NCBI GenBank assembly: GCA_914767715.1
Contig: OU612069.1
Location: forward strand, 28,207,387 to 28,271,386
DNA length: 64,000 nucleotides
Direction of reading: 5' to 3'
From: Membranipora membranacea
Taxonomy: Eukaryota; Bryozoa; Gymnolaemata; Cheilostomatida; Membraniporidae
Positions 1-64,000 of the stretch are shown in pieces (position 1 is the stretch's first letter; each line of letters begins with the position of its first letter). The position numbers were made by a program, and so were the translations under genes. Below the pieces are notes generated by a model, which did not search any database, was not told the DNA's origin, and saw only the letters and a program-made list of their open reading frames with translations.

Positions 1-239
1 AAAAGATGGGTCTTCATACCCGAGCAAAGCATACCATAGAATAAGTTCATCTGGACCTACATATTGGCAGAGAAGAGTCAATCACTTCGGCTAGTCTGAT
101 GCATCATCAGATTAGACTATGCGTAGGACAAATAGGTAACAAATCTACAATAGTTATTTTTTTAAATTTCAGCCTTGTTTCAGGATATGCAATATTTATT
201 CACCTAATTTGGGAGGTGAAAGTTAAGGGGAGTAGGTGG

Positions 240-465
240 GTGTTCACATGCAAACTCAGAAAGATCAGTGCACTAGCAAGCTGCATGCAACTGACTAAAG
301 CTGCGAATGCTTCCATCCCCCAGCCAATAGGAATATGACAGTTTACTATTAAGAATATTCTGACATAAGAAAGTTTAAGGGTTGTCTTTAATTTGACAAA
401 AAGAAGAAAACTTACAAATTCTCCCTCTAAAAGAATCACTTTTTCGAGCAAAAGCTTGCATTTAT
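240..465 (-). mobile_element. Dispersed repeat, copy 1 (probable LINE 3' remnant)
   Basis: About 210 bp match 6158-6368 in the same orientation ('ctagcaagctgcatgcaactgact', 'cataagaaagtttaag'). The minus-strand reading keeps similar peptides in both copies (LKLSYVRIFLI and VSCMQLASALI). Copy 2 adjoins a reverse-transcriptase remnant, so both are probably tails of the same LINE family. Intron or upstream DNA of the main gene. Confidence 0.5.
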
Positions 466-1544
466 CCATCCTGCCAATGAACTCCTTGAACTCAATGATC
501 ACGCCATCCATAAAGATCTAGTCTCTGAGACAGAGTTAGACTACAACACAGGTAATGACAAAGTAAAGCTAATCTCATCCAACACCACACCTTAGTTAGT
601 TAGTCCAGATTAGTGGCCCCAAGACCCAAAACCAATGGAGCCAAGAGATCGAGTCCAAGATCATAGGGCCCTGAAGTATTTATAAAATCTAGGTTTAAAA
701 GGGCCTTATCTACTGTCCTGCAATGGGAATAGCACAGCATAACTTTATCCTCTGGTACTAAGGAAGCTGACAGTCATCAGCCATCAGTCCTTAGCTCAAT
801 CACCAGTGCTGAATGCTGAAATTGTTCTCAGCCAATGGATATTTATGGCTGTAATTTGCCATTTGGAAATGCTATTGAATTGACCAGGTAATAAATCAGT
901 CTTGAAAGTCTGAGATTGTGTTTACCTTTTATAACCTGGCTATTTGTATGTGTGGTCGACTCCTATTTTTGTATGTTTTTGTATCTGCTGATTGCAGTGG
1001 CTATCTGCCAGTTTACTGCTATACTCTTTTTTCATCATTTTCTGGACAATTTAGACTTGAAATATCATATCTCAAAAGCCTTTGGAATTCATCTGTAGAG
1101 CCCCAATTTACTCTCCAGACATTTGCTGCCCCAATCCCCGTTGAGTGGACTTACAGCTCCCTACGTCCCCCCAAAATGCAACAGCTGTTTGTGCTCAGGC
1201 TCCGCGGAACAGTGTCACCAAAAATTCAGGTTTCTAAAACTCGCAGGTTGAAAAACATGATTATCCCTCTTTATCCCCTCATACTTTCCCCTGTTAGTAG
1301 GGGGAGATATAATACTTACATTGATTATTGCAAACTATTAGTAATCATTCGAAGGATGAAATCTGCCATCCTGCTGCTGTTATCATCTCCACAAAAAAAT
1401 AACTAACAAGAGTCTCTCTGGCAATGTTTTCTATTATGCAGCGTTTAGCAATCCTCATCAAACTAATTAACGTTCTATTGTCGATGCTATTTATTTATCC
1501 TCAATTCATTATTCAACCCAATAGCAGCATGGATTGTAAAGTGC
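466..1544. other. No gene recognised; small interspersed repeat near 1290-1363
   Basis: No LRR-like coding segment was found upstream of the first visible exon. The block 'agggggagatataatacttac' at 1299-1319 recurs at 3836-3856 with about 70 bp of surrounding similarity. A part of it (gatataatacttacat) also occurs near 2816, so it is a dispersed element. Confidence 0.4.
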
Positions 1545-1612
1545 AATAGGTTAGAGCTCTGCTTAATGACAGACAGGCTACTGGTTCAAAGCCCGCTGGT
1601 GACAAATTTTAG
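1545..1612 (+). repeat. tRNA-derived SINE-like sequence
   Basis: 'ataggttagagctctg' resembles an A box, and 'ggttcaaagcc', about 40 bp later, resembles a pol III B box. A cloverleaf cannot be closed, so it is a tRNA-related SINE or a decayed tRNA, not a functional tRNA. Confidence 0.35.
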
Positions 1613-1960
1613 ATTTGAGTTGCTCCAGTGATAGAAAATATATTCTCCTGAAATGAAAAAGCAGGATTGGGCGAAGGGTAGCTCAAAAACAAAATGCAAG
1701 TTATAGAGGAGAGGACACATGACTCCTTGCTTTTAGATAGTTATTGTGTCATGGATGTGATATGGAACATCTATGTCCAGGGCTTTCGACTAAATTTTTG
1801 AGAAAAAGTATATTTTGTTGGGTTTATAGATGGCTTGGCAGTTATTTAGGGCGCATCTGGGGTTCGGCTGCCTTTCGTTGCTGCTATGTAGCCAAAACAT
1901 TGATTATTTCCATAGCACAACTTCTAACCCTTTACCTTCACATAACCTTCCTTGTTACAG

Positions 1961-2101
1961 TATGAGATATCTGACTGGTCTGCAGGAACTGCTTGTACGA
2001 TCGAATACAAGTCTGAGTACATTACCTGACTGGATCGGAGAACTAAAGAGCCTAAAGAAACTTGATGTGACAAACTGCAGTCTCACTGCACTACCTGACA
2101 G
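1961..2101 (+). CDS. LRR exon, copy 1 (about two leucine-rich repeats)
   Basis: The exon is 141 bp and phase 2 at both ends, between ttgttacag and gtaaataag. It encodes LTGLQELLV, LSTLPDWIGELKSLKKLDV and LTALPD, typical of short leucine-rich repeats of about 23 residues. Because it is symmetric it can be gained or lost without breaking the frame. It splices to 3324 by joining AG with T to make a serine codon. The 47-residue product is about 72% identical to the next exon by eye. Confidence 0.85.
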
Positions 2102-5100
2102 GTAAATAAGCATCACTTCCTGCTACTGATACCTCAACTCTCAATATAATACAATATTATACTGAATTATGTGGAGGGTGATTAACTTGTCTATTCATAT
2201 GTAAACCGCCATTGAGACCAGAATTTAAAATCAGCAAAACTTGAAAATTACCGACATTATCCCACTTCATACTCTCACACTTTCCTACGTTAGTAGTGGC
2301 AGATGAAAATTTTGCTACTAGTTAAAAAGTACGAAATCCCTCACCGGTTGAGCGCGGATCTACTTCGTATTTAACATCCTACATGCCTTAGTGGAGAGAA
2401 GTGATCTCCGAATGAGGCCATATTCTCCACAGAACAACTGATTGACAAAAAATACCACTGAAGATATGCTTGCTGATGCTAAAAAACACATACTTGGAGT
2501 CATAGCATGTAGTATTAATACTGATTATAGGTATAGTCTCACTCTACGCTCCCTAGGATTTTTTAGCATCTACTATAAAACATACTAGGACTAGTTTACA
2601 CCATAATTTATCATTTAAAGGGCTAAACCATTTTAACAGCCATTAACCAATAAAGGCAGACCACTGACCTCCTTAACTTGTAAATCATCAAAGTATGTTA
2701 CAATAAAAATTCTAACTTTGTAACTTAAACCAAACCTGTTACTCCTTGCTAAAAATAAACTAAACTTAACTGATACAGATATTATCCTCCGTCTAACTTT
2801 TCCGCACATTGGGAAGATATAATACTTACATAGGACTATTTTACACCATGATTTATAATTTAAAGGGATAAACCATTTTAACAGCACATCAACCAATAAA
2901 AGCAGACCACTGGTTTAGTGGTTTATAACATGACTTGATTCTGTGACAGAGTTGTCTGCATAATATTACAGGGGCACACAACTTTGAGCCATCAGGCATT
3001 ATTATAGCATAGGTGAACAATGATAATCATGTTTCGCTCCACTGCATAGCATCCTTCCTGCACGCTCAAGTGAGTCGATACATCATTTGGGGTTCGGCTG
3101 GCCTTTCTCCCTGCTATGAAGTTAACAGGCTGGTTTGAAGTTTGAAGTTTGTGTATTGCTTAAGTTCTAATATCCATCCTGTGATAGGTTGATAGCATCG
3201 AATGTACGGCACATAAATAAAAATGAATTAAATGGTCGTCTTCAATTCCACCAAATATTGAGGTTGCTTTAGACTAGATACGACTTTTAACCGAAAACTT
3301 TCTCATAACTTCCCTTGTTACAGTATAAGGTATCTGATTGGTCTGGAGGAACTGATTGTGAAGGAGAATAACAGTCTGTGTACATTACCTGATTGGATCG
3401 GAGAACTGAAGAGCCTGAAGATGCTTGATATGTCACGCTGCAGGATCACAGAACTACCTGACAGGTAAGTAAGCATCACTTCCTGCTACTGATACCTCAA
3501 CTCTCAATATAATACAATATTATACTGAATTATGTGGAGGGTGATTAACTTGATTATTTATAAGTGAACCGCCATTGAGCAAACTCAAAAATAGTGATTA
3601 TATTAGAGAAGTCTCAACAATCTCTGTTGATGGGTTCACTGATTATGAGTCGCCTGCATTGATATGTATAAGATTTTTGAGTGCTCTAGGGTAGCTGAAT
3701 GTATCTCAGAACTGGTGCTAAGACCAGAATTTTAAATCAGCAAAACTTGAAAATTACCGACATTACCCCACTTCATACTCTCACACTTTCCTACATTAGT
3801 AGTGGCAGATGAAAATTACTTACATAGAATTAGTAGGGGGAGATATAATACTTACTTAGGATTACTGCAAACTATAAGTAATCATATGAAGGATGAAACA
3901 ATATATTGCTATACAATGATAATTGGTCTATTAGTAGTATTTAATACAAAACCAACCAACAAAAGTAGAACACATACCGGTCACTGATGAAATCTAGATC
4001 CGACTTCTTTTCAGTCATGCTTTCCGTCTCAGAATACCGGATTGTATCGTCACTACTATACGGGTTTTGCATCTCCATATTGACGGATCAAGTTGTTTGT
4101 AGCCAGTCGCTCAACAGCTCCGATTGAGGAATCCACAAGAAGGAATGTGGTTAGATAATGTCACGGTTATTAAAACCGCCAAATCAGGAGTTGTCTGCAT
4201 TTTGAATATGAAGCAGAAAACTCGAGAAGAAAAATAATTCTGTGAAATTCATAGCCATCGCCAAGCTGAATCAGAGAGTAAACTTTGTTGTACATTTTGG
4301 GATTAATTTGTTTAATTTTAACACCCTCTCCCCAGAGATGTTTACATAATATAAAAGCTTTTCACTGGGTGCTTAAATTTGCTAAAAAAGAAGTATTCCT
4401 TGAATAAGGTAAAAGGAAAAATAAAATAGAGAAATAAATATTTTTTTTATTCTCCCTAATTATATATCAACAATACGAATGGTGTGAGATTGAATATATT
4501 TTTTAGGTTAGAATCATAAAGATATACCTTTCAGAGTTGATTAGTAACGTAAAGCCTAAGTTGTGTTATAAAAGGATTGGGGAACATAGTACCTCTACAG
4601 TTTTGGTGAGCAAATCACCACTGCGCTAAGATTCAGATATAGTTTAGTGGTGTTTTACCACTCCAGAAGTGGACTGCAGCCCACGGTACCCTTTTTCTAG
4701 AGTCGACGACCCTTACCAGCGTTTCAAGCATAGCAATACAACTTCATTAGCTCTAGACTTTCGAAAACTGATCATCATAAAATGTGCGTTGTCATTGTGT
4801 TTCAAGCAGTTGTGCAAAACTTGAATATAACCTAAACAAATAAAACGCAGATTGTTTGTAACAACAATAATACTTAGCTTTGACAGAGTTTCTCCATATC
4901 CGCTTTGTAAATACCTCTTCTATGTAGCCTCATTTCAATATATTGTTTGGCGCTGTAATAAGAGAGAACAAGCCACAGCTGCAGACATCTCCTAGTATAT
5001 AATGATAATGATCCTAATCACTTATGATTTTATCATTATAGCTAAGGCTGAACGACACTGCACTGCTCTACCATGCGTTGTAAAAAGCTTATTCAAAGCG

Positions 5101-8100
5101 TAAACCAAACTGTAATAATACCAGCTATACAAGCTGCGATGATAGAAAATGAGGAACTAAAATTTAGTTGGAAATTCATAATGGTGTCCGGAATAGCTAT
5201 ATACATAGTAAGGGCTTCCCCTGTTGCCTGCGTTTATCAAGAAAGCTCAAGCAAACTTACGTAAGTGATCAAGCTATAGATACTTGACAATATTTTAACA
5301 ATGGCCGAACAGATTTATCTGAAACAAAAGCATTTTGTAGCTTACGTAATGAGTGAGACAAAAGATATCTCCAGGAAGCCTACCAAAAAGAAATATTAAA
5401 CAACCCTTCAACAGATATCATTTAGGATAATATGAAAACCTGAAACAATACTCATAAATGATGGTAAATTTATCACGCTAAGGCAAAATTGTGCCAAAGG
5501 TCAAATTGTAGTAACTTGACAATATATTAACAATAACAGATTGATTTCTTTGAAAGTAGGCATTTTTGTTGCCAACTGCAGCTTCAACATAATTATCATT
5601 CAGGATCCGTAAAACCTGTAAACATTGATATAAGAAAATGCCTAAATTATTTTACATAAATTACGGTATGTTTATCACGTCAATTCTGGAGTCGCATGCA
5701 AGGTCTTCAATAGCTGGGATCAACCCTATTTCTTCTAAATAATATAAAATAGGAGTGTTCAGTTTTCATGTATTGAGGCCAATCTTATGGACGGTCTTCA
5801 ATGGCTGAGGCCGTAACTCCAATTCCCTCCATTATATTTAATAATTTCCAATAAGGTTGAGTAGCGAATTTTCTTGGACAGGATGGAACTGCAGATTTGT
5901 TTATGGCTAGCACATCATATCCTGTTTGCTTTCAAGAACTACATATCAGAATGCTTTCTGGGGCTACCCTAGCAGCCAATATCATTATGACAAGCTTATT
6001 AACATCTGAACAAGGATTTATCACAAACCTACTATCCTAATATATACTACTGCAGAGTATGAGCTAAGATAATCTTACCCTTGGTATATTGTAATCAATC
6101 TTCAGCAGTAATTCCTGAGAGAGAGAGGAATAAATTCCAGTGTTCAGAGGCTGTGACCTAAATTCAGAATGATCAGAGCACTAGCAAGCTGCATGCAACT
6201 GACTGAAACTGTGAAAGCTTTCATCCCCAAGCCAAAATGAATATGACAGTTGTCAATTAAGAAGATTCTGATATAAGAAAGTTTAAGGATTGTCTTTACT
6301 TTGACAAAAGGAAGACAACTTGAAATTATCCCTCTAAAAAATCGCTTTTTCAAGCAAAATCTTGCATTCTCTTTCTACTTGGTTGTGCTCGTTCGTAGAC
6401 AGTGGATTGTGCATTTGTAATGTTTTCTTCAGAGCGATGTTGAGGCATTTGGTTTTCTCAGCATTTAGGCGCATCTTGTTCTGGATAGAGTCTTGGCATT
6501 CATTAATCAATAGTTGTCATATTTCTGGTGGTTCAAATTTGACTTCTGTTTATGTATTAAGAGTGGTTGTTGTAGCAGATTTTGAGAGCTGATAGTATGC
6601 GGTGGCGTCATCTGCATATTTCATTGCACTTCCTGAAGAGAAAATAAGCGAGTTCACAAATGCCAGCCAAAGTGTTGGTCCACAACAAGTACCCTGAGGC
6701 ACCCTATGTTACATATGTGGTACTCTGATTTGACATTGTTACCACTAAGAAGTACACAATGTGAGCAATTGTTCATGTAGTTCGCCACCAGATATATAGA
6801 AGGTGGAGAAAATTCGAGCTCCAAGAGTGTTGATAGTAGAAGCTTATGATCTATCAAGACGAAGGCTTTACTGAAGTCGTTCAGTATAAGTTGTGTACCG
6901 ATGCTGTTGGTATTGTCTAGGACTTTTGTCACATTGTCAAGTACGCAGACTAGGGCATCAGTAAATTGGTTCGGGTCCAGTTTTGTTATATCCTATTTTT
7001 GAGTTGTTTCTTCATGAGGTTTTCTATCAATATGCCTATGTGCCAAAGCAGGGAAATGGGGCGAAAATCCTTACATAGAGCTGGAGCGATAGGTTTTATC
7101 TGAGCTGTTTTATACACTGAAGGGTAGCAGATTTGTGGTGCGAGGTTAACAATGGCTAATTACAGCTTTTAAGGTGTTGATGCGTTTTAGCACATCTTTC
7201 ACTTGACCTATTGGGATCTCAGGAGTATTTTATGCTTGTTGATGAAGCGATGTCACTGCAGTGAGTGTCTGTTGGAAGTTGTTCCCCAGCAATTGTTTTG
7301 TAATACTCGTTCATTTTGTCGACAAACTGCTGTGGGTACAGAGCTGGCCGTCGAGTACATAGAGATTTTACACCGCCCAACCGGTTGGAAAATCCTACTT
7401 TCAGATTGTTTATTTTTGTATTGTAGAATGGCTGCCAGGACAAAATGGCCACCCATCTCATACTTTGAGATACATAAATTTATCGCCAAACTGGGATATT
7501 CTATCTCTGACAGTGCCTTAACAAGAGGTTTTTTACAACACTATCAGCACAGAAAGCAATTTGTGCTATCTAAAAGCGAAATGTACGCCAAGTAATCGCC
7601 TGAGAGATGAGCCACACTCAGTGCAAGCATTAAATAAGTACATATCAAACAAATTTGAAGAGATTGTGATACAATATCATGATCAATTTCTCACTTTTGT
7701 TTGTGTCAGTAAATTTATCCAATGTTTGAATTTCAAGTAAGAAGAAAACCGCCGCAAAAAAACACTCCTCAAATGACAACGCCACCCTGATTCCCCAGCT
7801 GTGGATACAGAGGCAACATTGTTTCTGGTACAGCTGAGAACAAACCGCTGCTTTTCCTACCAAGGAATAAATATCAAGTTGTGACAAATTTAAATTTTCC
7901 AGTCATGATGTAATAAGGATTTGCTTTGTCCAAAGCACTGAGCAATCATATTCATGAATTACCAGACAGATTCAAAGTGTGAACTCAAAATTTTCAGTTA
8001 AATTGATTTACAGAGCATATCAAGGTTTACATAACAGAGCTGTAACATGATGTAACAAGTCATAAGCAATAACAGTAAATTGAATGCCAGTACCATAAGC

Positions 8101-11100
8101 CTAACAATAATTTATAATCTTTACCCTAAACGCCAATTGACAATGTGGTCACAGGTCAACTGCAGGACTGCCACCGAACTCCACAAGAACCTGAAATTAT
8201 AATTATTGATCAGGAATCTACAGCAACAATCGCTGCTGCTCAATAAGTGGACAAACTTAGCAATAAAGTTGATATTATGAAACACTGTCAAAGAAGCCAA
8301 TTTATAGCACAACTCATGCAGAAAATGAACCTCACCGCTGGAGAAGTATATGATGTTCAGTGTCACACCATGGACCAGAGTAAATTTGCCTTGTGGAAAG
8401 TTGCACGGAAAGGCAGAATACCGCATCACTTGGCCATCTGGACCACATTGAGCTTGGAATAGAGTCTAAAGATAAGGCTAGGGAGGGCTTGTGCCATGGG
8501 CCCCTGGGATCTGTATTCCTGCAAACCTGCATTGTGCTGATGTCAAGTATCAACCACCCAAAACCTATACTGGATAATTCAGTCAACCATTCATCTAACA
8601 CAAGTCAATCGCCAAATTAACCTAATACAAAAAATAAATAGTCTGTTATCCATTCCCCTGATGTTTTGTGGCATTTATTCCTGCGGTATTTCTAGTCAAA
8701 TTATAATGGCCTCATCCAACATTCACTTAATCCCCGTACAGACACAGTACTCTCACTTGTCATCAGCATGATAATCTCTATTTTACCTGATCACAGCAGA
8801 CAATAATCATAGCATAACATATCGATGCAATAATAGGTGTATTGTGTACTGTATTGTGTTTTGGTGTACATTGGATCAATTTATTGCTGTGATCAGCAAC
8901 ATACATTTACTGTAATCACCTGAAAAAAACCACTGGGCAGTACCTAAAAATTAAAAAAATAATTCCGAGTAGGGTATTGAAAACTATGCCATCAGATACC
9001 ATACTACACTGACATGATCCTATGGCAACCCCTTAATTTTAGCTTTCTTGGAATAGGAGTTATTCCATGAATTTTGTCATCACTAATGATGTGCTCAACG
9101 CCACAGTCAATTTTCAAAGGGAAGACAACTTGATTGAAATTGTTTATTTTCAAAGGCCTGGTAGGTCGCTTAATAATTTGAAGCTTTCATAATTAAGATC
9201 GGGCAATTAAAGTGTAATCGGGCAAATAGGCAAAGCATCAATTGGTTTTACTACACAGATGTGGTTGAAAATAGGACTGTCATAAACACAAAATTCAAGT
9301 TTTTTATTATCTGTACTTTCACTATTATTACTTACAGTTTGTCAGCACTGAAAAATCTAACGTATCTCAATATAGGAGGTAACCAATTCACAACATTACC
9401 TCCTGTAATCTTACTGCTGAACACTCTCAGGCATTTGGATATCTCAAAGTTAGACACATTAAAATCACTGGACAAGGGGATACTTAACCTGGCTCACCTC
9501 GCCTCACTAGATTGTAGCGGTTGTAAAGCACTAATAAGTCCACCTTTCGAAGTATGTGATCAGGGGCTCTCTGCAATCAAGAAATACTATACTGACCTCG
9601 CTCATCAAGGTCATACTCCACCCGCTGAAATTCCCGTAATCTCAGTAGCAGTCATAGGAAGTACTTTGGCTGGTAAGACAAGTCTGATTGAAACACTAAA
9701 ACACAATAAGAGGACCCTGACTAGCCGCAATGAGAAGTTACCTACTGACGATACAACTGAAGTCTTTGAGGTGAAAGACATTACAATCAATGGCTCGAAG
9801 CTGAGGTGTTTTGACTTTGGTGGCAACGATGTTTATCATCTTGCTCACCAGTTCACAATAAGGAACAATTACATCCCTGTCATAGTTGTGAACATGAAAC
9901 AGTTCTCTGATTTGTCTATGTCTGCCGGGACCAGTAAAGCTACAGAGCTGGTCTGCATGAGATACCTCAGTCACCTATATATCTCATGTCCTAATCTGGG
10001 AGCGCCCATTTTGGTTCTCACACACATGGATCGCCTATCAGACGAAGCATTCACTGAGAGTAAAGCACAGCTACTAACAACCATGGAATCTAAGCGTTTG
10101 TCCATGGTGAAAGAGGAAGCGCTTTACTCCAGAAACTCCAGCAGATTTTGCACCATTGAGCATTTCTCCGACACCGACCGACCACTGTTCGACGATGATG
10201 ACATATATTCTTTCGGTGATGATGAGCTTGAAACAGAAAACATTCATTCTTTGACACAAAAGCTTGAGTTTCGTAGTGAAGCTCACAAAAGGGTTGTCCC
10301 TGACTTATGGAATGATATCGAGTCCATCTTCGAGCAACATGACCAGTCACAGTACATCCTTCTGACAGATATTATAAAGGCATTCCCAGAAGATAAGGAC
10401 TTGGTGATACTACGGTATAAGCATGATGTTGGCAGGATTCTATGGTTTGAGCGAGATGTCATACTTCGTCAGTATGTCTTCCACAGGATAGATTTGGTGA
10501 CCAGTGCGATCGCAGTGATATTTCATCACAGGAATGGTGAGAACTGGCAAAGGAGAACAGATGAATTTCAGCCATTAAGGTTGAATGGAAAGTGGGTCAC
10601 TAAGGAGAAATACTCAGTGCTAGTTAACAATTTCCTCAGCTCTGGGATGCTGGATGAGAGAGTTCTCAAAACTGCGTTTAGCGGCAATGACTTCCCTGTT
10701 GAAATCGCCGTTGCCCTTCTTCGGACATTTTACCTGATTTGTGGCCCAGTTGGAGACAAACCTGCAGAGGCGTATATCATCCCTGCGCTCTCAACAGATG
10801 TAATTAGAGAAAATGTGATCGTTGATCGTCTCCTTCCCCTCCGGGTGGGCATTCTCTTTGTAGGCCTTCCACCACCTCCCTATGTCTACCATCTTCTGAC
10901 AGTAGCATTCTTGAATCTCTTCTTGGCACCTGAGTATAAGATAACAGCCGCTAGTAATGGTGCAGAAGTCCATCATGGACCCTCAATCAGTCGTGTCACC
11001 CACAGCAGTGAGAACTGTGAGCTCATAATCCAAATGGACACACCAGTGGAAGAGTTGGGTGAGTCCTGGAGGCTGATGAAGAAAGCGATTTGTCACCTGT

Positions 11101-14100
11101 TGAGATGCTCCCTGGGGCAATGGGAAGGAGCTCGACCCATCTGTAAATTCTTCTGCTCTCATTGCTTGTGCTTGAGGCTCCCTGATCCTGATGCTGATAT
11201 TGACCCAGACTGGATGGAAATTCCTGATTTGCAAGAGAATGAAGATGACTGGCTACGTGAATTCAGAGGCGTGGAGCCTGTCCCCTGTGCCAACGACAGA
11301 ACTGATGGAGGCCCCCTGAAGGTGCTGAAGCCTCTGCGGTACCCGTGTGAGTAATTTACACTAAGAGACATGCTGCTGCTCATTGGAATTTTCACTGACG
11401 TTAGTTTTGAGATGGATAGTTCCATGCTTGAGAAAGCGGTTGTATATCTTAGATTTTTTGATGCCACAACTCTCCATTTAAATTTTTGACTGGTTGCTAT
11501 GCTGGGCAAAGCCAAGCTGTGGCAGCAATGGTTTAATCCCTTTCAAGTATTCTACAAATAACCTCCAAGCTCAGCAACATTAATCGCATTGTCAAAATCT
11601 TTAATTTTTTGGCCTTGTTCAAGATCTTGTGTATAAGAATACTGAGAGTTTGTTTTAGGCGATTTCAATATCACCTCATTATTATACTAGTCTAATCTGT
11701 CCTTTGTCACAGGTGACAGGTTGACGAAGAAAGAGTTGAAGAAGGTAAAGGATTATGTCAGGGAGCTTGAAGAAGAGAGGTCTGGATTTGTTGGGACCTC
11801 TAGAGGCCTCCAAAGAACTATCACTGGTATGTACCATAGTATATGGATTTGTTTGTTTGATCAGTAATGTAGAATTTTCTGTATCAGGTTATGGAGATAT
11901 GATTGATGTTTTACAGCAACGATCTGTCAGGTATTTGTTGAATCAAAGAGAGAACCAGTATCAGTTTTGTGTTCAGTCATCAACATAATGTCTTGTTTAT
12001 GCATAATTAACACACTCTTTAGTAGCTTCTAAAAGTGGCGTGATTAATTTGGAGTAATTTTTATGACTGCCATTATTTCATGTTTATTTTGCTTACTGAA
12101 ATTTAAATTCGTTTTCGTTGCCTCACCAATGATCTTTTACACAAACCGGAATCCAAGTATCTGTAGAGGTGTCAGAGAAGACGACTATTGAAGACGTAGG
12201 TGAGATAGTGAATATGATGAGAAATTCACCTGCTGATATCTGTATTGAGGGTGGAGGTCTGGTTACTGGGCCAACACAGACACTGTATGAGGTATATAAA
12301 CTCTTCACTGCATTTCATTTTGTTTACTCTCCTATATTTTTTGCATCCAACCTTGGTACATGCTTGATTAATTTCAGCAATGTTTCTGTGATGAACAGCT
12401 GTTGATGCTTTACAGTTTCCACAATACTGTAGGTTGATTTTTATTCTGATTAACCCCTTTAATGAGATTATACTAATATAAAGTATGTTACTTTTCAGAC
12501 TGAAGTCACAGATTGTCATTTAATCGCACAGCTTAGAACAGTTATTTATGTAGATCTCTCTGTTTTACTCTTACAGGTATACAAGATGACAGAGCCACGA
12601 GGCAGAGCCTTGATATTATCTAACATGTACCAAGTGACTGATGAACAGACAGGAAATGACCTCATGAGACACGGATCGGAACATGACTATAAAAACATGA
12701 AACAAGTACTGGATAGTCTGAGCTTCGTCACAGCAGGAGAACACAAGAACTACAACGCTAAGGTATAATATGGCATATCAGACTTTGTATCATTAAATCT
12801 GTTGTTATGCTTTATTGTGCAACTTGATATAGAATAGTTGTCGATTTGAACTGTTTTGTACCAAACTGTGATGTGATTGGCTGTACTGGTGGTTTGATTG
12901 TGATGAGCAAGTTGCAGACAGATTGCCCTTCTGCCTTACCCTGAATGAGTGTTATTTGTGGCTGGAGGTTAAAAGCCCGGTAATCCATTCTGGTGAACAC
13001 TCAGTAAGTTGCTCCGTTTTTAGGGGGGTAATCAGGGAATTTTTCTTTCAAATAGCAGTTAAATTTATTCATTTCACTTTCTTTCCATGGACACTTCAAA
13101 AAACCCAAAACTGATCTAATTTTGCCTTCCACATTCCGACCATACATTTGGGGCCTTGTCTGCAATCACTGCTGTCAGTATAATCTGGTAACTGAATATA
13201 TCATTGTGATGTTGATCTGTACCTTGATTTGTACCTTGATTTGTTCCTTGATGGGTCTAGTTTCCAGTGCCAGCATCTGCTGTGACTTAAGAAACTGTTT
13301 TTTCTTGTTTGTCGGTTAACATTTCCAATCAGCAACAATTTCGATAATTGAACAGCTTTTAGGGGTTATACACGCGGGGACAAGAAATGAGTTACCAGTG
13401 GGTAGGGCATTCCAGTCCTGGATGAAAAACAATCTCGGGTAGTGAGGGGTGTTTGACGTAGGTATAAAGTACTGCTCCTCCTGTCTCCTAGCTGATGAAA
13501 CGCTGGCTGTTTGGATGTAGTTGTTGATGACGCCTTTGTTGGAGTGATGGTATCGACAAAAGATTTTGATATGTCTATCCCTCCGTCTGTGTGAGAGTTT
13601 CTAGATCAATCCAGTTGTGCTAGTTTCCCTGTCAGTGCGCCGTTTACCGCAGATGAACAGGGCTGCTCTTCTCTGCACAGCTTCCAGTGGGGTTGGTAGC
13701 AGAGTTAGCTGCCGAGTCCCAGACTTCGGAGGCATGTTCTAGGACTGGCCGGACCAGCTGCTTGTACGCTTTCTTAAAGGGTTGTCACCAGTTGTTTGTC
13801 TTTCTTCAGTGGTCCCCCAGATGAAATGTTGCCAGAACACTTATGTTTGATGTAGGTACAGAAGTGCTTGGAAATTTCTTCCGGGGACTTCTCTTGGTCA
13901 GTGAATAGTTTATTGACATACTCAGCATGTTGCTTCTGTAGCATTTTCTGAATAACATGGCGGTAGGTATTGTAACAGTTCTCTAGATGTGTTGTGCCCT
14001 TTCTTTTGCATTTACGGTACAAATGTTTCTACTTTTTTTTATTAATTGGTGTGGTTGTTTTGAGATCCAGGGCCGTGAGTCTTTGCATTTTGTCAGTCGT

Positions 14101-17100
14101 TTCGGAATGAACAACTGCATCGCCTTGATGTTATTCTAGGGTTAAGTAAGCTTGCTCTACTTGTTTCATGATTGGTGTCAGATGTTTCTTCATTGCAGGC
14201 CAACCTGCCTTGTTGTAGAGCCATATCTTCATCTGGGGCTGTTTGCGATAGTTTGGCATCATAGCTGCCTCAAGGTACACAACCTAATGGTTGCTTATAC
14301 CTGGTATTACCTTGAAGGGGCTCACCTGTTCTGTCAAGTTTGTGGCAATTGGATCGAGTCTATTGTGCTTCCTCGTCAAATCTAGAAAACATTGTGTCAG
14401 TCCAAAGATGTCTAGTAGGTCTAAAAATTTGGTGTGCTGGGCAGTATACTGTGAGCCTGGCTTCAGTGAAAGGTAAGACTATTCCCATCCTGGTAGATTG
14501 AAGTCCCCTCCAATGACCAGGGCTCCGGCTTTCTTAGTTATCAGCTGGTTCAGTGATTCCCGGAGATGAGCAGTGAAGGTTTTATATGACATATAGGACC
14601 TATAAACACGCAGATATGTATAATATGTCCCGTGAGCTTTACACTAGATTTTTACCCACAGTATTTTTGCCTCAGACTTGATCTCTACTTCGGTGCTATT
14701 TAGTGAAGAGTTTACTGCGATCATCACACCGCTATAGAATCCATTTTTCCTGTCCCTTCTGTTAATGTTATAGGAGTCACTTTCCAGCTCACTGTTACCT
14801 ATTGACTCATGGAGCCAGGTCTCTGTGGCAATGATTTCATCTGGTATTGTTGTGTGTGGCAAGTTGAACCATGCGCCTATTCTACTTAAAATTGACTGGG
14901 AATTGACATTGATGAGGCGCAGGGCTCTGCCATTTCTAACAGTTGGTGGTTTGTATATTCTTAGTGAAGATTCGTGTACTGGTAGGGGTTTGTCATCAAG
15001 AAAATCAATACTTAAATCGTCAGTTGATGAGTTAGTTGTCTGGGTTATCAGCAGCAAATTCGTCTCAGCTGATGATGTAGTTGTATAGTTGTGCCTATTA
15101 CAGGAGGAGCACATCCATAGCACACTGCTACGGTCCAGTGTGGAGTAGTCTGCAGACAGAATAGCTCGGCAAGCAATATGAAACCATGTGTCACATTGTT
15201 CACATAAAACTCCCTATCACTATGGTCCCATGTAGCGATTTTGTAAGGATTTCGGGAGTTATTGATCCATGGAAATGAAATTAAAGTCACATTCCGCTTG
15301 TGGCGAATGACTCTTTTGACACGAATACGTATACTGTGTTGAGTCGAACAACTTTTAATTGGCAGCGTGGCTGAATGGTTAGCGCGCTTGCACACAATGA
15401 CTTAAAACGGCATTAGCGTGGGAAGCCGTCGTTCAAGTCCCGGCCGCAGCAGATTCTTTTCATGTTTTTTTTCCATCATGGAAATGGTTAGGATTCATAT
15501 TCGAAATTGGAGTGAACCACAAATTCGAGGCATGGGACCATAGTGTTTGTGTCATAGCCCACTGGGTGTTTACACGTGCCACATAGGTAGGCTGTGTTAC
15601 ATGATAATCCCTGTGTGTAAGTTGCTACGGTCCAGTGTGGAGTAGTCTGCAGATAGAATGGCATGGTAAGCAATATGAAACCATGTGTCACATTGTTCAC
15701 ATAAAACTCCCTTTGTGTCCCACCCCCTGGGTTACAAACCTTGTGTTACAAACCTTGTGTATAAGTTGTGCTGTTATTATTATTATTGGTTGTGTTGGCA
15801 GCCATCTTGGATTGGTAGGTGAGCAGTCAGATGTCTTTTACCTCTTTTTGAGTTGTTTTTTGGTATTGGTATTGGCTGGTGTGGTGTAGCTGTTACTTGG
15901 TTGATTTGGAGTGGTTGGGATAAAAGGTGTTCAATATCAATGCCAACTAAGATGTCTGTACTGAAACCTTTGCAGACGGAGCTTGAAGCCTTGAATTCTA
16001 GGTGGGAGCCGATCCAGAAATTTGTTACCAAATAAAGACACCAAAGGCTTATGGTCTGTCTCAACTGTGACACATTCCATACCAAGAATGTACTGAGCAA
16101 ACTTCTCCATTGACCAGCAGACAGCCAGGCTTTCTTTCTCGATAGTCGCATACCGCTCCTCTGTCTCAGTCAGTGAACGGCTCGCAGCTGCTATCAGGCG
16201 TCTAGAGCCATCATTCTGAATTTGGGTTAGTGTTGCTCCAAGAACTGCATTGCTTGCATCACTGGTTATGATAGTTTCACTCTCAGGTAAGTAAACCGAC
16301 AGCACAGGGGTCTTCATGAACAGATTCTTGACACCCTGAAATGAATCCTCTTGGGCTTTGGTCCAGACCCACGGTACACCATGTTTCATAAGACCCCTCA
16401 GCGCTGCAGAAGTTTCGGCTAACTTGTCAGAGAGTTTAGCATATTGGTTTGCCATACCAAGGAAACTTCTGATAGCTGTAACATCTTTGGGTCGTGGGAA
16501 ATCCATAATACCTTGCAGTCTCGGCCCGGCATGAATCCCATCCTTGTCAATTATATGACCAAGGAACTCAACAGTTGGTACTCCAAACTTGCATTTTGCT
16601 TTGTTGAGGGTCATACCTGCAGACATCAGTTTGTCCAGTACAATCTGCAACCGCTCATCATGTTGCTCCAGCGTTTCTCCGTATACCAGAAGATCATCCA
16701 TGTGGATTACAACCCCCTCAACTCCATCCAGTATTCCGTTCATCTCGCAAACAAAGATCTCTGGGCTGCTACACAGACCTTGGGGTAAGCGAAGGTATCT
16801 GTATCTTCCGGAGTGTGTTAGGAAGGTTGTCAGCTTGCTTGAATCCTCAGTCAATGGGATTTGCCAAAACCCACTGTTTGCATCAATTCTAGAAAACACC
16901 ACTCCTTTACCCAACATAGCTAAGCTGCTGTCTACAGTAGACATTGGGTGTATCTCCCGTAATATGTGTTTGTTAAGCTCTGTGTAATCAGTGCAGATCC
17001 GAACTTTGTTCTGATTGGGTTTTGGTACAACCACCATGGGAGCCACCCATTGTGTTGGTTCCTCTACTTTTGTTATGACTCCACCCCGGAGCATCTCCTG

Positions 17101-20100
17101 TATGGCCTCATCAGCAAGTTTTCTCCTTGGAAAGGGTATTGGCCGAGGTACATGGATTGCAAATGGTCTGGCATATGACTTCAGGGTGATAGAATGAGGG
17201 TTACTCAGCTTTCCCAAGCCGGAGAACAGCTGATCGTGCACATTAACACTGCCCACGTAGCATTGCGTGTCATCTACTGTAATGAGCTTTAACCCCTCAC
17301 AGGCTCTTTTGCTCAGTAGTGGGGTTTTCTGACCATGTACTACATATATCTCCTCCTCAATCACTTCCCTCCTGGCTTTCATTTTGGATGATATCACTCC
17401 ATAGCATTCCAATGGTGTGTTACCAGGCCCATACAGCTTCTTTGTTGTAGGTTTAAGTTCACCTCTGCAGTGATGTGGACCACATATGCTCAAAGTGGCT
17501 CCAGTGTCCAGCTTAAACCTCATCTTCTGGCCCTTAGCTTTCCTTGTACTAACAGTCAGGTAAGAGTTCGACTCGACAGACTCTATTGGTATGACTTCTC
17601 CCAGGAATACATTCTCCTCATCACCAGTCCTGTCTTCATCCACATGATCAACCTGCCTAGCACTTTTACAAACTTTGGCCCAATGATCAATTTTTTCCAC
17701 ATTTTCCACACTTGGTACCAAGTGCTGGACATCTCTGTGACTTTTGATGGCCTTTGCCACAATATCCACACTTTGTGCGACTTACGGGCTTCCCATCTCT
17801 CCGTTTTCTATCACCGGTCTCACTACTCAGAGCATCAACTTCTTGTGTTTTGGCTTCAGCATCTTTCCCAGCTTTCAACTTGCCTGACTTCTCAGCAATT
17901 CTCAATGACTTAATAACATAGTCCAATGAGAGTTTTTCATCAGGTTCCCTCATTAGCTTTTCTCTTTCCTTAGTGTCATCTAGGCCCAATAGAAGTTTGT
18001 CTCTAATCAGAGAATGTCTTTGGGTTTCAAAATCACATCCCTCAGCCAACCTCCTCAATTTCATGAGAAACACATCCACAGTGTCTCCATTCTGTCTACA
18101 GTTATGGAACTCAAAACGGCTGACCACAGCTCCAGAGCGGGATTACAGTATTCATAAAACCTCTTGATCACATCCTCAAGTTTTCTGCCATTAGCCCCCT
18201 CCTCAAGCTCAGTCACCGCCCCTGTGAGAGCATGTGGTGCAGAATTGAACGCCATCTGAGAATACAATTCACGCACATCCTCACCCCCAACACATCTAAA
18301 CAGTGCTAACTTCCTCTTTTCTGCAGCTTTAGTTGTTGCAACCAAGTCAATTGCACACAAATAATCATTGAAAGACCTCACCCATCTGCTCCATTCTCCA
18401 GCAAGATCCTCTGCCCTCAGATTGAGCTGCCCAGGGGGTGAGATTCCCTCCATCTTTACCACCACACAGCACACCAGTCTTATATTGTCATATATTGGGT
18501 TCAACAGACCGCTGCCACCATGTTGTATTATATTATGAGTGTTTGTAATGCTGGGAGATGCTCAGAACACAACCAGTTTGACTTGCAAGCAGCATGCAGC
18601 TGATTTAATGGAATCACTAAAACTACATGTGCATAATAGTCTGAGACATATGACAAGGGTAAAGTATTCAAATACAAGAGTGGGTAATTCCAACAATGAC
18701 ATGAACATGAGAAGACAATAACATATGTACACAATATGACATGAGAAGACAATGATCAATATTATACATGAATGTACTAATACAACAGATGTGTAATCAG
18801 TTAAAACTTTTAAGTTTTTCAGATAATCTTTTAAAACAGGCTTGCCGCCATCAAAGGTCAAGGTCAAGAATATGTTGATAATAGTCCTGGTTGTACGGTG
18901 TTCTCTATGTATCGGTTTTGCAGTGTACTGCTGCGTGATATGAGCACAGTGTATTTATTTCTGTTCTGGCTGTGTTATTGGCTGTTTTTTCTCAACTTTG
19001 ATTGATTGTTGGTTTGCTGCTGTTTGTCTAGGTAATGTAGAAGTCATGGTAAATACAAGTCGATCAAAACAGGAAGTTAGAGCACTCAATGCGTTATTTC
19101 AGTCATGATAGCATTTCAATAAAATGTGTCAGCCATTTCATTCCTTCCTACTCTATATGAAGCTTAGATATTTTCAGATATGATTTGGTGTAATAACTAT
19201 GGCTGATGCTGAAATGTAGCTAATCTAGATCAAGATTAAATTTTTAAAAGATCTAAATCAGACATATAACATATCAGAGTGAAGCCTACTGATAAATTGC
19301 GTTGTGGTCTTTGCTCTCTTTTAACACTTCGCTGAACAGGCCAGTCCGGAAAACACTGTGCACATGTCTACAGCAGTGCACTTCTACCGTAAGGTTGCGT
19401 ATTGTAGCCGCGTGGTTAATGTGCATGAGTGGTTAAAACATAGCGGTTATAATAAGGGCATTGTTTCCAAATTGTATAGGCAGGTGGTTAATGAATGAAC
19501 ATACATACTCGTCGTCGTCTGGTTCGCCTGTAGAACGTGCAGGTACACATAGACGTTAATTTCTGGTCACTTCCTTTTAAACTACACTCCTCCACTCAAA
19601 CCGATTTTGGGCTATTTGGTATGCTCTATCTAGGTCTAGTTCTTTTTCTGTTAGGTTTTTGGAGATTGTGCTTAGCCAGGTTGTCCGCTGTCTACCTCGT
19701 GGCTCGAGGGCTGTTGGAATAGCTCTAGTGCTCGGCGGGCAGGTGTTGTTACGCCCAGGGGGAGAAGGTGACCTAGCCAGCTTAGTCTTCGTTGTTTGAT
19801 GGTTTGGCTCCAAGGCTCTTCCTTGGTTCTCTGGTAGACCCTTTCTGATGTTATTACGTCTGGGTATATTACATTCAGTACCTTGCGTAGTAGTCTTATG
19901 TGGTAGCTGTCGATGGCTTCTGCTGTGGTGTCTGTCATTGACCATATCTCCGAGTTGTATAGGAAGATAGGGGCTATCACGCTGTTGAATACATACATAC
20001 ATACATACATACATACTAACTCAGTTGTAACAAGCTAGCAACGACTATATATCTCTTATTTTTATTACCAATATCCGACCTCAGAAGAGTCATATAAAAT

Positions 20101-23100
20101 TGTTGAGCTCAATGTAATGACCTTGTTACCTCGTAACAACTACATAAAATTATCATCCAATTAGAAACGATCTGACACCTAGTTAACCAATCAGCATTCT
20201 TCTTCCCCACCAGTCAATGCAACTTCTTATCTTTATGGCAGACAGAAATGTATCATAATGTTTTGTTTCGAAAAAGTTAGTCGGACAGCTGTGGGCTGTG
20301 GTCAGGTCTGTGCAGTGTGGCGGGAGGGCATTAGCATGTAACAAATAGTGTGCACATCTCTTGATCATTTTATTGCCTGGGCGGCTAAATATTGTGGTTC
20401 AATGACAGTGGGCTTGCCGGTGTGACATGGTTTTGTTAAATTAATCCAGGCCTGTTCACCAACTCAGTGAATTAAATGCGATTTTTCTCCCAGATTAAGG
20501 CTGAGCATTGCAATAGATATTTTTCCCTATGGCATTACATTTTGAAACAAAATCGAATTGAAACCTTTTCCCAATTGGTGGTTATTGAAGTTAGCGTCCA
20601 AAAGTACATTAAGCATTGTCCAATAGATTTTGAGTGACTTGCACGGTATGAGCAGAATACGATTTTTGTATTGGCGCAGCCCTAAACTCATGAAAAATCA
20701 AAAGTAAGTCGTAAGAGATGTTTTCCATAGTTTGTCCATAATTCAAAAAGTCCCCTTCAAGAGTAAGTAGATGGGAAGATATGGTCAAAAGTTGGTGTCC
20801 TTAGCTGAAGCAGGACTGGCAATATTGGAAAGAAAAAAAGTATATGTGTAAGCCATTGGCAATGATAGCGTTTTAATTCACTGTGAACAAGCCGCGTGGT
20901 TACAATACGCGACCTCGGTATTCATCTAGTAGTTCATAGTATAGACATCACCATACAGGTAAGGTGTGGTATTGGTCGCAGTTACCGACATCACAATACA
21001 ATGTTCAATTACTAAAATATTATGAGTCCCATACGGTATACTAATGCCTACATTAATTCTTTTTAGGATATCGTTGATGCTATTCATGCTGAAACACAGC
21101 TAATAGATGAGAACACAGGCAGATCGATACACAAGAACTACGGCATGTTTGTCCTAGTCGTGACAAGTCATGGAGATGAGGGTAGTTTACTAGGCTGTGA
21201 TAACAAACACATCAAACTGACTGATCTATATGACCTCCTATCACCTCCTAATTTCCCAGCTATGAAAGGCAAACCAAAGCTTGTGATAATTCAGGCTTCC
21301 TCAGGAGGTAAGGGATCGCATTGAAGCCTCAATAAATCAGATATATATACAATATTATATAATATACAATAATAATTTGGAATAATAAACATGCTTTATT
21401 CAATAACTAAGAGTATTAAAACCGTAGGCCTAAATATAACCTGTAATTGTATTGTCTTCTCAAATCTGTTTTATTGTAACAATTCATTCTCGATTCTGGG
21501 TAATCAGTTCAAATTATCATAATTCTAATTTTATGATTTCTATCGTGCAGAGAAAGTTGAGAAAATGCTTGATGATGGACCAGAACAACAGATAGTCACC
21601 CCACAAAGCTCCACCAGTGAGGGTCATACAGAAAGAGTCAACCAATCAGCTGCTGAGAATGAACCACCTGCTGCCTTCTCTCATACTCAGCAGTCACAAC
21701 AACCGGTCGAACTCGAGATATCAGTTCCAGATCTATTGATAATGCAATCAGGCTTTGATGGTGAGTGCCAAGTCAGGAATCAACAGAATTTACATAATAT
21801 GATCCAATCAATATCCTCAGACTCAGTAAAAACAAGAGGAAATGATGTAATAACCTCGGTGTACAACATTTATCAGCGAATAGCTCAGAAGTACTGTTGA
21901 ATTGCAGTAGAATCTAAACTCATCGCATAACCATATTCTTACTATCCTTTACATACATTTTGACGGATTGGTATATTATAATGAAAATATTAAGATTCAT
22001 CAGTCCCTTAATGGTGCCCCAGCACTGCCGTTGCCTGCACCATTTCATCATGATAAGAGCACTAACGTTAATGATCGACAGATGTCTTTCATTTGCAGGT
22101 TTTGCTTCAGCAAAGAGTACAGTTTTAGGATCACCGTTTATAAGAGCTGTGGCCCTAACACTATATAAAATGGCTGACCGGTACGATATGGTGACTATGA
22201 GTAATATTGTAAGTTCTACTAACTCTTGCAAGCTTTTGCAAATTCTGTAAGAGTTGTTTAGTTCAGAAATGATCTAAACACATTATGTTAAATGATTTGA
22301 TATCAACTTCTAAATATTATCATCATGTGTAAAGCAGTTTTTTCAATTACATTATTCTCATAAAACATTGCTTAATATTAACTAACTTAACTTACTGACT
22401 CACGGAAAGACATGTGGAAGCATTCAAAACATGATGACAAACGTGAAAATCTGCTAAAAAGATTCATACAAGGGGTCCAAGTAAGCGTGTCTCCTATTCA
22501 CTGCCAGGCGAGCATGGTGAAGAAGGTGTAGGTTCAAGTCCCACTGAGTAGCTTTCAATGTTTGCTCTGCTTTGATTTGATTGTTCCAGACCCCCTTCAA
22601 CCGTGTAATCTCTCCACCACCCAGGAGCAGAGACAGTTGGGGGAGAGCTTTTCTTATAAAGATTAGAAGGGCGGTTAGGATTCAGCCGTCCGATAGATTC
22701 TGGTTTCATCAGCAGCCTAAAATTGATTTGGATTCTATTAACAGATCAGGGAGGCTGTGAGTATGTACAGTGATGAGAGATCTGATGAAATCAGACATCC
22801 CCTCCCTCCGTCTGAGCACTACAAAGCTCAAGTAGACCAAATGCCTAAGAACACATGTACTTTTACTGGTGGCTGGCAGCTTTATCTCGGCCGATGTGAT
22901 CTCAGTGTTCAATCTGGAAGTCAGCCATCTAATGAAACAGGAAATGCTGATAGCACAAAGATTAGGCACCTCTCAGGTAATATCTAGATAGCACTGACTT
23001 GTATCAGCTATAGATCTATCTCTTCCTCTCAGATAAAAAATGTGCTGCATTTAAGGTTTCAAGGGATGATCATCTTGATTTCAAAAGTGACTGGAAGGCT

Positions 23101-26042
23101 TTCGTTTGTGAGGGTCAATGTCTTTAAAGTAGCTTCTCTGATTGGTACACAGTTCAATCTTGCTATGTCAATCTTTTCTTAAACTATTTTAAAAAAATCG
23201 TTTAAGCAGTGAGAATTATGTTTGAGAACTATGTGTCAAACTTTCCAAAGCATCGTTTTGTGTTCTTCATCAGATGAACCGGAAACAGAAACAGGGATCC
23301 CAGATGAAGAATTGACATTAATCAGCAAACTGAGCTCAGCCCAGACTGACACAGATAATCCCTCTGAAGACAAACTCAGTGACATGATACCCGTAGAGGT
23401 GGGTGTGGTTTGCCTGCTGATTGAGTAAAACAACAATAATGGTCACAATAGCTTCTGTGTGATTTGGGATTTCACAATGTAACTTACACCGCTGTGACCA
23501 ATCAGTAGTACAGTTGCTGATGATGTCTCTTTATTTTTAGTATCATAAGATTGAGTCAGACGTACTGAAAGAGATCTCAGACCTAGATAATCCTGATGAT
23601 TACTCAGTCGTCACAATAGTGTGGATGAGATCTAAGCCAACATGTGAGTCTTTGTTTCATCTTGTTGCTGGGTCTATCAGTGAGAAATTCTCAGCGGAAA
23701 TTGGAAGCCAAACAGCAAGCACCCATATTGTTTTCAACGACCTCCTGCATGAGTTTATTGTGGAACATAATGAGAAATCTCTTGAGACTATACAGAAAGA
23801 AGAGTTGACTGCAATGATTGAGAATAATTCAAAGTACCTGGTGGTGGCTAGCCTGCCTGCGTTCAAGCCAAGCAGTGATGAGAGTGATTGTGAGGAGATG
23901 TGCTACTTCACCTGTGACCCAAATGAGATCATCTCACCAACTGTGGAATCTGACAAAGGGACTGGAAAAGAAGCATATTTCTACAGACACAAGGATTTGA
24001 AGCTTATTGTTGGCAAACCGAAGAGTCCGTCCGAGAACAAAGCACTCTCATCTGCCGGTCCTAGTTACCACAGCAACCCGATTGTTGAGGTTAGCTTTAC
24101 ATCGTGAAATTTTACATTAAATACACGCAGCATGTTCTCTTTTAATCATGTATTGTTACTTTGATGTCAAATTGAAAATATTTGAAGAGTTTTCTGATGT
24201 ATTATGCTGCAAACATTCAAATTACATAGATTTCTCCTTTTTTTAGTCGCTGCTCATTAACAAGCGGATGAAGATGCATCAACAACTAAGTGAGGTGACA
24301 AAGAAGCTGAGGAAGCTACACGACGATCAAGGACAAGTAGACAACGTCATCACTGCTGTCATATTTGTCAGCGGATTCCAGAGAGAGAATAGACAATGTG
24401 ATACTAACACATTGGTGGTCTTTCATGAAGGATTGGTGCATTTTCAAACACGTCAGCGATATTTCTTCAGCAAAGTTGGCATTGAGGGACAATGGCTTGT
24501 CTCACTGGCCCATATATGTCACAAAATCACAGCTGAGCTGACAGAGTTTGATGAGTGTGAGAGAATAGATCTTCAAAGAACCATGTGGCCTCGTGCACCG
24601 CAACCTGAGGTATTTCATCTCTCTAGGGATGATGATCTGTCAGTCTGCTTTGGCTCAGAGGGAATTTCTGTTAAGGCCGGATGTGACGAAACCCTCACTA
24701 AGTTCGTCCCGCTATCTATCTTCAATACCTCACAGGAAAACGAGAAGGTTGGTTGCACTCAGAAAATGTCTCATACATGATATACCATAATAAATACAAA
24801 TCATCATAATGTGCTAGTAATTTTGTTTTTGTATTAAGGTGTTCTTTGTGAGGCTGGTTTGGAATATCCACCGGGAGCAACGAATCAAATTACTGTGTCA
24901 TGGTCTATATCAGTCTGATAAAGACAAGACAGACTTTTTTACTCACAACTCCCAAATTTTGATGTGAGCTCTAATCTGTTAATTTTTTTCAGCTTTCTCA
25001 ATCGCAATTCGATCAAATCCAATCGACGCACGTTTCACTTGATCCTCAAGGACAGGATTATGACGATAACTTGTCTCGCTTCATAGACATAGATGACACA
25101 GGAAGTGACAGTCTGTCGTGCACTGAGTCAGTATTTTTGTGCACGTTCCATGTTTATTCGAGATTGGAAAGTGTGAAGAGACCAACTGCTGCCAGTGCAG
25201 AAATAGAACTGGGTCAAGAGGAAAGATCTGCACTAAACACAACATCAACAACTAAGGTCATAGGAAAAAATGGTGGTCATAGTAAGCCAATAATCCAGTA
25301 TAGGGAGGGCTGGGGTGTCAATTCTACACGCCGTATTCTGATAGCTGTCGGTAAGACTAACAGCATAGGGCTTCCTGTAAGATTGGATTATAAAGATGCT
25401 CTAACCTCTCTCACGCTCACCACCAAGAAGATCCCTGACAGCCAGCGATTTGCCCAAATACTGAAATCAAACTACTCAAAGAAAAGTGCAAGGAAGAAAG
25501 TAAAAGCCGTCGCGCCACATGTTCAGCATGATCTTATCAACCACCCAGATAAGCATACTCCATTATGTAATGCAAAGTCAAATTCAATATGCAAGAAGAA
25601 ATTCAACCAAGAGATGGTCCTATTTGAGTCTCATGGTGTCAAGGAAAGCTCTCTTAAAAGCTACGCATCAATGAACTTTTTAACTATAGATGAAATTGTT
25701 CAACAATCAAGAAATGCTCATTATTCTGGTGAGACATGTGCAGTCTGCGAGACACCACCATGCTTGAATGGCCAGCCACCCCACAGAGCAGATAATATCT
25801 CTGACTGTTTTGAGAGGTACATGATACGAAATCTTCCTCAGTCGTACAAGTTCCCCACAGCTCAAATCGCCATTCAGACTATAGCTCCACCCGCTAATAT
25901 CGGTTCAGACTCCCAGGATTTAGTTTTACCTACTGCTGATGAGGCTCATATGCTTTTCTATCAGTTTGGGGAGAAGGCCAATCAACATGTTCCCCGGAAG
26001 ACAATTGATGAGATTTTATTAGCGCACCAAGATTCGGATTAG
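1961..26042 (+). CDS. LRR-ROC-COR-pseudocaspase protein (Roco family), 5'-partial, 14 exons
   Basis: Exons, all with AG/GT borders: 1961-2101, 3324-3464, 9338-11346, 11713-11826, 12167-12291, 12577-12762, 21067-21307, 21551-21760, 22099-22208, 22745-22976, 23274-23398, 23541-24089, 24247-24747, 24993-26042. Phases agree at every junction and the sum is a whole number of codons, giving 1910 residues plus stop. Order: LRRs (1 to about 170), ROC GTPase (about 195-345), COR (about 420-720), linker, caspase fold (about 848-1140), unrecognised C-terminal region. Known of the families: Roco proteins are GTP-regulated dimeric switches with LRR sensors, and caspase folds act in death or inflammasome-like signalling. 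The fusion suggests an intracellular sensor with a non-proteolytic caspase-like output; this is inference. The first visible exon begins in phase 2, so at least one upstream exon is missing, probably outside the window. The gene model is predicted and has no transcript support. Confidence 0.85.
3324..3464 (+). CDS. LRR exon, copy 2
   Basis: Second 141-bp phase-2 exon with the same borders (cttgttacag before, gtaagtaag after). Motifs include LIGLEELIV, LPDWIGELKSLKMLDM and ITELPD. The flanking intron sequence is also duplicated from copy 1, so this is a genomic tandem duplication and not convergent repeats. It splices to 9338 in the same phase, across a 5.9-kb intron. Confidence 0.85.
3830..6140. 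other. Intron interior, no gene recognised
   Basis: Lies inside the 3465-9337 intron. AT-rich, with only short open frames. I see no LRR exon, RNA gene or long repeat apart from the dispersed block at 3830-3898. Confidence 0.4.
6158..7470 (-). mobile_element. Degenerate non-LTR retrotransposon, reverse-transcriptase remnant
   Basis: The minus strand carries recognisable RT pieces in several frames with stops. Near 7219-7461 there is a linker (QQFVDKMNEYYKTIAGEQLP); near 7040-7060 DFRPISLL; at 6654-6932 LNDFSKAFVLIDHKLLLS, the LDFSKAFD motif of LINE RTs with D changed to V, and LVANYMNNCSHCVLLSGNN. A post-catalytic part lies near 6380-6600. It ends in the dispersed repeat at 6158-6368. Clearly dead; sits in the intron of the main gene, antisense to it. 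Confidence 0.7.
7600..8240. other. Intron interior, nothing recognised
   Basis: No convincing coding, RNA or repeat signal. The minus-strand frame at 7645-7887 is low-complexity and matches nothing I know. Confidence 0.35.
8247..8560 (+). pseudogene. Possible frameshifted YqaJ-like exonuclease fragment
   Basis: One frame gives QSKFALWKVARKGRI and the overlapping frame gives TASLGHLDHIELGIESKDKA, as if a single frameshift near 8420 split the peptide. W-x-x-x-R-x-x-R-I-T-A-S followed by W/L-G-I-x-x-E-x-x-A is the pattern of YqaJ-type nucleases, common in animal transposons. The match is short, so this is tentative. Confidence 0.2.
8650..9337. other. Intron interior before ROC exon
   Basis: AT-rich, no coding or RNA signal seen. 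It ends in the acceptor cttacag at 9331-9337. Confidence 0.4.
9338..11346 (+). CDS. Exon with last LRRs, ROC GTPase and COR domains
   Basis: It opens with three more LRRs (LKNLTYLNIGGNQFTTLPP, LNTLRHLDI, LAHLASLDC). The ROC domain follows: P-loop GSTLAGKT at residues 201-208, switch threonines near DDTTEVF, G3 DFGG at 253-256, and G4 THMD at 322-325 (the THxD form usual in ROC domains). All nucleotide-binding motifs look intact, so GTP binding is likely. The COR-like part starts near LLTDIIKAFPED (about residue 435), with the helix, strand and turn pattern of COR-A and COR-B, and runs to about residue 720. No kinase domain follows, unlike LRRK1, LRRK2 or DAPK1; the next conserved block is a caspase fold. 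I chose the acceptor at 9338 because the phase fits; the open frame extends upstream to 9261 but that part is intronic. Confidence 0.88.
11713..12291 (+). CDS. Two linker exons between COR and caspase fold
   Basis: Exons 11713-11826 and 12167-12291. The first encodes a charged helical stretch (LTKKELKKVKDYVRELEEER). The second is acidic and ends in LVTGPTQTLYE. I see no death-fold, CARD or DED domain here, though a strongly diverged one cannot be excluded in about 80 residues. Confidence 0.75.
12577..21307 (+). CDS. Caspase-like p20 exons, catalytic Cys replaced by Ser
   Basis: Exons 12577-12762 and 21067-21307, separated by an 8.3-kb intron. The first has PRGRALILSNMYQ, matching the first caspase strand, then RHGSEHDYKNMKQVLDSLSF, matching the R-x-G-[ST]-x-x-D helix block, with the P1-pocket arginine at residue 874. 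The second has VLVVTSHGDEG with catalytic His940, and the active-site loop QASSG at 981-985 where active caspases have QACxG. The serine codon TCC at 21298-21300 is one base from cysteine TGC. The His-to-nucleophile spacing (43 residues) is normal. The fold looks intact while peptidase activity is very likely lost. Confidence 0.85.
13350..15123 (-). mobile_element. Non-LTR retrotransposon with internal deletion of the RT core
   Basis: Reading the minus strand from 15123 down: an endonuclease start (ALRLINVNSQSI, IIATETWLHESI), decayed sequence to about 14050, a linker frame at 13774-14022 (YNTYRHVIQKMLQKQHAEYV), then at once FKKAYKQLVRPVLEHASEVW and LEAVQRRAALFICG, which is the region after the RT. 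The fingers, palm and catalytic motifs normally lie between these last two blocks. About 900 bp or more have been lost at a junction near 13785. The copy is inactive and lies in the 8.3-kb intron of the main gene, antisense to it. Confidence 0.75.
14644..15123 (-). pseudogene. Endonuclease N-terminal part of the deleted LINE
   Basis: 159-residue open frame. The start is S/T-rich; the second half has the APE-type endonuclease opening, with N-x-x-S near the start, the ETW motif containing a catalytic glutamate, and GVMIAVNSSL. Downstream endonuclease motifs (GDFN, SDH) fall in decayed sequence, so no active nuclease can be made. Confidence 0.65.
15127..15712. repeat. 90-bp direct repeats flanking a tRNA-like sequence
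   Basis: 'gctacggtccagtgtggagt' and the following 70 bp occur at 15127-15215 and 15625-15712, differing at only a few positions. The 410 bp between them hold a tRNA-like segment. This could be a solo element with short terminal repeats, or a tandem duplication of a SINE. Confidence 0.6.
15361..15452 (+). repeat. tRNA-like (SINE-type) sequence with long variable region
   Basis: 'tggctgaatggttagcgc' is a good A box and 'cgttcaagtccc' a good B box, spaced as in Ser/Leu-type tRNAs. A T-run follows at about 15463. The acceptor and T stems do not pair properly, so it is a tRNA-derived repeat or pseudogene. Confidence 0.4.
15937..17769 (-). CDS. Ty3-type pol fragment: protease, reverse transcriptase, RNase H
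   Basis: 610 residues open without a stop. Protease motif LDTGATLSICG near residues 88-98; RT blocks FSRIDANSGFWQIPL, LPQGLCSSPE and the catalytic box VIHMDDLLVYG (HMDD where YxDD is usual); thumb VEFLGHIIDKDGI; RNase H TSDASNAVLGA, EKESLAVCWS and ETDHKPL. The frame ends shortly after RNase H where a connection and integrase should follow. The length of intact frame implies fairly recent insertion followed by truncation. Confidence 0.88.
   Translation of the reverse strand: MDIVAKAIKSHRDVQHLVPSVENVEKIDHWAKVCKSARQVDHVDEDRTGDEENVFLGEVIPIESVESNSYLTVSTRKAKGQKMRFKLDTGATLSICGPHHCRGELKPTTKKLYGPGNTPLECYGVISSKMKARREVIEEEIYVVHGQKTPLLSKRACEGLKLITVDDTQCYVGSVNVHDQLFSGLGKLSNPHSITLKSYARPFAIHVPRPIPFPRRKLADEAIQEMLRGGVITKVEEPTQWVAPMVVVPKPNQNKVRICTDYTELNKHILREIHPMSTVDSSLAMLGKGVVFSRIDANSGFWQIPLTEDSSKLTTFLTHSGRYRYLRLPQGLCSSPEIFVCEMNGILDGVEGVVIHMDDLLVYGETLEQHDERLQIVLDKLMSAGMTLNKAKCKFGVPTVEFLGHIIDKDGIHAGPRLQGIMDFPRPKDVTAIRSFLGMANQYAKLSDKLAETSAALRGLMKHGVPWVWTKAQEDSFQGVKNLFMKTPVLSVYLPESETIITSDASNAVLGATLTQIQNDGSRRLIAAASRSLTETEERYATIEKESLAVCWSMEKFAQYILGMECVTVETDHKPLVSLFGNKFLDRLPPRIQGFKLRLQRFQYRHLSWH
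17687..18504 (-). pseudogene. Gag of the Ty3-like element, split by a frameshift
   Basis: Two overlapping frames (18061-18504 and 17687-18127) together cover a gag of about 270 residues. The first has a capsid-like helix-rich part; the second ends in a nucleocapsid-like region with CGYCGKGH and CGKCGKN zinc-knuckle signatures. The frame changes near 18100, and again between gag and pol near 17690-17770. The latter may be a natural programmed shift. Confidence 0.75.
18508..18520 (-). promoter_or_regulatory. Primer-binding site of the Ty3-like element
   Basis: Reading the minus strand, a CA dinucleotide ends the putative LTR and is followed directly by TGGTGGCAGCGGT, which begins with the TGG complementary to a tRNA CCA end. 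The position, just upstream of gag, fits. Confidence 0.55.
18521..18900 (-). repeat. Putative 5' LTR of the Ty3-like element (outer end undefined)
   Basis: AT-rich sequence starting at the PBS. On the + strand it begins TGTTGTATTATATT, consistent with a TG...CA LTR. There is no second copy in the window, so the outer border cannot be placed; the end given is approximate. Confidence 0.4.
19505..20014 (-). mobile_element. 5'-truncated LINE fragment (RT C-terminal region) ending in a (CATA)n run
   Basis: The minus strand encodes LFNSVIAPIFLYNSEIWSMT-like sequence, HIRLLRKVLNVIYPDVI and RRLSWLGHLL, the region after the RT of endonuclease-RT LINEs. A second frame continues LTEKELDLDRAYQIAQNRFEW. 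It starts abruptly in a CATA microsatellite (about 19990-20026) and has at least one frameshift, so it is a dead 3' fragment. Confidence 0.7.
20465..20883. mobile_element. MITE copy A, CAGTGAATTAAA inverted ends
   Basis: The element opens cagtgaattaaa and closes tttaattcactg, a perfect 12-bp inverted repeat. The 400-bp body matches 49182-49573 in the same orientation ('gagatgttttccatagtttgtcc' occurs in both). It has no coding capacity. No clear target duplication was found. The CAGTG ends suggest a hAT-like origin. Confidence 0.7.
21551..22976 (+). CDS. Caspase-like interdomain linker and p10 exons
   Basis: Exons 21551-21760, 22099-22208 and 22745-22976. The linker is about 70 residues, rich in Q, S and P, and ends in VPDLLIMQSGFDG, which matches the 'ADFLIAYST' lead-in to p10. 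GFASAKSTVLGSPFI lines up with the p10 pattern GYxSWRxxxxGSxFI, but the substrate-pocket Trp and Arg are Ala1060 and Lys1061. It continues LTLYKMADRYDMVTMSNI and IREAVSMYS, then QMPKNTCTF and WQLYLG, the end of a caspase fold. Loss of the pocket residues together with the cysteine argues for a stable pseudoenzyme. A SINE-like insertion sits in the intron before the last of these exons. Confidence 0.82.
22494..22740 (+). repeat. SINE-like insertion in an intron of the main gene
   Basis: 'ggttcaagtcccac' at about 22533 is a good pol III B box with a weak A-box-like part 40 bp upstream. The GC-richer tail to about 22710 differs from the surrounding AT-rich intron. It lies directly before the acceptor at 22744. 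Confidence 0.35.
23274..26042 (+). CDS. C-terminal exons of the Roco-pseudocaspase gene, unrecognised
   Basis: Exons 23274-23398, 23541-24089, 24247-24747 and 24993-26042, about 740 residues with stop TAG at 26040-26042. Visible parts: an acidic stretch; a globular-looking block with SLFHLVAGSISEKF and FNDLLHEFIVEHN that faintly resembles another p10; a basic coiled-coil-like start to exon 24247 (KRMKMHQQLSEVTKKLRKL); a block with VVFHEGLVHFQTRQRYFF; and a final exon with a basic segment (KKSARKKVKAV) and a CxxC-like cluster (TCAVCETPPC). I do not recognise any of these as a named domain. Reading frame and splice phases are clean, so they belong to the gene. Confidence 0.75.
24839..24963 (+). 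other. Possible alternative cassette exon
   Basis: Open in the expected phase between 'attaag' and 'gtgagct', encoding VFFVRLVWNIHREQRIKLL and further residues. At 125 bp it is not a multiple of three, so using it would shift the next exon (24993) and end translation about 30 codons later. The main model skips it because 24747 joins 24993 in frame. It may be chance. Confidence 0.25.
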
Positions 26043-26304
26043 ACAGTGATGAGAGAATCAGGTGTGACAACTAAAGATAATACAAATACAATATCAATCA
26101 TCAGACTATATGCAAGACAGTCATTCGATTTCAGCATCAGACAGGAATTGCAAGCCTCAGTTTCGTTTTTTCAGTTTTTTTATGAACAGATTTCTTGGTA
26201 GTTTTGTACATTTTAGTATTTGTGTATAAAATAACTGATATTCCTTTATTTTCCAATTCACAGAGAGCCTCTTAATTGTAATGTGTCCCTGACATTATTA
26301 CTGA

Positions 26305-26310
26305 AATAAA
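26305..26310 (+). promoter_or_regulatory. Poly(A) signal of the Roco-pseudocaspase gene
   Basis: AATAAA lies 263 bp after the stop codon, in an AT-rich 3' flank. No other canonical signal lies closer to the stop. Confidence 0.5.
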
Positions 26311-26397
26311 CTCTTTCATTCATTCAAACAATTATCCAGGCCATACTTAAAGTTCCCAATTTTATCTTTTTCCTCTTTTATCGTTTTTCTGCTACCC

Positions 26398-26704
26398 ATT
26401 TATGTGAAGTGTGAAACTGAAATACATATTTTTATCGATCTCAGCAATGCATCACGATAAGTCGATGATGAAGATGGTGGTTTGTTTTAATAAGGTTAAT
26501 CATTTCATCCTAAAACTGGTGTTTTAGAAAAAAATGTATACCTAAAAGGAAATTTTATTTCCTGTTTCAACATTCTTCGGCTTCCCAATTGTGTGAATTA
26601 ACCAAACTAAAATACACATTTTTGTTGTAATGCAACATGACTGGTCGATGATATGATAAAGATGGTGGTTTGTTTTAATAAGTTTAACGCATTTCAGCCT
26701 ATAA
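26398..26704. repeat. Diverged tandem duplication of about 120 bp
   Basis: The blocks at 26398-26517 and 26583-26704 share 'aagatggtggtttgttttaa' and the surrounding 'gtgtgaa...aaatacayattttt' pattern. Non-coding. Confidence 0.6.
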
Positions 26705-26709
26705 CACGA

Positions 26710-27880
26710 AAACAATAATAAACTAGAGGCGCATTGAAGACCTGCATACATATGAACATTCTCTCGTTGACTAGTTTGTGCTCTCTGGAAATTCTGTTCA
26801 CTAGTAAAAAGTCTTCATAAGCTACAATTGGTATCTTAACTTTATATTGACTGGTAAACAAGGTAGATATTTCAGTCAACTTTGACTATTTTCTTGAGAA
26901 ACTGAAAGGACTTAGCTTTTAAATTTTTTGGCTGACATGTTTCCCATTCTGCGCATGCTCAGCTCTGGGCATGAGCTGATCTCTGCAAAATTGAGTCTCG
27001 GAATTCCGAAGCCATCTGACTGGCTGCCTGCTCTGGTGCCATACTCCCAAAAGCGTGCGGATTTGTTATTAATAGTTATCCTCTCTTGTCATTATTAGCT
27101 GATTTTGATTGACAGTTTATGCAGGGGGTATCCCTGTTCCCCTTTCCAAAGTTGCAATCAGAACCCAAACTAAACTCATTGTTCTTGCACATGCGCAAAT
27201 TCAAGTCACGCATGATGCATACGTAGCCTTACGACACCTGCTTTGTGGTAATGATAGCTTAGTTTATCAGTGATCTACATGCCCAGTCAGATCACGAGAG
27301 TCAGTATGCATGTTTCCTTGTTGTTTATGTATAAACACAGAAAGTAAAACTAAGCCGGGTAAAAGTGTTGATTATCATGAATTTGACTAAGTATGTGTGA
27401 TTTTTAATAGAAATCCTGGATACAATGAGACAGCTACCATAACATTTGAAAAGTGCATCACGATAAAATATTTGGGCAGGTAGATTGGGATATATATCAA
27501 ATGTAACCCTCTCTGATCTGACTCATGCTCATAAATCACTTTATCAGCAGTTGTTATCTTGGTTCCCCACTATCTACTACATCAAGGTAACATACATTTT
27601 ATTTACCAGTTGTTGGCAATGGGTACATGAATCCTCATGCGATATTTTGTAAGACAAAAGCTCGGATAGATATCAATAGACCCTCAACCTCTGATTTTCA
27701 CAGAGCTCATGTGAAGAGGGTTATTTTTGTTTTGAAGGGCAAATCATGAATTACATGCATCAATGCTAATGCCTCATATAATATCCTGTCTAAGTTTACA
27801 CTGTACTGTTCAGAAAATCACCTAACTGTTGGCGATAATTTTGGAGATTTATAGCTGAAGAGGCTCAGCACAGCATCTAG
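26710..27880. other. Intergenic, no gene recognised
   Basis: Lies between the end of the main gene and the next LINE. No coding, RNA gene or long repeat was seen. Confidence 0.4.
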
Positions 27881-27956
27881 GGGCGCAGAACTGGTAGCGA
27901 TACCGTGAACTGCCCCTCTGAGTGTAAGTGTACATCAATACCTAGCGTGCTGACTT

Positions 27957-28800
27957 ATGATTAATTCCATTACATCGGAGTATGCTACTCGTGGTAAAGT
28001 TAAGGCAAAATCTGTGAGTGCAGATGTCAGTGAGATACATAATGGCCAGCTGCAACAAATCCTAGACAAAATGGACGAGAACAAGAGGTCAGTTGACAAC
28101 CAGTACAACACCTTAATGACAGCAGTGAGCAAGATCAACACTCGCCTGGATACCATCGAGGCGGATCACAGAGGTTTCGTCACGTCACTAGAATATGCAC
28201 ACCGAGATGTAACTGATTTAAAAGCAAAGTTTGAAGAACTCAACAAGCATATACAACAACTCCAAGCTAATAATGAAGACAAATCAGAAAAAACTCAGGC
28301 CTTCATCAACACTGTTGATAAAATCGAGAATGATAAAAATCAACGAGCGCTATTAATAGCTAATATCCCGGAGAGCCGCAATGAAAGCACATCGAAAATT
28401 GTGCTATCACCAGCAAGTCACCTGGACACTGCCATCTCACCAAGTGATATAGATGCTGCATTCTGGATCAAAAATGAGTCTTCACGAGATCATCCAGTGA
28501 TCCTATTAAAGTTCAACAACACAACATCTCGGGAAAAGCTGTACAATGCCAGAAAAAATTTCAAAAAGAAATCGGTTAACCCTCGGTTTCAGAGAAGAAC
28601 GGAACATTTTTATTAATGAAATGCTCTCCACAGCCCAACAAAAACTTTTCTATAAAGCCCGTAAACAGAAAAAGGCTCTCAACTGGAAATATGCATGAAC
28701 TTATCATGGGCAAGTCTACATGAGACAAAGCCAAGATGCCGATGCTGTTAAAATAACATCGGAAAGCATGCTCAATGACCTCAATCCTGTAACAACACTT
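27957..28800 (+). pseudogene. LINE ORF1-like protein (coiled coil, RRM-like, C-terminal domain)
   Basis: The open frame 27957-28616 is 219 residues: a coiled coil (DKMDENKRSVDNQYNTLMTA and heptads to about residue 110), then NQRALLIANIPESRNES and ILLKFNNTTSREKLYNARKN, which resemble the RRM-like part of L1-type ORF1p. A frameshift near 28610 leads into INEMLSTAQQKLFYKARKQK, the usual C-terminal domain, interrupted by a TGA at 28696-28698 where Trp is expected. Confidence 0.65.
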
Positions 28801-28807
28801 AAACAGG

Positions 28808-29449
28808 ATGGCTAAGCCAACCAATCACCAAATCATTGACTTTTTTAATCATGTTCAAAATCTTAGCCCAGGATCTATGAATACCGTTATTAAAAATTTT
28901 AGCACCAGATCCTTTACAATTTTACACATCAATATGCGTAGTTTAATCAACAAAATGCCTTTGTTTGAAGTACTGCTAGCTCAACTCAATGTTCACTTTT
29001 CATGTATTGTCATCTCAGAGACTTGGTTTTCACAAAATGAATTTTTAGAGAAGTATTCACTATATGGCTATAAAATGTTTTGTAGATCTCGGTTTCATGG
29101 CGCTGGAATTGCTATGTATGTATTAGAGGAGTTTGAGGCTAGTGTGACGGATGTTCGATTGTCTGGATCGGAGGCTATGGTGATTCGTATGACTTGTTCT
29201 GGCCACCCAGTCTGCTTTGTGCTGGCAGTCTATCGCATCCCTTCGGTGGGGCCGGCAGCTCTCCTGGTGGACTGGGAGGGGCTGCTGCCTTCGCTCCCTA
29301 TCAACTCTATAGTTGTTGGTGATCTTAATTTTGACTTAAATCCTTCAAATGAAACTGATAACTTTACCCTAGACTATATGAGAATTATGAGCATGAATGG
29401 CTTCTTTAATATTATTGAGTCGCCAACACGGTGTGGCTGCACATTTTAG
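28808..29449 (+). pseudogene. LINE APE-type endonuclease domain
   Basis: 213 residues. Motifs in order: ILHINMRSLINK (the N-x-R-S opening), ISETWF (catalytic Glu), LAVYRIPS and VVGDLNFDL (the GDFN position). The frame breaks at 29449 and resumes with LDHILVNN, the DH region. The linker towards the RT follows at 29780-29960 (KIFKLIQQREKLARKF), then the MULE array begins. Confidence 0.72.
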
Positions 29450-29978
29450 ATCATATTCTGGTCAACAACAGCAGTAATGAAACTTTGTCATGTACAGTTA
29501 ACACTGACATGATAGCTGACCAGTTTCAAGTGATTAGCTCCATTGCTTTCCCAAACACATGGAAGCCAAACCAAGCAAACCAATTTTAATTACTAAGCTT
29601 GATCCAAACACACTTTACAAGAAAGTTAATGACCCCGAAGTATGGCAGGGAGTGCTCAATAGCAGTAATCCAAATGCGCCTTTAAAATTTTTACAAATTC
29701 TCCGCAGAAATTAGTAGCTGAGTCATCAACAACTAAAACTAAAAAGCTATGCAATAAATTTACTTTTAAAAAGCCTTGGATGACGCTCAAAATCTTCAAA
29801 TTGATTCAACAGCGAGAAAAACTTGCCCGGAAATTTAAGGATGAGCCTTTCAACAGTAAACTTCTTCAAAAATATTCTAAAGCTGCGTTTACACGTCCGA
29901 CAAATCGGCTAATAATAACAACTCCGACACAGATTATGAATCTGCTCTATAATCGTTGTCAGTCAACATGTCAACGAC

Positions 29979-30497
29979 AACTTGGCCCGAGCCAAACTTG
30001 GCCCGAGCCAAACTTGGCCCGAGCCAAACTTGGCCCCAAATATAAAACTTGGCCCCATGCAATGAAACTTGGCCCCGATTAGTAAAACTTGGCCCCAATT
30101 AGTAAAACTTGGCCCCAAATATAAAACTTGGCCCCATGTACTGCAACTTGGCCCCAATTAGTAAAACTTGGCCCCAAATATAAAACTTGGCCCGATGCAT
30201 TGAAACTTGGCCCCGATAAGTAAAGCTTGGCCCCAATTAGTAAAACTTGGCCCCATGCAATGAAACTTGGCCCCAATTAGTAAAACTTGGCCCCAAGTAC
30301 TGAAACTTGGCCCCAATTAGTAAAACTTGGCCCCAATTGGTAAAAGTTTGCCCCAAATATGAAACTTATCCCAATGCAATCAAACTCGGCCCAAAATATA
30401 AAACTTGGCCCCATGCACTGAAAATTGGCCCAATCTAATGAAACCTTTCCCCAATCAGTAAAACTTGGCCCCAAATACAAAACTTGGCCCCACATAG
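29979..30497 (+). repeat. Left minisatellite end of the MULE
   Basis: About 26 units of 16-20 bp. Each has the core AAACTTGGCCC followed by one of a few tails: cgagcc, caattagt, caaatata, catgcaatg or caagtactg. Different tails alternate in a mosaic. The outermost units on this side are the GAGCC type. Confidence 0.92.
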
Positions 30498-30814
30498 TAC
30501 AATTAATAAAATACCAAAGTCAATTACCTTATCTGGTCGTTGAGACATATGCTATTATTTTTGTAATGCGTTTAGATTATGAAATAAACGTGTGTGCAGC
30601 TGCAATAAACTTTTATTTAATACAATTAATTATCAGAAGCATCGATTTAAAACAAATGAAAGAGAATTATGCATGTGTAGTAATAGTTACCTTATTATTG
30701 AATATATAACTACAGAAGAACACAAAAGCCGCTGTATGCAGGCAAAAATGATAATCCGTTCTTGCAAAATTAAACATTGTTTCCATTATAGAGACATAAT
30801 TAATTTTTTGAGAT

Positions 30815-31320
30815 TGAAAGTGTGATTAAAAATGAGATGTTTATAAAGTTTGATGCAAAATATAAAATAGAGTAGGCAGCTAGAGTATTTATGTAATATC
30901 TAAACCTGAGATAAAACCAGTAGTTCTTTGAGTTTTATGCAACACAAAATTTTGGCTCTCAAGTGATAATACTTCGGTACTACCATGTACTAAGATGAAA
31001 ACTATTGAGAGACAAAATAAAATTTCTTCTGAGATTAGAAATGAGGTAACAATAAGACAATTTACAATGGTTGTTGCAAAAATATAAATGAAACAGTATG
31101 GGCAGTTAGATTGTTAACTATTAACAAAACTTAGTTTCACAGTCTCCTAAGAGATAATTAATACATAGGTACCACCATGTAAAATGATGAAAATAAATAT
31201 GAGATAAAATACAAATTTCTGGGATAAGAAATGAGATGAAAATCTGAGAATTTATAATGATGATGCAGCAAACTAAATGAAACATAATTGGCAGTAAGAT
31301 TCTAAGTCTATCAATGCCAT
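30815..31320. repeat. Diverged tandem repeat of about 200 bp, three copies
   Basis: 'aaatgagatgtttataaa...gcaaaatataaa', 'agaaatgaggtaacaataag...' and 'agaaatgagatgaaaatctg...' begin near 30822, 31037 and 31222 and share following blocks such as 'ggtac(t)accatgta'. It is subterminal within the MULE, next to the 3' end of the transposase. Confidence 0.5.
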
Positions 31321-31405
31321 GAACTATTTACAATGCATGTGTATGATATAATTGTAGGTTGATCTACAGCTCCTGCTCAGAAGCTGTGAATTGTTCATTC
31401 ACATC

Positions 31406-34400
31406 TTAGGAGCAGGAGTCGTCCTCAACGGCAGGCAGCATATGGTATGCCATATTTATTATTTGCCTGTAATAAATATTGTCTTCATCGAGTTGATCCC
31501 AGGCTTTTACCCAAAACCTGTTGAGTCTTTCACATTTTAATTTTTTATTTAGACTGCTAAAGCCTGCTGAAATCTTTTTCAGCTCCAGTTCTTCGGAAGA
31601 TGACTCCTTCCGTAACTCTTCAATCAACATAAATGTTGGGGGCTTATCAACTCTCACCTGGCGATTAAACTTGTTATGCCAGCCTGAATACGGAAACAAT
31701 ATTATTCAATATGCACACATAGCTCCTGTTTTAAAGAAGCCTGTGAATACTATTTTTTTTTCAAGCTATAGTAACGCCTCCCAATATTTGGTACCATATT
31801 GGATGTCTCGGGCTAATCAAGAGCACTGGCTCTTGATTAACCAGATACCTCCAATAGGATTTGTGGCAACATTTTAGATAGCCTATGAATTCAGTTGTAC
31901 CGATGAGCTTCATTCAAAAAAATTTTCATCGTCATGTTATTAGCAATTCTTCTACTACCTAAGCAATATGCCATAGCTTTAACTTTATGATTTAAAGCAT
32001 AGATTTTTGTAACACAGAAACAAAATGTTAGTTGTTGCTCATTGATACTGAGTGATGAACCTTTCTGATCAAGTGAAGATTGCTTTATAAGGGTTCAAAT
32101 ATGAACAACTTTAAACGAATTGTGACAGTTACCTTCCAGAGAGTTATTATTGTCCTTATCGCCTGTCGATACACACTCCAGAATTTTGGCTCAAATCTTC
32201 CATTGAGCCATGTAATCTCAAAATACTTAAACAACTGCCTGAAGTGAGGCTCGTTGTTCTCCGCGACCACATAGCGATAAGCTTCTTGAACTGGTAGGTA
32301 GGAGAGCCCCCACAGAAACCCACAAACACGACGAGTGTTGTGGTGATGGCGATAGCCTGATGCGAGACCTGTAACATTAACCATGCATTATCAAGTTTTT
32401 GAGGTTGAGCTGATGTGAGAAGTTATGCTTGTATAGAGTTTTTCTTTTTTCGTGGTTACTAACCTTGGAGAGAAACTCGGCGATAACTTTTTTTACTTTC
32501 TCAATTATGACTAAATAACTTCATAAGAAGTTAAAATTTGACATTTATTATATTATTAATATATCGGTTTATTGCATATTTATAATCATAATCATAGTTA
32601 TTTATGCATAACGTTGACTTCTTACCAAGCTTTTGCACCCTGCGCCAGATGCTTTTCCGGAAATAGAAGTTACATCCGACTATATGTACTCCTTGAAACG
32701 CTGCTGAAGCAGCAGTCCAGATCCCTAAACAGACAAATGAGATGATTTTTTATGATACAACTGTGCACAAGGCAATAAATGTCTTCTGTTTTATACAAAT
32801 CGGATGATTGGTCAAGGAAATATTACACAGAACAAGAAAACATTGCAAAACACTACCATGTTATTTGTTCTGTCACAGCGTGAAAAACATTCATAAAGAT
32901 GATTGTAGATTGACAATAAAAGCGTATATGTACCAAGAAAAAATGAAGAAGTTGCCCTCAATTAACAAGCCCCAAAATGAGGCTTCATTATTGACATCTT
33001 GTGAATTAAAATTTACAGTTTGTATTTCAAATTTTACAGCTCAGTCAGGTGTGTTTTGATATTCTTTCACGAACAATTTACTTGTGTACCTTTCTCATAA
33101 TCGATGATGATGGTTTGAACATTGAGATTGGCGATTTTCTTTTACTCATTGAACACCTACAAAAAGGCATAATGGAAAATATAATTGGAAAGCAGTCAGG
33201 CATTCTTTAAAAATACACCATACCCGAATACAAACACACAGTCTCAAAGAAATACAGTGGAGTAGTATAGTAATTATATTAGAAGATGTCAAGAATTATT
33301 TGATACCAAGCTACTAGTTTGGAGAGGTTAATCGTTAAAGGAAAAAAATGTCAACAATTGCATAAAATCCTACTTCCTCTACATTAAATCTGAAAGTCAG
33401 CCACAGACCAAAGTGTCTTACACGCAATCGATCAATCCTGCTATAGAGAATAATTAAATTTAAACAGTTAAAAGTGAGGCTCTTCAATCGCCAAATCAGA
33501 GGAAAGTAGTTAAGAATAGGATCAGGTAACCACTTGACGACCTGCACAGGAGGAATTTCTGAATAATTTTAGTTCAACTTTCACATATTAACTTGTTTGT
33601 AATTAATAATGGCGTGATTTTAAACGAGATAGTCTGATCAGTGGGTAACCTGTGGGTAACCTGTGCAATAATTAAACCCTCATTTAGATCAAAACTAGGC
33701 AAATCAGCCTTTTTAAATATTTTTCATACATTTGTAACTAAATCAACCAAGCCTCATGAATCATTATCATTTAATCCTACCTTATGTTGTTAACTTGTAT
33801 TTTTGTTTGCCACTCTCTGTTTCTTCTTTGCTTTTTCCATCTTATTCATGCAATTTATGATACCATGCTTTCATTATCCTGCACACTATATAGTATGTAA
33901 CACCCTACCACTTATATCTTTTTATTCAAGTCATTTTTTTGTATCTATGTTAATGTGTGTGAGGTCAACAAGTTATTTTTAATTTGCTTTAATTATGAAC
34001 TTTTAGAAAACCTCAATAAATAAATAAATAAATAAATAATTAATCAGGATATCTAACCATCAAATAGTCTGCCTGCTGCTTTGAAGACATAAGGACATAT
34101 ACGGAAGGTAGTAGCTTTCCCCTATTGGCTGTTCTAACAAAGCAGTTTATTGTCAGAAGTTGTTGGAAAGGTTTGACAACTGTCTTGAAGGTTCCATCTA
34201 TACCCCTACAATTGAAATTAATCATGCTGAAGAAAGAAAATTATATATTGAAAATACAACAATATTATGAAAAGAGGTGACAAAAGGAAGAAGACCTGCA
34301 AACATGCAAATTCAATATTTGGTCTGCTGCATCGGTAGATGCTGTTTGTTGATACAGGATGACTTTCTAAATTTCCAAGGCCCACTCATCCCATACAATG

Positions 34401-35841
34401 TAGTGATTCTCTTCTACAGACAACAGTGAACCACTTGAATTCCTAGACGCAGGTTTGGTGGCAATGACTCCTTCAATTATTGTAATTTCAAACTTTGGTG
34501 CTTGCTGCCCTCGGTCTGTTTGATTTGCATAGCAAGATACACCATCGGTATTATAAAGGTCCGTATTATGAGATCTGACTATAAAATATATCTGCATTTT
34601 TACTTTGCAGTAACACTCAAACTACCATATTTCCGAGTTTGTAAGAAGTCTGAGCTGCCTATTCGTGGCAAAAATGAGTGCTCTGCCCCCTGATGGCCCT
34701 CACACATCTCCAACCATGAATCCAGGGGAGTTAGGCATCTTAAAGATAAAACATTGTCAGATGAGTAACTGTGCAGAATTAGATATAAATCTTTTTAATG
34801 TTGATGGAAACCAAGTTGAACATAAACTTTTGGTTTGTGAGCCGCCTGTTATAAATCGTTGGGAGAAGGATTTTCAAACATTGTTGATCAGCTTGTTAAG
34901 ACCTACAGACACAGCAATGCTCAATTTTGGTAAACAATTCAATTTCAAAACAGTCTGTCTGCAAAGCAAGAGCAACTATGCACATAATATGACACCTCTA
35001 TTGACTAACACATTTCATCCTGAGTTAGTGTAACATGCATAATTCTATACCAATTCTTTTGATGTACCATATACCTCAAAACTTAAGTTGGCTGGCTGTG
35101 ACTGTACTGTGTTGGCCCTTCTCCTTTGTATCAAACGGCGCAAGTTTCTGCGATTTGCGGCTTGGGGTATAACTGCAGTTTCTTCATAAAGCTTCTTAAC
35201 AGCCCTATCAACAATTGTTGATGTCGGGGCAAACGTATCCTCATTTACTAACTTTTCTGCCTGGTAGAATCAATAAACAAACAAAAATCATCAGACTATC
35301 AGATAAACACATTTGTTTCAATGCAAGTAATCTGTAACATTCATAAATTATTACTGTCAGAGAGCAGACAAGCTTTATAGTTTGCCTATAGAGTCAACTA
35401 CCATACCTCTCTAGCGATGCGAGCATCTTCTAGTGGTTTCCTATAGGCAGGATGATTGTGATCCCCTCTACTTATATTGAATGCTCCATTCCAATTGCTT
35501 TACACTTTGTTGGCTTGCCATACCTCGCACAACGCCATGAAACTACCACTTCCTATCAAGAGCTCAGGAGAGTATACAGTAGTCATGTCAAGCCAACAGA
35601 CAATTTCAGTACAATTCATGGTTTTATTATTAAATTTGTCAGTTGCGTTTAATTGGCAGTTTATTCCAAAATCAAGAAAATATGTTTATGTTCAGTAGTT
35701 GGATGTCGTACCTCACAATCCTTGTTCTTCTTAACATAGCGATGTCCTAGATGTCATTCGATTAAGCAATTCCCTTTGCGCTGGGTCGCTGCTCTCACTA
35801 ACGCGAACCTCGGACCATCGATAACTCTATCTATACATTGC
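31406..35841 (-). pseudogene. MULE transposase with FLYWCH domain, intron-containing, decayed
   Basis: Exons on the minus strand, 5' to 3': 35841-35712, 35552-35407, 35260-35075, an unassigned part, 34205-34058, 33156-33090, 32724-32626, 32368-32133 and 31683-31406. FLYWCH zinc finger: HRYVKKNKD, SWRCARYGKPTKCKA, GDHNHP. Basic linker: RRNLRRLIQRRRAN. DDE core: GIDGTFKTV with the first Asp, TIIIDYEKG with the second, then AAFQGVHIVGCNFYF and KSIWRRVQKLGLASGYRH, and a C-terminal NNNSLEG-WHNKFNRQ. Breaks: TGA in the first exon, a frameshift in the second, TAA in the 33156-33090 exon, and a frameshift near 32150. Roughly 70 residues between the basic linker and DGTF were not located. Splice phases fit at the borders I could test. 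Confidence 0.8.
34013..34041 (+). repeat. (AAAT)n microsatellite
   Basis: About six AAAT units inside a transposase intron. Confidence 0.85.
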
Positions 35842-36040
35842 CTGAAATGTACATTATGATATATGTTATGCAGTATGTATGTCCGTAGGATTTAGCTGTT
35901 TAATCATTTTTTTGTATTAATGAAGCTATGATAAGGATGATTAATTTTCCACTCTGACAAAGTATGAACATTCTGCAACACTTTTGTGTTTTGCCTGTGA
36001 GCAACTGCTCTGACCCGAGAATAGTGACAATATTACCGCT

Positions 36041-36370
36041 ATACCTCACCTATAAGGCCTGTGCCTCATAGATGAAGGCGCCTTAGAGAGTGGAGCATAA
36101 TATGCGCCTATATTATAGGCGCGGCTATCATTTGAAGCATTTTTATATTTGACTTAGACCAAAACCCTCGTTGGAAAAAGAAAGCCGCATAGCTCAGTAG
36201 ACAAAGCGCCTACCTTGTGAACACAATGTTGCGGGTCTGAATCCGATCGAGGTCAGTTTTTTTTCCAAAGGGGTGCCTTGTAGCTGTGGGGTGCCTCATA
36301 ACTGTAGCATTTTTAATTTTTCCAAGGGAGGTGCTTCACTTATGAGGCCGGTGCCTTATAAATGAGGTAT
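36041..36370. mobile_element. MITE with about 42-bp inverted ends and a tRNA-like interior
   Basis: The left end 'atacctcacctataaggc' and the inverse of the right end 'atacctcatttataaggc' continue matching for about 42 bp at roughly 75-80% identity. The interior at 36186-36260 has 'tagctcagtagacaaagcg' (A box) and 'gggtctgaatccg' (B box), then a T-run. It lies inside the MULE, just 5' of the transposase. Confidence 0.65.
36186..36260 (+). repeat. tRNA-like sequence inside the MITE
   Basis: A- and B-box-like blocks are spaced as in a tRNA, with 'ttgtgaacacaat' able to form a hairpin near the anticodon position. The acceptor stem does not close. It is a tRNA relic or SINE head, not a normal tRNA gene. 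Confidence 0.4.
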
Positions 36371-36767
36371 TACAGTGTTACTAAAGCTAGATCCTGATGC
36401 TGAATCATTGTTGAATCTTCTTGTCAGCGATTATATTATATGTTACAGACATTTAGAATATGATGTTTCTTAACATTTTTGTCTATCATCGTAGACGTCT
36501 GGCCGCCTCCGATAGTTGCACTGCATCTTTTTCTTTTTCTATGAAAGAGATTCTGGTGCAACTGACAATATTGGAAAAAAGAATAAAACAGGACAAATTG
36601 AGAGATTTACATAAAACAATATCATGTCTTAGAAACTGACTTGCTCATCAGACAGGTCTACCCATACTGTTCACTTGACTGAGCCCGTGATCCAAAGAAT
36701 ACAGAACAAGACAATTAAAGAGCTTTTTTATCTGTGATACACAAAATAACAAATCAAATACCTCCAC

Positions 36768-37411
36768 GTTTTACTAATTGGGGCCAAGTTTTACTCATTG
36801 GGGCCAAGTTTCATTGCATTGGGCCAAGTTTTACTAATTGGGGCCAAGCTTTACTAATTGGGGCCAAGTTTCATTGCATCGGGCCAAGCTTTATATTTGG
36901 GGCCAAGTTTGGCTTGGGCCAAGTTTGGCTCGGGCCAAGATTGGCTCGGGCCAAGTTTGGCTCGGGCCAAGTTTGGCTCGGGCCAAGATTGGCTCGGGCC
37001 AAGTTTGGCTCGGGCCAAGTATGGCTCGGGCCAAGTTTTACTAATTGGGGCCAAGTTTCAGTACTTGAGGCCAAGTTTCACTAAATGGGGCTGAGTTTCA
37101 GTACTTTGGGCCAAGTTTTACTAATGGGGGCCAAGTCTCATTGCATGGGGCCAAGTTTTATATTTGGGGGCAAGTTTTACTAATTGGGGCCAAGTATCAG
37201 TACATATGGTCAAGTTTCATATTTGAGGCTATGTCTTACTAATCGGGGCCAAGTTTTACTTATTGGGGCCAAGTTTCAGTATATGGGGCCAAGTTTCATA
37301 TTTGGGGCCAAGTTTCATATTTGGGGCCAAGTTTTACTAATTGGGGCCAAGTTTCAGTATATGGGGCCAAGTTTTCAATTTCGGGCCAAGTTTCATTGCA
37401 TCGGGCCAAGT
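36768..37411 (-). repeat. Right minisatellite end of the MULE
   Basis: The same unit in reverse orientation (GGGCCAAGTTT core), about 33 units, with the same tail variants (actaattg, attgcat, atatttg, agtact, ggctc). A run of GGCTC-type units lies at about 36905-37030. Sharing of variants with the left array shows common origin. Confidence 0.92.
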
Positions 37412-37439
37412 TGTTGCACTTCCAACTCAAACATGCTAC

Positions 37440-38600
37440 AGTTTTTGTGGCTATTAAAATCAAAGTAAAGCTTAGTCCAAATAAATCTTTTTTTGGTCTC
37501 GTTTGTGTATATGCATCCCGTCTATACGATTTGATCATGCATATAAATTCTTTTAAACTCTTTTATGATATGATTTGACTTGGAGATTTTAAAATCAATA
37601 TCCTTGAACAAAGAAGCAACAGACAGTGATTGAATATTGATAGATCTATTTTTTTCCGCCCATTTATCTCAAAGGCAACCATTGTCACTGTAAGATCAAG
37701 CAACCAGATAGATCACAATGGATGGATACAGTGATCATTGTTTGATATTAATTGAAAATTGATTTCCTCTATTTAACGTAAACGAAAAAACCAAATATTT
37801 TAGTTTACAGACAAAGTTATACATGATCTTTTTTCGAGCTGTCAATGAACTGATTTTCTATGTGATGTGATGATACCCTAGGTCATTTGTCTGCAATATT
37901 TAACAACACATCAAGTTCATAACTCAAAAATTTGCTTGTTGCAAAAAAAAATTGAGAAAGACAATCATAGCACATCCTTGTTATCATTTTGATTAAGAAG
38001 GAAACAAATTTAGAATATCAGATTTTATTTAACGGAACTAAAACTCCCTCTAAATCGAATTGATTTAATCCGGTAAAGTGTTTCAATCATATATAAAACA
38101 CTTCTGATAAGTGAGTGTCTGTGTTATGGTATGTTACGGTATCTGTTAAGCTTATATGGAGAGAGTAGGGCTTTTATACAACATTGTTACTGACATGTTA
38201 GATAGGGTTTTAATAGAGGAGGAATTTCCTTCACAAAGCAAAACTGCTGGAGTAAACTCTTTTTATTAAGATGGAGATTTCAATGACTAGTCTTATTATT
38301 ATCATTTGTCATTACTTCCTGTGCCATCTGAGAATTATGAGACACTAGTGAATATCTCACCACAAACAAACTAATATGAAAGGAACAGGGATTGGTGGAA
38401 AAACCGGATATAACAGGACAGATGGGTAACTGAGAGGACCGAACTGTTGATGAATGGGAGTAAAATGAAACAGTATTCATACAGCAGTGAATTAGAGGTA
38501 AATTTAAGTCTACATAGTTCATTGACCACTTTACAATAACCTAGTGTTGATTACACACATAAAACTCAACACTAACTGTATCAAAAAACAACTATCCACT
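37440..38600. other. Intergenic, nothing recognised
   Basis: AT-rich. No coding frame of interest, no RNA gene, and no continuation of the LINE that is interrupted at 29975. Confidence 0.4.
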
Positions 38601-39026
38601 GTGTCGACCTTAAAATTCTTTTGAGAAATTTGATGTACAGTCTAATCAGATAAGACACAATTTGTTGCAATCTGTCCATAACTCCTTGTTTACTCGGTTC
38701 TTCTCCTAGATAGACATAGATTGCCAAGACAAGGCATTAAACAGGCTCTCCCAGATCAGAATTACTCGCCTGTTGACTATATTTCAAGCAAGTCAGAAGT
38801 AATGTTATCTCGTCAAGCTATGTGTATTGTTTGGACTGCTTTGATATCACTTCAACAGTAAGCATGCGAAATCATTGTGTGAAAAGAATCAAAAGAGTAC
38901 CGTAAAACTATCCATAACTCTATCCAGTGTCTCTCACTTTCCACGACAATAGATTTTCTTTCAAATTAAATTAAATTGTCATATCATATCATAAATCATA
39001 TCCATTGAACATGGTCTCCAAAACTA

Positions 39027-39099
39027 AGCCACCAATGAGGGTTGAACTCATGACCTCCTGTTTACTAGACAGGCGCTCTAGCCACTGAGCTATGGCGGC
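39027..39099 (-). tRNA. tRNA-Thr (anticodon AGT)
   Basis: Perfect 73-nt cloverleaf on the minus strand: acceptor GCCGCCA/TGGTGGC (one G-U), D arm GCTC/GAGC, anticodon stem CCTGT/ACAGG with loop CTAGTAA and anticodon AGT, variable AGGTC, T arm ATGAG/CTCAT with loop TTCAACC, discriminator T. No intron. Internal promoter boxes are intact. It lies in the left arm of an inverted repeat and has a decayed partner at 45357-45429. Confidence 0.93.
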
Positions 39100-39479
39100 T
39101 TTGTTTGTGTCTGAATGATACATAGTATAGCGCTCAGACCTGTGAGATGTAGCAGCATTCGTTATCACTGGTAATTTAAATTGGCACTGTCTACCAGAGA
39201 GCCGAGCTACAAAATATGTCTTCTACAAAGAGTGATTTCAGCTTATTTTATGTTTCGATATTTTGGATTATCTGTACTTTGATGAAAATTGCTCTTCAGA
39301 GACCTCAGATGACCTTCAAGACAGGTGACTGTATTTATTATTTGGATCTTTTGGTAGCAATACCTTAAAACGGTTTGATATGAAGTGTTTACTACCTACA
39401 ACAGTAGCAGAATGCAATTTCGACCTAAGCTTGCTCATGTGATGAAACGCTGATTTCCTCTTTGGGTACAAGCAGCATG

Positions 39480-42400
39480 GTCAAATTATCATCTTAACAG
39501 GGAATGATGATAATTTGAACATTTTACATGTATGCATTATGAGGTCAAATCAATATATATCAATAGTTTGGCAAGTTCATAACAGTAATGGCCTTGTTTA
39601 CACCTTATTTGGTTCATCCGTTCTGATGATAACTTTGACCATAAGAGCACACAATAGTTTCCTTCTAAGCTATAAGCAATATGGTCAAGTTACTCTCTAG
39701 CAGGGAAATGTTTGCCGTGTAATTTTATACTTATACAATGAAGTTAGTTTTCATGGTCTTGTTTGCACTTGGTTTGGTGCATTTGTTCTGATAATAAGTT
39801 CATTGTACAATAATTATTTTACATCAATAAATAAAGTCAGGCTCAACAATATAGACAGGGAGACTATCAATGCTTTCATGTTTTCAGATTTTCTTTTGGC
39901 GATAGCAATTGACAGAAGCAACCATAAAACAGGGGACTGTTAGAGATTGGACGGTTAGAGATCACTAACCTCAAAACAGTTGTAACTTGTCACTGGCCAT
40001 ATAAGGTAAACCTGTAAGAACTCAAGCTAACAGATGAAATAGACTGCTCAGACTGAGGCCACAGTCACATCACCACACTGTATAGAAATACTACAGTCAA
40101 AATTATATGCAAATATACACAACTATCTCTCTTCAGACCGGGCATCTATCTGGAATGCGCTGTGAAAAGGCAAGGATAAATAGAACTTGGTATAAACTGG
40201 GAATGTCTCGGTGGCAATATCAGATATCAGGATCAACCCAGTAGTACACATAGCATTGAAAGGTCAGGATACCTTTAGACAGTGTAGCAGATGCTAGCAA
40301 TACAGTTGAATGGTAGCTCTTCTTTTCAACGACAACTATGTAGTGTATCAATGGCAAAAAGTACGGAGTACATCAACACTAAAAGTTTTCTCTGTCTATT
40401 TTGATACTTTACATCACTGATTAACTGATTTTCTTCTTCTCTTCAAATTTAGGCCACCAGGGGCAATATATGCTATTATTCTCAGATTTTTCTCTTAGTT
40501 TGTTATCATTCGTTGGCCAAGCACTGCAATATACCTGCTTTTTATAAGAATATTGTAACCGATGTAACTGGTTAGAGAGAACAGATGGAGGCCGTCCCAT
40601 ATTTAAGTTATATATATACATAATTATATGGGCTGAACTGTTTTCGAGATCTGCAGTTTTCAGGTGTTTATTTGATGATAATATTATGCTGTACATCATC
40701 AAAACTCATCTGTCTTGTAGAACTCAATACCCTGTTTGCTCTTATCAATGTAACATGACTGTATACCATATAGCAAAGAGGGTATTTTGGAGTATAAATC
40801 TTATATCAAACCTGAATACAATAATCATAAGCCAATAATCTTGAGCAAGATCTCAAACAAGAAGGCTTACAATGGATTATTACATAAGCGAACAAAGAAA
40901 GAATGTAAGGTTGGGAGAAAGCGCACAAAGATAACTGCAGAGCGCCCTCTAACAAAATTAGGTATAGTATAGTCAAGTCACGGTTTGCTGGATGATAGAA
41001 AAAGTGGTGCTGGCAGCTGACTGATACGCATACTGCTGCTGGTTCAATATTTCATCAACTCCGTTCTGCATTTTGTTGATAATCATCTACACAGCAAGCT
41101 TCCCAGGATGGAAAAGGAACAAGATCAGTCATTATTCCTTGAAAAATGATGGTGAAGAGGTGTTTTGGGTACTGGTGTGAGGCCCTCCTTGATTGTAAAA
41201 TTAAATACAATTTCACACAAACTTTCATAAATATTAGAGTTTCTCATAATTCAAAATAATGTTCGGTTACATGACCAAGGTTATTATCAGAATAGATGTA
41301 CCGATCCTAGTGCAAACCAGGCCATGAAAATTAACTTCATATATATAAGTATAAAATTTCGCGACAGCCATTTCCCTGCTAGAGTGTAACTTGACCATAT
41401 TGTTTATAACTAAGGAGGAAATTATTCCGTGCTCACATGGTCATGGTTATTATGAGGACAGATGTACCAAATATGGTGTAAACAAGGCCATGTCTATTTT
41501 CAACTCATCATACCCCTTTTAAGATAGTAATTGGACCGAGCTTCTTGTTACTAAGGAGGAAGTTATCGCGTGATCATATGAGCAAGCTAAGGGTAAGATT
41601 GATGTTCTAACTATGGTGTAAACGATGCAATATAGTATTACCTTTGAAACATTTTTGTTAGGACATTATGACATGATAAATGATTTACATGAGAAAAAAA
41701 TCACAAAAATCACCAGTTCCCTGCTAGGTGGGGTCATTTGATCCGACAATTTGTTGCTCAAGTATGATACAAACGAGATTGTTTGTATATCAAAAAATGC
41801 ACTGGCTACAGTCCAATGGCGCTGAATCGGTGCACAGCTTGAATCCATAAAGTCAAAGCAGTCATCTCATTCGAGAGTAACATCAATATTTTTTGTATTC
41901 TTTATTGGCGTGATTACTCCCAAGATAAGTCAAGGTGTTGTCAGGGAGATAGTGTCATTGCTCACATAACTGTGTGTTATTACTTTGTAGTCGAGGTATC
42001 AACAGTCACTGACGAATAGAGACTCCTTGATTCTGATTGACCTCTCATTAGCAAACTATTTCTTGATGTGATTTAAAAAGATACATGTGGAAGAAATTTA
42101 ACAGTTAACAGATCATTTTTGTGGTTCTGCTCTCTTGGTGATTTTTTCTGGGGCAACATGCTCACACATCATCTGAGATGGTACAACATCAGACATTTAT
42201 TTACTAATGCGAATGCATATCATCAATTCAGTGTTCTTAAAGTTAAAATTAATTAAAATTTGTTAGACAAACTCATGCTTGCTCAGTGTTACTTGGCACT
42301 GATTCCATATTTTCTTGTGTTGACTTGTCGAAATCTCTTGAGGAGGAAGTTATCATGTGGTGACATGACCAAGGATATGAACCAATCAGCTGTGCCAAAT

Positions 42401-42480
42401 ATGGTATAAACAAGGGGCTTGCTTAGTGTTACTTGGCATCGACTCCATATTTCCTTGTGTCATCTTATCATTGGATACTT
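39480..42480. repeat. Family of about 110-bp units around 'gtgtaaacaaggccat', both orientations
   Basis: Units contain 'ccctgctagagwgtaacttgaccatatt', 'aaggaggaaattat', 'atggtcaaggttatyat', 'cagatgtaccaaatatggtg' and 'taaacaaggccatg'. They lie inverted at 39480-39830 and direct at 41270-41640 and 42340-42480. They surround the region upstream of the lectin promoter. Probably remains of a palindromic or tandem transposon. Confidence 0.65.
39840..41260. other. Intergenic, nothing recognised
   Basis: No coding or RNA signal between the repeat units. Short open frames only. Confidence 0.4.
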
Positions 42481-42485
42481 AAAAA

Positions 42486-42516
42486 CCAATCAGTGCCAGC
42501 CCCTGAGGTATATAAA
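42486..42516 (+). promoter_or_regulatory. CCAAT and TATA boxes of the C-type lectin gene
   Basis: CCAAT at 42486-42490 and TATATAAA at 42509-42516. About 30 bp downstream the sequence 'ttcaactttcagaac' would hold the start site. A first non-coding exon would end at 42576 (ctcctg then gtaagc). Confidence 0.65.
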
Positions 42517-42951
42517 TAAGGGATAACATAGTGCATCATCATTAATTCAACTTTCAGAACTACACCCTGCCTCCTGGTAAGCATATTACAATAGCATTAT
42601 TAAATACTAATATTTTTTCTATTTTCTATCGCTGAATTTGATTTCTCCTTGAAAGACATCATCAAATATCATCGTCATCAACATTTATGGTTGCTTATAA
42701 GGCAGGGTTGATTTTATTCAACCTTGTTTTGCTAATGCCGTTATTGGTTTGTTGAGTTGTGAGGAAGAAAGATGACATCTGTAATGTGGCTGTGATTAAC
42801 TGAGGCTATATCAAAGAGCAGGCAAATTAAATAGGCCGCTAGATACATAAAAATGGTTGTTGATTATTATTATTATTTCAAATATGTTAAATGGCAGTTC
42901 ATCATGCTTACAATTCAGTATAATAATTGATTTTTAATTTATCATTTTCAG

Positions 42952-44065
42952 ATGATGACAGAGCGGAGGGTTAGACCATCTGTTCTTCTTCTGATTAGCT
43001 TTGTGTCTATTTTGGCAGCATCTGTTCAGGCAGGTAAGGTATTTATATACATACTATTTATCTCTCTCTCTCTAGGCTGAGTATTCGCTGATAAAATTCA
43101 TGTTGAAACTCCAAAGTATGTCCCCCTTAACAGTTTGCCAAATCAACTTTTCGTTTGATTCAATTTACAAACTCAGCTGAATACTAAAAGAAAACGTTTG
43201 TACTCTGCTGAAACAAAGCATGATCACTGAACATGAGCTTCTGGAAAGGTAATATTGAAATCATCTGTGAAACCATCTAGTTTTTAACTATCATTTCTCA
43301 TTTCAGGATGTCCATCTGGATGGGTACAAGGTATTAATGATCACTGTTACTGGTTTGAGCGGAGTGAAGTCCAGACCTGGAGTGGTGCCCAGGAGAAATG
43401 TAGATTGAAAGGAGGGAGACTCGCGACACTCGACACATGGAATGAGTTCTACTGGATGAAAGGGTATAGAGCTAGCCAGCCACACCTCAAGTTAGTTATT
43501 CATCAGATGGTGTAACAATCGAAAGCTGGGTTTTTCTCTCTTGTACCAACACTCTGAAATTCAGTTTAGGGTGGTTGTGAATCGTGCCAATTTTTCATTC
43601 GTCATTTTTTTAGCGGCTTGATATTTATGTTGTTCAAAACAGGATATATGCATTCTAACTAACTAGCTATTCCAGGAATGACAACCGCATAGGCTGTACT
43701 TGCCTCACTTGACAAGCTTTGTTTTGGAAAGCTTGTCAAGATAGGCCAAGGCTGTTCATGGCATCCATGCTCTGACCTCTAACCTTTCATTCTATCATTT
43801 TAGCAAAATCGACATGTGGGTTGGAGGCTATAAGAAAGATGGCCGCTGGTACTGGAGTAAAGGAGTTACTGATGATCTAGTTACAGCGGACGCCTGGATC
43901 ACTGGTCAGCCTGATAACTATGCAGGACGCCAAGCATGTATGACCCTCATCTCAAACAAAAGTCACTGGACTATCAAACATCCTGTTGCTGAACATGAGA
44001 GGTTTGGATACGATGATGGTTACTGTGATATCTATCCACAGAACTATATATGCGAGAGATGTTAG
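42952..44065 (+). CDS. Secreted C-type lectin-domain protein, 175 aa
   Basis: Coding exons 42952-43033, 43307-43490 and 43804-44065 (phases 1 and 2 agree), preceded by a 5' UTR exon of about 42540-42576. Signal peptide: VLLLISFVSILAASVQA, residues 11-27. A single CTLD follows with six cysteines (29, 41, 59, 134, 163, 172), a long-form domain, plus a terminal Cys175. Landmarks: GWVQGINDHCYWF, WSGAQEKC, MWVGGYKKDG, and the sugar-site motif QPD at 124-126, typical of galactose-type specificity. The second Ca2+ motif WND is replaced by YDD (158-160), so sugar binding may be altered. Start ATG at 42952; a second ATG follows directly. The likely role is secreted pattern recognition or adhesion; the ligand is unknown. 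Confidence 0.92.
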
Positions 44066-44175
44066 AACCTTCTGGCCTGCCAACTGTCTGTCCAACTTAC
44101 ATTATATAACTCTGATGATAACAACTTTTGATTTCTGTAATGATATCTATGATTATATTGACAAATATATCATGA

Positions 44176-44181
44176 ATAAAT
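44176..44181 (+). promoter_or_regulatory. Poly(A) signal of the C-type lectin gene
   Basis: AATAAA about 110 bp after the stop codon, in AT-rich 3' sequence. Confidence 0.6.
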
Positions 44182-44189
44182 CTATTAAT

Positions 44190-45050
44190 CTGCAAGCAAA
44201 AAAAACTATTGCTGTTTATATAAACACTTATCTAAACTCACTGACAGCTAGTCCACCAGCTCTAAAACTCACTTGTCTCACTTTGGCCTACCTGAACATG
44301 GCACACAAACTACTAAAAATAAATCAGCCGCAAGGGCTTCTCTTGAGATGATAGTTTCTGTAGCATTTTTTCTCTCATCCGCCGAAACAACTGAAACTAG
44401 GTCTATATACATAATGAAATGCGCAATAAATAAGCTGAATACAAAGTTGACATGCACACCTGCAGTAGTTGGTCATGACACAGCAGTTACCAGTAGCGAC
44501 ATTTGAAAAACAGTGTTGAGTGTTGATAGCTTGGTCAATGGGAAGCGTTCTCAAAAAGTAGTAAAACAGTAACCCCTTTGTTGATATTATTTTAATTGAT
44601 CTGGTTTAAAATTTGAAATGTAAAAGCAATGATTATTGTGCACCTTTAAGTCACGGGATTGAGCTGTTTAAAAGTTATTGTCTTAAAGCTTTCAGGAAAG
44701 CCCACATTTTAAAATGTGAAAACCAAGGGTCTAGAAGATTGCTTTGGTATGAACGGCTGGTTATTTTGCTTTCCTAAACAAATGAACTAAAATTGCGATC
44801 CCCAAATTTTCTAAGATTGATGTAAAATACATGCGTCTAAGGAGTTGCATCAGCAATGTCAAGGTTTACACAAATCTAAGCTACATAATATCTTCCTATT
44901 TTCCATACAATGCAAATGTTTTATGATCAACTTAAAAAATGAGAAAAATGACTGACAGGCCATGCCATCATGGATTCAAATGATATCCAGAAAAACATTA
45001 CACAGGTCCAGTACAGTCAATACATCCATCCGTCACAAAATGTTTTGAAT
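44190..45050. other. 3' flank of the lectin gene, nothing recognised
   Basis: Only short open frames (such as 43986-44351, which overlaps the lectin end in another frame). No RNA gene. Confidence 0.4.
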
Positions 45051-45356
45051 TTTGCAATATTTGAATGCCTTCTTGCAAGCATTCTGATTCAGGTGTAGCT
45101 AGTAACTTCAAGCCGTTTTAAAGTATTGCTACCACAAGACTCGCATAATACAAACTGTCACCTATCTTGATGGTCCTCTGAAGTCCCTGAAGAAGACTTT
45201 TCATCAAAGTACTAAGCAATCAAAAATATTGAAACATATAACAAGCTAAAATCACTTTATGTACAAGATCCAGTAAATAGTTTGACTTTCTGGTGGACAG
45301 TTCCAACTCATGTTACCTGCGATAACGACTGCGGTAAAATTGAGCGTGCCATCAAA

Positions 45357-45429
45357 GCCACCATAGCTCAGGGGCTAGAGTGCCTGTCTAGTAAAAATGA
45401 GGTCATGAGGTCAATCGTCATTGGTGGTT
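45357..45429 (+). pseudogene. Decayed tRNA-Thr copy
   Basis: Same 73-nt layout and anticodon loop CTAGTAA as 39027-39099, but the anticodon stem CCTGT/AAATG no longer pairs, the T loop reads GTCAATC, and the last T-stem pair is G-G. It is the right-arm partner of the intact gene and is not expected to give a functional tRNA. Confidence 0.85.
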
Positions 45430-46204
45430 CAGTTTGAAAGACTCGAATGATATTGATTCAGTGACAACCGAATGTAAATTGAATGAGAATTTATTAGTGC
45501 GGAAACTGAGAAAACTGGATAGAGTTATGGTTAGTTTTATTGTAGCCACATTGAGTTTAACTCACATGAATTTGTGTAGTTTGGGATTGACATAAGGTAA
45601 GATAAGACGTACGATTTTTCATGCTTACTGTTGAAGTTATTTATCAAAGCAGCTGCAGTCGAGTCGATGCCCAAAGCATAACGAGATCAAATTTCTTCTG
45701 AACAGATCTAGTCAACATGCAATTAAATTTGATCTGGAAGAACCTGTTTACCGCTCTATAGTGGCAATCTACATCTAACTAGGAGACGGGCAAGGTCAAC
45801 AAGGAGTTATGAGCGGATTGCAACAAATTATGTCTAATCTGATAAGAAACCTTTCATGAGAGATTGTAGTTTAACTGTTAGACTGAACTGTGTCAAATTT
45901 CTCATAAGGATTTTATGTTGTTTTTTTCATGCAGTAAGAAATCGACATGATAAAGAGACTCTTTATCATGTGGTACTTGATAGATCTATTTTTTGCAAAC
46001 ACTAGTTGTTATTTGATGCTCCTATGATTTAGAGATGTCTGGTTTGCGAAGAAAGGTGCGCTAAGCCCACAGTGAAAAAATGTGTAGTTACCACATCACA
46101 GAACGCGCTGTCCTTGGAGTGCCTTGCAAACAGCTACCATTGCCGAAGTAAGAACAATTATCAAAATCGTACTAAGGCACCTTGATGATGATAAATCTAT
46201 CATG

Positions 46205-47082
46205 CAGTGATGGCTGAACAAACCAATTAGCGGCAATGTGTACTATTGCTGCTTTCGTATTGAGTTGAGGCCAGAATTTCCGCTACACCTCAACAAAGCT
46301 TTGCTCAAGCCGCGCGAAACAACCATCCCCATTACTTTTTTAAACTAATTATTTCTCCGGCTCACACTTGTTACTGACTGCTATCACTCCCAGGCAAATG
46401 CTTGATGGAGGTAGATTTTATGACGAATGAATGGAGTGGTTATTTTCGCGCGGCTCATTAACCTGCAAAGAATGACATATCACACATTGTGTCATTAAGT
46501 TCTGACCTACTAATCCAAAATTTGGTACACAGTCACCTCATGACAATCATATTATGGCTGCAAAATCAAGGTTCATTCCGTTTGAGACTGTTTGACAGAT
46601 AATCTTTATAAGACAGCTTGGGGGGTCGTTGATTTTGCACGGCTTAAGCGATTTGTTTATATGCAGGGTTACAATGTTTAGTATGACAAGTAATGCAGCA
46701 GAAACCTTTTCAGCAGGATTCACACTAAAATACCGAATACCAGTGCCATTCTAGATAGGTGTTTGGTGGGGGATTGTTTTCGCGCGGCTCATTGAGCTAC
46801 TGTGAAACGCAAAACACTTGCTATGCTGATTACATTGCGATTCATCCATCCGAAAATGGACAAATAGTATCATTGTGACGCCTACACTATGGCTGTAAAA
46901 TAACATAAGATGAAACCTGTAATTTTTGATCATGCAGTTTAAAAAAAGTAACTGTTGGGGGATGGTTGTTTCGCGCGACTTGAGCAAAGCTTCGTTGAGG
47001 TGTAACGAAATTCTGGCCTCAACTCAATACGAAAGCAGCAATAGTACACATTGCCGCTAATTGTTATGTTCAGCCATCACTG
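46205..47082. mobile_element. hAT-like MITE, long inverted ends, 8-bp target duplication
   Basis: Begins CAGTGATGGCTGAAC and ends with its exact inverse. Inverted similarity runs about 125 bp (46205-46330 against 46958-47082). Flanking 8-mers ctatcatg and ccatcata agree at 6 of 8 positions, as expected for a hAT target duplication. The interior has two direct copies of 'ttttcgcgcggctcatt' (about 46443 and 46778). No coding capacity. Confidence 0.75.
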
Positions 47083-47194
47083 CCATCATAGTGGCAGCCA
47101 GAACATCATGGTATCATGGTATGGTATGCTCCAGTTAGATGATCTGACCCATTTAAAATGATGATGATAAACAGCTGGGCCCTTGATATGGACA

Positions 47195-47335
47195 GTCACC
47201 AATAGGGGGGACAGTTTACAATAGGGGGGACAGTTTACAATAGGCCTGTTTTTATTGTAAAGTGTCCCCGGGACAGTTTACAATATTGTAAAGTATCCCG
47301 CGGTTGTTTTTGCATGGGGGACAGTTTACAATACT
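47195..47335 (+). repeat. Short tandem and palindromic repeat, 'gggggacagtttacaata'
   Basis: About five copies of 'ggacagtttacaata', with interleaved inverse copies 'tattgtaaagtgtcc' and 'tattgtaaagtatcc'. The sequence can fold on itself. Confidence 0.75.
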
Positions 47336-47863
47336 ACACCGGAGCTGGGACTTCCTGGCTGCATGTCTCCCCAGTCTTAACATAGCTAAAGCCAAATTTA
47401 TTTACCACAATTGGAGTTTTCTCTTCTCACTGAGTGAGTACATGCAGAGGATACTTACTGTATCAGCCATAAGATTAGCTGTACCGATGATAGGCCAGGG
47501 GTTAGGTCCTGGTATCCCTACTGATGAGAATGTACTGAAAGAGTAGCATAACAAAAAAGGAATTCGAAACAAATTTCTCCTCAGCAATGTTTCATCTATA
47601 AGAATATGATGCATAATAAGCCACCCTGACACAGGCTGCGGTCAGCAGTGGTTCAACAGAATGAAAAGGCTCAAAGGAGTAAATAGTATTTTGGTGTTTG
47701 TTTTGGGTCTTTGTTGGTGCGATCAATCACCAAACCTGAATATTTTCTTGTTTCCATCTCATATCGTGAGTAGAGTCTGTACCTTAGCCCTGCTGTCTGA
47801 TGTTTACATGCAGGAGATAATTTATGTTTAAGATGAGATGTTGGCAGACAGCGCCTATTTATT

Positions 47864-48244
47864 ATGAAGAAGTTGTCCTCTCTTGGTATTTCTAAACCAA
47901 TCAGAATGCGATGTTACTATACTTTCATTGAATGTGTTTTTATTTATCATCTATGTACATTATTTGGCCATATATCCAAAACATGTCGCAACTCCATTAA
48001 TGATGTTATATCAACCGCTAGCTTTTTAGCTGACTGTGAAGTCCCATCTCTGTGCGAGGTTTTTACCAGAGTTTTTAAGAACCGTTGTCTTCGTATGTAT
48101 GCAACAGACAATGAGCCAATCTTAGCCCTAGCTACACTTCCATCAGGGCGCTACTGTAATATCAAATGTAGGATAGAGCTACGGAGACAATGCTTTAGAG
48201 CACAATGTGTGAAATTTTTAAACTCCGTTTTCTTCAAAAGATAA
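47864..48244 (+). pseudogene. LINE 3' fragment (post-RT region)
   Basis: 126 residues. MKKLSSLGISKPIRMRCYYTF and ISKTCRNSINDVISTASFLA match the region after the polymerase domain in L2- and Rex-like elements (L-K-L-x-x-x-G-[VI]-S-x-x-I-x-x-x-x-Y-x-x-F-[IV]-E). No RT catalytic block lies upstream. A 5'-truncated dead copy. Confidence 0.55.
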
Positions 48245-48249
48245 TATTT

Positions 48250-49140
48250 TATAATGTGCAGACTTTTATATCACTAGTAACTTTTTAGCTCTACAAAACC
48301 AATATTTCTTAACCATAACGGCAGAGACAGAATAAAGTATATATATAGAAGAATTGTTCGCTCATTCACATGTTAATGTAACACAGACACCCAGTAATGT
48401 GGTAACTTACATGTAGGTGCATATGATGATCAGCACATCAACTATCACTCTAATGCAAGTACAATTTACACAACTTTGTCAGCGTGTAGCTTAAATATCT
48501 GTGCGGTTTACATAGCCTAGTATTAAGTCTAACTATAAACTAACCACAAAGTACACGGCAAGATTAGCTTTCAATGACAGCTTGTCAACTTTATCTCCAT
48601 TATGTCGAGTACTCATAAGATAAACTTTGAATGACAGCTCTTCACTCGTTCTTGCGTTCATTAATCACTGGTGGGCGGCGGGCGCTCCTTGATCCTGATA
48701 TGCGTCTAGGCTCAACAGCAGCTATACTAGTAATATATATGGTACAGTCATGTTACGCAGAACTTATAGTGTTACAAGAGTTAGTGAGCGGTGATTAGCA
48801 GGTTGTAGCGAGCTGAATACCATGACTTACTAAGGGCAAAGCAGGAGTAATCGAGGGAGCTGTTACCAAGGATTGGTTCAGGCAACCAGAACCTTTGAGT
48901 TGTTATGCTGTTAGACGATAAGCAAGACTGTTATGTAATGACAAACATGAACTCAGTAGATTATAGTTAAATTTACAGTTAAGTGTGTTCGCGTCAACTC
49001 ATCAGGGTTTGTTAACTTATGCATTATTATGGAATAGTAATGAATAATAAATAAGTGACAATAGTGGGGCCTATTTTGGAAGAAGAACTTCTTCACGTCA
49101 GTGTTGATGACACCCTTAGTGGCTCCGTGTCTTGTGTCAT
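48250..49140. other. Intergenic, nothing recognised
   Basis: No coding frame, RNA gene or repeat that I can support. Confidence 0.4.
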
Positions 49141-49181
49141 GCTGTTCGCTTTGGTGGGGCGTAATTGGTGGGCAAACAACA

Positions 49182-49573
49182 CAGTGAATTAAATGTGATT
49201 TTTCCCCCAGATTAGGGCTGAGCACTGCAGAACATATTTCTTTCCTTTGGCATTAAATTTTGAAAGCAAATCGAAATGAGGCTTATTCCTAATTTGCTTG
49301 TTATTGAATTTAACTTTCAAAAGTATATGAGCATTCTTCGATGGAGTTTGAGTGACCTGCACAGTATGAGCAGAACAAGATGAAAATAAAAAAATTAGTC
49401 ATAAGAGATGTTTTCCATAGTTTGTCCATTATTCAAATAAAGCCCCTTCAAGAGTGAGTGGCTGGGCAAAGTTGGTCAAAATATGGTGCGCCTAGCATGA
49501 GCAGGACTGGAAATACTGGGGGAAAAAAATGATATATGTTAACCATTGGCAATTATAGCGTTTTAATTCACTG
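49182..49573. mobile_element. MITE copy B, same family as 20465-20883
   Basis: Bounded by cagtgaattaaa and ttttaattcactg. The body is about 80% identical by eye to copy A, with a few indels. No target duplication was recognised. No coding capacity. Confidence 0.7.
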
Positions 49574-49579
49574 AGAATT

Positions 49580-50270
49580 TTCCAGCAGTATGTAAGCGAA
49601 AAATAATTATACTGGTCCCAATAACTCCAACAATAAACCTTGACGGGGCACTCTAACGTAGCATCGAGTTCAATTTTGATACATCACTAGGAATTATGAC
49701 TCATATCTCTCTTCTTCTTGTCTGACTGATGTGTGAAATTAATTAAATTAAAACTTAATTAAAAAACAATCATAATTTTTCATAATTTCCCAACCAATTG
49801 GACCGATAATGCGTAGAGAGCCTCTTACAATCATACCATCTAAAACATCCATCAGAAGTAAATTCGTAAGATGACTTGTCACCAACCACAATGTTGGGTA
49901 CTTTGGGTTGACAGAAATTTGACCACGAGCAAACGCAAAATGTATATCTGGATCATTATCGTCATAATTCAAAGTCGCCTCATCGTCAAAATCAAGTGGA
50001 AGTGCCTTAGATTTTTTTTTAATCCGAAAAGAGAAATAATGACATTTTTGTAGGACTTCATCAGTCATGACTTTAAGCTGTTAGTGAACAGTTCACCATC
50101 AGTCAAATGTTGGAATACCAGGCATGAGTTGAAGGCTTTACAATAGGCCGTTTGATTGCTTTTTTATAACATGGATGGATTTATTACTATCGTAGACAAA
50201 AATTTGTCACGAAATACGTTGTAACCAATAAGGAAAAACATGGAAAAAATCAGATCTCTGTTGTATAAAA
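49580..50270. other. Intergenic; one unassigned minus-strand frame at 49748-50068
   Basis: The 106-residue frame on the minus strand (FDDEATLNYDDNDPDIHFAF in its middle) matches no family I know. There is no splice or promoter support, so it is not called as a gene. Confidence 0.3.
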
Positions 50271-50277
50271 AGTTTTT

Positions 50278-50943
50278 TTAGAATAGTATATTGTTAAGTG
50301 TATGTATGAGATGTCTTAAAAAGCTGTCTCTACCCCATGCACCCCGATATTTAACGGTGCGGTAGTCATTGATAAAGTGCTCTTCATCGTGTATGTACCG
50401 TAGTCCAAGTGTCTTGATCTGGTTGGCCACCAGAGCATCTATATCGGGGTGCTCAATCCCTAACTTGGCGGCATCTTTAAATATTTTGCGTAAGGACTTC
50501 TTGTCGCTTGCATGGATGCTTGTAAAAAGTATGGGGAGACAGTAAGTGATGAGGGATACAATAAAACTCTTGAATAACATATGAGAAAGGGGCTTTGAGC
50601 GATAGAATACAAAATTTTTCACAATATACATGCGTTGAGATGCAGAAGTCACTATGGATTGCACATGATCATGATAGCGGAGTTTATCGTCAACAGTAAC
50701 ACCAAGGTATTTTACTTTGTCACAAAAATCAACTTCCGTGCCGTTAAGGATAAGAGTAGGGGTAATGGGGCTAATAAGCTGAGTAGAAAACATCATTTCT
50801 TGAGTCTTGGAGGCGTTTAACAATAGGTTTAAATCACAACATTGCTTTGAAATTCTACTAATCTCATCAAGATAGGCACTAAGATCTGATTGATTGATAT
50901 GCATCCAATTATACATGTTACATGTTACATCATTTCTCTTCAA
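50278..50943 (-). pseudogene. LINE reverse-transcriptase C-terminal fragment, 221 aa
   Basis: The uninterrupted frame begins just after the catalytic core. LNLLLNASKTQEMMF is the 'N-x-x-K-T-x-x-M' block, VKYLGVTVDDKLRYHDHV the 'K-Y-L-G-[IV]-x-[IV]-D' block, and then the thumb region FKSFIVSLITYCLPILFTSI follows. It lacks endonuclease and palm, so it is 5'-truncated, but the clean frame suggests a relatively recent insertion. Confidence 0.75.
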
Positions 50944-50949
50944 CGCCTA

Positions 50950-51459
50950 CAAAGAATATTTTCACTATTTATGTAAGGACTCATTTGTCTACCTAAGTTT
51001 ATCTTACTTTGCAACTGCAATTTACATTGAATATTTACAGGTTTGCGAACACTTGTATACCTTTTTTCCTGTCAGTACTTGGATCAAGCAAGATAAAGCC
51101 TTTTGCTTGGCTTCGGCAATATCATTATTCGAAATTTTAACAGAAAGGATGTTCGATATAATATGAGTTTTATAGCAAAGACTGAATCTAACAGGCAGTA
51201 TAAAATATAAACAGAGACTGCTGCCGCTGCAGTGTTGACAGCTTGACAGTTGTTATGTAACACAATATAACAATTGTATAATTACAATTGAATTGAATAA
51301 TATCTCTACTTATACCATACATTGAATAATTGTAGTTGCATAATTGTGTCAGGAATGTTGTATAATCATTGTATAAAGTGGAATGATGAAGGTATAAACA
51401 TGATTATTCGGACTTATGTCCAGTGTATAATCATTGAAAAGGAACTGATTTTGCACAGT
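50950..51459. other. Intergenic, nothing recognised
   Basis: AT-rich, no supported feature up to the target duplication at 51460. Confidence 0.4.
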
Positions 51460-51468
51460 GCTAATGCT
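51460..51468 (+). repeat. Left 9-bp target-site duplication (gctaatgct)
   Basis: gctaatgct lies directly before the element end GGTACC. The right copy actaatgct at 58348-58356 matches at 8 of 9 positions. Confidence 0.65.
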
Positions 51469-52080
51469 GGTACCCTGACAAATGGACCACATACAAAGTG
51501 GACCGCAAGACAAATGGACCACATGACAAATGGACCATACTGGACCTCATGGTGATTTACTATAGCTAGAGGTCTGTAACTTAGCACACATAGACAATGG
51601 CATAATATCAGTTGTTATAGCAAAGAAAATTTCTAAAAAACCTTTTACATTACTATAATAGCACAGAAAACCTAATTTTTTTGGGTAAAAACATGAAAAA
51701 AACTGGACCATACTGGACCTCATGGTGATTTACTATAGCTAACTTAGCACACATAGACAATGGCATAGTATCAGTTGTAAGAAAATGAATGTAATTTTGT
51801 AAAAAAAATCTCCAAAAACAAGGTTTTGAGGGGTAGAATCACCTACAACACTGGACTGCAACAGGACTTCACGTTGAAATACGCTACCTATATGGCTGAA
51901 ACTTGATACAGATACTCAGTGATATAGTAATAGTTGATACAGTGAAAGAAATCTAAAAAAATGATGTACTATTGTGAGAAATCTGGAATTCAATGCTTTT
52001 CAGGGGTAGAATTTTCTGAAGAAAACTGGACCAGAACTGGACCTCATGTCTATAACTTGGTATAGATAATCATACACTCT
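51469..52080 (+). repeat. Left array of the MULE-like element
   Basis: First come four copies of a short unit 'gacaaatggaccaca'. Then follow about four diverged units of roughly 170 bp, each opening 'ctggacctcatggtgattta' and 'ctatagctagaggtctgtaac' or relics of it. Confidence 0.8.
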
Positions 52081-52344
52081 AAATGGTGCACTTTGGGGTG
52101 TACACTAACGACTGGTTAATGGCAAGTGCTCAATTTATATAAATATACAACTCACCGAATTACACTATTCTATCTCTGAATCGACAACCATCAAAGTAAT
52201 TTAATCCTGATCGACCTGTCCTGTTACGGTGATATCGAACCTAGAGATAGACAAAAACATGGGTGAGAGACAACATCATGATAGAAAAGATACACAAATA
52301 TAAACAGAACAAGATATTAACTCGCAAGCACAATCACACAATCA

Positions 52345-52392
52345 TGTTGTTGTTGTTTGTTGTTGTTTGTTGCTGTTGTTGTTTTTACTGTT
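52345..52392 (+). repeat. (TTG)n-rich microsatellite
   Basis: Imperfect run of TTG with TTTG variants. Confidence 0.85.
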
Positions 52393-52809
52393 CATTTCTG
52401 GTGGTTTTCTGGTGTTTTATAATACTATCTAATACTGAATATGTGGCTAGATATCTGGGTGCTGCTGCCACATATTTCAGCTCCAATTAATGTTTTTGAT
52501 GTGCTCAGTTCTCTCGGTGGATCAAGAGTCCCCGAGCTAAGCTCTTTACTTGCTATTCATACTTCACTCACTCTCTCTAATCATCCATGTTCATTCATGT
52601 ATGAACTAGGGCTTCTCATTCATACTGTTAATATATTTGTGCTACTGTGTAGTTGTCTTCTCTTGTACACGAGAAGGCAACTAGCAAATGTAAAACATAA
52701 AATTCCTCATACTCACAATCTCTACTAACATCCACATTACGCGTAACCACATTCATCTAAACTCATTCACAATGTTTTGTATGTTTTACTTTTCATTCAT
52801 TTTTTTTTG

Positions 52810-52975
52810 CATGCATTTTGTGTGTATGTGTGTATATATGTCTGTTTGTATGCACGTATACATGAGCGCATGTGTATGTATACACATAATGTATGCATGT
52901 GTGTATGTATGTTTGCATGTACGCATGTTTGTATGCACTTATATCTGTGTGTATGTATGTACGTTTGTATATATT
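52810..52975 (+). repeat. Imperfect (TATG)n / (TG)n microsatellite
   Basis: About 165 bp of TGTATG, TATG and ACATG units; the open frames across it (CVYVCLHV-type peptides) are artefacts of the repeat. Confidence 0.9.
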
Positions 52976-53186
52976 GTTATATCCTTCCTATTTTGTATAT
53001 GACTTGCTTTACCTGGCTATAGAAACTTATAGCAGGTGTTTATTACTGTCTTGTAATCGTGGCTAATATTTTAGAACTAAAATATTTACGCACAACTATA
53101 AAAACTTATAGTGCACAAATATTAATATAACTACTTGTTTGAGATTATATGAACATATAACTCGATTGGGTATTGACTTTGGTACA

Positions 53187-53425
53187 GCCTCGATGCAAAA
53201 ACTATCAACAAACTCTGATATTCCAGAAATCCTCCTTAGATCGATATTTAGTTTCCGAGATTATATCCGTTTTTAGCCTCGATGCAAAACTATCAACAAA
53301 CTCTGATATTCCAGAAATCCTCCTTAGATCAATATTTAGTTTCCGAGATTATATCCGTTTTTAGCCTCGATGCAAAACTATCAGCAAACTCCGATATCCC
53401 AGAAATCCTCCTTAGATGGATATTA
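53187..53425 (+). repeat. Tandem repeat, 88-89-bp unit, 2.7 copies
   Basis: Copies begin 'gcctcgatgcaaaa' at 53187, 53276 and 53364, nearly identical. Unit lengths 89 and 88 are not multiples of three, so the long frame through it is fortuitous. Confidence 0.92.
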
Positions 53426-54384
53426 AATAAACATTACACAGAAATATGTACTCTGACTATTTATTTTGAGTGTTTTTATTTGCTTAACTGCAAAACTGGC
53501 AAAACAAAACCTTGCTCTTCCATGAAATTGTATTAAGACTAATGTAAAGGTTTGTTACACAATGACAAGTGTTGATTGTCACTCTAAGCATTACTGGAAT
53601 AAAACAGAATATATATACATATTGACAAGGTAAGAAATAATAGACAATACAAATACAAAACAAGAGTGAGTACTAAGATAAATGTCTGAGCCAGTTAGTA
53701 TACTTTGTTTAATGTCAAGGGGGATAACCACTGTTTATTTGCTCGATACCACAATATGCCTGCATGTATGTTGCATGTAGGTGGGTTTGTATGTATTTAA
53801 ATGTGTATGTATAAATGTCGCTATTACAAATGATCACATTCTCAACCTTGAGGGTGATTAACACAATAGTTGATTACGGCCCCTGTATATATGTGTATAT
53901 GTGGGTAATAGTGATTGGATATTGGATGGGTAATGCAATGAGTTTGAAAATGTATAATGTGTCTGCTCCTCTGAGCACTCCATGTTGAAAATAAAGAGAT
54001 GACGCGTTCGCCTCTTTTCGTTTCAACTTCTTCGCAGTCCTCATATATCGATGTGTATGACATCTGGTGGTATACAGTATGGGCGAGAGAATATTATCCA
54101 TTTTAAAAACTGTAAGTCTACAGATTTTCAAGTAATAAATGCAGACATTTTTAAAGCTGTCAGCGTAACGCAAGCCGAATCATCATCCCAGCACAATGGA
54201 TTACATAACAAGAAGACCAAACGAGGCTGTAGAGCGGGCAAATGTAAACAGAACCAAAAGCTATTAAGTTGGATAAAGCCATCTCATCACCTACCAACAC
54301 TTTCAGACAACACTAATGACACCAACAAAAATATGACTAATAAGAAGGGGCGTATACAGCTCCCCAGCATTCTCTAAACCAATT

Positions 54385-55334
54385 GTCACTCTCTTAACGC
54401 CTGGAAGCTGGCCGAGTTACAGGTATATGCCGAGTCACACCACCCTGATATCATATGTCTAACAGAGACATGGCTAGACGATAATAAGCAGCAGACCATC
54501 ACCATTGATGGTTATAATAATTTTATTCTCACATCGAAAAGATTGCATAGGTTGAGGTGTTGGGATATTAGTTCTTCATAATATTAAAGCTACCCTTATG
54601 TCATCCCATACATCTCGTTCTATGTCTGCAGAATGGGTAATGCTCAATATAACCTCATGTAGCCCTGTTATCAAGGGATGCATTTATCACCCCCCAAATT
54701 CTGATCAGATAAAAACTATATCACCACTACTATCCTGAAAATGACCAAGAAACATCCAAAAGGTAAATTTATTTTGTCTGGCGATTTTAACCAGCTGCTG
54801 GTGTCAAATCTCTGTGTACAACCTGGACTACGTGATCTCGTCAATTTCAACGCACGCTATGATCGAAAACTGGACCTAATCCTCACCGATATAGCAGAAT
54901 CTAAACAGCCGGAAAAGCTTGCGCCGTTGTCCACCAACGACCATTGCTGCATCTTTTTACCAGGCGAGAGCATAATTCGCAGCAATTACATCAAAGTAAA
55001 ACTTCGTCTGGTGAGACCTGAGCGAAGAAATTCTTTACTGGCTGATCTAGCCCTGCAAGATTGGTCAATCATTTTAAACGATGACAATGTACACAGCCAG
55101 GTAACATCATTACATAAGATCATTAATGGCCTACTGAACAAGCACTGCCCAATGACAATCTGCAAAGTAAGGCATGATAAGCCAGAATGGATTACACCCT
55201 GCATTGAAAAGTCAATGAAAGCCCGAGATCGAGCTTTCAAAGATAAAAAACCGGAGTATAAATTCCTAAAGGGAGTGGTTCAGCGGATGGTAAGATCAAG
55301 TTCAGTTCAAGGCTCAACGACGCCAAAAATATAA
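54385..55334 (+). pseudogene. LINE endonuclease domain and linker, frameshifted
   Basis: Pieces in changing frames: NCHSLNAWKLAELQVYAESH, IICLTETWLDDN (catalytic Glu), VGILVLHNIKA, CIYHPPNSDQ, then the frame 54741-55334 with FILSGDFNQL (GDFN) and LSTNDHCCIFL (the SDH position as NDH). The rest (KPEWITPCIEKSMKARDRAF) is the usual linker towards RT. Confidence 0.72.
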
Positions 55335-55466
55335 AACAATGGTGGCAGCTGGTTAAATCACTCACACAAAAACAGAATACTCCATCTTCATCTACCATCA
55401 CCATTATTGACAACAAAAGGTTGAGCAACAGTGAACTCTGCTCTGAATTAAATACTTATTTTAAAA

Positions 55467-56978
55467 GTGTGGGGGGGACAACTCTTAGAGTCTTCTTCAT
55501 CCACCGATACTGCACCCGAGGATAAAGCTACCTTTCTCGACCATGTCAGCATTAGTGAGATTAAACTCATGCTAGAGCAGATTGACACCAGCAAGTCTTG
55601 TAACAGAAAAGACTTTCTATCCTGGCTCTCAGTGGAGGGTAGAGAAGACCTGTGCATACCTCTGCATCACATAATTAACACCATGCTCACTACAGGAGAG
55701 TATCCAGATCTATGGAAGGAGGCAAAAGTGAGACTTCTGCCAAAAGTGACTACACCAACATGTTACAAAGAGTTTAGACCTATTTCCTTACTATACAATT
55801 TAGGCAAGCTGGCAGAGAACTTCATCATCAGAAAAATGCGACCAATATTGGAGACTGTTATCAAAAAAGATCAATTCTCTTATCAGCCAAAAATAGGAGC
55901 AGTCGACGCACTACTGCAGCTGGTTGATGATATTACATCTGCGCTAGATTAATCTGAGGTGAAGTAATCCAACTAGCCTCACATGATTTCTCGAAAACAT
56001 TCGATCGTCTTCAACCCAACATCGTTTTAGAAAAGATGAAGTTATTCGGATTTAGCCCTAACATCATCAAAGTAACATCCAGCTTCCTGAAACATCGCAA
56101 ACAGTATGTGAAGTACAACAATGAAACATCAGACATCACAAATATAAAAGTTGGTGCGCCACAGGGTACTCGCTTAGGCCCTCTCTTATGGCTTATATAC
56201 ATATAAATGATCTACATATCGAGGGATTCCAATCAGTCAAATATGCAACGACTCCTCATTCTATCTGCTAGTACTCAAGCAGTCAGATTTCACGCTTTTA
56301 CCAGCTATACAACAGACACAAACATGGTCAGAGAAAAACAGAATGCAGCTAAATACTGGTAAAACTCATGTTCTAAACTTTCACCTGAACCACCAGGTCG
56401 AGCATCGTGACCCTCCACAATTAGACGACAATATTAGTAAAGAACCATCTAGCACTGTCAAATTTTTAGGCATTTTAGTCGACAACTTTTTGACATTTAT
56501 TGCTCATGATGAATATTTAATTAAAAAATGTAGTTCGAAATTGTTTTTAATGAGACAGCTCAAGCGATTGGGTATGAACAATAATGGGCTTAAAATATTT
56601 TATTTTGCTAATATTCGATCTGTTTTAACATATGGCTCTCAGGTATTTTATACACAATTATCAGATTCTATGAAAGCGAAACTTGAAAAAGAGCAAGAAA
56701 CAGCCACCAAAATTATTTTACCGTGCTTAGATTACCAGAACAGGCTGTACGTTTTAGATTCGTGCACGCTAGACTCTTTTATCAAGAAACTATCTGTAAA
56801 TCATTTTCTAAAGATTTCTGGAGATGATAAACATCCACATTTTAGTAGAGTAAATTTTAATCTGGAGAAACGATCCCCTCGCCTAAATACGAAGTATAGA
56901 CCACCTAGATGTCGCACTGTGAAGCGAAACAACAGCTTTTTCCCATTTTTTATGCGCCTCTCTAACAATTTTTCTTAA
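55467..56978 (+). pseudogene. LINE reverse transcriptase, broken
   Basis: 55467-55952 has WKEAKVRLLPKV and FRPISLLYNLGKLAENFI. Beyond a stop and frame change come SHDFSKTFDRLQPNIV, VGAPQGTRLGPLLWLIYI and VKYATT, where the catalytic YADD box should be. 56343-56978 gives the post-RT region (LNTGKTHVLNF, KFLGILVDNFLTF, IRSVLTYGSQVFY). The catalytic aspartates are lost. Confidence 0.75.
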
Positions 56979-57234
56979 CACATATTCATTTTTATCATCC
57001 TGAAATATTTCTCACTATGATACAGAATGTGAAAAAAATACATATACATACATACATACCCTATCCATTTGCCCACCATAGCAAGCTTATATCTTGCGAT
57101 GAGGCAGATTGGAACATTTATAATATTTTCAGGTTTGCACATACACAGGGTAGCCTTGCACCTGGAGCAGATCTTGACAAGCCTGTCCAAAATTTGTGGC
57201 CCGTCGGTGCCATATCAGGGAGGACGGTCCTACT

Positions 57235-58347
57235 TCTACAATGAGCACTACCAGTTTATATTATGTTGTACAGATTTATATGGTTCTTTTCCCATTTTCA
57301 TCCCGGAAATTGAGGTTTTCAGAGCTATTATTGAAAAAAATAAGCTTTTTATGAAATTTTTTATTTCAACTAATACTATGTTATGGACTATATGTGCGAA
57401 ATTGTGGACCTCTAGCTATAGTAAATCACCATGAGGTGCAGTTTTTCATACTTAAAGTAAATAGATTATAAACAGAGGTTTCCAAGCTTTTTTTCAGAAA
57501 AAACAATAGTTTTTCTCAGAATTCCTTTTTCTCAAAGGACTAATACCGTCTTAATAAAATTTTTTTTACAAGTTTCAGACCTCTAGCTATACTACATCGT
57601 CATGAGGTCCAGTTTTTCATTTATTTTCAATCCACAAGCAGACGCTTTCAAAGCTTTTTCTGAAAACCAAATACTTTTTTATGAATTTTTTTTGATGGAG
57701 GGTCATATACTGTGTTAATAAATATGTGTACCAAGTTTCAGACCTCTAGCTATAGTCCAGGTTTTTCCCAAGTTTACCCAAAAAATGAGGATATCAGAGC
57801 TAATTGTGAAAATTTAAGCTTTCTGGCTGATTTATTTTGCTATATCAACTTGTACTATGCCATTGGCTATGTGTAGTGAGTCACAAACATATAGCTAAAG
57901 TATATCACCACGAGCTCCAGTTGTGGTCCAGTTTTTTCCAAGTTTACCCAAAAAAATGAGGTTAGCAGAGCAATTTATCAAAAATAAAAGCTTTTTTTGC
58001 AGATTTTTTGCTTTTTCAACTATTATGATGCCATCGACTATGTGTGGTAAGTTACAGACCTCTAGCTACAGTACTTCACCATGAGGTCCAGTTGTGGTTC
58101 ATATTCTTCCTATTTCTACCCCGAAAAATGAGGTTTTCAGAGCTATTATTGAAAAAAATAAGCTTTTTATGAATTCCTTTTCTATGTCAACTAATTCTAT
58201 GTTATGGACTATATGTGCCAAATTGTGGACCTCTAGCTATAGTACATCACCATGAGGTCCAGTTGTGGTCCATATGTCTCGTGGTCCATTTGTCTTCTGG
58301 TCCATTTGTCTGGTCCATTTGTCTTGCAGTCCATTTGTCATCGAACC
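57235..58347 (-). repeat. Right array of the MULE-like element
   Basis: The inverse of the left array and longer: about six units of 160-170 bp, each with 'gacctctagctatagtacat' and 'caccatgaggtccagtt', near 57410, 57585, 57745, 57890, 58060 and 58230. It ends in short 'tggtccatttgtct' units. Confidence 0.8.
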
Positions 58348-58356
58348 ACTAATGCT
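58348..58356 (+). repeat. Right 9-bp target-site duplication (actaatgct)
   Basis: Directly follows the element end CGAACC. It differs from the left copy only at the first base. A further 'aatgct' follows, so the local sequence is slightly repetitive. Confidence 0.6.
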
Positions 58357-58449
58357 AATGCTAATTTTGCTGAACCTTTGTTCTGTATCTGGGATGATAT
58401 TGTCACTGTTGTATTTATGGGAGGCATAATAAAATAGGATATTTGCCTA

Positions 58450-61050
58450 TTTTGATGGTGCTGCATCATTGGCTTCACTTTAGCATCAGAAAGAGACAAG
58501 ACATAAATACTGTAACTCTGCAGTAAGAGGTGAAGAATATATCATTTTTAGTTATCCATCATGCCATGTGGAATTATTTTGGCATACTGGAAAGATTGGA
58601 TGCTAAGAGTGATATGCTTGGTGCCGCTTATAATCTGCTAGCTGAAAATTCCTTAAAAAGACGACAATCCTACATGAGGGCACCCAGTTTAAAGTTTCAT
58701 CAGCCAAATGAGATGAGACATTTGGTGATAGTGATGGGTATGGGAAAGATGCTGCCTTAGGATCCATTCAGGGGTCAAGGAGTAGGGGCAACAGTGGTAC
58801 TGGTATCACTGTCAGGTCTGGTGTTTGTCAATCTAACGTGTCAAAAACCAGTAGTACTATTTTTTCAATATTATACTTTATGTCCACCTTCTGAATAGCT
58901 TTTGGGGGTCAGAGCCTGACTGTACCTTTTTTTACATAGGCGTCATCTTTCGATGAATCGCAGCTGTGAATCAAATCTTTAATTTAGGGCCCGTGCTTCT
59001 CTTATAGGCCACATCATTAAAACCATATATCAATACCGAAAATACCGAAAAGGAGAAAACCCAGATCCCACCCACAAACATAACATTGTCCTACCCAACA
59101 ACTAATGGAACCAGATAGGTTATCCATATGCATGTATTCCCACACGAGGTGCACAAAATCGAATTCAACCACACAATTTTTTAGAGGGAACAACACTAGC
59201 TCCAAACAAGGCCATCAGGATAAAAGCAAGATGATGATCCAGTTGTTTACGGTGGTGAAAATTTAATTTCGGACAAGGGCTGGTTGAAATTGAAGGCGTA
59301 AAATCCAAAAATAGAAATCGGGAAAATACATGCCAAAATCAGAATCGAAGCATCATCAGCCAAATAAGAAATCATGGCAGCACTAGCAATCAGCATTTGT
59401 GTGATAATGTATAAAATTCTTATTTACAGGATTACAACAATTCCCCAAGTTTTCAAATTAAGAAGTTATGTAAGATTGATTTTCAGTGGTAATTTTTGGG
59501 ATATATGATTTATTAGAGATTTATTTATACAGCCAAATAGTAAGGAAAATGAGAGCATTATGACCTTGTGGATGGAGCATTCGTTCATATTAGTATTTAT
59601 AGTAGTTTCACCAAGAAGTTTATAATGTAAAAAAGGTGGGACCACAAGATGAGAGTTAGCGATTCATACTCTCACCTCTTCCCATCAGGTGATAGAAGTT
59701 TTCATCGAAATACTATCAAAGAAAAGATTGTTTCTTGTCATTGAGGGTTTCTGATTTCTATAATTAAGCGTGTCTACATGAACCTTAGAAGGATGTGCAG
59801 GTGGCAATTTTTCAAATCTGCAGAAAAACAATCTTGCTTAAACAATAAAGAGCACACTCAAACATATTGCCCGAAACCTAAGTTTCAAAAGCAATATATT
59901 GTTTTTCCAGCATGTCTAAAACCAGAAGGTATTGTCTGTATTTATTTGTCTCACCTTGTGAAGGCTTAGATCGATTCCTCAAAGAATATACTCTTATACA
60001 GCCTTCACCTGCAGGACTGCCATGCTTTCTGTTACCAACAATCACCAGATTTGGATCTCTCCGCATTGGCTACAATAAAATATTCAATAATATTTTAACG
60101 GATCAAATTTGCAAAAACTGTAGTAATGAGTTTCAACGTGTTGAGAAAAAAAACATCTCCACTATTGTTGATATTGTTTTTTTCCATCATCATAGCCTAG
60201 GAAGTGGATGCGTATATTCAACCATGAACCAAAAGGGAACAAAATGTATGACAAAGCGATAGTGAATAAATATCACATTTATGCATATAAAAGAGTCTTT
60301 CATGTAGCATGAGCTGGAGAAACGGCTCAGTCTATTTTCTATAGCTTTGTTCCTGTTCTAATAAGACTAATCTCATTGGCCCGTATAAACTTTGGGGTAT
60401 TAACATCATATCCTTGTCAGCCCCATCCCTAGTCTGAGCCCCCCAGACATTTAACCCCTTCCCGACGGCCCCCGTCGAGGGAAAGACTGAGGATAATGCA
60501 GGATTCTGCTAAAGTTGTCTACTCCTGTAAAATACCAGTACTTAAGAGATCACCTAAAGCAGCAGTATCTTTTGTCTCTTAATAATTCAAGCTACTATAT
60601 TGCTCCAGGTATGAGAATTTCTCAGTCAGACTCTAGGAAAAGTAGCCTCATGTTTGGGCACTACCTATTAGCAGAGATATTCACTGCAAAGTAGTGAAGA
60701 AAATTTTTAGCCAGAGTTTCTTTTATTTTGAATAAGGACAGCCTTTCATGACACTGACAAAAGCTCATACAATGTAATATAGTTGGACCCTTATGCTATA
60801 TGAAGTAATAGTAATGTAGAAGTAATGCGAGGAAAAATCTAAGCAAATCCTGCATAGTGCATAGACAACCCTATCCATTCATGCCACAGTAGAAATGATT
60901 TTCATATTTTATTAGGGAGTTATTAGTACCAAGTAGAAGAATAAGTACCTGTATGGGTAGTAAAAGTGGTGAAAATCAACCATAAGATCACGTTTGATAT
61001 ATTTGCATTGTTTGCCAACATTCTGTATTTTTTCATTAAGCTGATTAAAT
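58450..61050. other. Intergenic, no gene recognised
   Basis: Only short frames. The + frame 59912-60262 (116 aa) has a CKNCSNEF stretch but no family match and no splice support. Confidence 0.35.
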
Positions 61051-61059
61051 TTTACTCAC

Positions 61060-61160
61060 AATTAGGAAGTTGTTAGTGAATTTGAGATCACTGGATACCC
61101 AAACTCCATCACTGAGGACAACAAAGTCCAGCTCATGCCAACTGCTTGATCTTTGAGTAG
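61060..61160 (-). pseudogene. Small LINE RT fragment
   Basis: The minus-strand peptide GVWVSSDLKFTNNFLIV matches the 'LGVWxSSDLKxxxH' block after the RT catalytic core. No other RT blocks adjoin it. Confidence 0.4.
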
Positions 61161-61169
61161 TGAATTATA

Positions 61170-62770
61170 TTCACATATACCAATGAGAATAATATCAGTT
61201 TGATTTTAAAAAAGAAAAAAAAATTCTGTAAATGCAATATTTTAATTTTATCCAAAGACTATGCTATGTAATTCACCGTCGATCCATAGATTCATATCAA
61301 GGGTCACAGCTAAAACATAATATACATACCTTGTCGGTTGTTGGTTGTTGATCGTTTGTTACATCAGAATTGTCCAAAATAATTTGATCATTTTTGGGCA
61401 CTTTCCCCTAGCCTTCCATCCTACATACATTCACGGTGCTACGCTGTATTCTTGGTCGAGAATATTTGAATCACTCAGTGAATACTGTGTTATAGACAGA
61501 CAGGCGTAACCTTCTGAGTCATCATCGTTTAGATATAATATTATGCAAGTTTTCACATTCTGCAGTATCTTATAAAGATTACGACGTTCTCTTTGCTGTT
61601 AATTCTTTTCACATCCAAGGGGATAGGGTAAGAATAGTCCTGCATACATTCTGTTCATGGTCTACTCTACTGAGATGATGATGATGTTGGTCCATGGTAC
61701 ATTTCAATTGAAAACTCATCGATGTTGAACATTAAGCTAGAATGAACCCATCCTATAATTATTTGGTCTGACCATTTACTAGGTGGTCTAAGTATATCTA
61801 GAAGCTCATGTAGACATGTAACCTGGATTATGGTAAGCACTCTTCATGAACAGTGATCACTACATTCTTACATGCATTCCACAATAAGACATAAGATGCT
61901 GAGAAGCTGTGATGGGAGCACATTGTTAGTGATCTAGTTTTGTCGATCAACCGAGAATACTCATCAGCAGCAGCAGCATCATCTTTGTTACAGCAGCAGG
62001 ATGGTCTGTATTGATAGTATGTGTGTGTCATCATTCTTAGGAGTTCAGCTGTACCTAAAGTTATGCTGAGGTCAATTATTAAATGAAACTAGGGACCATT
62101 ATTTATACATATATATTATATACTTTATTATTGCCGATCAAAGTCAATGACAAATTAAGACCATGCATAAATAAAAAAATAAAAACAAAGGAGTCAGGTG
62201 TATTTATGTTATTAGTCAATTCATTAGTCGATTCATTCAGTGCATTCCACACCTAATGATCAGCTAACATGTACAAACTTATGATCAAAATCTGCAATCA
62301 CATTTTCTTCATGGAGGTCTTCTCTTCACTTGGCAAGTAAGTTTAGTCAAAACAACGATGTTTGAACACAGGAAAATGTTTCTGTTCTGCAAGGTCATTT
62401 ATAATATATGTACTCTGGGATGGTACCTTTTCATAGATTGATATAATTAGTTGAGTTATTTTGTTGAGTTTTATTATCAGATCCTTTTTACCATGCGATA
62501 ATAAAAAAGGATCACCAGGTGCTGTGGGTATAAACGGAAAAATCTTTCGGCTTACATAAAATCTTGTCACCGTATGACCTTGAAAACTTAAAAAAGCTAT
62601 AATAAGATAAGATGATTACTCTATTATCGATCCTAATACATTGAAAAATATATATTACTGATCTTATTTGATGCTCCATTGCTTTGGTCTAAAATTGATG
62701 AGTGTATACATAGAAGTTGATGTGGAGTCATTAAAAATAATGATGTATTGCGAAGGGTGGGTAGGATAAT
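61170..62770. other. Intergenic, nothing recognised
   Basis: AT-rich with short frames only; no RNA gene or repeat family seen. Confidence 0.35.
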
Positions 62771-62780
62771 TTAAAGCTAA

Positions 62781-62984
62781 CTAAAGTAGGAATCTGTGTG
62801 CAGCATGACCATAGCAAAAGCGATTGAAAATTTCTTCATAGCCTAACTCAGGAAGGTTTATATTGAGAGATTGTTTCTGAATTGATTCTAGTTTTTGATT
62901 GTTTTTGTCAGATAGTACCACGATGGGGCAGCATAGCTGATGATAGATTGCATGATTGAGAACAGAGTTAAATAATCTGAACAA
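62781..62984 (-). pseudogene. LINE RT thumb fragment
   Basis: 67 residues: FNSVLNHAIYHQLCCPIVVL and NNQKLESIQKQSLNI match the 'xSVLxYxxPVW...LExIQKxAL' pattern near the end of LINE ORF2. It may belong to the same relic as 61060-61160. Confidence 0.5.
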
Positions 62985-63199
62985 AGTTGACTAATATACC
63001 TTGTTTACCAATTCAGATGCTGTCCAGATGCAATAAAAATGCTTACAAAGATACATATAAAGTTCAGATGCTGATGAAGACCATTCAACTTGCTGACAAG
63101 CAAAGAAAAAAACAGTTTTTACGCGAAAATTTTTTCCCCGAAGAGACTCCAGTTTTTACAAAATACTGCGTAGACCCAACTTTGATTGAATGAATGAGC

Positions 63200-64000
63200 A
63201 TTCAAAGATTGTGATGAGATTATTTAGTGTGAGTGCTTTCCTGTCATTTAGGGACTTTTTAGAGCAAAAAAGAACTGACTGACCACAACCAATACTGAGT
63301 GTGAATCCTACATTTGTTAATGGTATTGAGTTCCTCAGGCTTAAATTTTTGCTGTGTGCTAAGGAGCAGAAGATTGGGCTGCCCCTAAAGAGGGACGCAA
63401 GGTGCCCTAATCCTCATACTGAGAATGTGATACATCCTAGAAAACTAGAATGCATCCTAGAGGTGAGGCCATAGAGGACCTCCTAATCATAAGTGTGCAG
63501 AGAGCTGCCAAAACTTTGATCTTAGCCAATAGGCTTAACTTTTTGCCGACTGGAAATAGGTCAAGAATAGCCAATTTGAATTCTCTCATAGGTTATTAAT
63601 TTAAATCTCTTGCACACTTGTGTAGACTTGAGGTATTTGACGTTGTGATTAGAAGTCAGAAAAAAAGGTCACCAACCTTGAGATACGTATTATGTGAGGA
63701 TATTTCTGACACATGCTAACAGTTATCACAAAATTGTGATTGATGTTGTTTAATAATGTTAGTTTATAAATCTCTCTGAGGATATATTTATACGCATGAC
63801 AAGCCAATATACTCTGAATGGATAGTAATTTCCCAAATTTATTCCTGACATATGCAATCATAAAATTTTAATTAAAACCGTCTCCTGTTAACAGCAGTTA
63901 TCACAAGCAGCTGCTGTTTTATAATATCCTGTGTGAGCGAAAAAACCTATAGCCGCATTTACATCAAGAACATGAAATATTCTACCCATAGACATTACGC
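63200..64000. other. Terminal stretch, nothing recognised
   Basis: No supported coding, RNA or repeat feature up to the window end. Confidence 0.35.

Follow-up and report, generated by a model that had tools for sequence, protein, structure and literature searches.

The question raised by this locus of the bryozoan Membranipora membranacea is whether a single animal gene joins a Roco GTPase to a caspase fold, as an initial annotation of the 64,000-nucleotide stretch analyzed here (the window) had proposed for positions 9338–22976. LRRs, ROC-COR, a two-exon linker, a p20/p10 caspase domain and a C-terminal extension form one phase-matched exon chain at 1961–26042 (Table 1). We read the locus, with a probability of about 0.64, as one gene of a large LRR-ROC-COR-caspase family, most likely of intracellular receptors, whose member in the window and its sister most likely have a regulatory role or signal through the extension. 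The boundaries proposed before (9338, 11346, 12577, 12762, 21067 and 22976) all lie on GT-AG splice sites and preserve the frame. The fourteen exons assigned to 9338–22976 were a miscount, as that span holds eight; fourteen is the number for the longer model, 1961–26042. The two cassette exons place the beginning of the gene to the left of 9338, with a true start possibly off the window. At the other end, the chain runs to the stop codon, and the caspase is therefore not the end of the gene in the window copy, contrary to the proposed caspase-fold ending. A candidate exon at 11888–11934 was dropped due to incompatible phases, and E7 has an alternative in-frame acceptor at 12499. The sister gene also carries a long intron (about 5.6 kb) at the matching p20 position.

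Table 1. Features of the LRR-ROC-COR-caspase gene in the window
Feature	Position	Strand	Phase	Basis or content
E1, LRR cassette exon	1961..2101	+	2 in / 2 out	splice sites, weak LRR matches alone
E2, LRR cassette exon	3324..3464	+	2 in / 2 out	splice sites, Pfam LRR
E3, last LRRs + ROC GTPase + COR	9338..11346	+	2 in / 1 out	PF08477, COR-A
E4, first linker exon	11713..11826	+	1/1	coding score 0.30 per codon, best chain
E6, second linker exon	12167..12291	+	1 in / 0 out	acceptor picked by exon-chain score
E7, caspase p20 start	12577..12762	+	0/0	splice sites, joined PF00656 match
Intron within p20 (8.3 kb)	12763..21066	+		contains retroelement frames on minus strand
E8, remainder of p20	21067..21307	+	0 in / 1 out	PF00656 41.9 bits alone
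E9, inter-subunit linker + p10 start	21551..21760	+	1/1	splice sites, joined PF00656 match
E10, p10 core, FASAKSTVLGSPFI	22099..22208	+	1 in / 0 out	splice sites, PF00656
E11, p10 end (QMP...LYLG)	22745..22976	+	0 in / 1 out	splice sites, PF00656
E12, C-terminal extension	23274..23398	+	1 in / 0 out	splice sites, kept in sister L109
E13, C-terminal extension	23541..24089	+	0/0	splice sites; no known family
E14, C-terminal extension	24247..24747	+		coding score; no known family
E15, last coding exon	24993..26042	+		stop 26040-26042; AATAAA at 26305

The two LRR cassettes differ at 27 of 141 bases, and the LRR matches of E1, weak alone, rise above the Pfam cut-off once E1, E2 and E3 are joined. 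Positive selection on the cassettes was considered and rejected, their dN/dS being about 0.6 and not above 1. E3 contains the Roc G domain of Roco (ROC-COR) proteins with its P-loop and G3/G4 motifs (PF08477, 29.9 bits against a cut-off of 27; P-loop GSTLAGKTS, DFGG and LTHMD). The G, GKT and DFGG columns are invariant in alignments with 5 and with 26 bacterial sequences, and a tblastn match to a Calothrix Roco covers residues 2–410 (E 1e-12). COR-A reaches 26.3 bits, under the Pfam cut-off of 35.3, and COR-B is not called in the Pfam scan of the gene. The ROC-COR switch had been described as intact; this word therefore applies to the ROC, while the COR, judged by its profile matches, is divergent. 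A fold model of ROC-COR with 26 bacterial rows is too poor to be informative (pLDDT 44.6). MFHAS1, LRRK1/2 and DAPK1 share the ROC-COR core, and MFHAS1 and LRRK the LRRs as well (passages of PMC6337361). Unlike these proteins, the window gene has no kinase domain in Pfam scans of the forward frames or of joined E1–E11, E12–E14 and E15, and the scans show neither an ankyrin nor a death domain. The same scans contain no NACHT or NB-ARC NTPase, the mark of NLR inflammasome sensors, and no relatives of E3 were confirmed in viral contigs.

Joined, E7–E11 match PF00656 over profile positions 1–228 of 233 (88.4 bits, E 7.4e-25), which bears out the full p20/p10 caspase fold claimed for the locus and covers the complete profile of caspases (C14A). 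In the PDB, the sequences most like the joined exons are those of CED-3, an ancestral caspase-3/6/7 and caspase-2. E8 retains the His motif SHGDEG and reads QASSG in place of QACxG, so that of the catalytic pair of C14A caspases, the His is present and the Cys is a Ser. The window copy is therefore classed as a caspase-fold pseudocaspase and not as an active caspase, and the term pseudocaspase was rightly chosen for it. In E10, a Lys occupies roughly the position at which a motif-based reading of ten paralogues gives Arg, so that the putative substrate-pocket Arg is changed to Lys in the window copy. A search for caspases in phages gave no match.

Two neighbouring genes could also account for these domains: an LRR-ROC-COR gene ending at an in-frame TAA after 11346, and a caspase gene starting in E6 or E7. 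This stop lies immediately behind the E3 donor, and both E6 and E7 have in-frame ATGs. Nonetheless, E4 contains no ATG in frame and is preceded by no well-scoring initial exon (best of three candidates −5.9), and AATAAA and ATTAAA are absent from 11346 to 12791. The best exon chain linking the COR and caspase exons reaches 37.4, or 33.8 if its weak third exon is omitted, a score that none of 300 dinucleotide shuffles (maximum 23.7) and none of 124 other window stretches (maximum 29.5) attains. Chain and coding scores are to be read as relative, because the splice-site matrices combine a general consensus with the gene’s own sites (E4 and E6 excluded, E3 and E7 included), and because the codon scores, with E3 and E8–E15 as training set, use a background of window stretches that in part also serve among the 124 controls. 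A distant member, L114+L110, is intact in the sense used here (His and Cys motifs alone), and its caspase matches PF00656 with E 1.7e-26 over profile positions 1–204. It carries two linker exons with the same entry phase and similar to E4 and E6, and its linker chain scores 38.5, a value reached by none of 300 shuffles. The recurrence of the two linker exons argues strongly against two genes. Both exons are also kept in the sister, E4 with a 15-base in-frame difference, and in the paralogues the caspase likewise lies downstream on the same strand. Chain tests, recurring linker exons and paralogue order, all read from sequence, strongly disfavour two separate genes, a reading that we regard as highly improbable, and the phase-matched chain together with the order repeated in the genome supports the single LRR, ROC-COR and caspase-fold gene first proposed. 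An SDH/ClpP-like domain in the linker was judged a chance match (E 0.0054 with the first E6 acceptor, E 0.18 with the better-scoring one).

The initial annotation had called for a search of animal genomes for the same domain order, and the genome of M. membranacea itself repeats it. At least 67 Roc matches, the window gene included, lie in long, intronless frames of at least 370 aa; 150 of 372 Roc and 140 of 515 PF00656 candidates were scored, so that the genome counts are lower bounds. Such a frame is called a ROC-COR frame here, with COR checked by Pfam for the window gene and L114. At least 35 of the 67 are followed on their own strand by a scored PF00656 match no more than 15 kb away, against none upstream and none on the opposite strand; random shifts (n = 1000) give a mean of 0.29 and a maximum of 6. 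In the 35 paralogues selected from 66, which are spread over seven contigs, caspase sequence follows every ROC-COR frame, in three by weak profile matches only. By tblastn, E7 and/or E8 are found behind 31 of them (16/20 and 15/15), including L104 and L128 with E8 only and L126 with E7 only. The other four show caspase sequence in a profile search, nine of whose own hits had gone into building the profile, and one of these four does so by Pfam too. For p10, tblastn picks up exon E10 or E11 in 17 of the 35 (12/20, and 5/15 with 2.6 kb fetched each). In L099, also one of the 31, the E7 match is far removed from E8, some 7.6 kb farther downstream. The catalytic pair of His and Cys is complete in 28 of 30 paralogues with a readable active site, the exceptions being the sister L109 and L095, so nearly all members read are predicted to be able to cleave.

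In the sister, which like the window copy has Ser for Cys, the aligned parts of the ten exons compared are all retained and free of stops. Between the two copies, dN/dS is 0.76 (E11: dN 0.125, dS 0.110), and five introns (93.0–98.4% identical) are about as alike as the ten exons (86.0–98.4%); hence there is no sign of strong constraint on the window copy. These values, E11 with dN above dS among them, would suit a decaying duplicate that has lost catalytic Cys, pocket Arg and function with its frame still open, as would the retroelement frames in the 8.3-kb intron and the rarity of Cys loss among the active sites read. However, all exons are open with a coding bias resembling other exons, splice sites are kept in both copies wherever aligned, and E12–E13 are common to both, which makes decay unlikely, if still the most serious rival. 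A scaffold, with the caspase fold limited to partner binding and the output residing in E12–E15, is a distinctly weaker candidate. It would fit the missing Cys and the detection of E12 and E13 in the sister alone among the fetched paralogue stretches; many of these stretches, however, are so short (2.6 kb in 15 cases) that other members may have the extension too. The portion of E13 within the fetched sister DNA is kept. Yet E12–E15 have no recognisable domain, and a fold model of E14 alone is uninformative (pLDDT 34.4). A second caspase p10 in E13/E14 was rejected: in six comparisons, 6 of 500 shuffles equalled the score of CED-3 p10 against E14 and 13 of 500 that of E13 against E14; for the remaining four the number was between 107 and 500 of 500, against 0 of 500 for the positive control.

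In the receptor family that we favour, the LRR end would sense a ligand and, by analogy with studied Rocos, shift ROC-COR between GTP states and between monomer and dimer or open and closed forms. This shift may alter both the activity and the proximity of the caspase, which shares the chain with the switch and would need no CARD or DED adaptor. In CtRoco, GTP drives opening and monomerization (PMC11052575), so that a model in which GTP brings about caspase dimers may have the direction reversed. Immune sensing by the family is something that we only infer. With Ser for Cys, the window member and its sister most likely serve a regulatory role, perhaps by teaming up with intact members in the manner of cFLIP and caspase-8, or signal through the extra C-terminal exons; the window copy would be regulatory, or decaying. 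Like other pseudocaspases, cFLIP has the caspase fold without the catalytic Cys, but it has DEDs and neither GTPase nor LRR. We give even odds to the broader idea that this animal lineage possesses a multigene arsenal of single-chain LRR/Roco/caspase receptors, mostly with an intact caspase, as a self-contained ‘inflammasome’ regulated by pseudocaspases of its own, the window gene among them. If so, one protein would unite sensor, adaptor and caspase roles that are split among proteins in mammals, a Roco GTPase cycle driving an effector would become testable with a clean protease read-out, and intact and dead caspase members would stand side by side in a new receptor expansion.

As to published proteins with the same domain order, no animal LRR-ROC-COR-caspase was found in the literature searched, but a bacterial LRR-GTPase-COR-caspase is described. 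Passages of PMC8195603 report variable effector tails, caspase included, on bacterial LRR-‘AP-GTPase’-COR proteins, and several LRR-GTPase-COR paralogues in a single bacterium (11 in the paper’s example). The likeness to the window gene is one of order (LRR, ROC, COR, caspase-superfamily domain), and the bacterial genes have no introns whereas the window gene is split into exons. Prokaryotic LRR-ROC-COR tails carry TIR_2 in 26 of 77 cases and CHAT, a caspase-like domain, in 8 of 77, while animal-type PF00656 is absent from the 77 scanned. His and Cys are conserved in an alignment of six similar long bacterial tails, of which L023 is identified as CHAT. If the receptor reading holds, the family would be an animal counterpart of this bacterial conflict-system layout. 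Known animal Rocos had been said to end in kinase, death, ankyrin or WD40 modules, a list that proved too short, since TIR and CARD Rocos are also published: sea anemones have LRR-Roc-COR-TIR (NG1; PMC5094078), Trichoplax has Rocos with CARD, death or TIR domains (PMC4104024), and Aplysia has ROCO-TIR and ROCO-MyD88-like proteins (PMC9334734). As in the window gene, ROC-COR and an immune or death module share one chain there, but the passages available describe no caspase domain in them. Amphioxus LRR-caspase and TNFR-caspase hybrids likewise join a receptor part straight to a caspase without an adaptor; they keep QACXG where the window copy has Ser, and ROC or GTPase has no occurrence in the text at hand (PMC2575513). 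Finally, the brown algal LRR-ROC-COR proteins, in whose available text caspase does not occur (PMC11378527), form an expanded family with LRR units on separate phase-2 exons, as here, although their LRR exon measures 72 bp against 141 bp in the window gene.

The gene in the window was assembled by hand as a chain of 14 exons on the forward strand, with GT-AG ends and agreeing phases. Profile matches on the joined exons E1 to E11 follow the order LRR_8 (55 bits), Roc (29.4 bits), COR-A (24.6 bits) and Peptidase_C14 (84.4 bits; profile positions 1-228 of 233). The initial annotation had proposed an LRR-ROC-COR-pseudocaspase order, of which Pfam bears out the LRR, Roc and caspase parts, while COR-A stays under its cut-off of 35.3. 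Joined without the rest, the caspase exons E7 to E11 reach 88.4 bits (PF00656; E 7.4e-25), whereas E8 by itself gives 41.9 bits and the frame of E7 16.1 bits, so joining completes a single domain. Its best PDB matches by sequence are a CED-3 chain, in which the Cys position is itself given as Ser, together with an ancestral caspase-3/6/7 and caspase-2. Of the catalytic dyad, the window caspase keeps His and has Ser for Cys (QASSG); in p10, Lys replaces a substrate-pocket Arg. The LRR exons E1 and E2 differ at 27 of 141 bases, while the introns that follow them show one difference over their initial 88 bases. Such divergence beside near-identical intron starts suggests that exons have recombined or been converted one by one, and brings to mind the LRR-exon shuffling of Rocos in brown algae (passages of PMC11378527).

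Positions of the gene, its relatives and other elements (window numbering unless a contig is named)
Feature	Position	Strand	Remark
Window	C5:28207387-28271386		
Exon chain	1961-26042	+	14 exons
E1	1961-2101	+	LRR
E2	3324-3464	+	LRR
PHD-finger frame	14647-15213	-	
Retroelement frame	15940-17781	-	reverse transcriptase + RNase H, presumably Ty3-like; inside caspase intron
LINE-like frames	27954-29449		Baculo_FP_2nd match, weak endonuclease match
Repeat-like frames	36719-37465		roughly 'LGPSFTNWGQV' in three frames
tRNA gene	39027-39099	-	66.2 bits; sole window Rfam match at gathering threshold
Sister gene (L115+L109)	C5:29.5 Mb	-	
PF00656 matches of L126	C9:645853; C9:646504		profile 1-59; profile 49-130
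Caspase matches	C1:33.2-36.7 Mb	one strand	21, no scored Roc match near

That the sensor and caspase halves belong to two neighbouring genes is very unlikely. The COR exon E3, whose end lies only bases short of a stop, has exit phase 1, whereas E7 begins in phase 0, so one or more bridging exons are needed for a single gene. In exon-chain scoring, E4 and E6 form a bridge of 33.8, or 37.4 with a weak third exon; neither score was reached by any of 300 shuffles (maximum 23.7) or of 124 other window stretches (maximum 29.5). The coding bias of E4 and E6, both excluded from score training, equals the level of the other exons. E4 has no in-frame ATG and no well-scoring initial exon lies upstream of it, and AATAAA/ATTAAA motifs are absent from 11346 to 12791. 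The anatomy recurs in a distant paralogue with intact His and Cys (L114+L110; C5, minus strand), whose ROC-COR exon (Roc 29.6 bits, COR-A 23.6 bits) ends LRYPC in phase 1 as in the window, and whose caspase exon begins VYQMTECRGRALIVSN in phase 0 (joined caspase: PF00656, E 1.7e-26). Between them, the same programme yields two exons, both with entry phase 1 and by eye resembling E4 and E6, with a bridge score of 38.5 that 0 of 300 shuffles reach (maximum 21.0). Of the arguments against two genes, this repeat is the strongest.

A Roc search of the own genome (339.3 Mb, 18 contigs) gave at least 148 matches, with 150 of 372 candidates scored. At least 67 of them, counting the window's own, sit in open frames of 370 amino acids or more that resemble the single exon of the window (C9 24, C3 22, C10 8, C5 6, C7 3, C8 2 and C2 2). 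Among the matches scored in this search and a PF00656 search of the genome, at least 35 of these 67 frames have a caspase match on their own strand and no more than 15 kb downstream (at least 33 no more than 5 kb), and none has one upstream or on the other strand; circular shifts gave a mean of 0.29 and a maximum of 6 in 1000 runs versus the 35 observed. Downstream DNA was examined for 35 of the 66 other frames (20 + 15). With the window exons, tblastn found E7 and/or E8 in 16/20 and 15/15 paralogues; of the p10 exons, E10 or E11 was recognised in 12/20 and 5/15. The four misses of E7/E8 (L102, L103, L105 and L106, all on C3, where L104 and L130 did match) are mutually alike and carry caspase profile matches (E 2.8e-6 to 1e-3), L102 additionally matching PF00656 (E 1.6e-7). 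They form a subfamily whose divergent p20 (SIMSHG) lies on a longer exon. Caspase p20 is hence found in 34 of 35 paralogues; L126, the 35th, has E7, and the genome search places two PF00656 matches there, the second starting four bases beyond its examined stretch. As for the caspase cluster on C1, it is perhaps the same caspase on another sensor, or its Roc is among the unscored candidates.

Leaving out the C3 subfamily, 30 p20 exons (16 + 14) are legible to the Cys position, and 28 of them carry Cys and the His motif (SHG, THG or GHG). The pseudocaspase state is therefore exceptional in this sample, and the window shares its state with its close sister (L109: SHG, QASSG); L095 has lost both residues (STG, QSVEG). 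Within this sample, L125 is the Cys-bearing relative closest in E8 identity (76 percent, QACSG). Aligned by eye, Arg stands at about the position of the window's Lys in ten motif-found p10 exons, the sister's included.

At the DNA level, E3 of the sister is 98.4 percent identical to that of the window. The ten exons from E3 to E13 align free of stops, E9 being complete except for one base and E13 partial, up to the end of the DNA compared, which stops short of E14 and E15; the eight fully aligned exons keep both splice sites and length modulo 3, and E4 shows a 15-base in-frame difference. Overall dN is 0.027 and dS 0.035 (ratio 0.76), and identity is 93.0-98.4 percent in five introns and 86.0-98.4 percent in exons. 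The pair thus has an open frame with no sign of strong constraint, compatible alike with relaxed selection, decay or diversification. Among the paralogue stretches examined, many of them short, E12 and E13 were found in the sister only.

Initiator caspases fire once brought together. According to PMC11052575, GTP leads to opening and monomerization of CtRoco. By analogy with Roco structures, the LRR and ROC-COR parts would act as a nucleotide-controlled hinge. Set beside the observed domain order, recurring anatomy and active-site states, such a hinge and caspase firing on proximity suggest a one-chain receptor, in which intact members would fire and Cys-less members modulate; GTP may act on the caspase in either direction.

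The LRR-ROC-COR-caspase architecture is well supported as real, unusual, repeated in a large family and apparently animal. No animal counterpart was found in a literature search whose scope left most subscription journals and bioRxiv preprints outside, nor does one appear in passages of PMC3196919, PMC6321704, PMC11378527 and PMC6337361. In its separate parts it is not new, every joint being known singly: published examples are ROCO-TIR proteins in Aplysia (PMC9334734) and LRR-caspase proteins in amphioxus (PMC2575513). Bacteria use the same order: passages of PMC8195603 describe bacterial LRR, AP-GTPase and COR proteins with at least 24 variable tail domains, caspase included. In another bacterial system, part of PMC7159879 calls some 70 percent of effector-position caspases inactive. 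By tblastn, seven plasmid Rocos were found at 23.5-30.2 percent identity. Five were aligned with the window, and a prokaryotic search with this alignment found many relatives (at least 512 of 579 pattern stretches; best 80 kept). Pfam lists PF00656 for none of the 77 tails of these 80, and EAD1 for 3; on these mostly cyanobacterial ROC-COR proteins, TIR_2 tails (26/77) outnumber CHAT tails (8/77). Among seven long tails aligned, six are alike, including one shown as CHAT (L023). All six retain both Cys and His, the latter within GHG except for one GHS.
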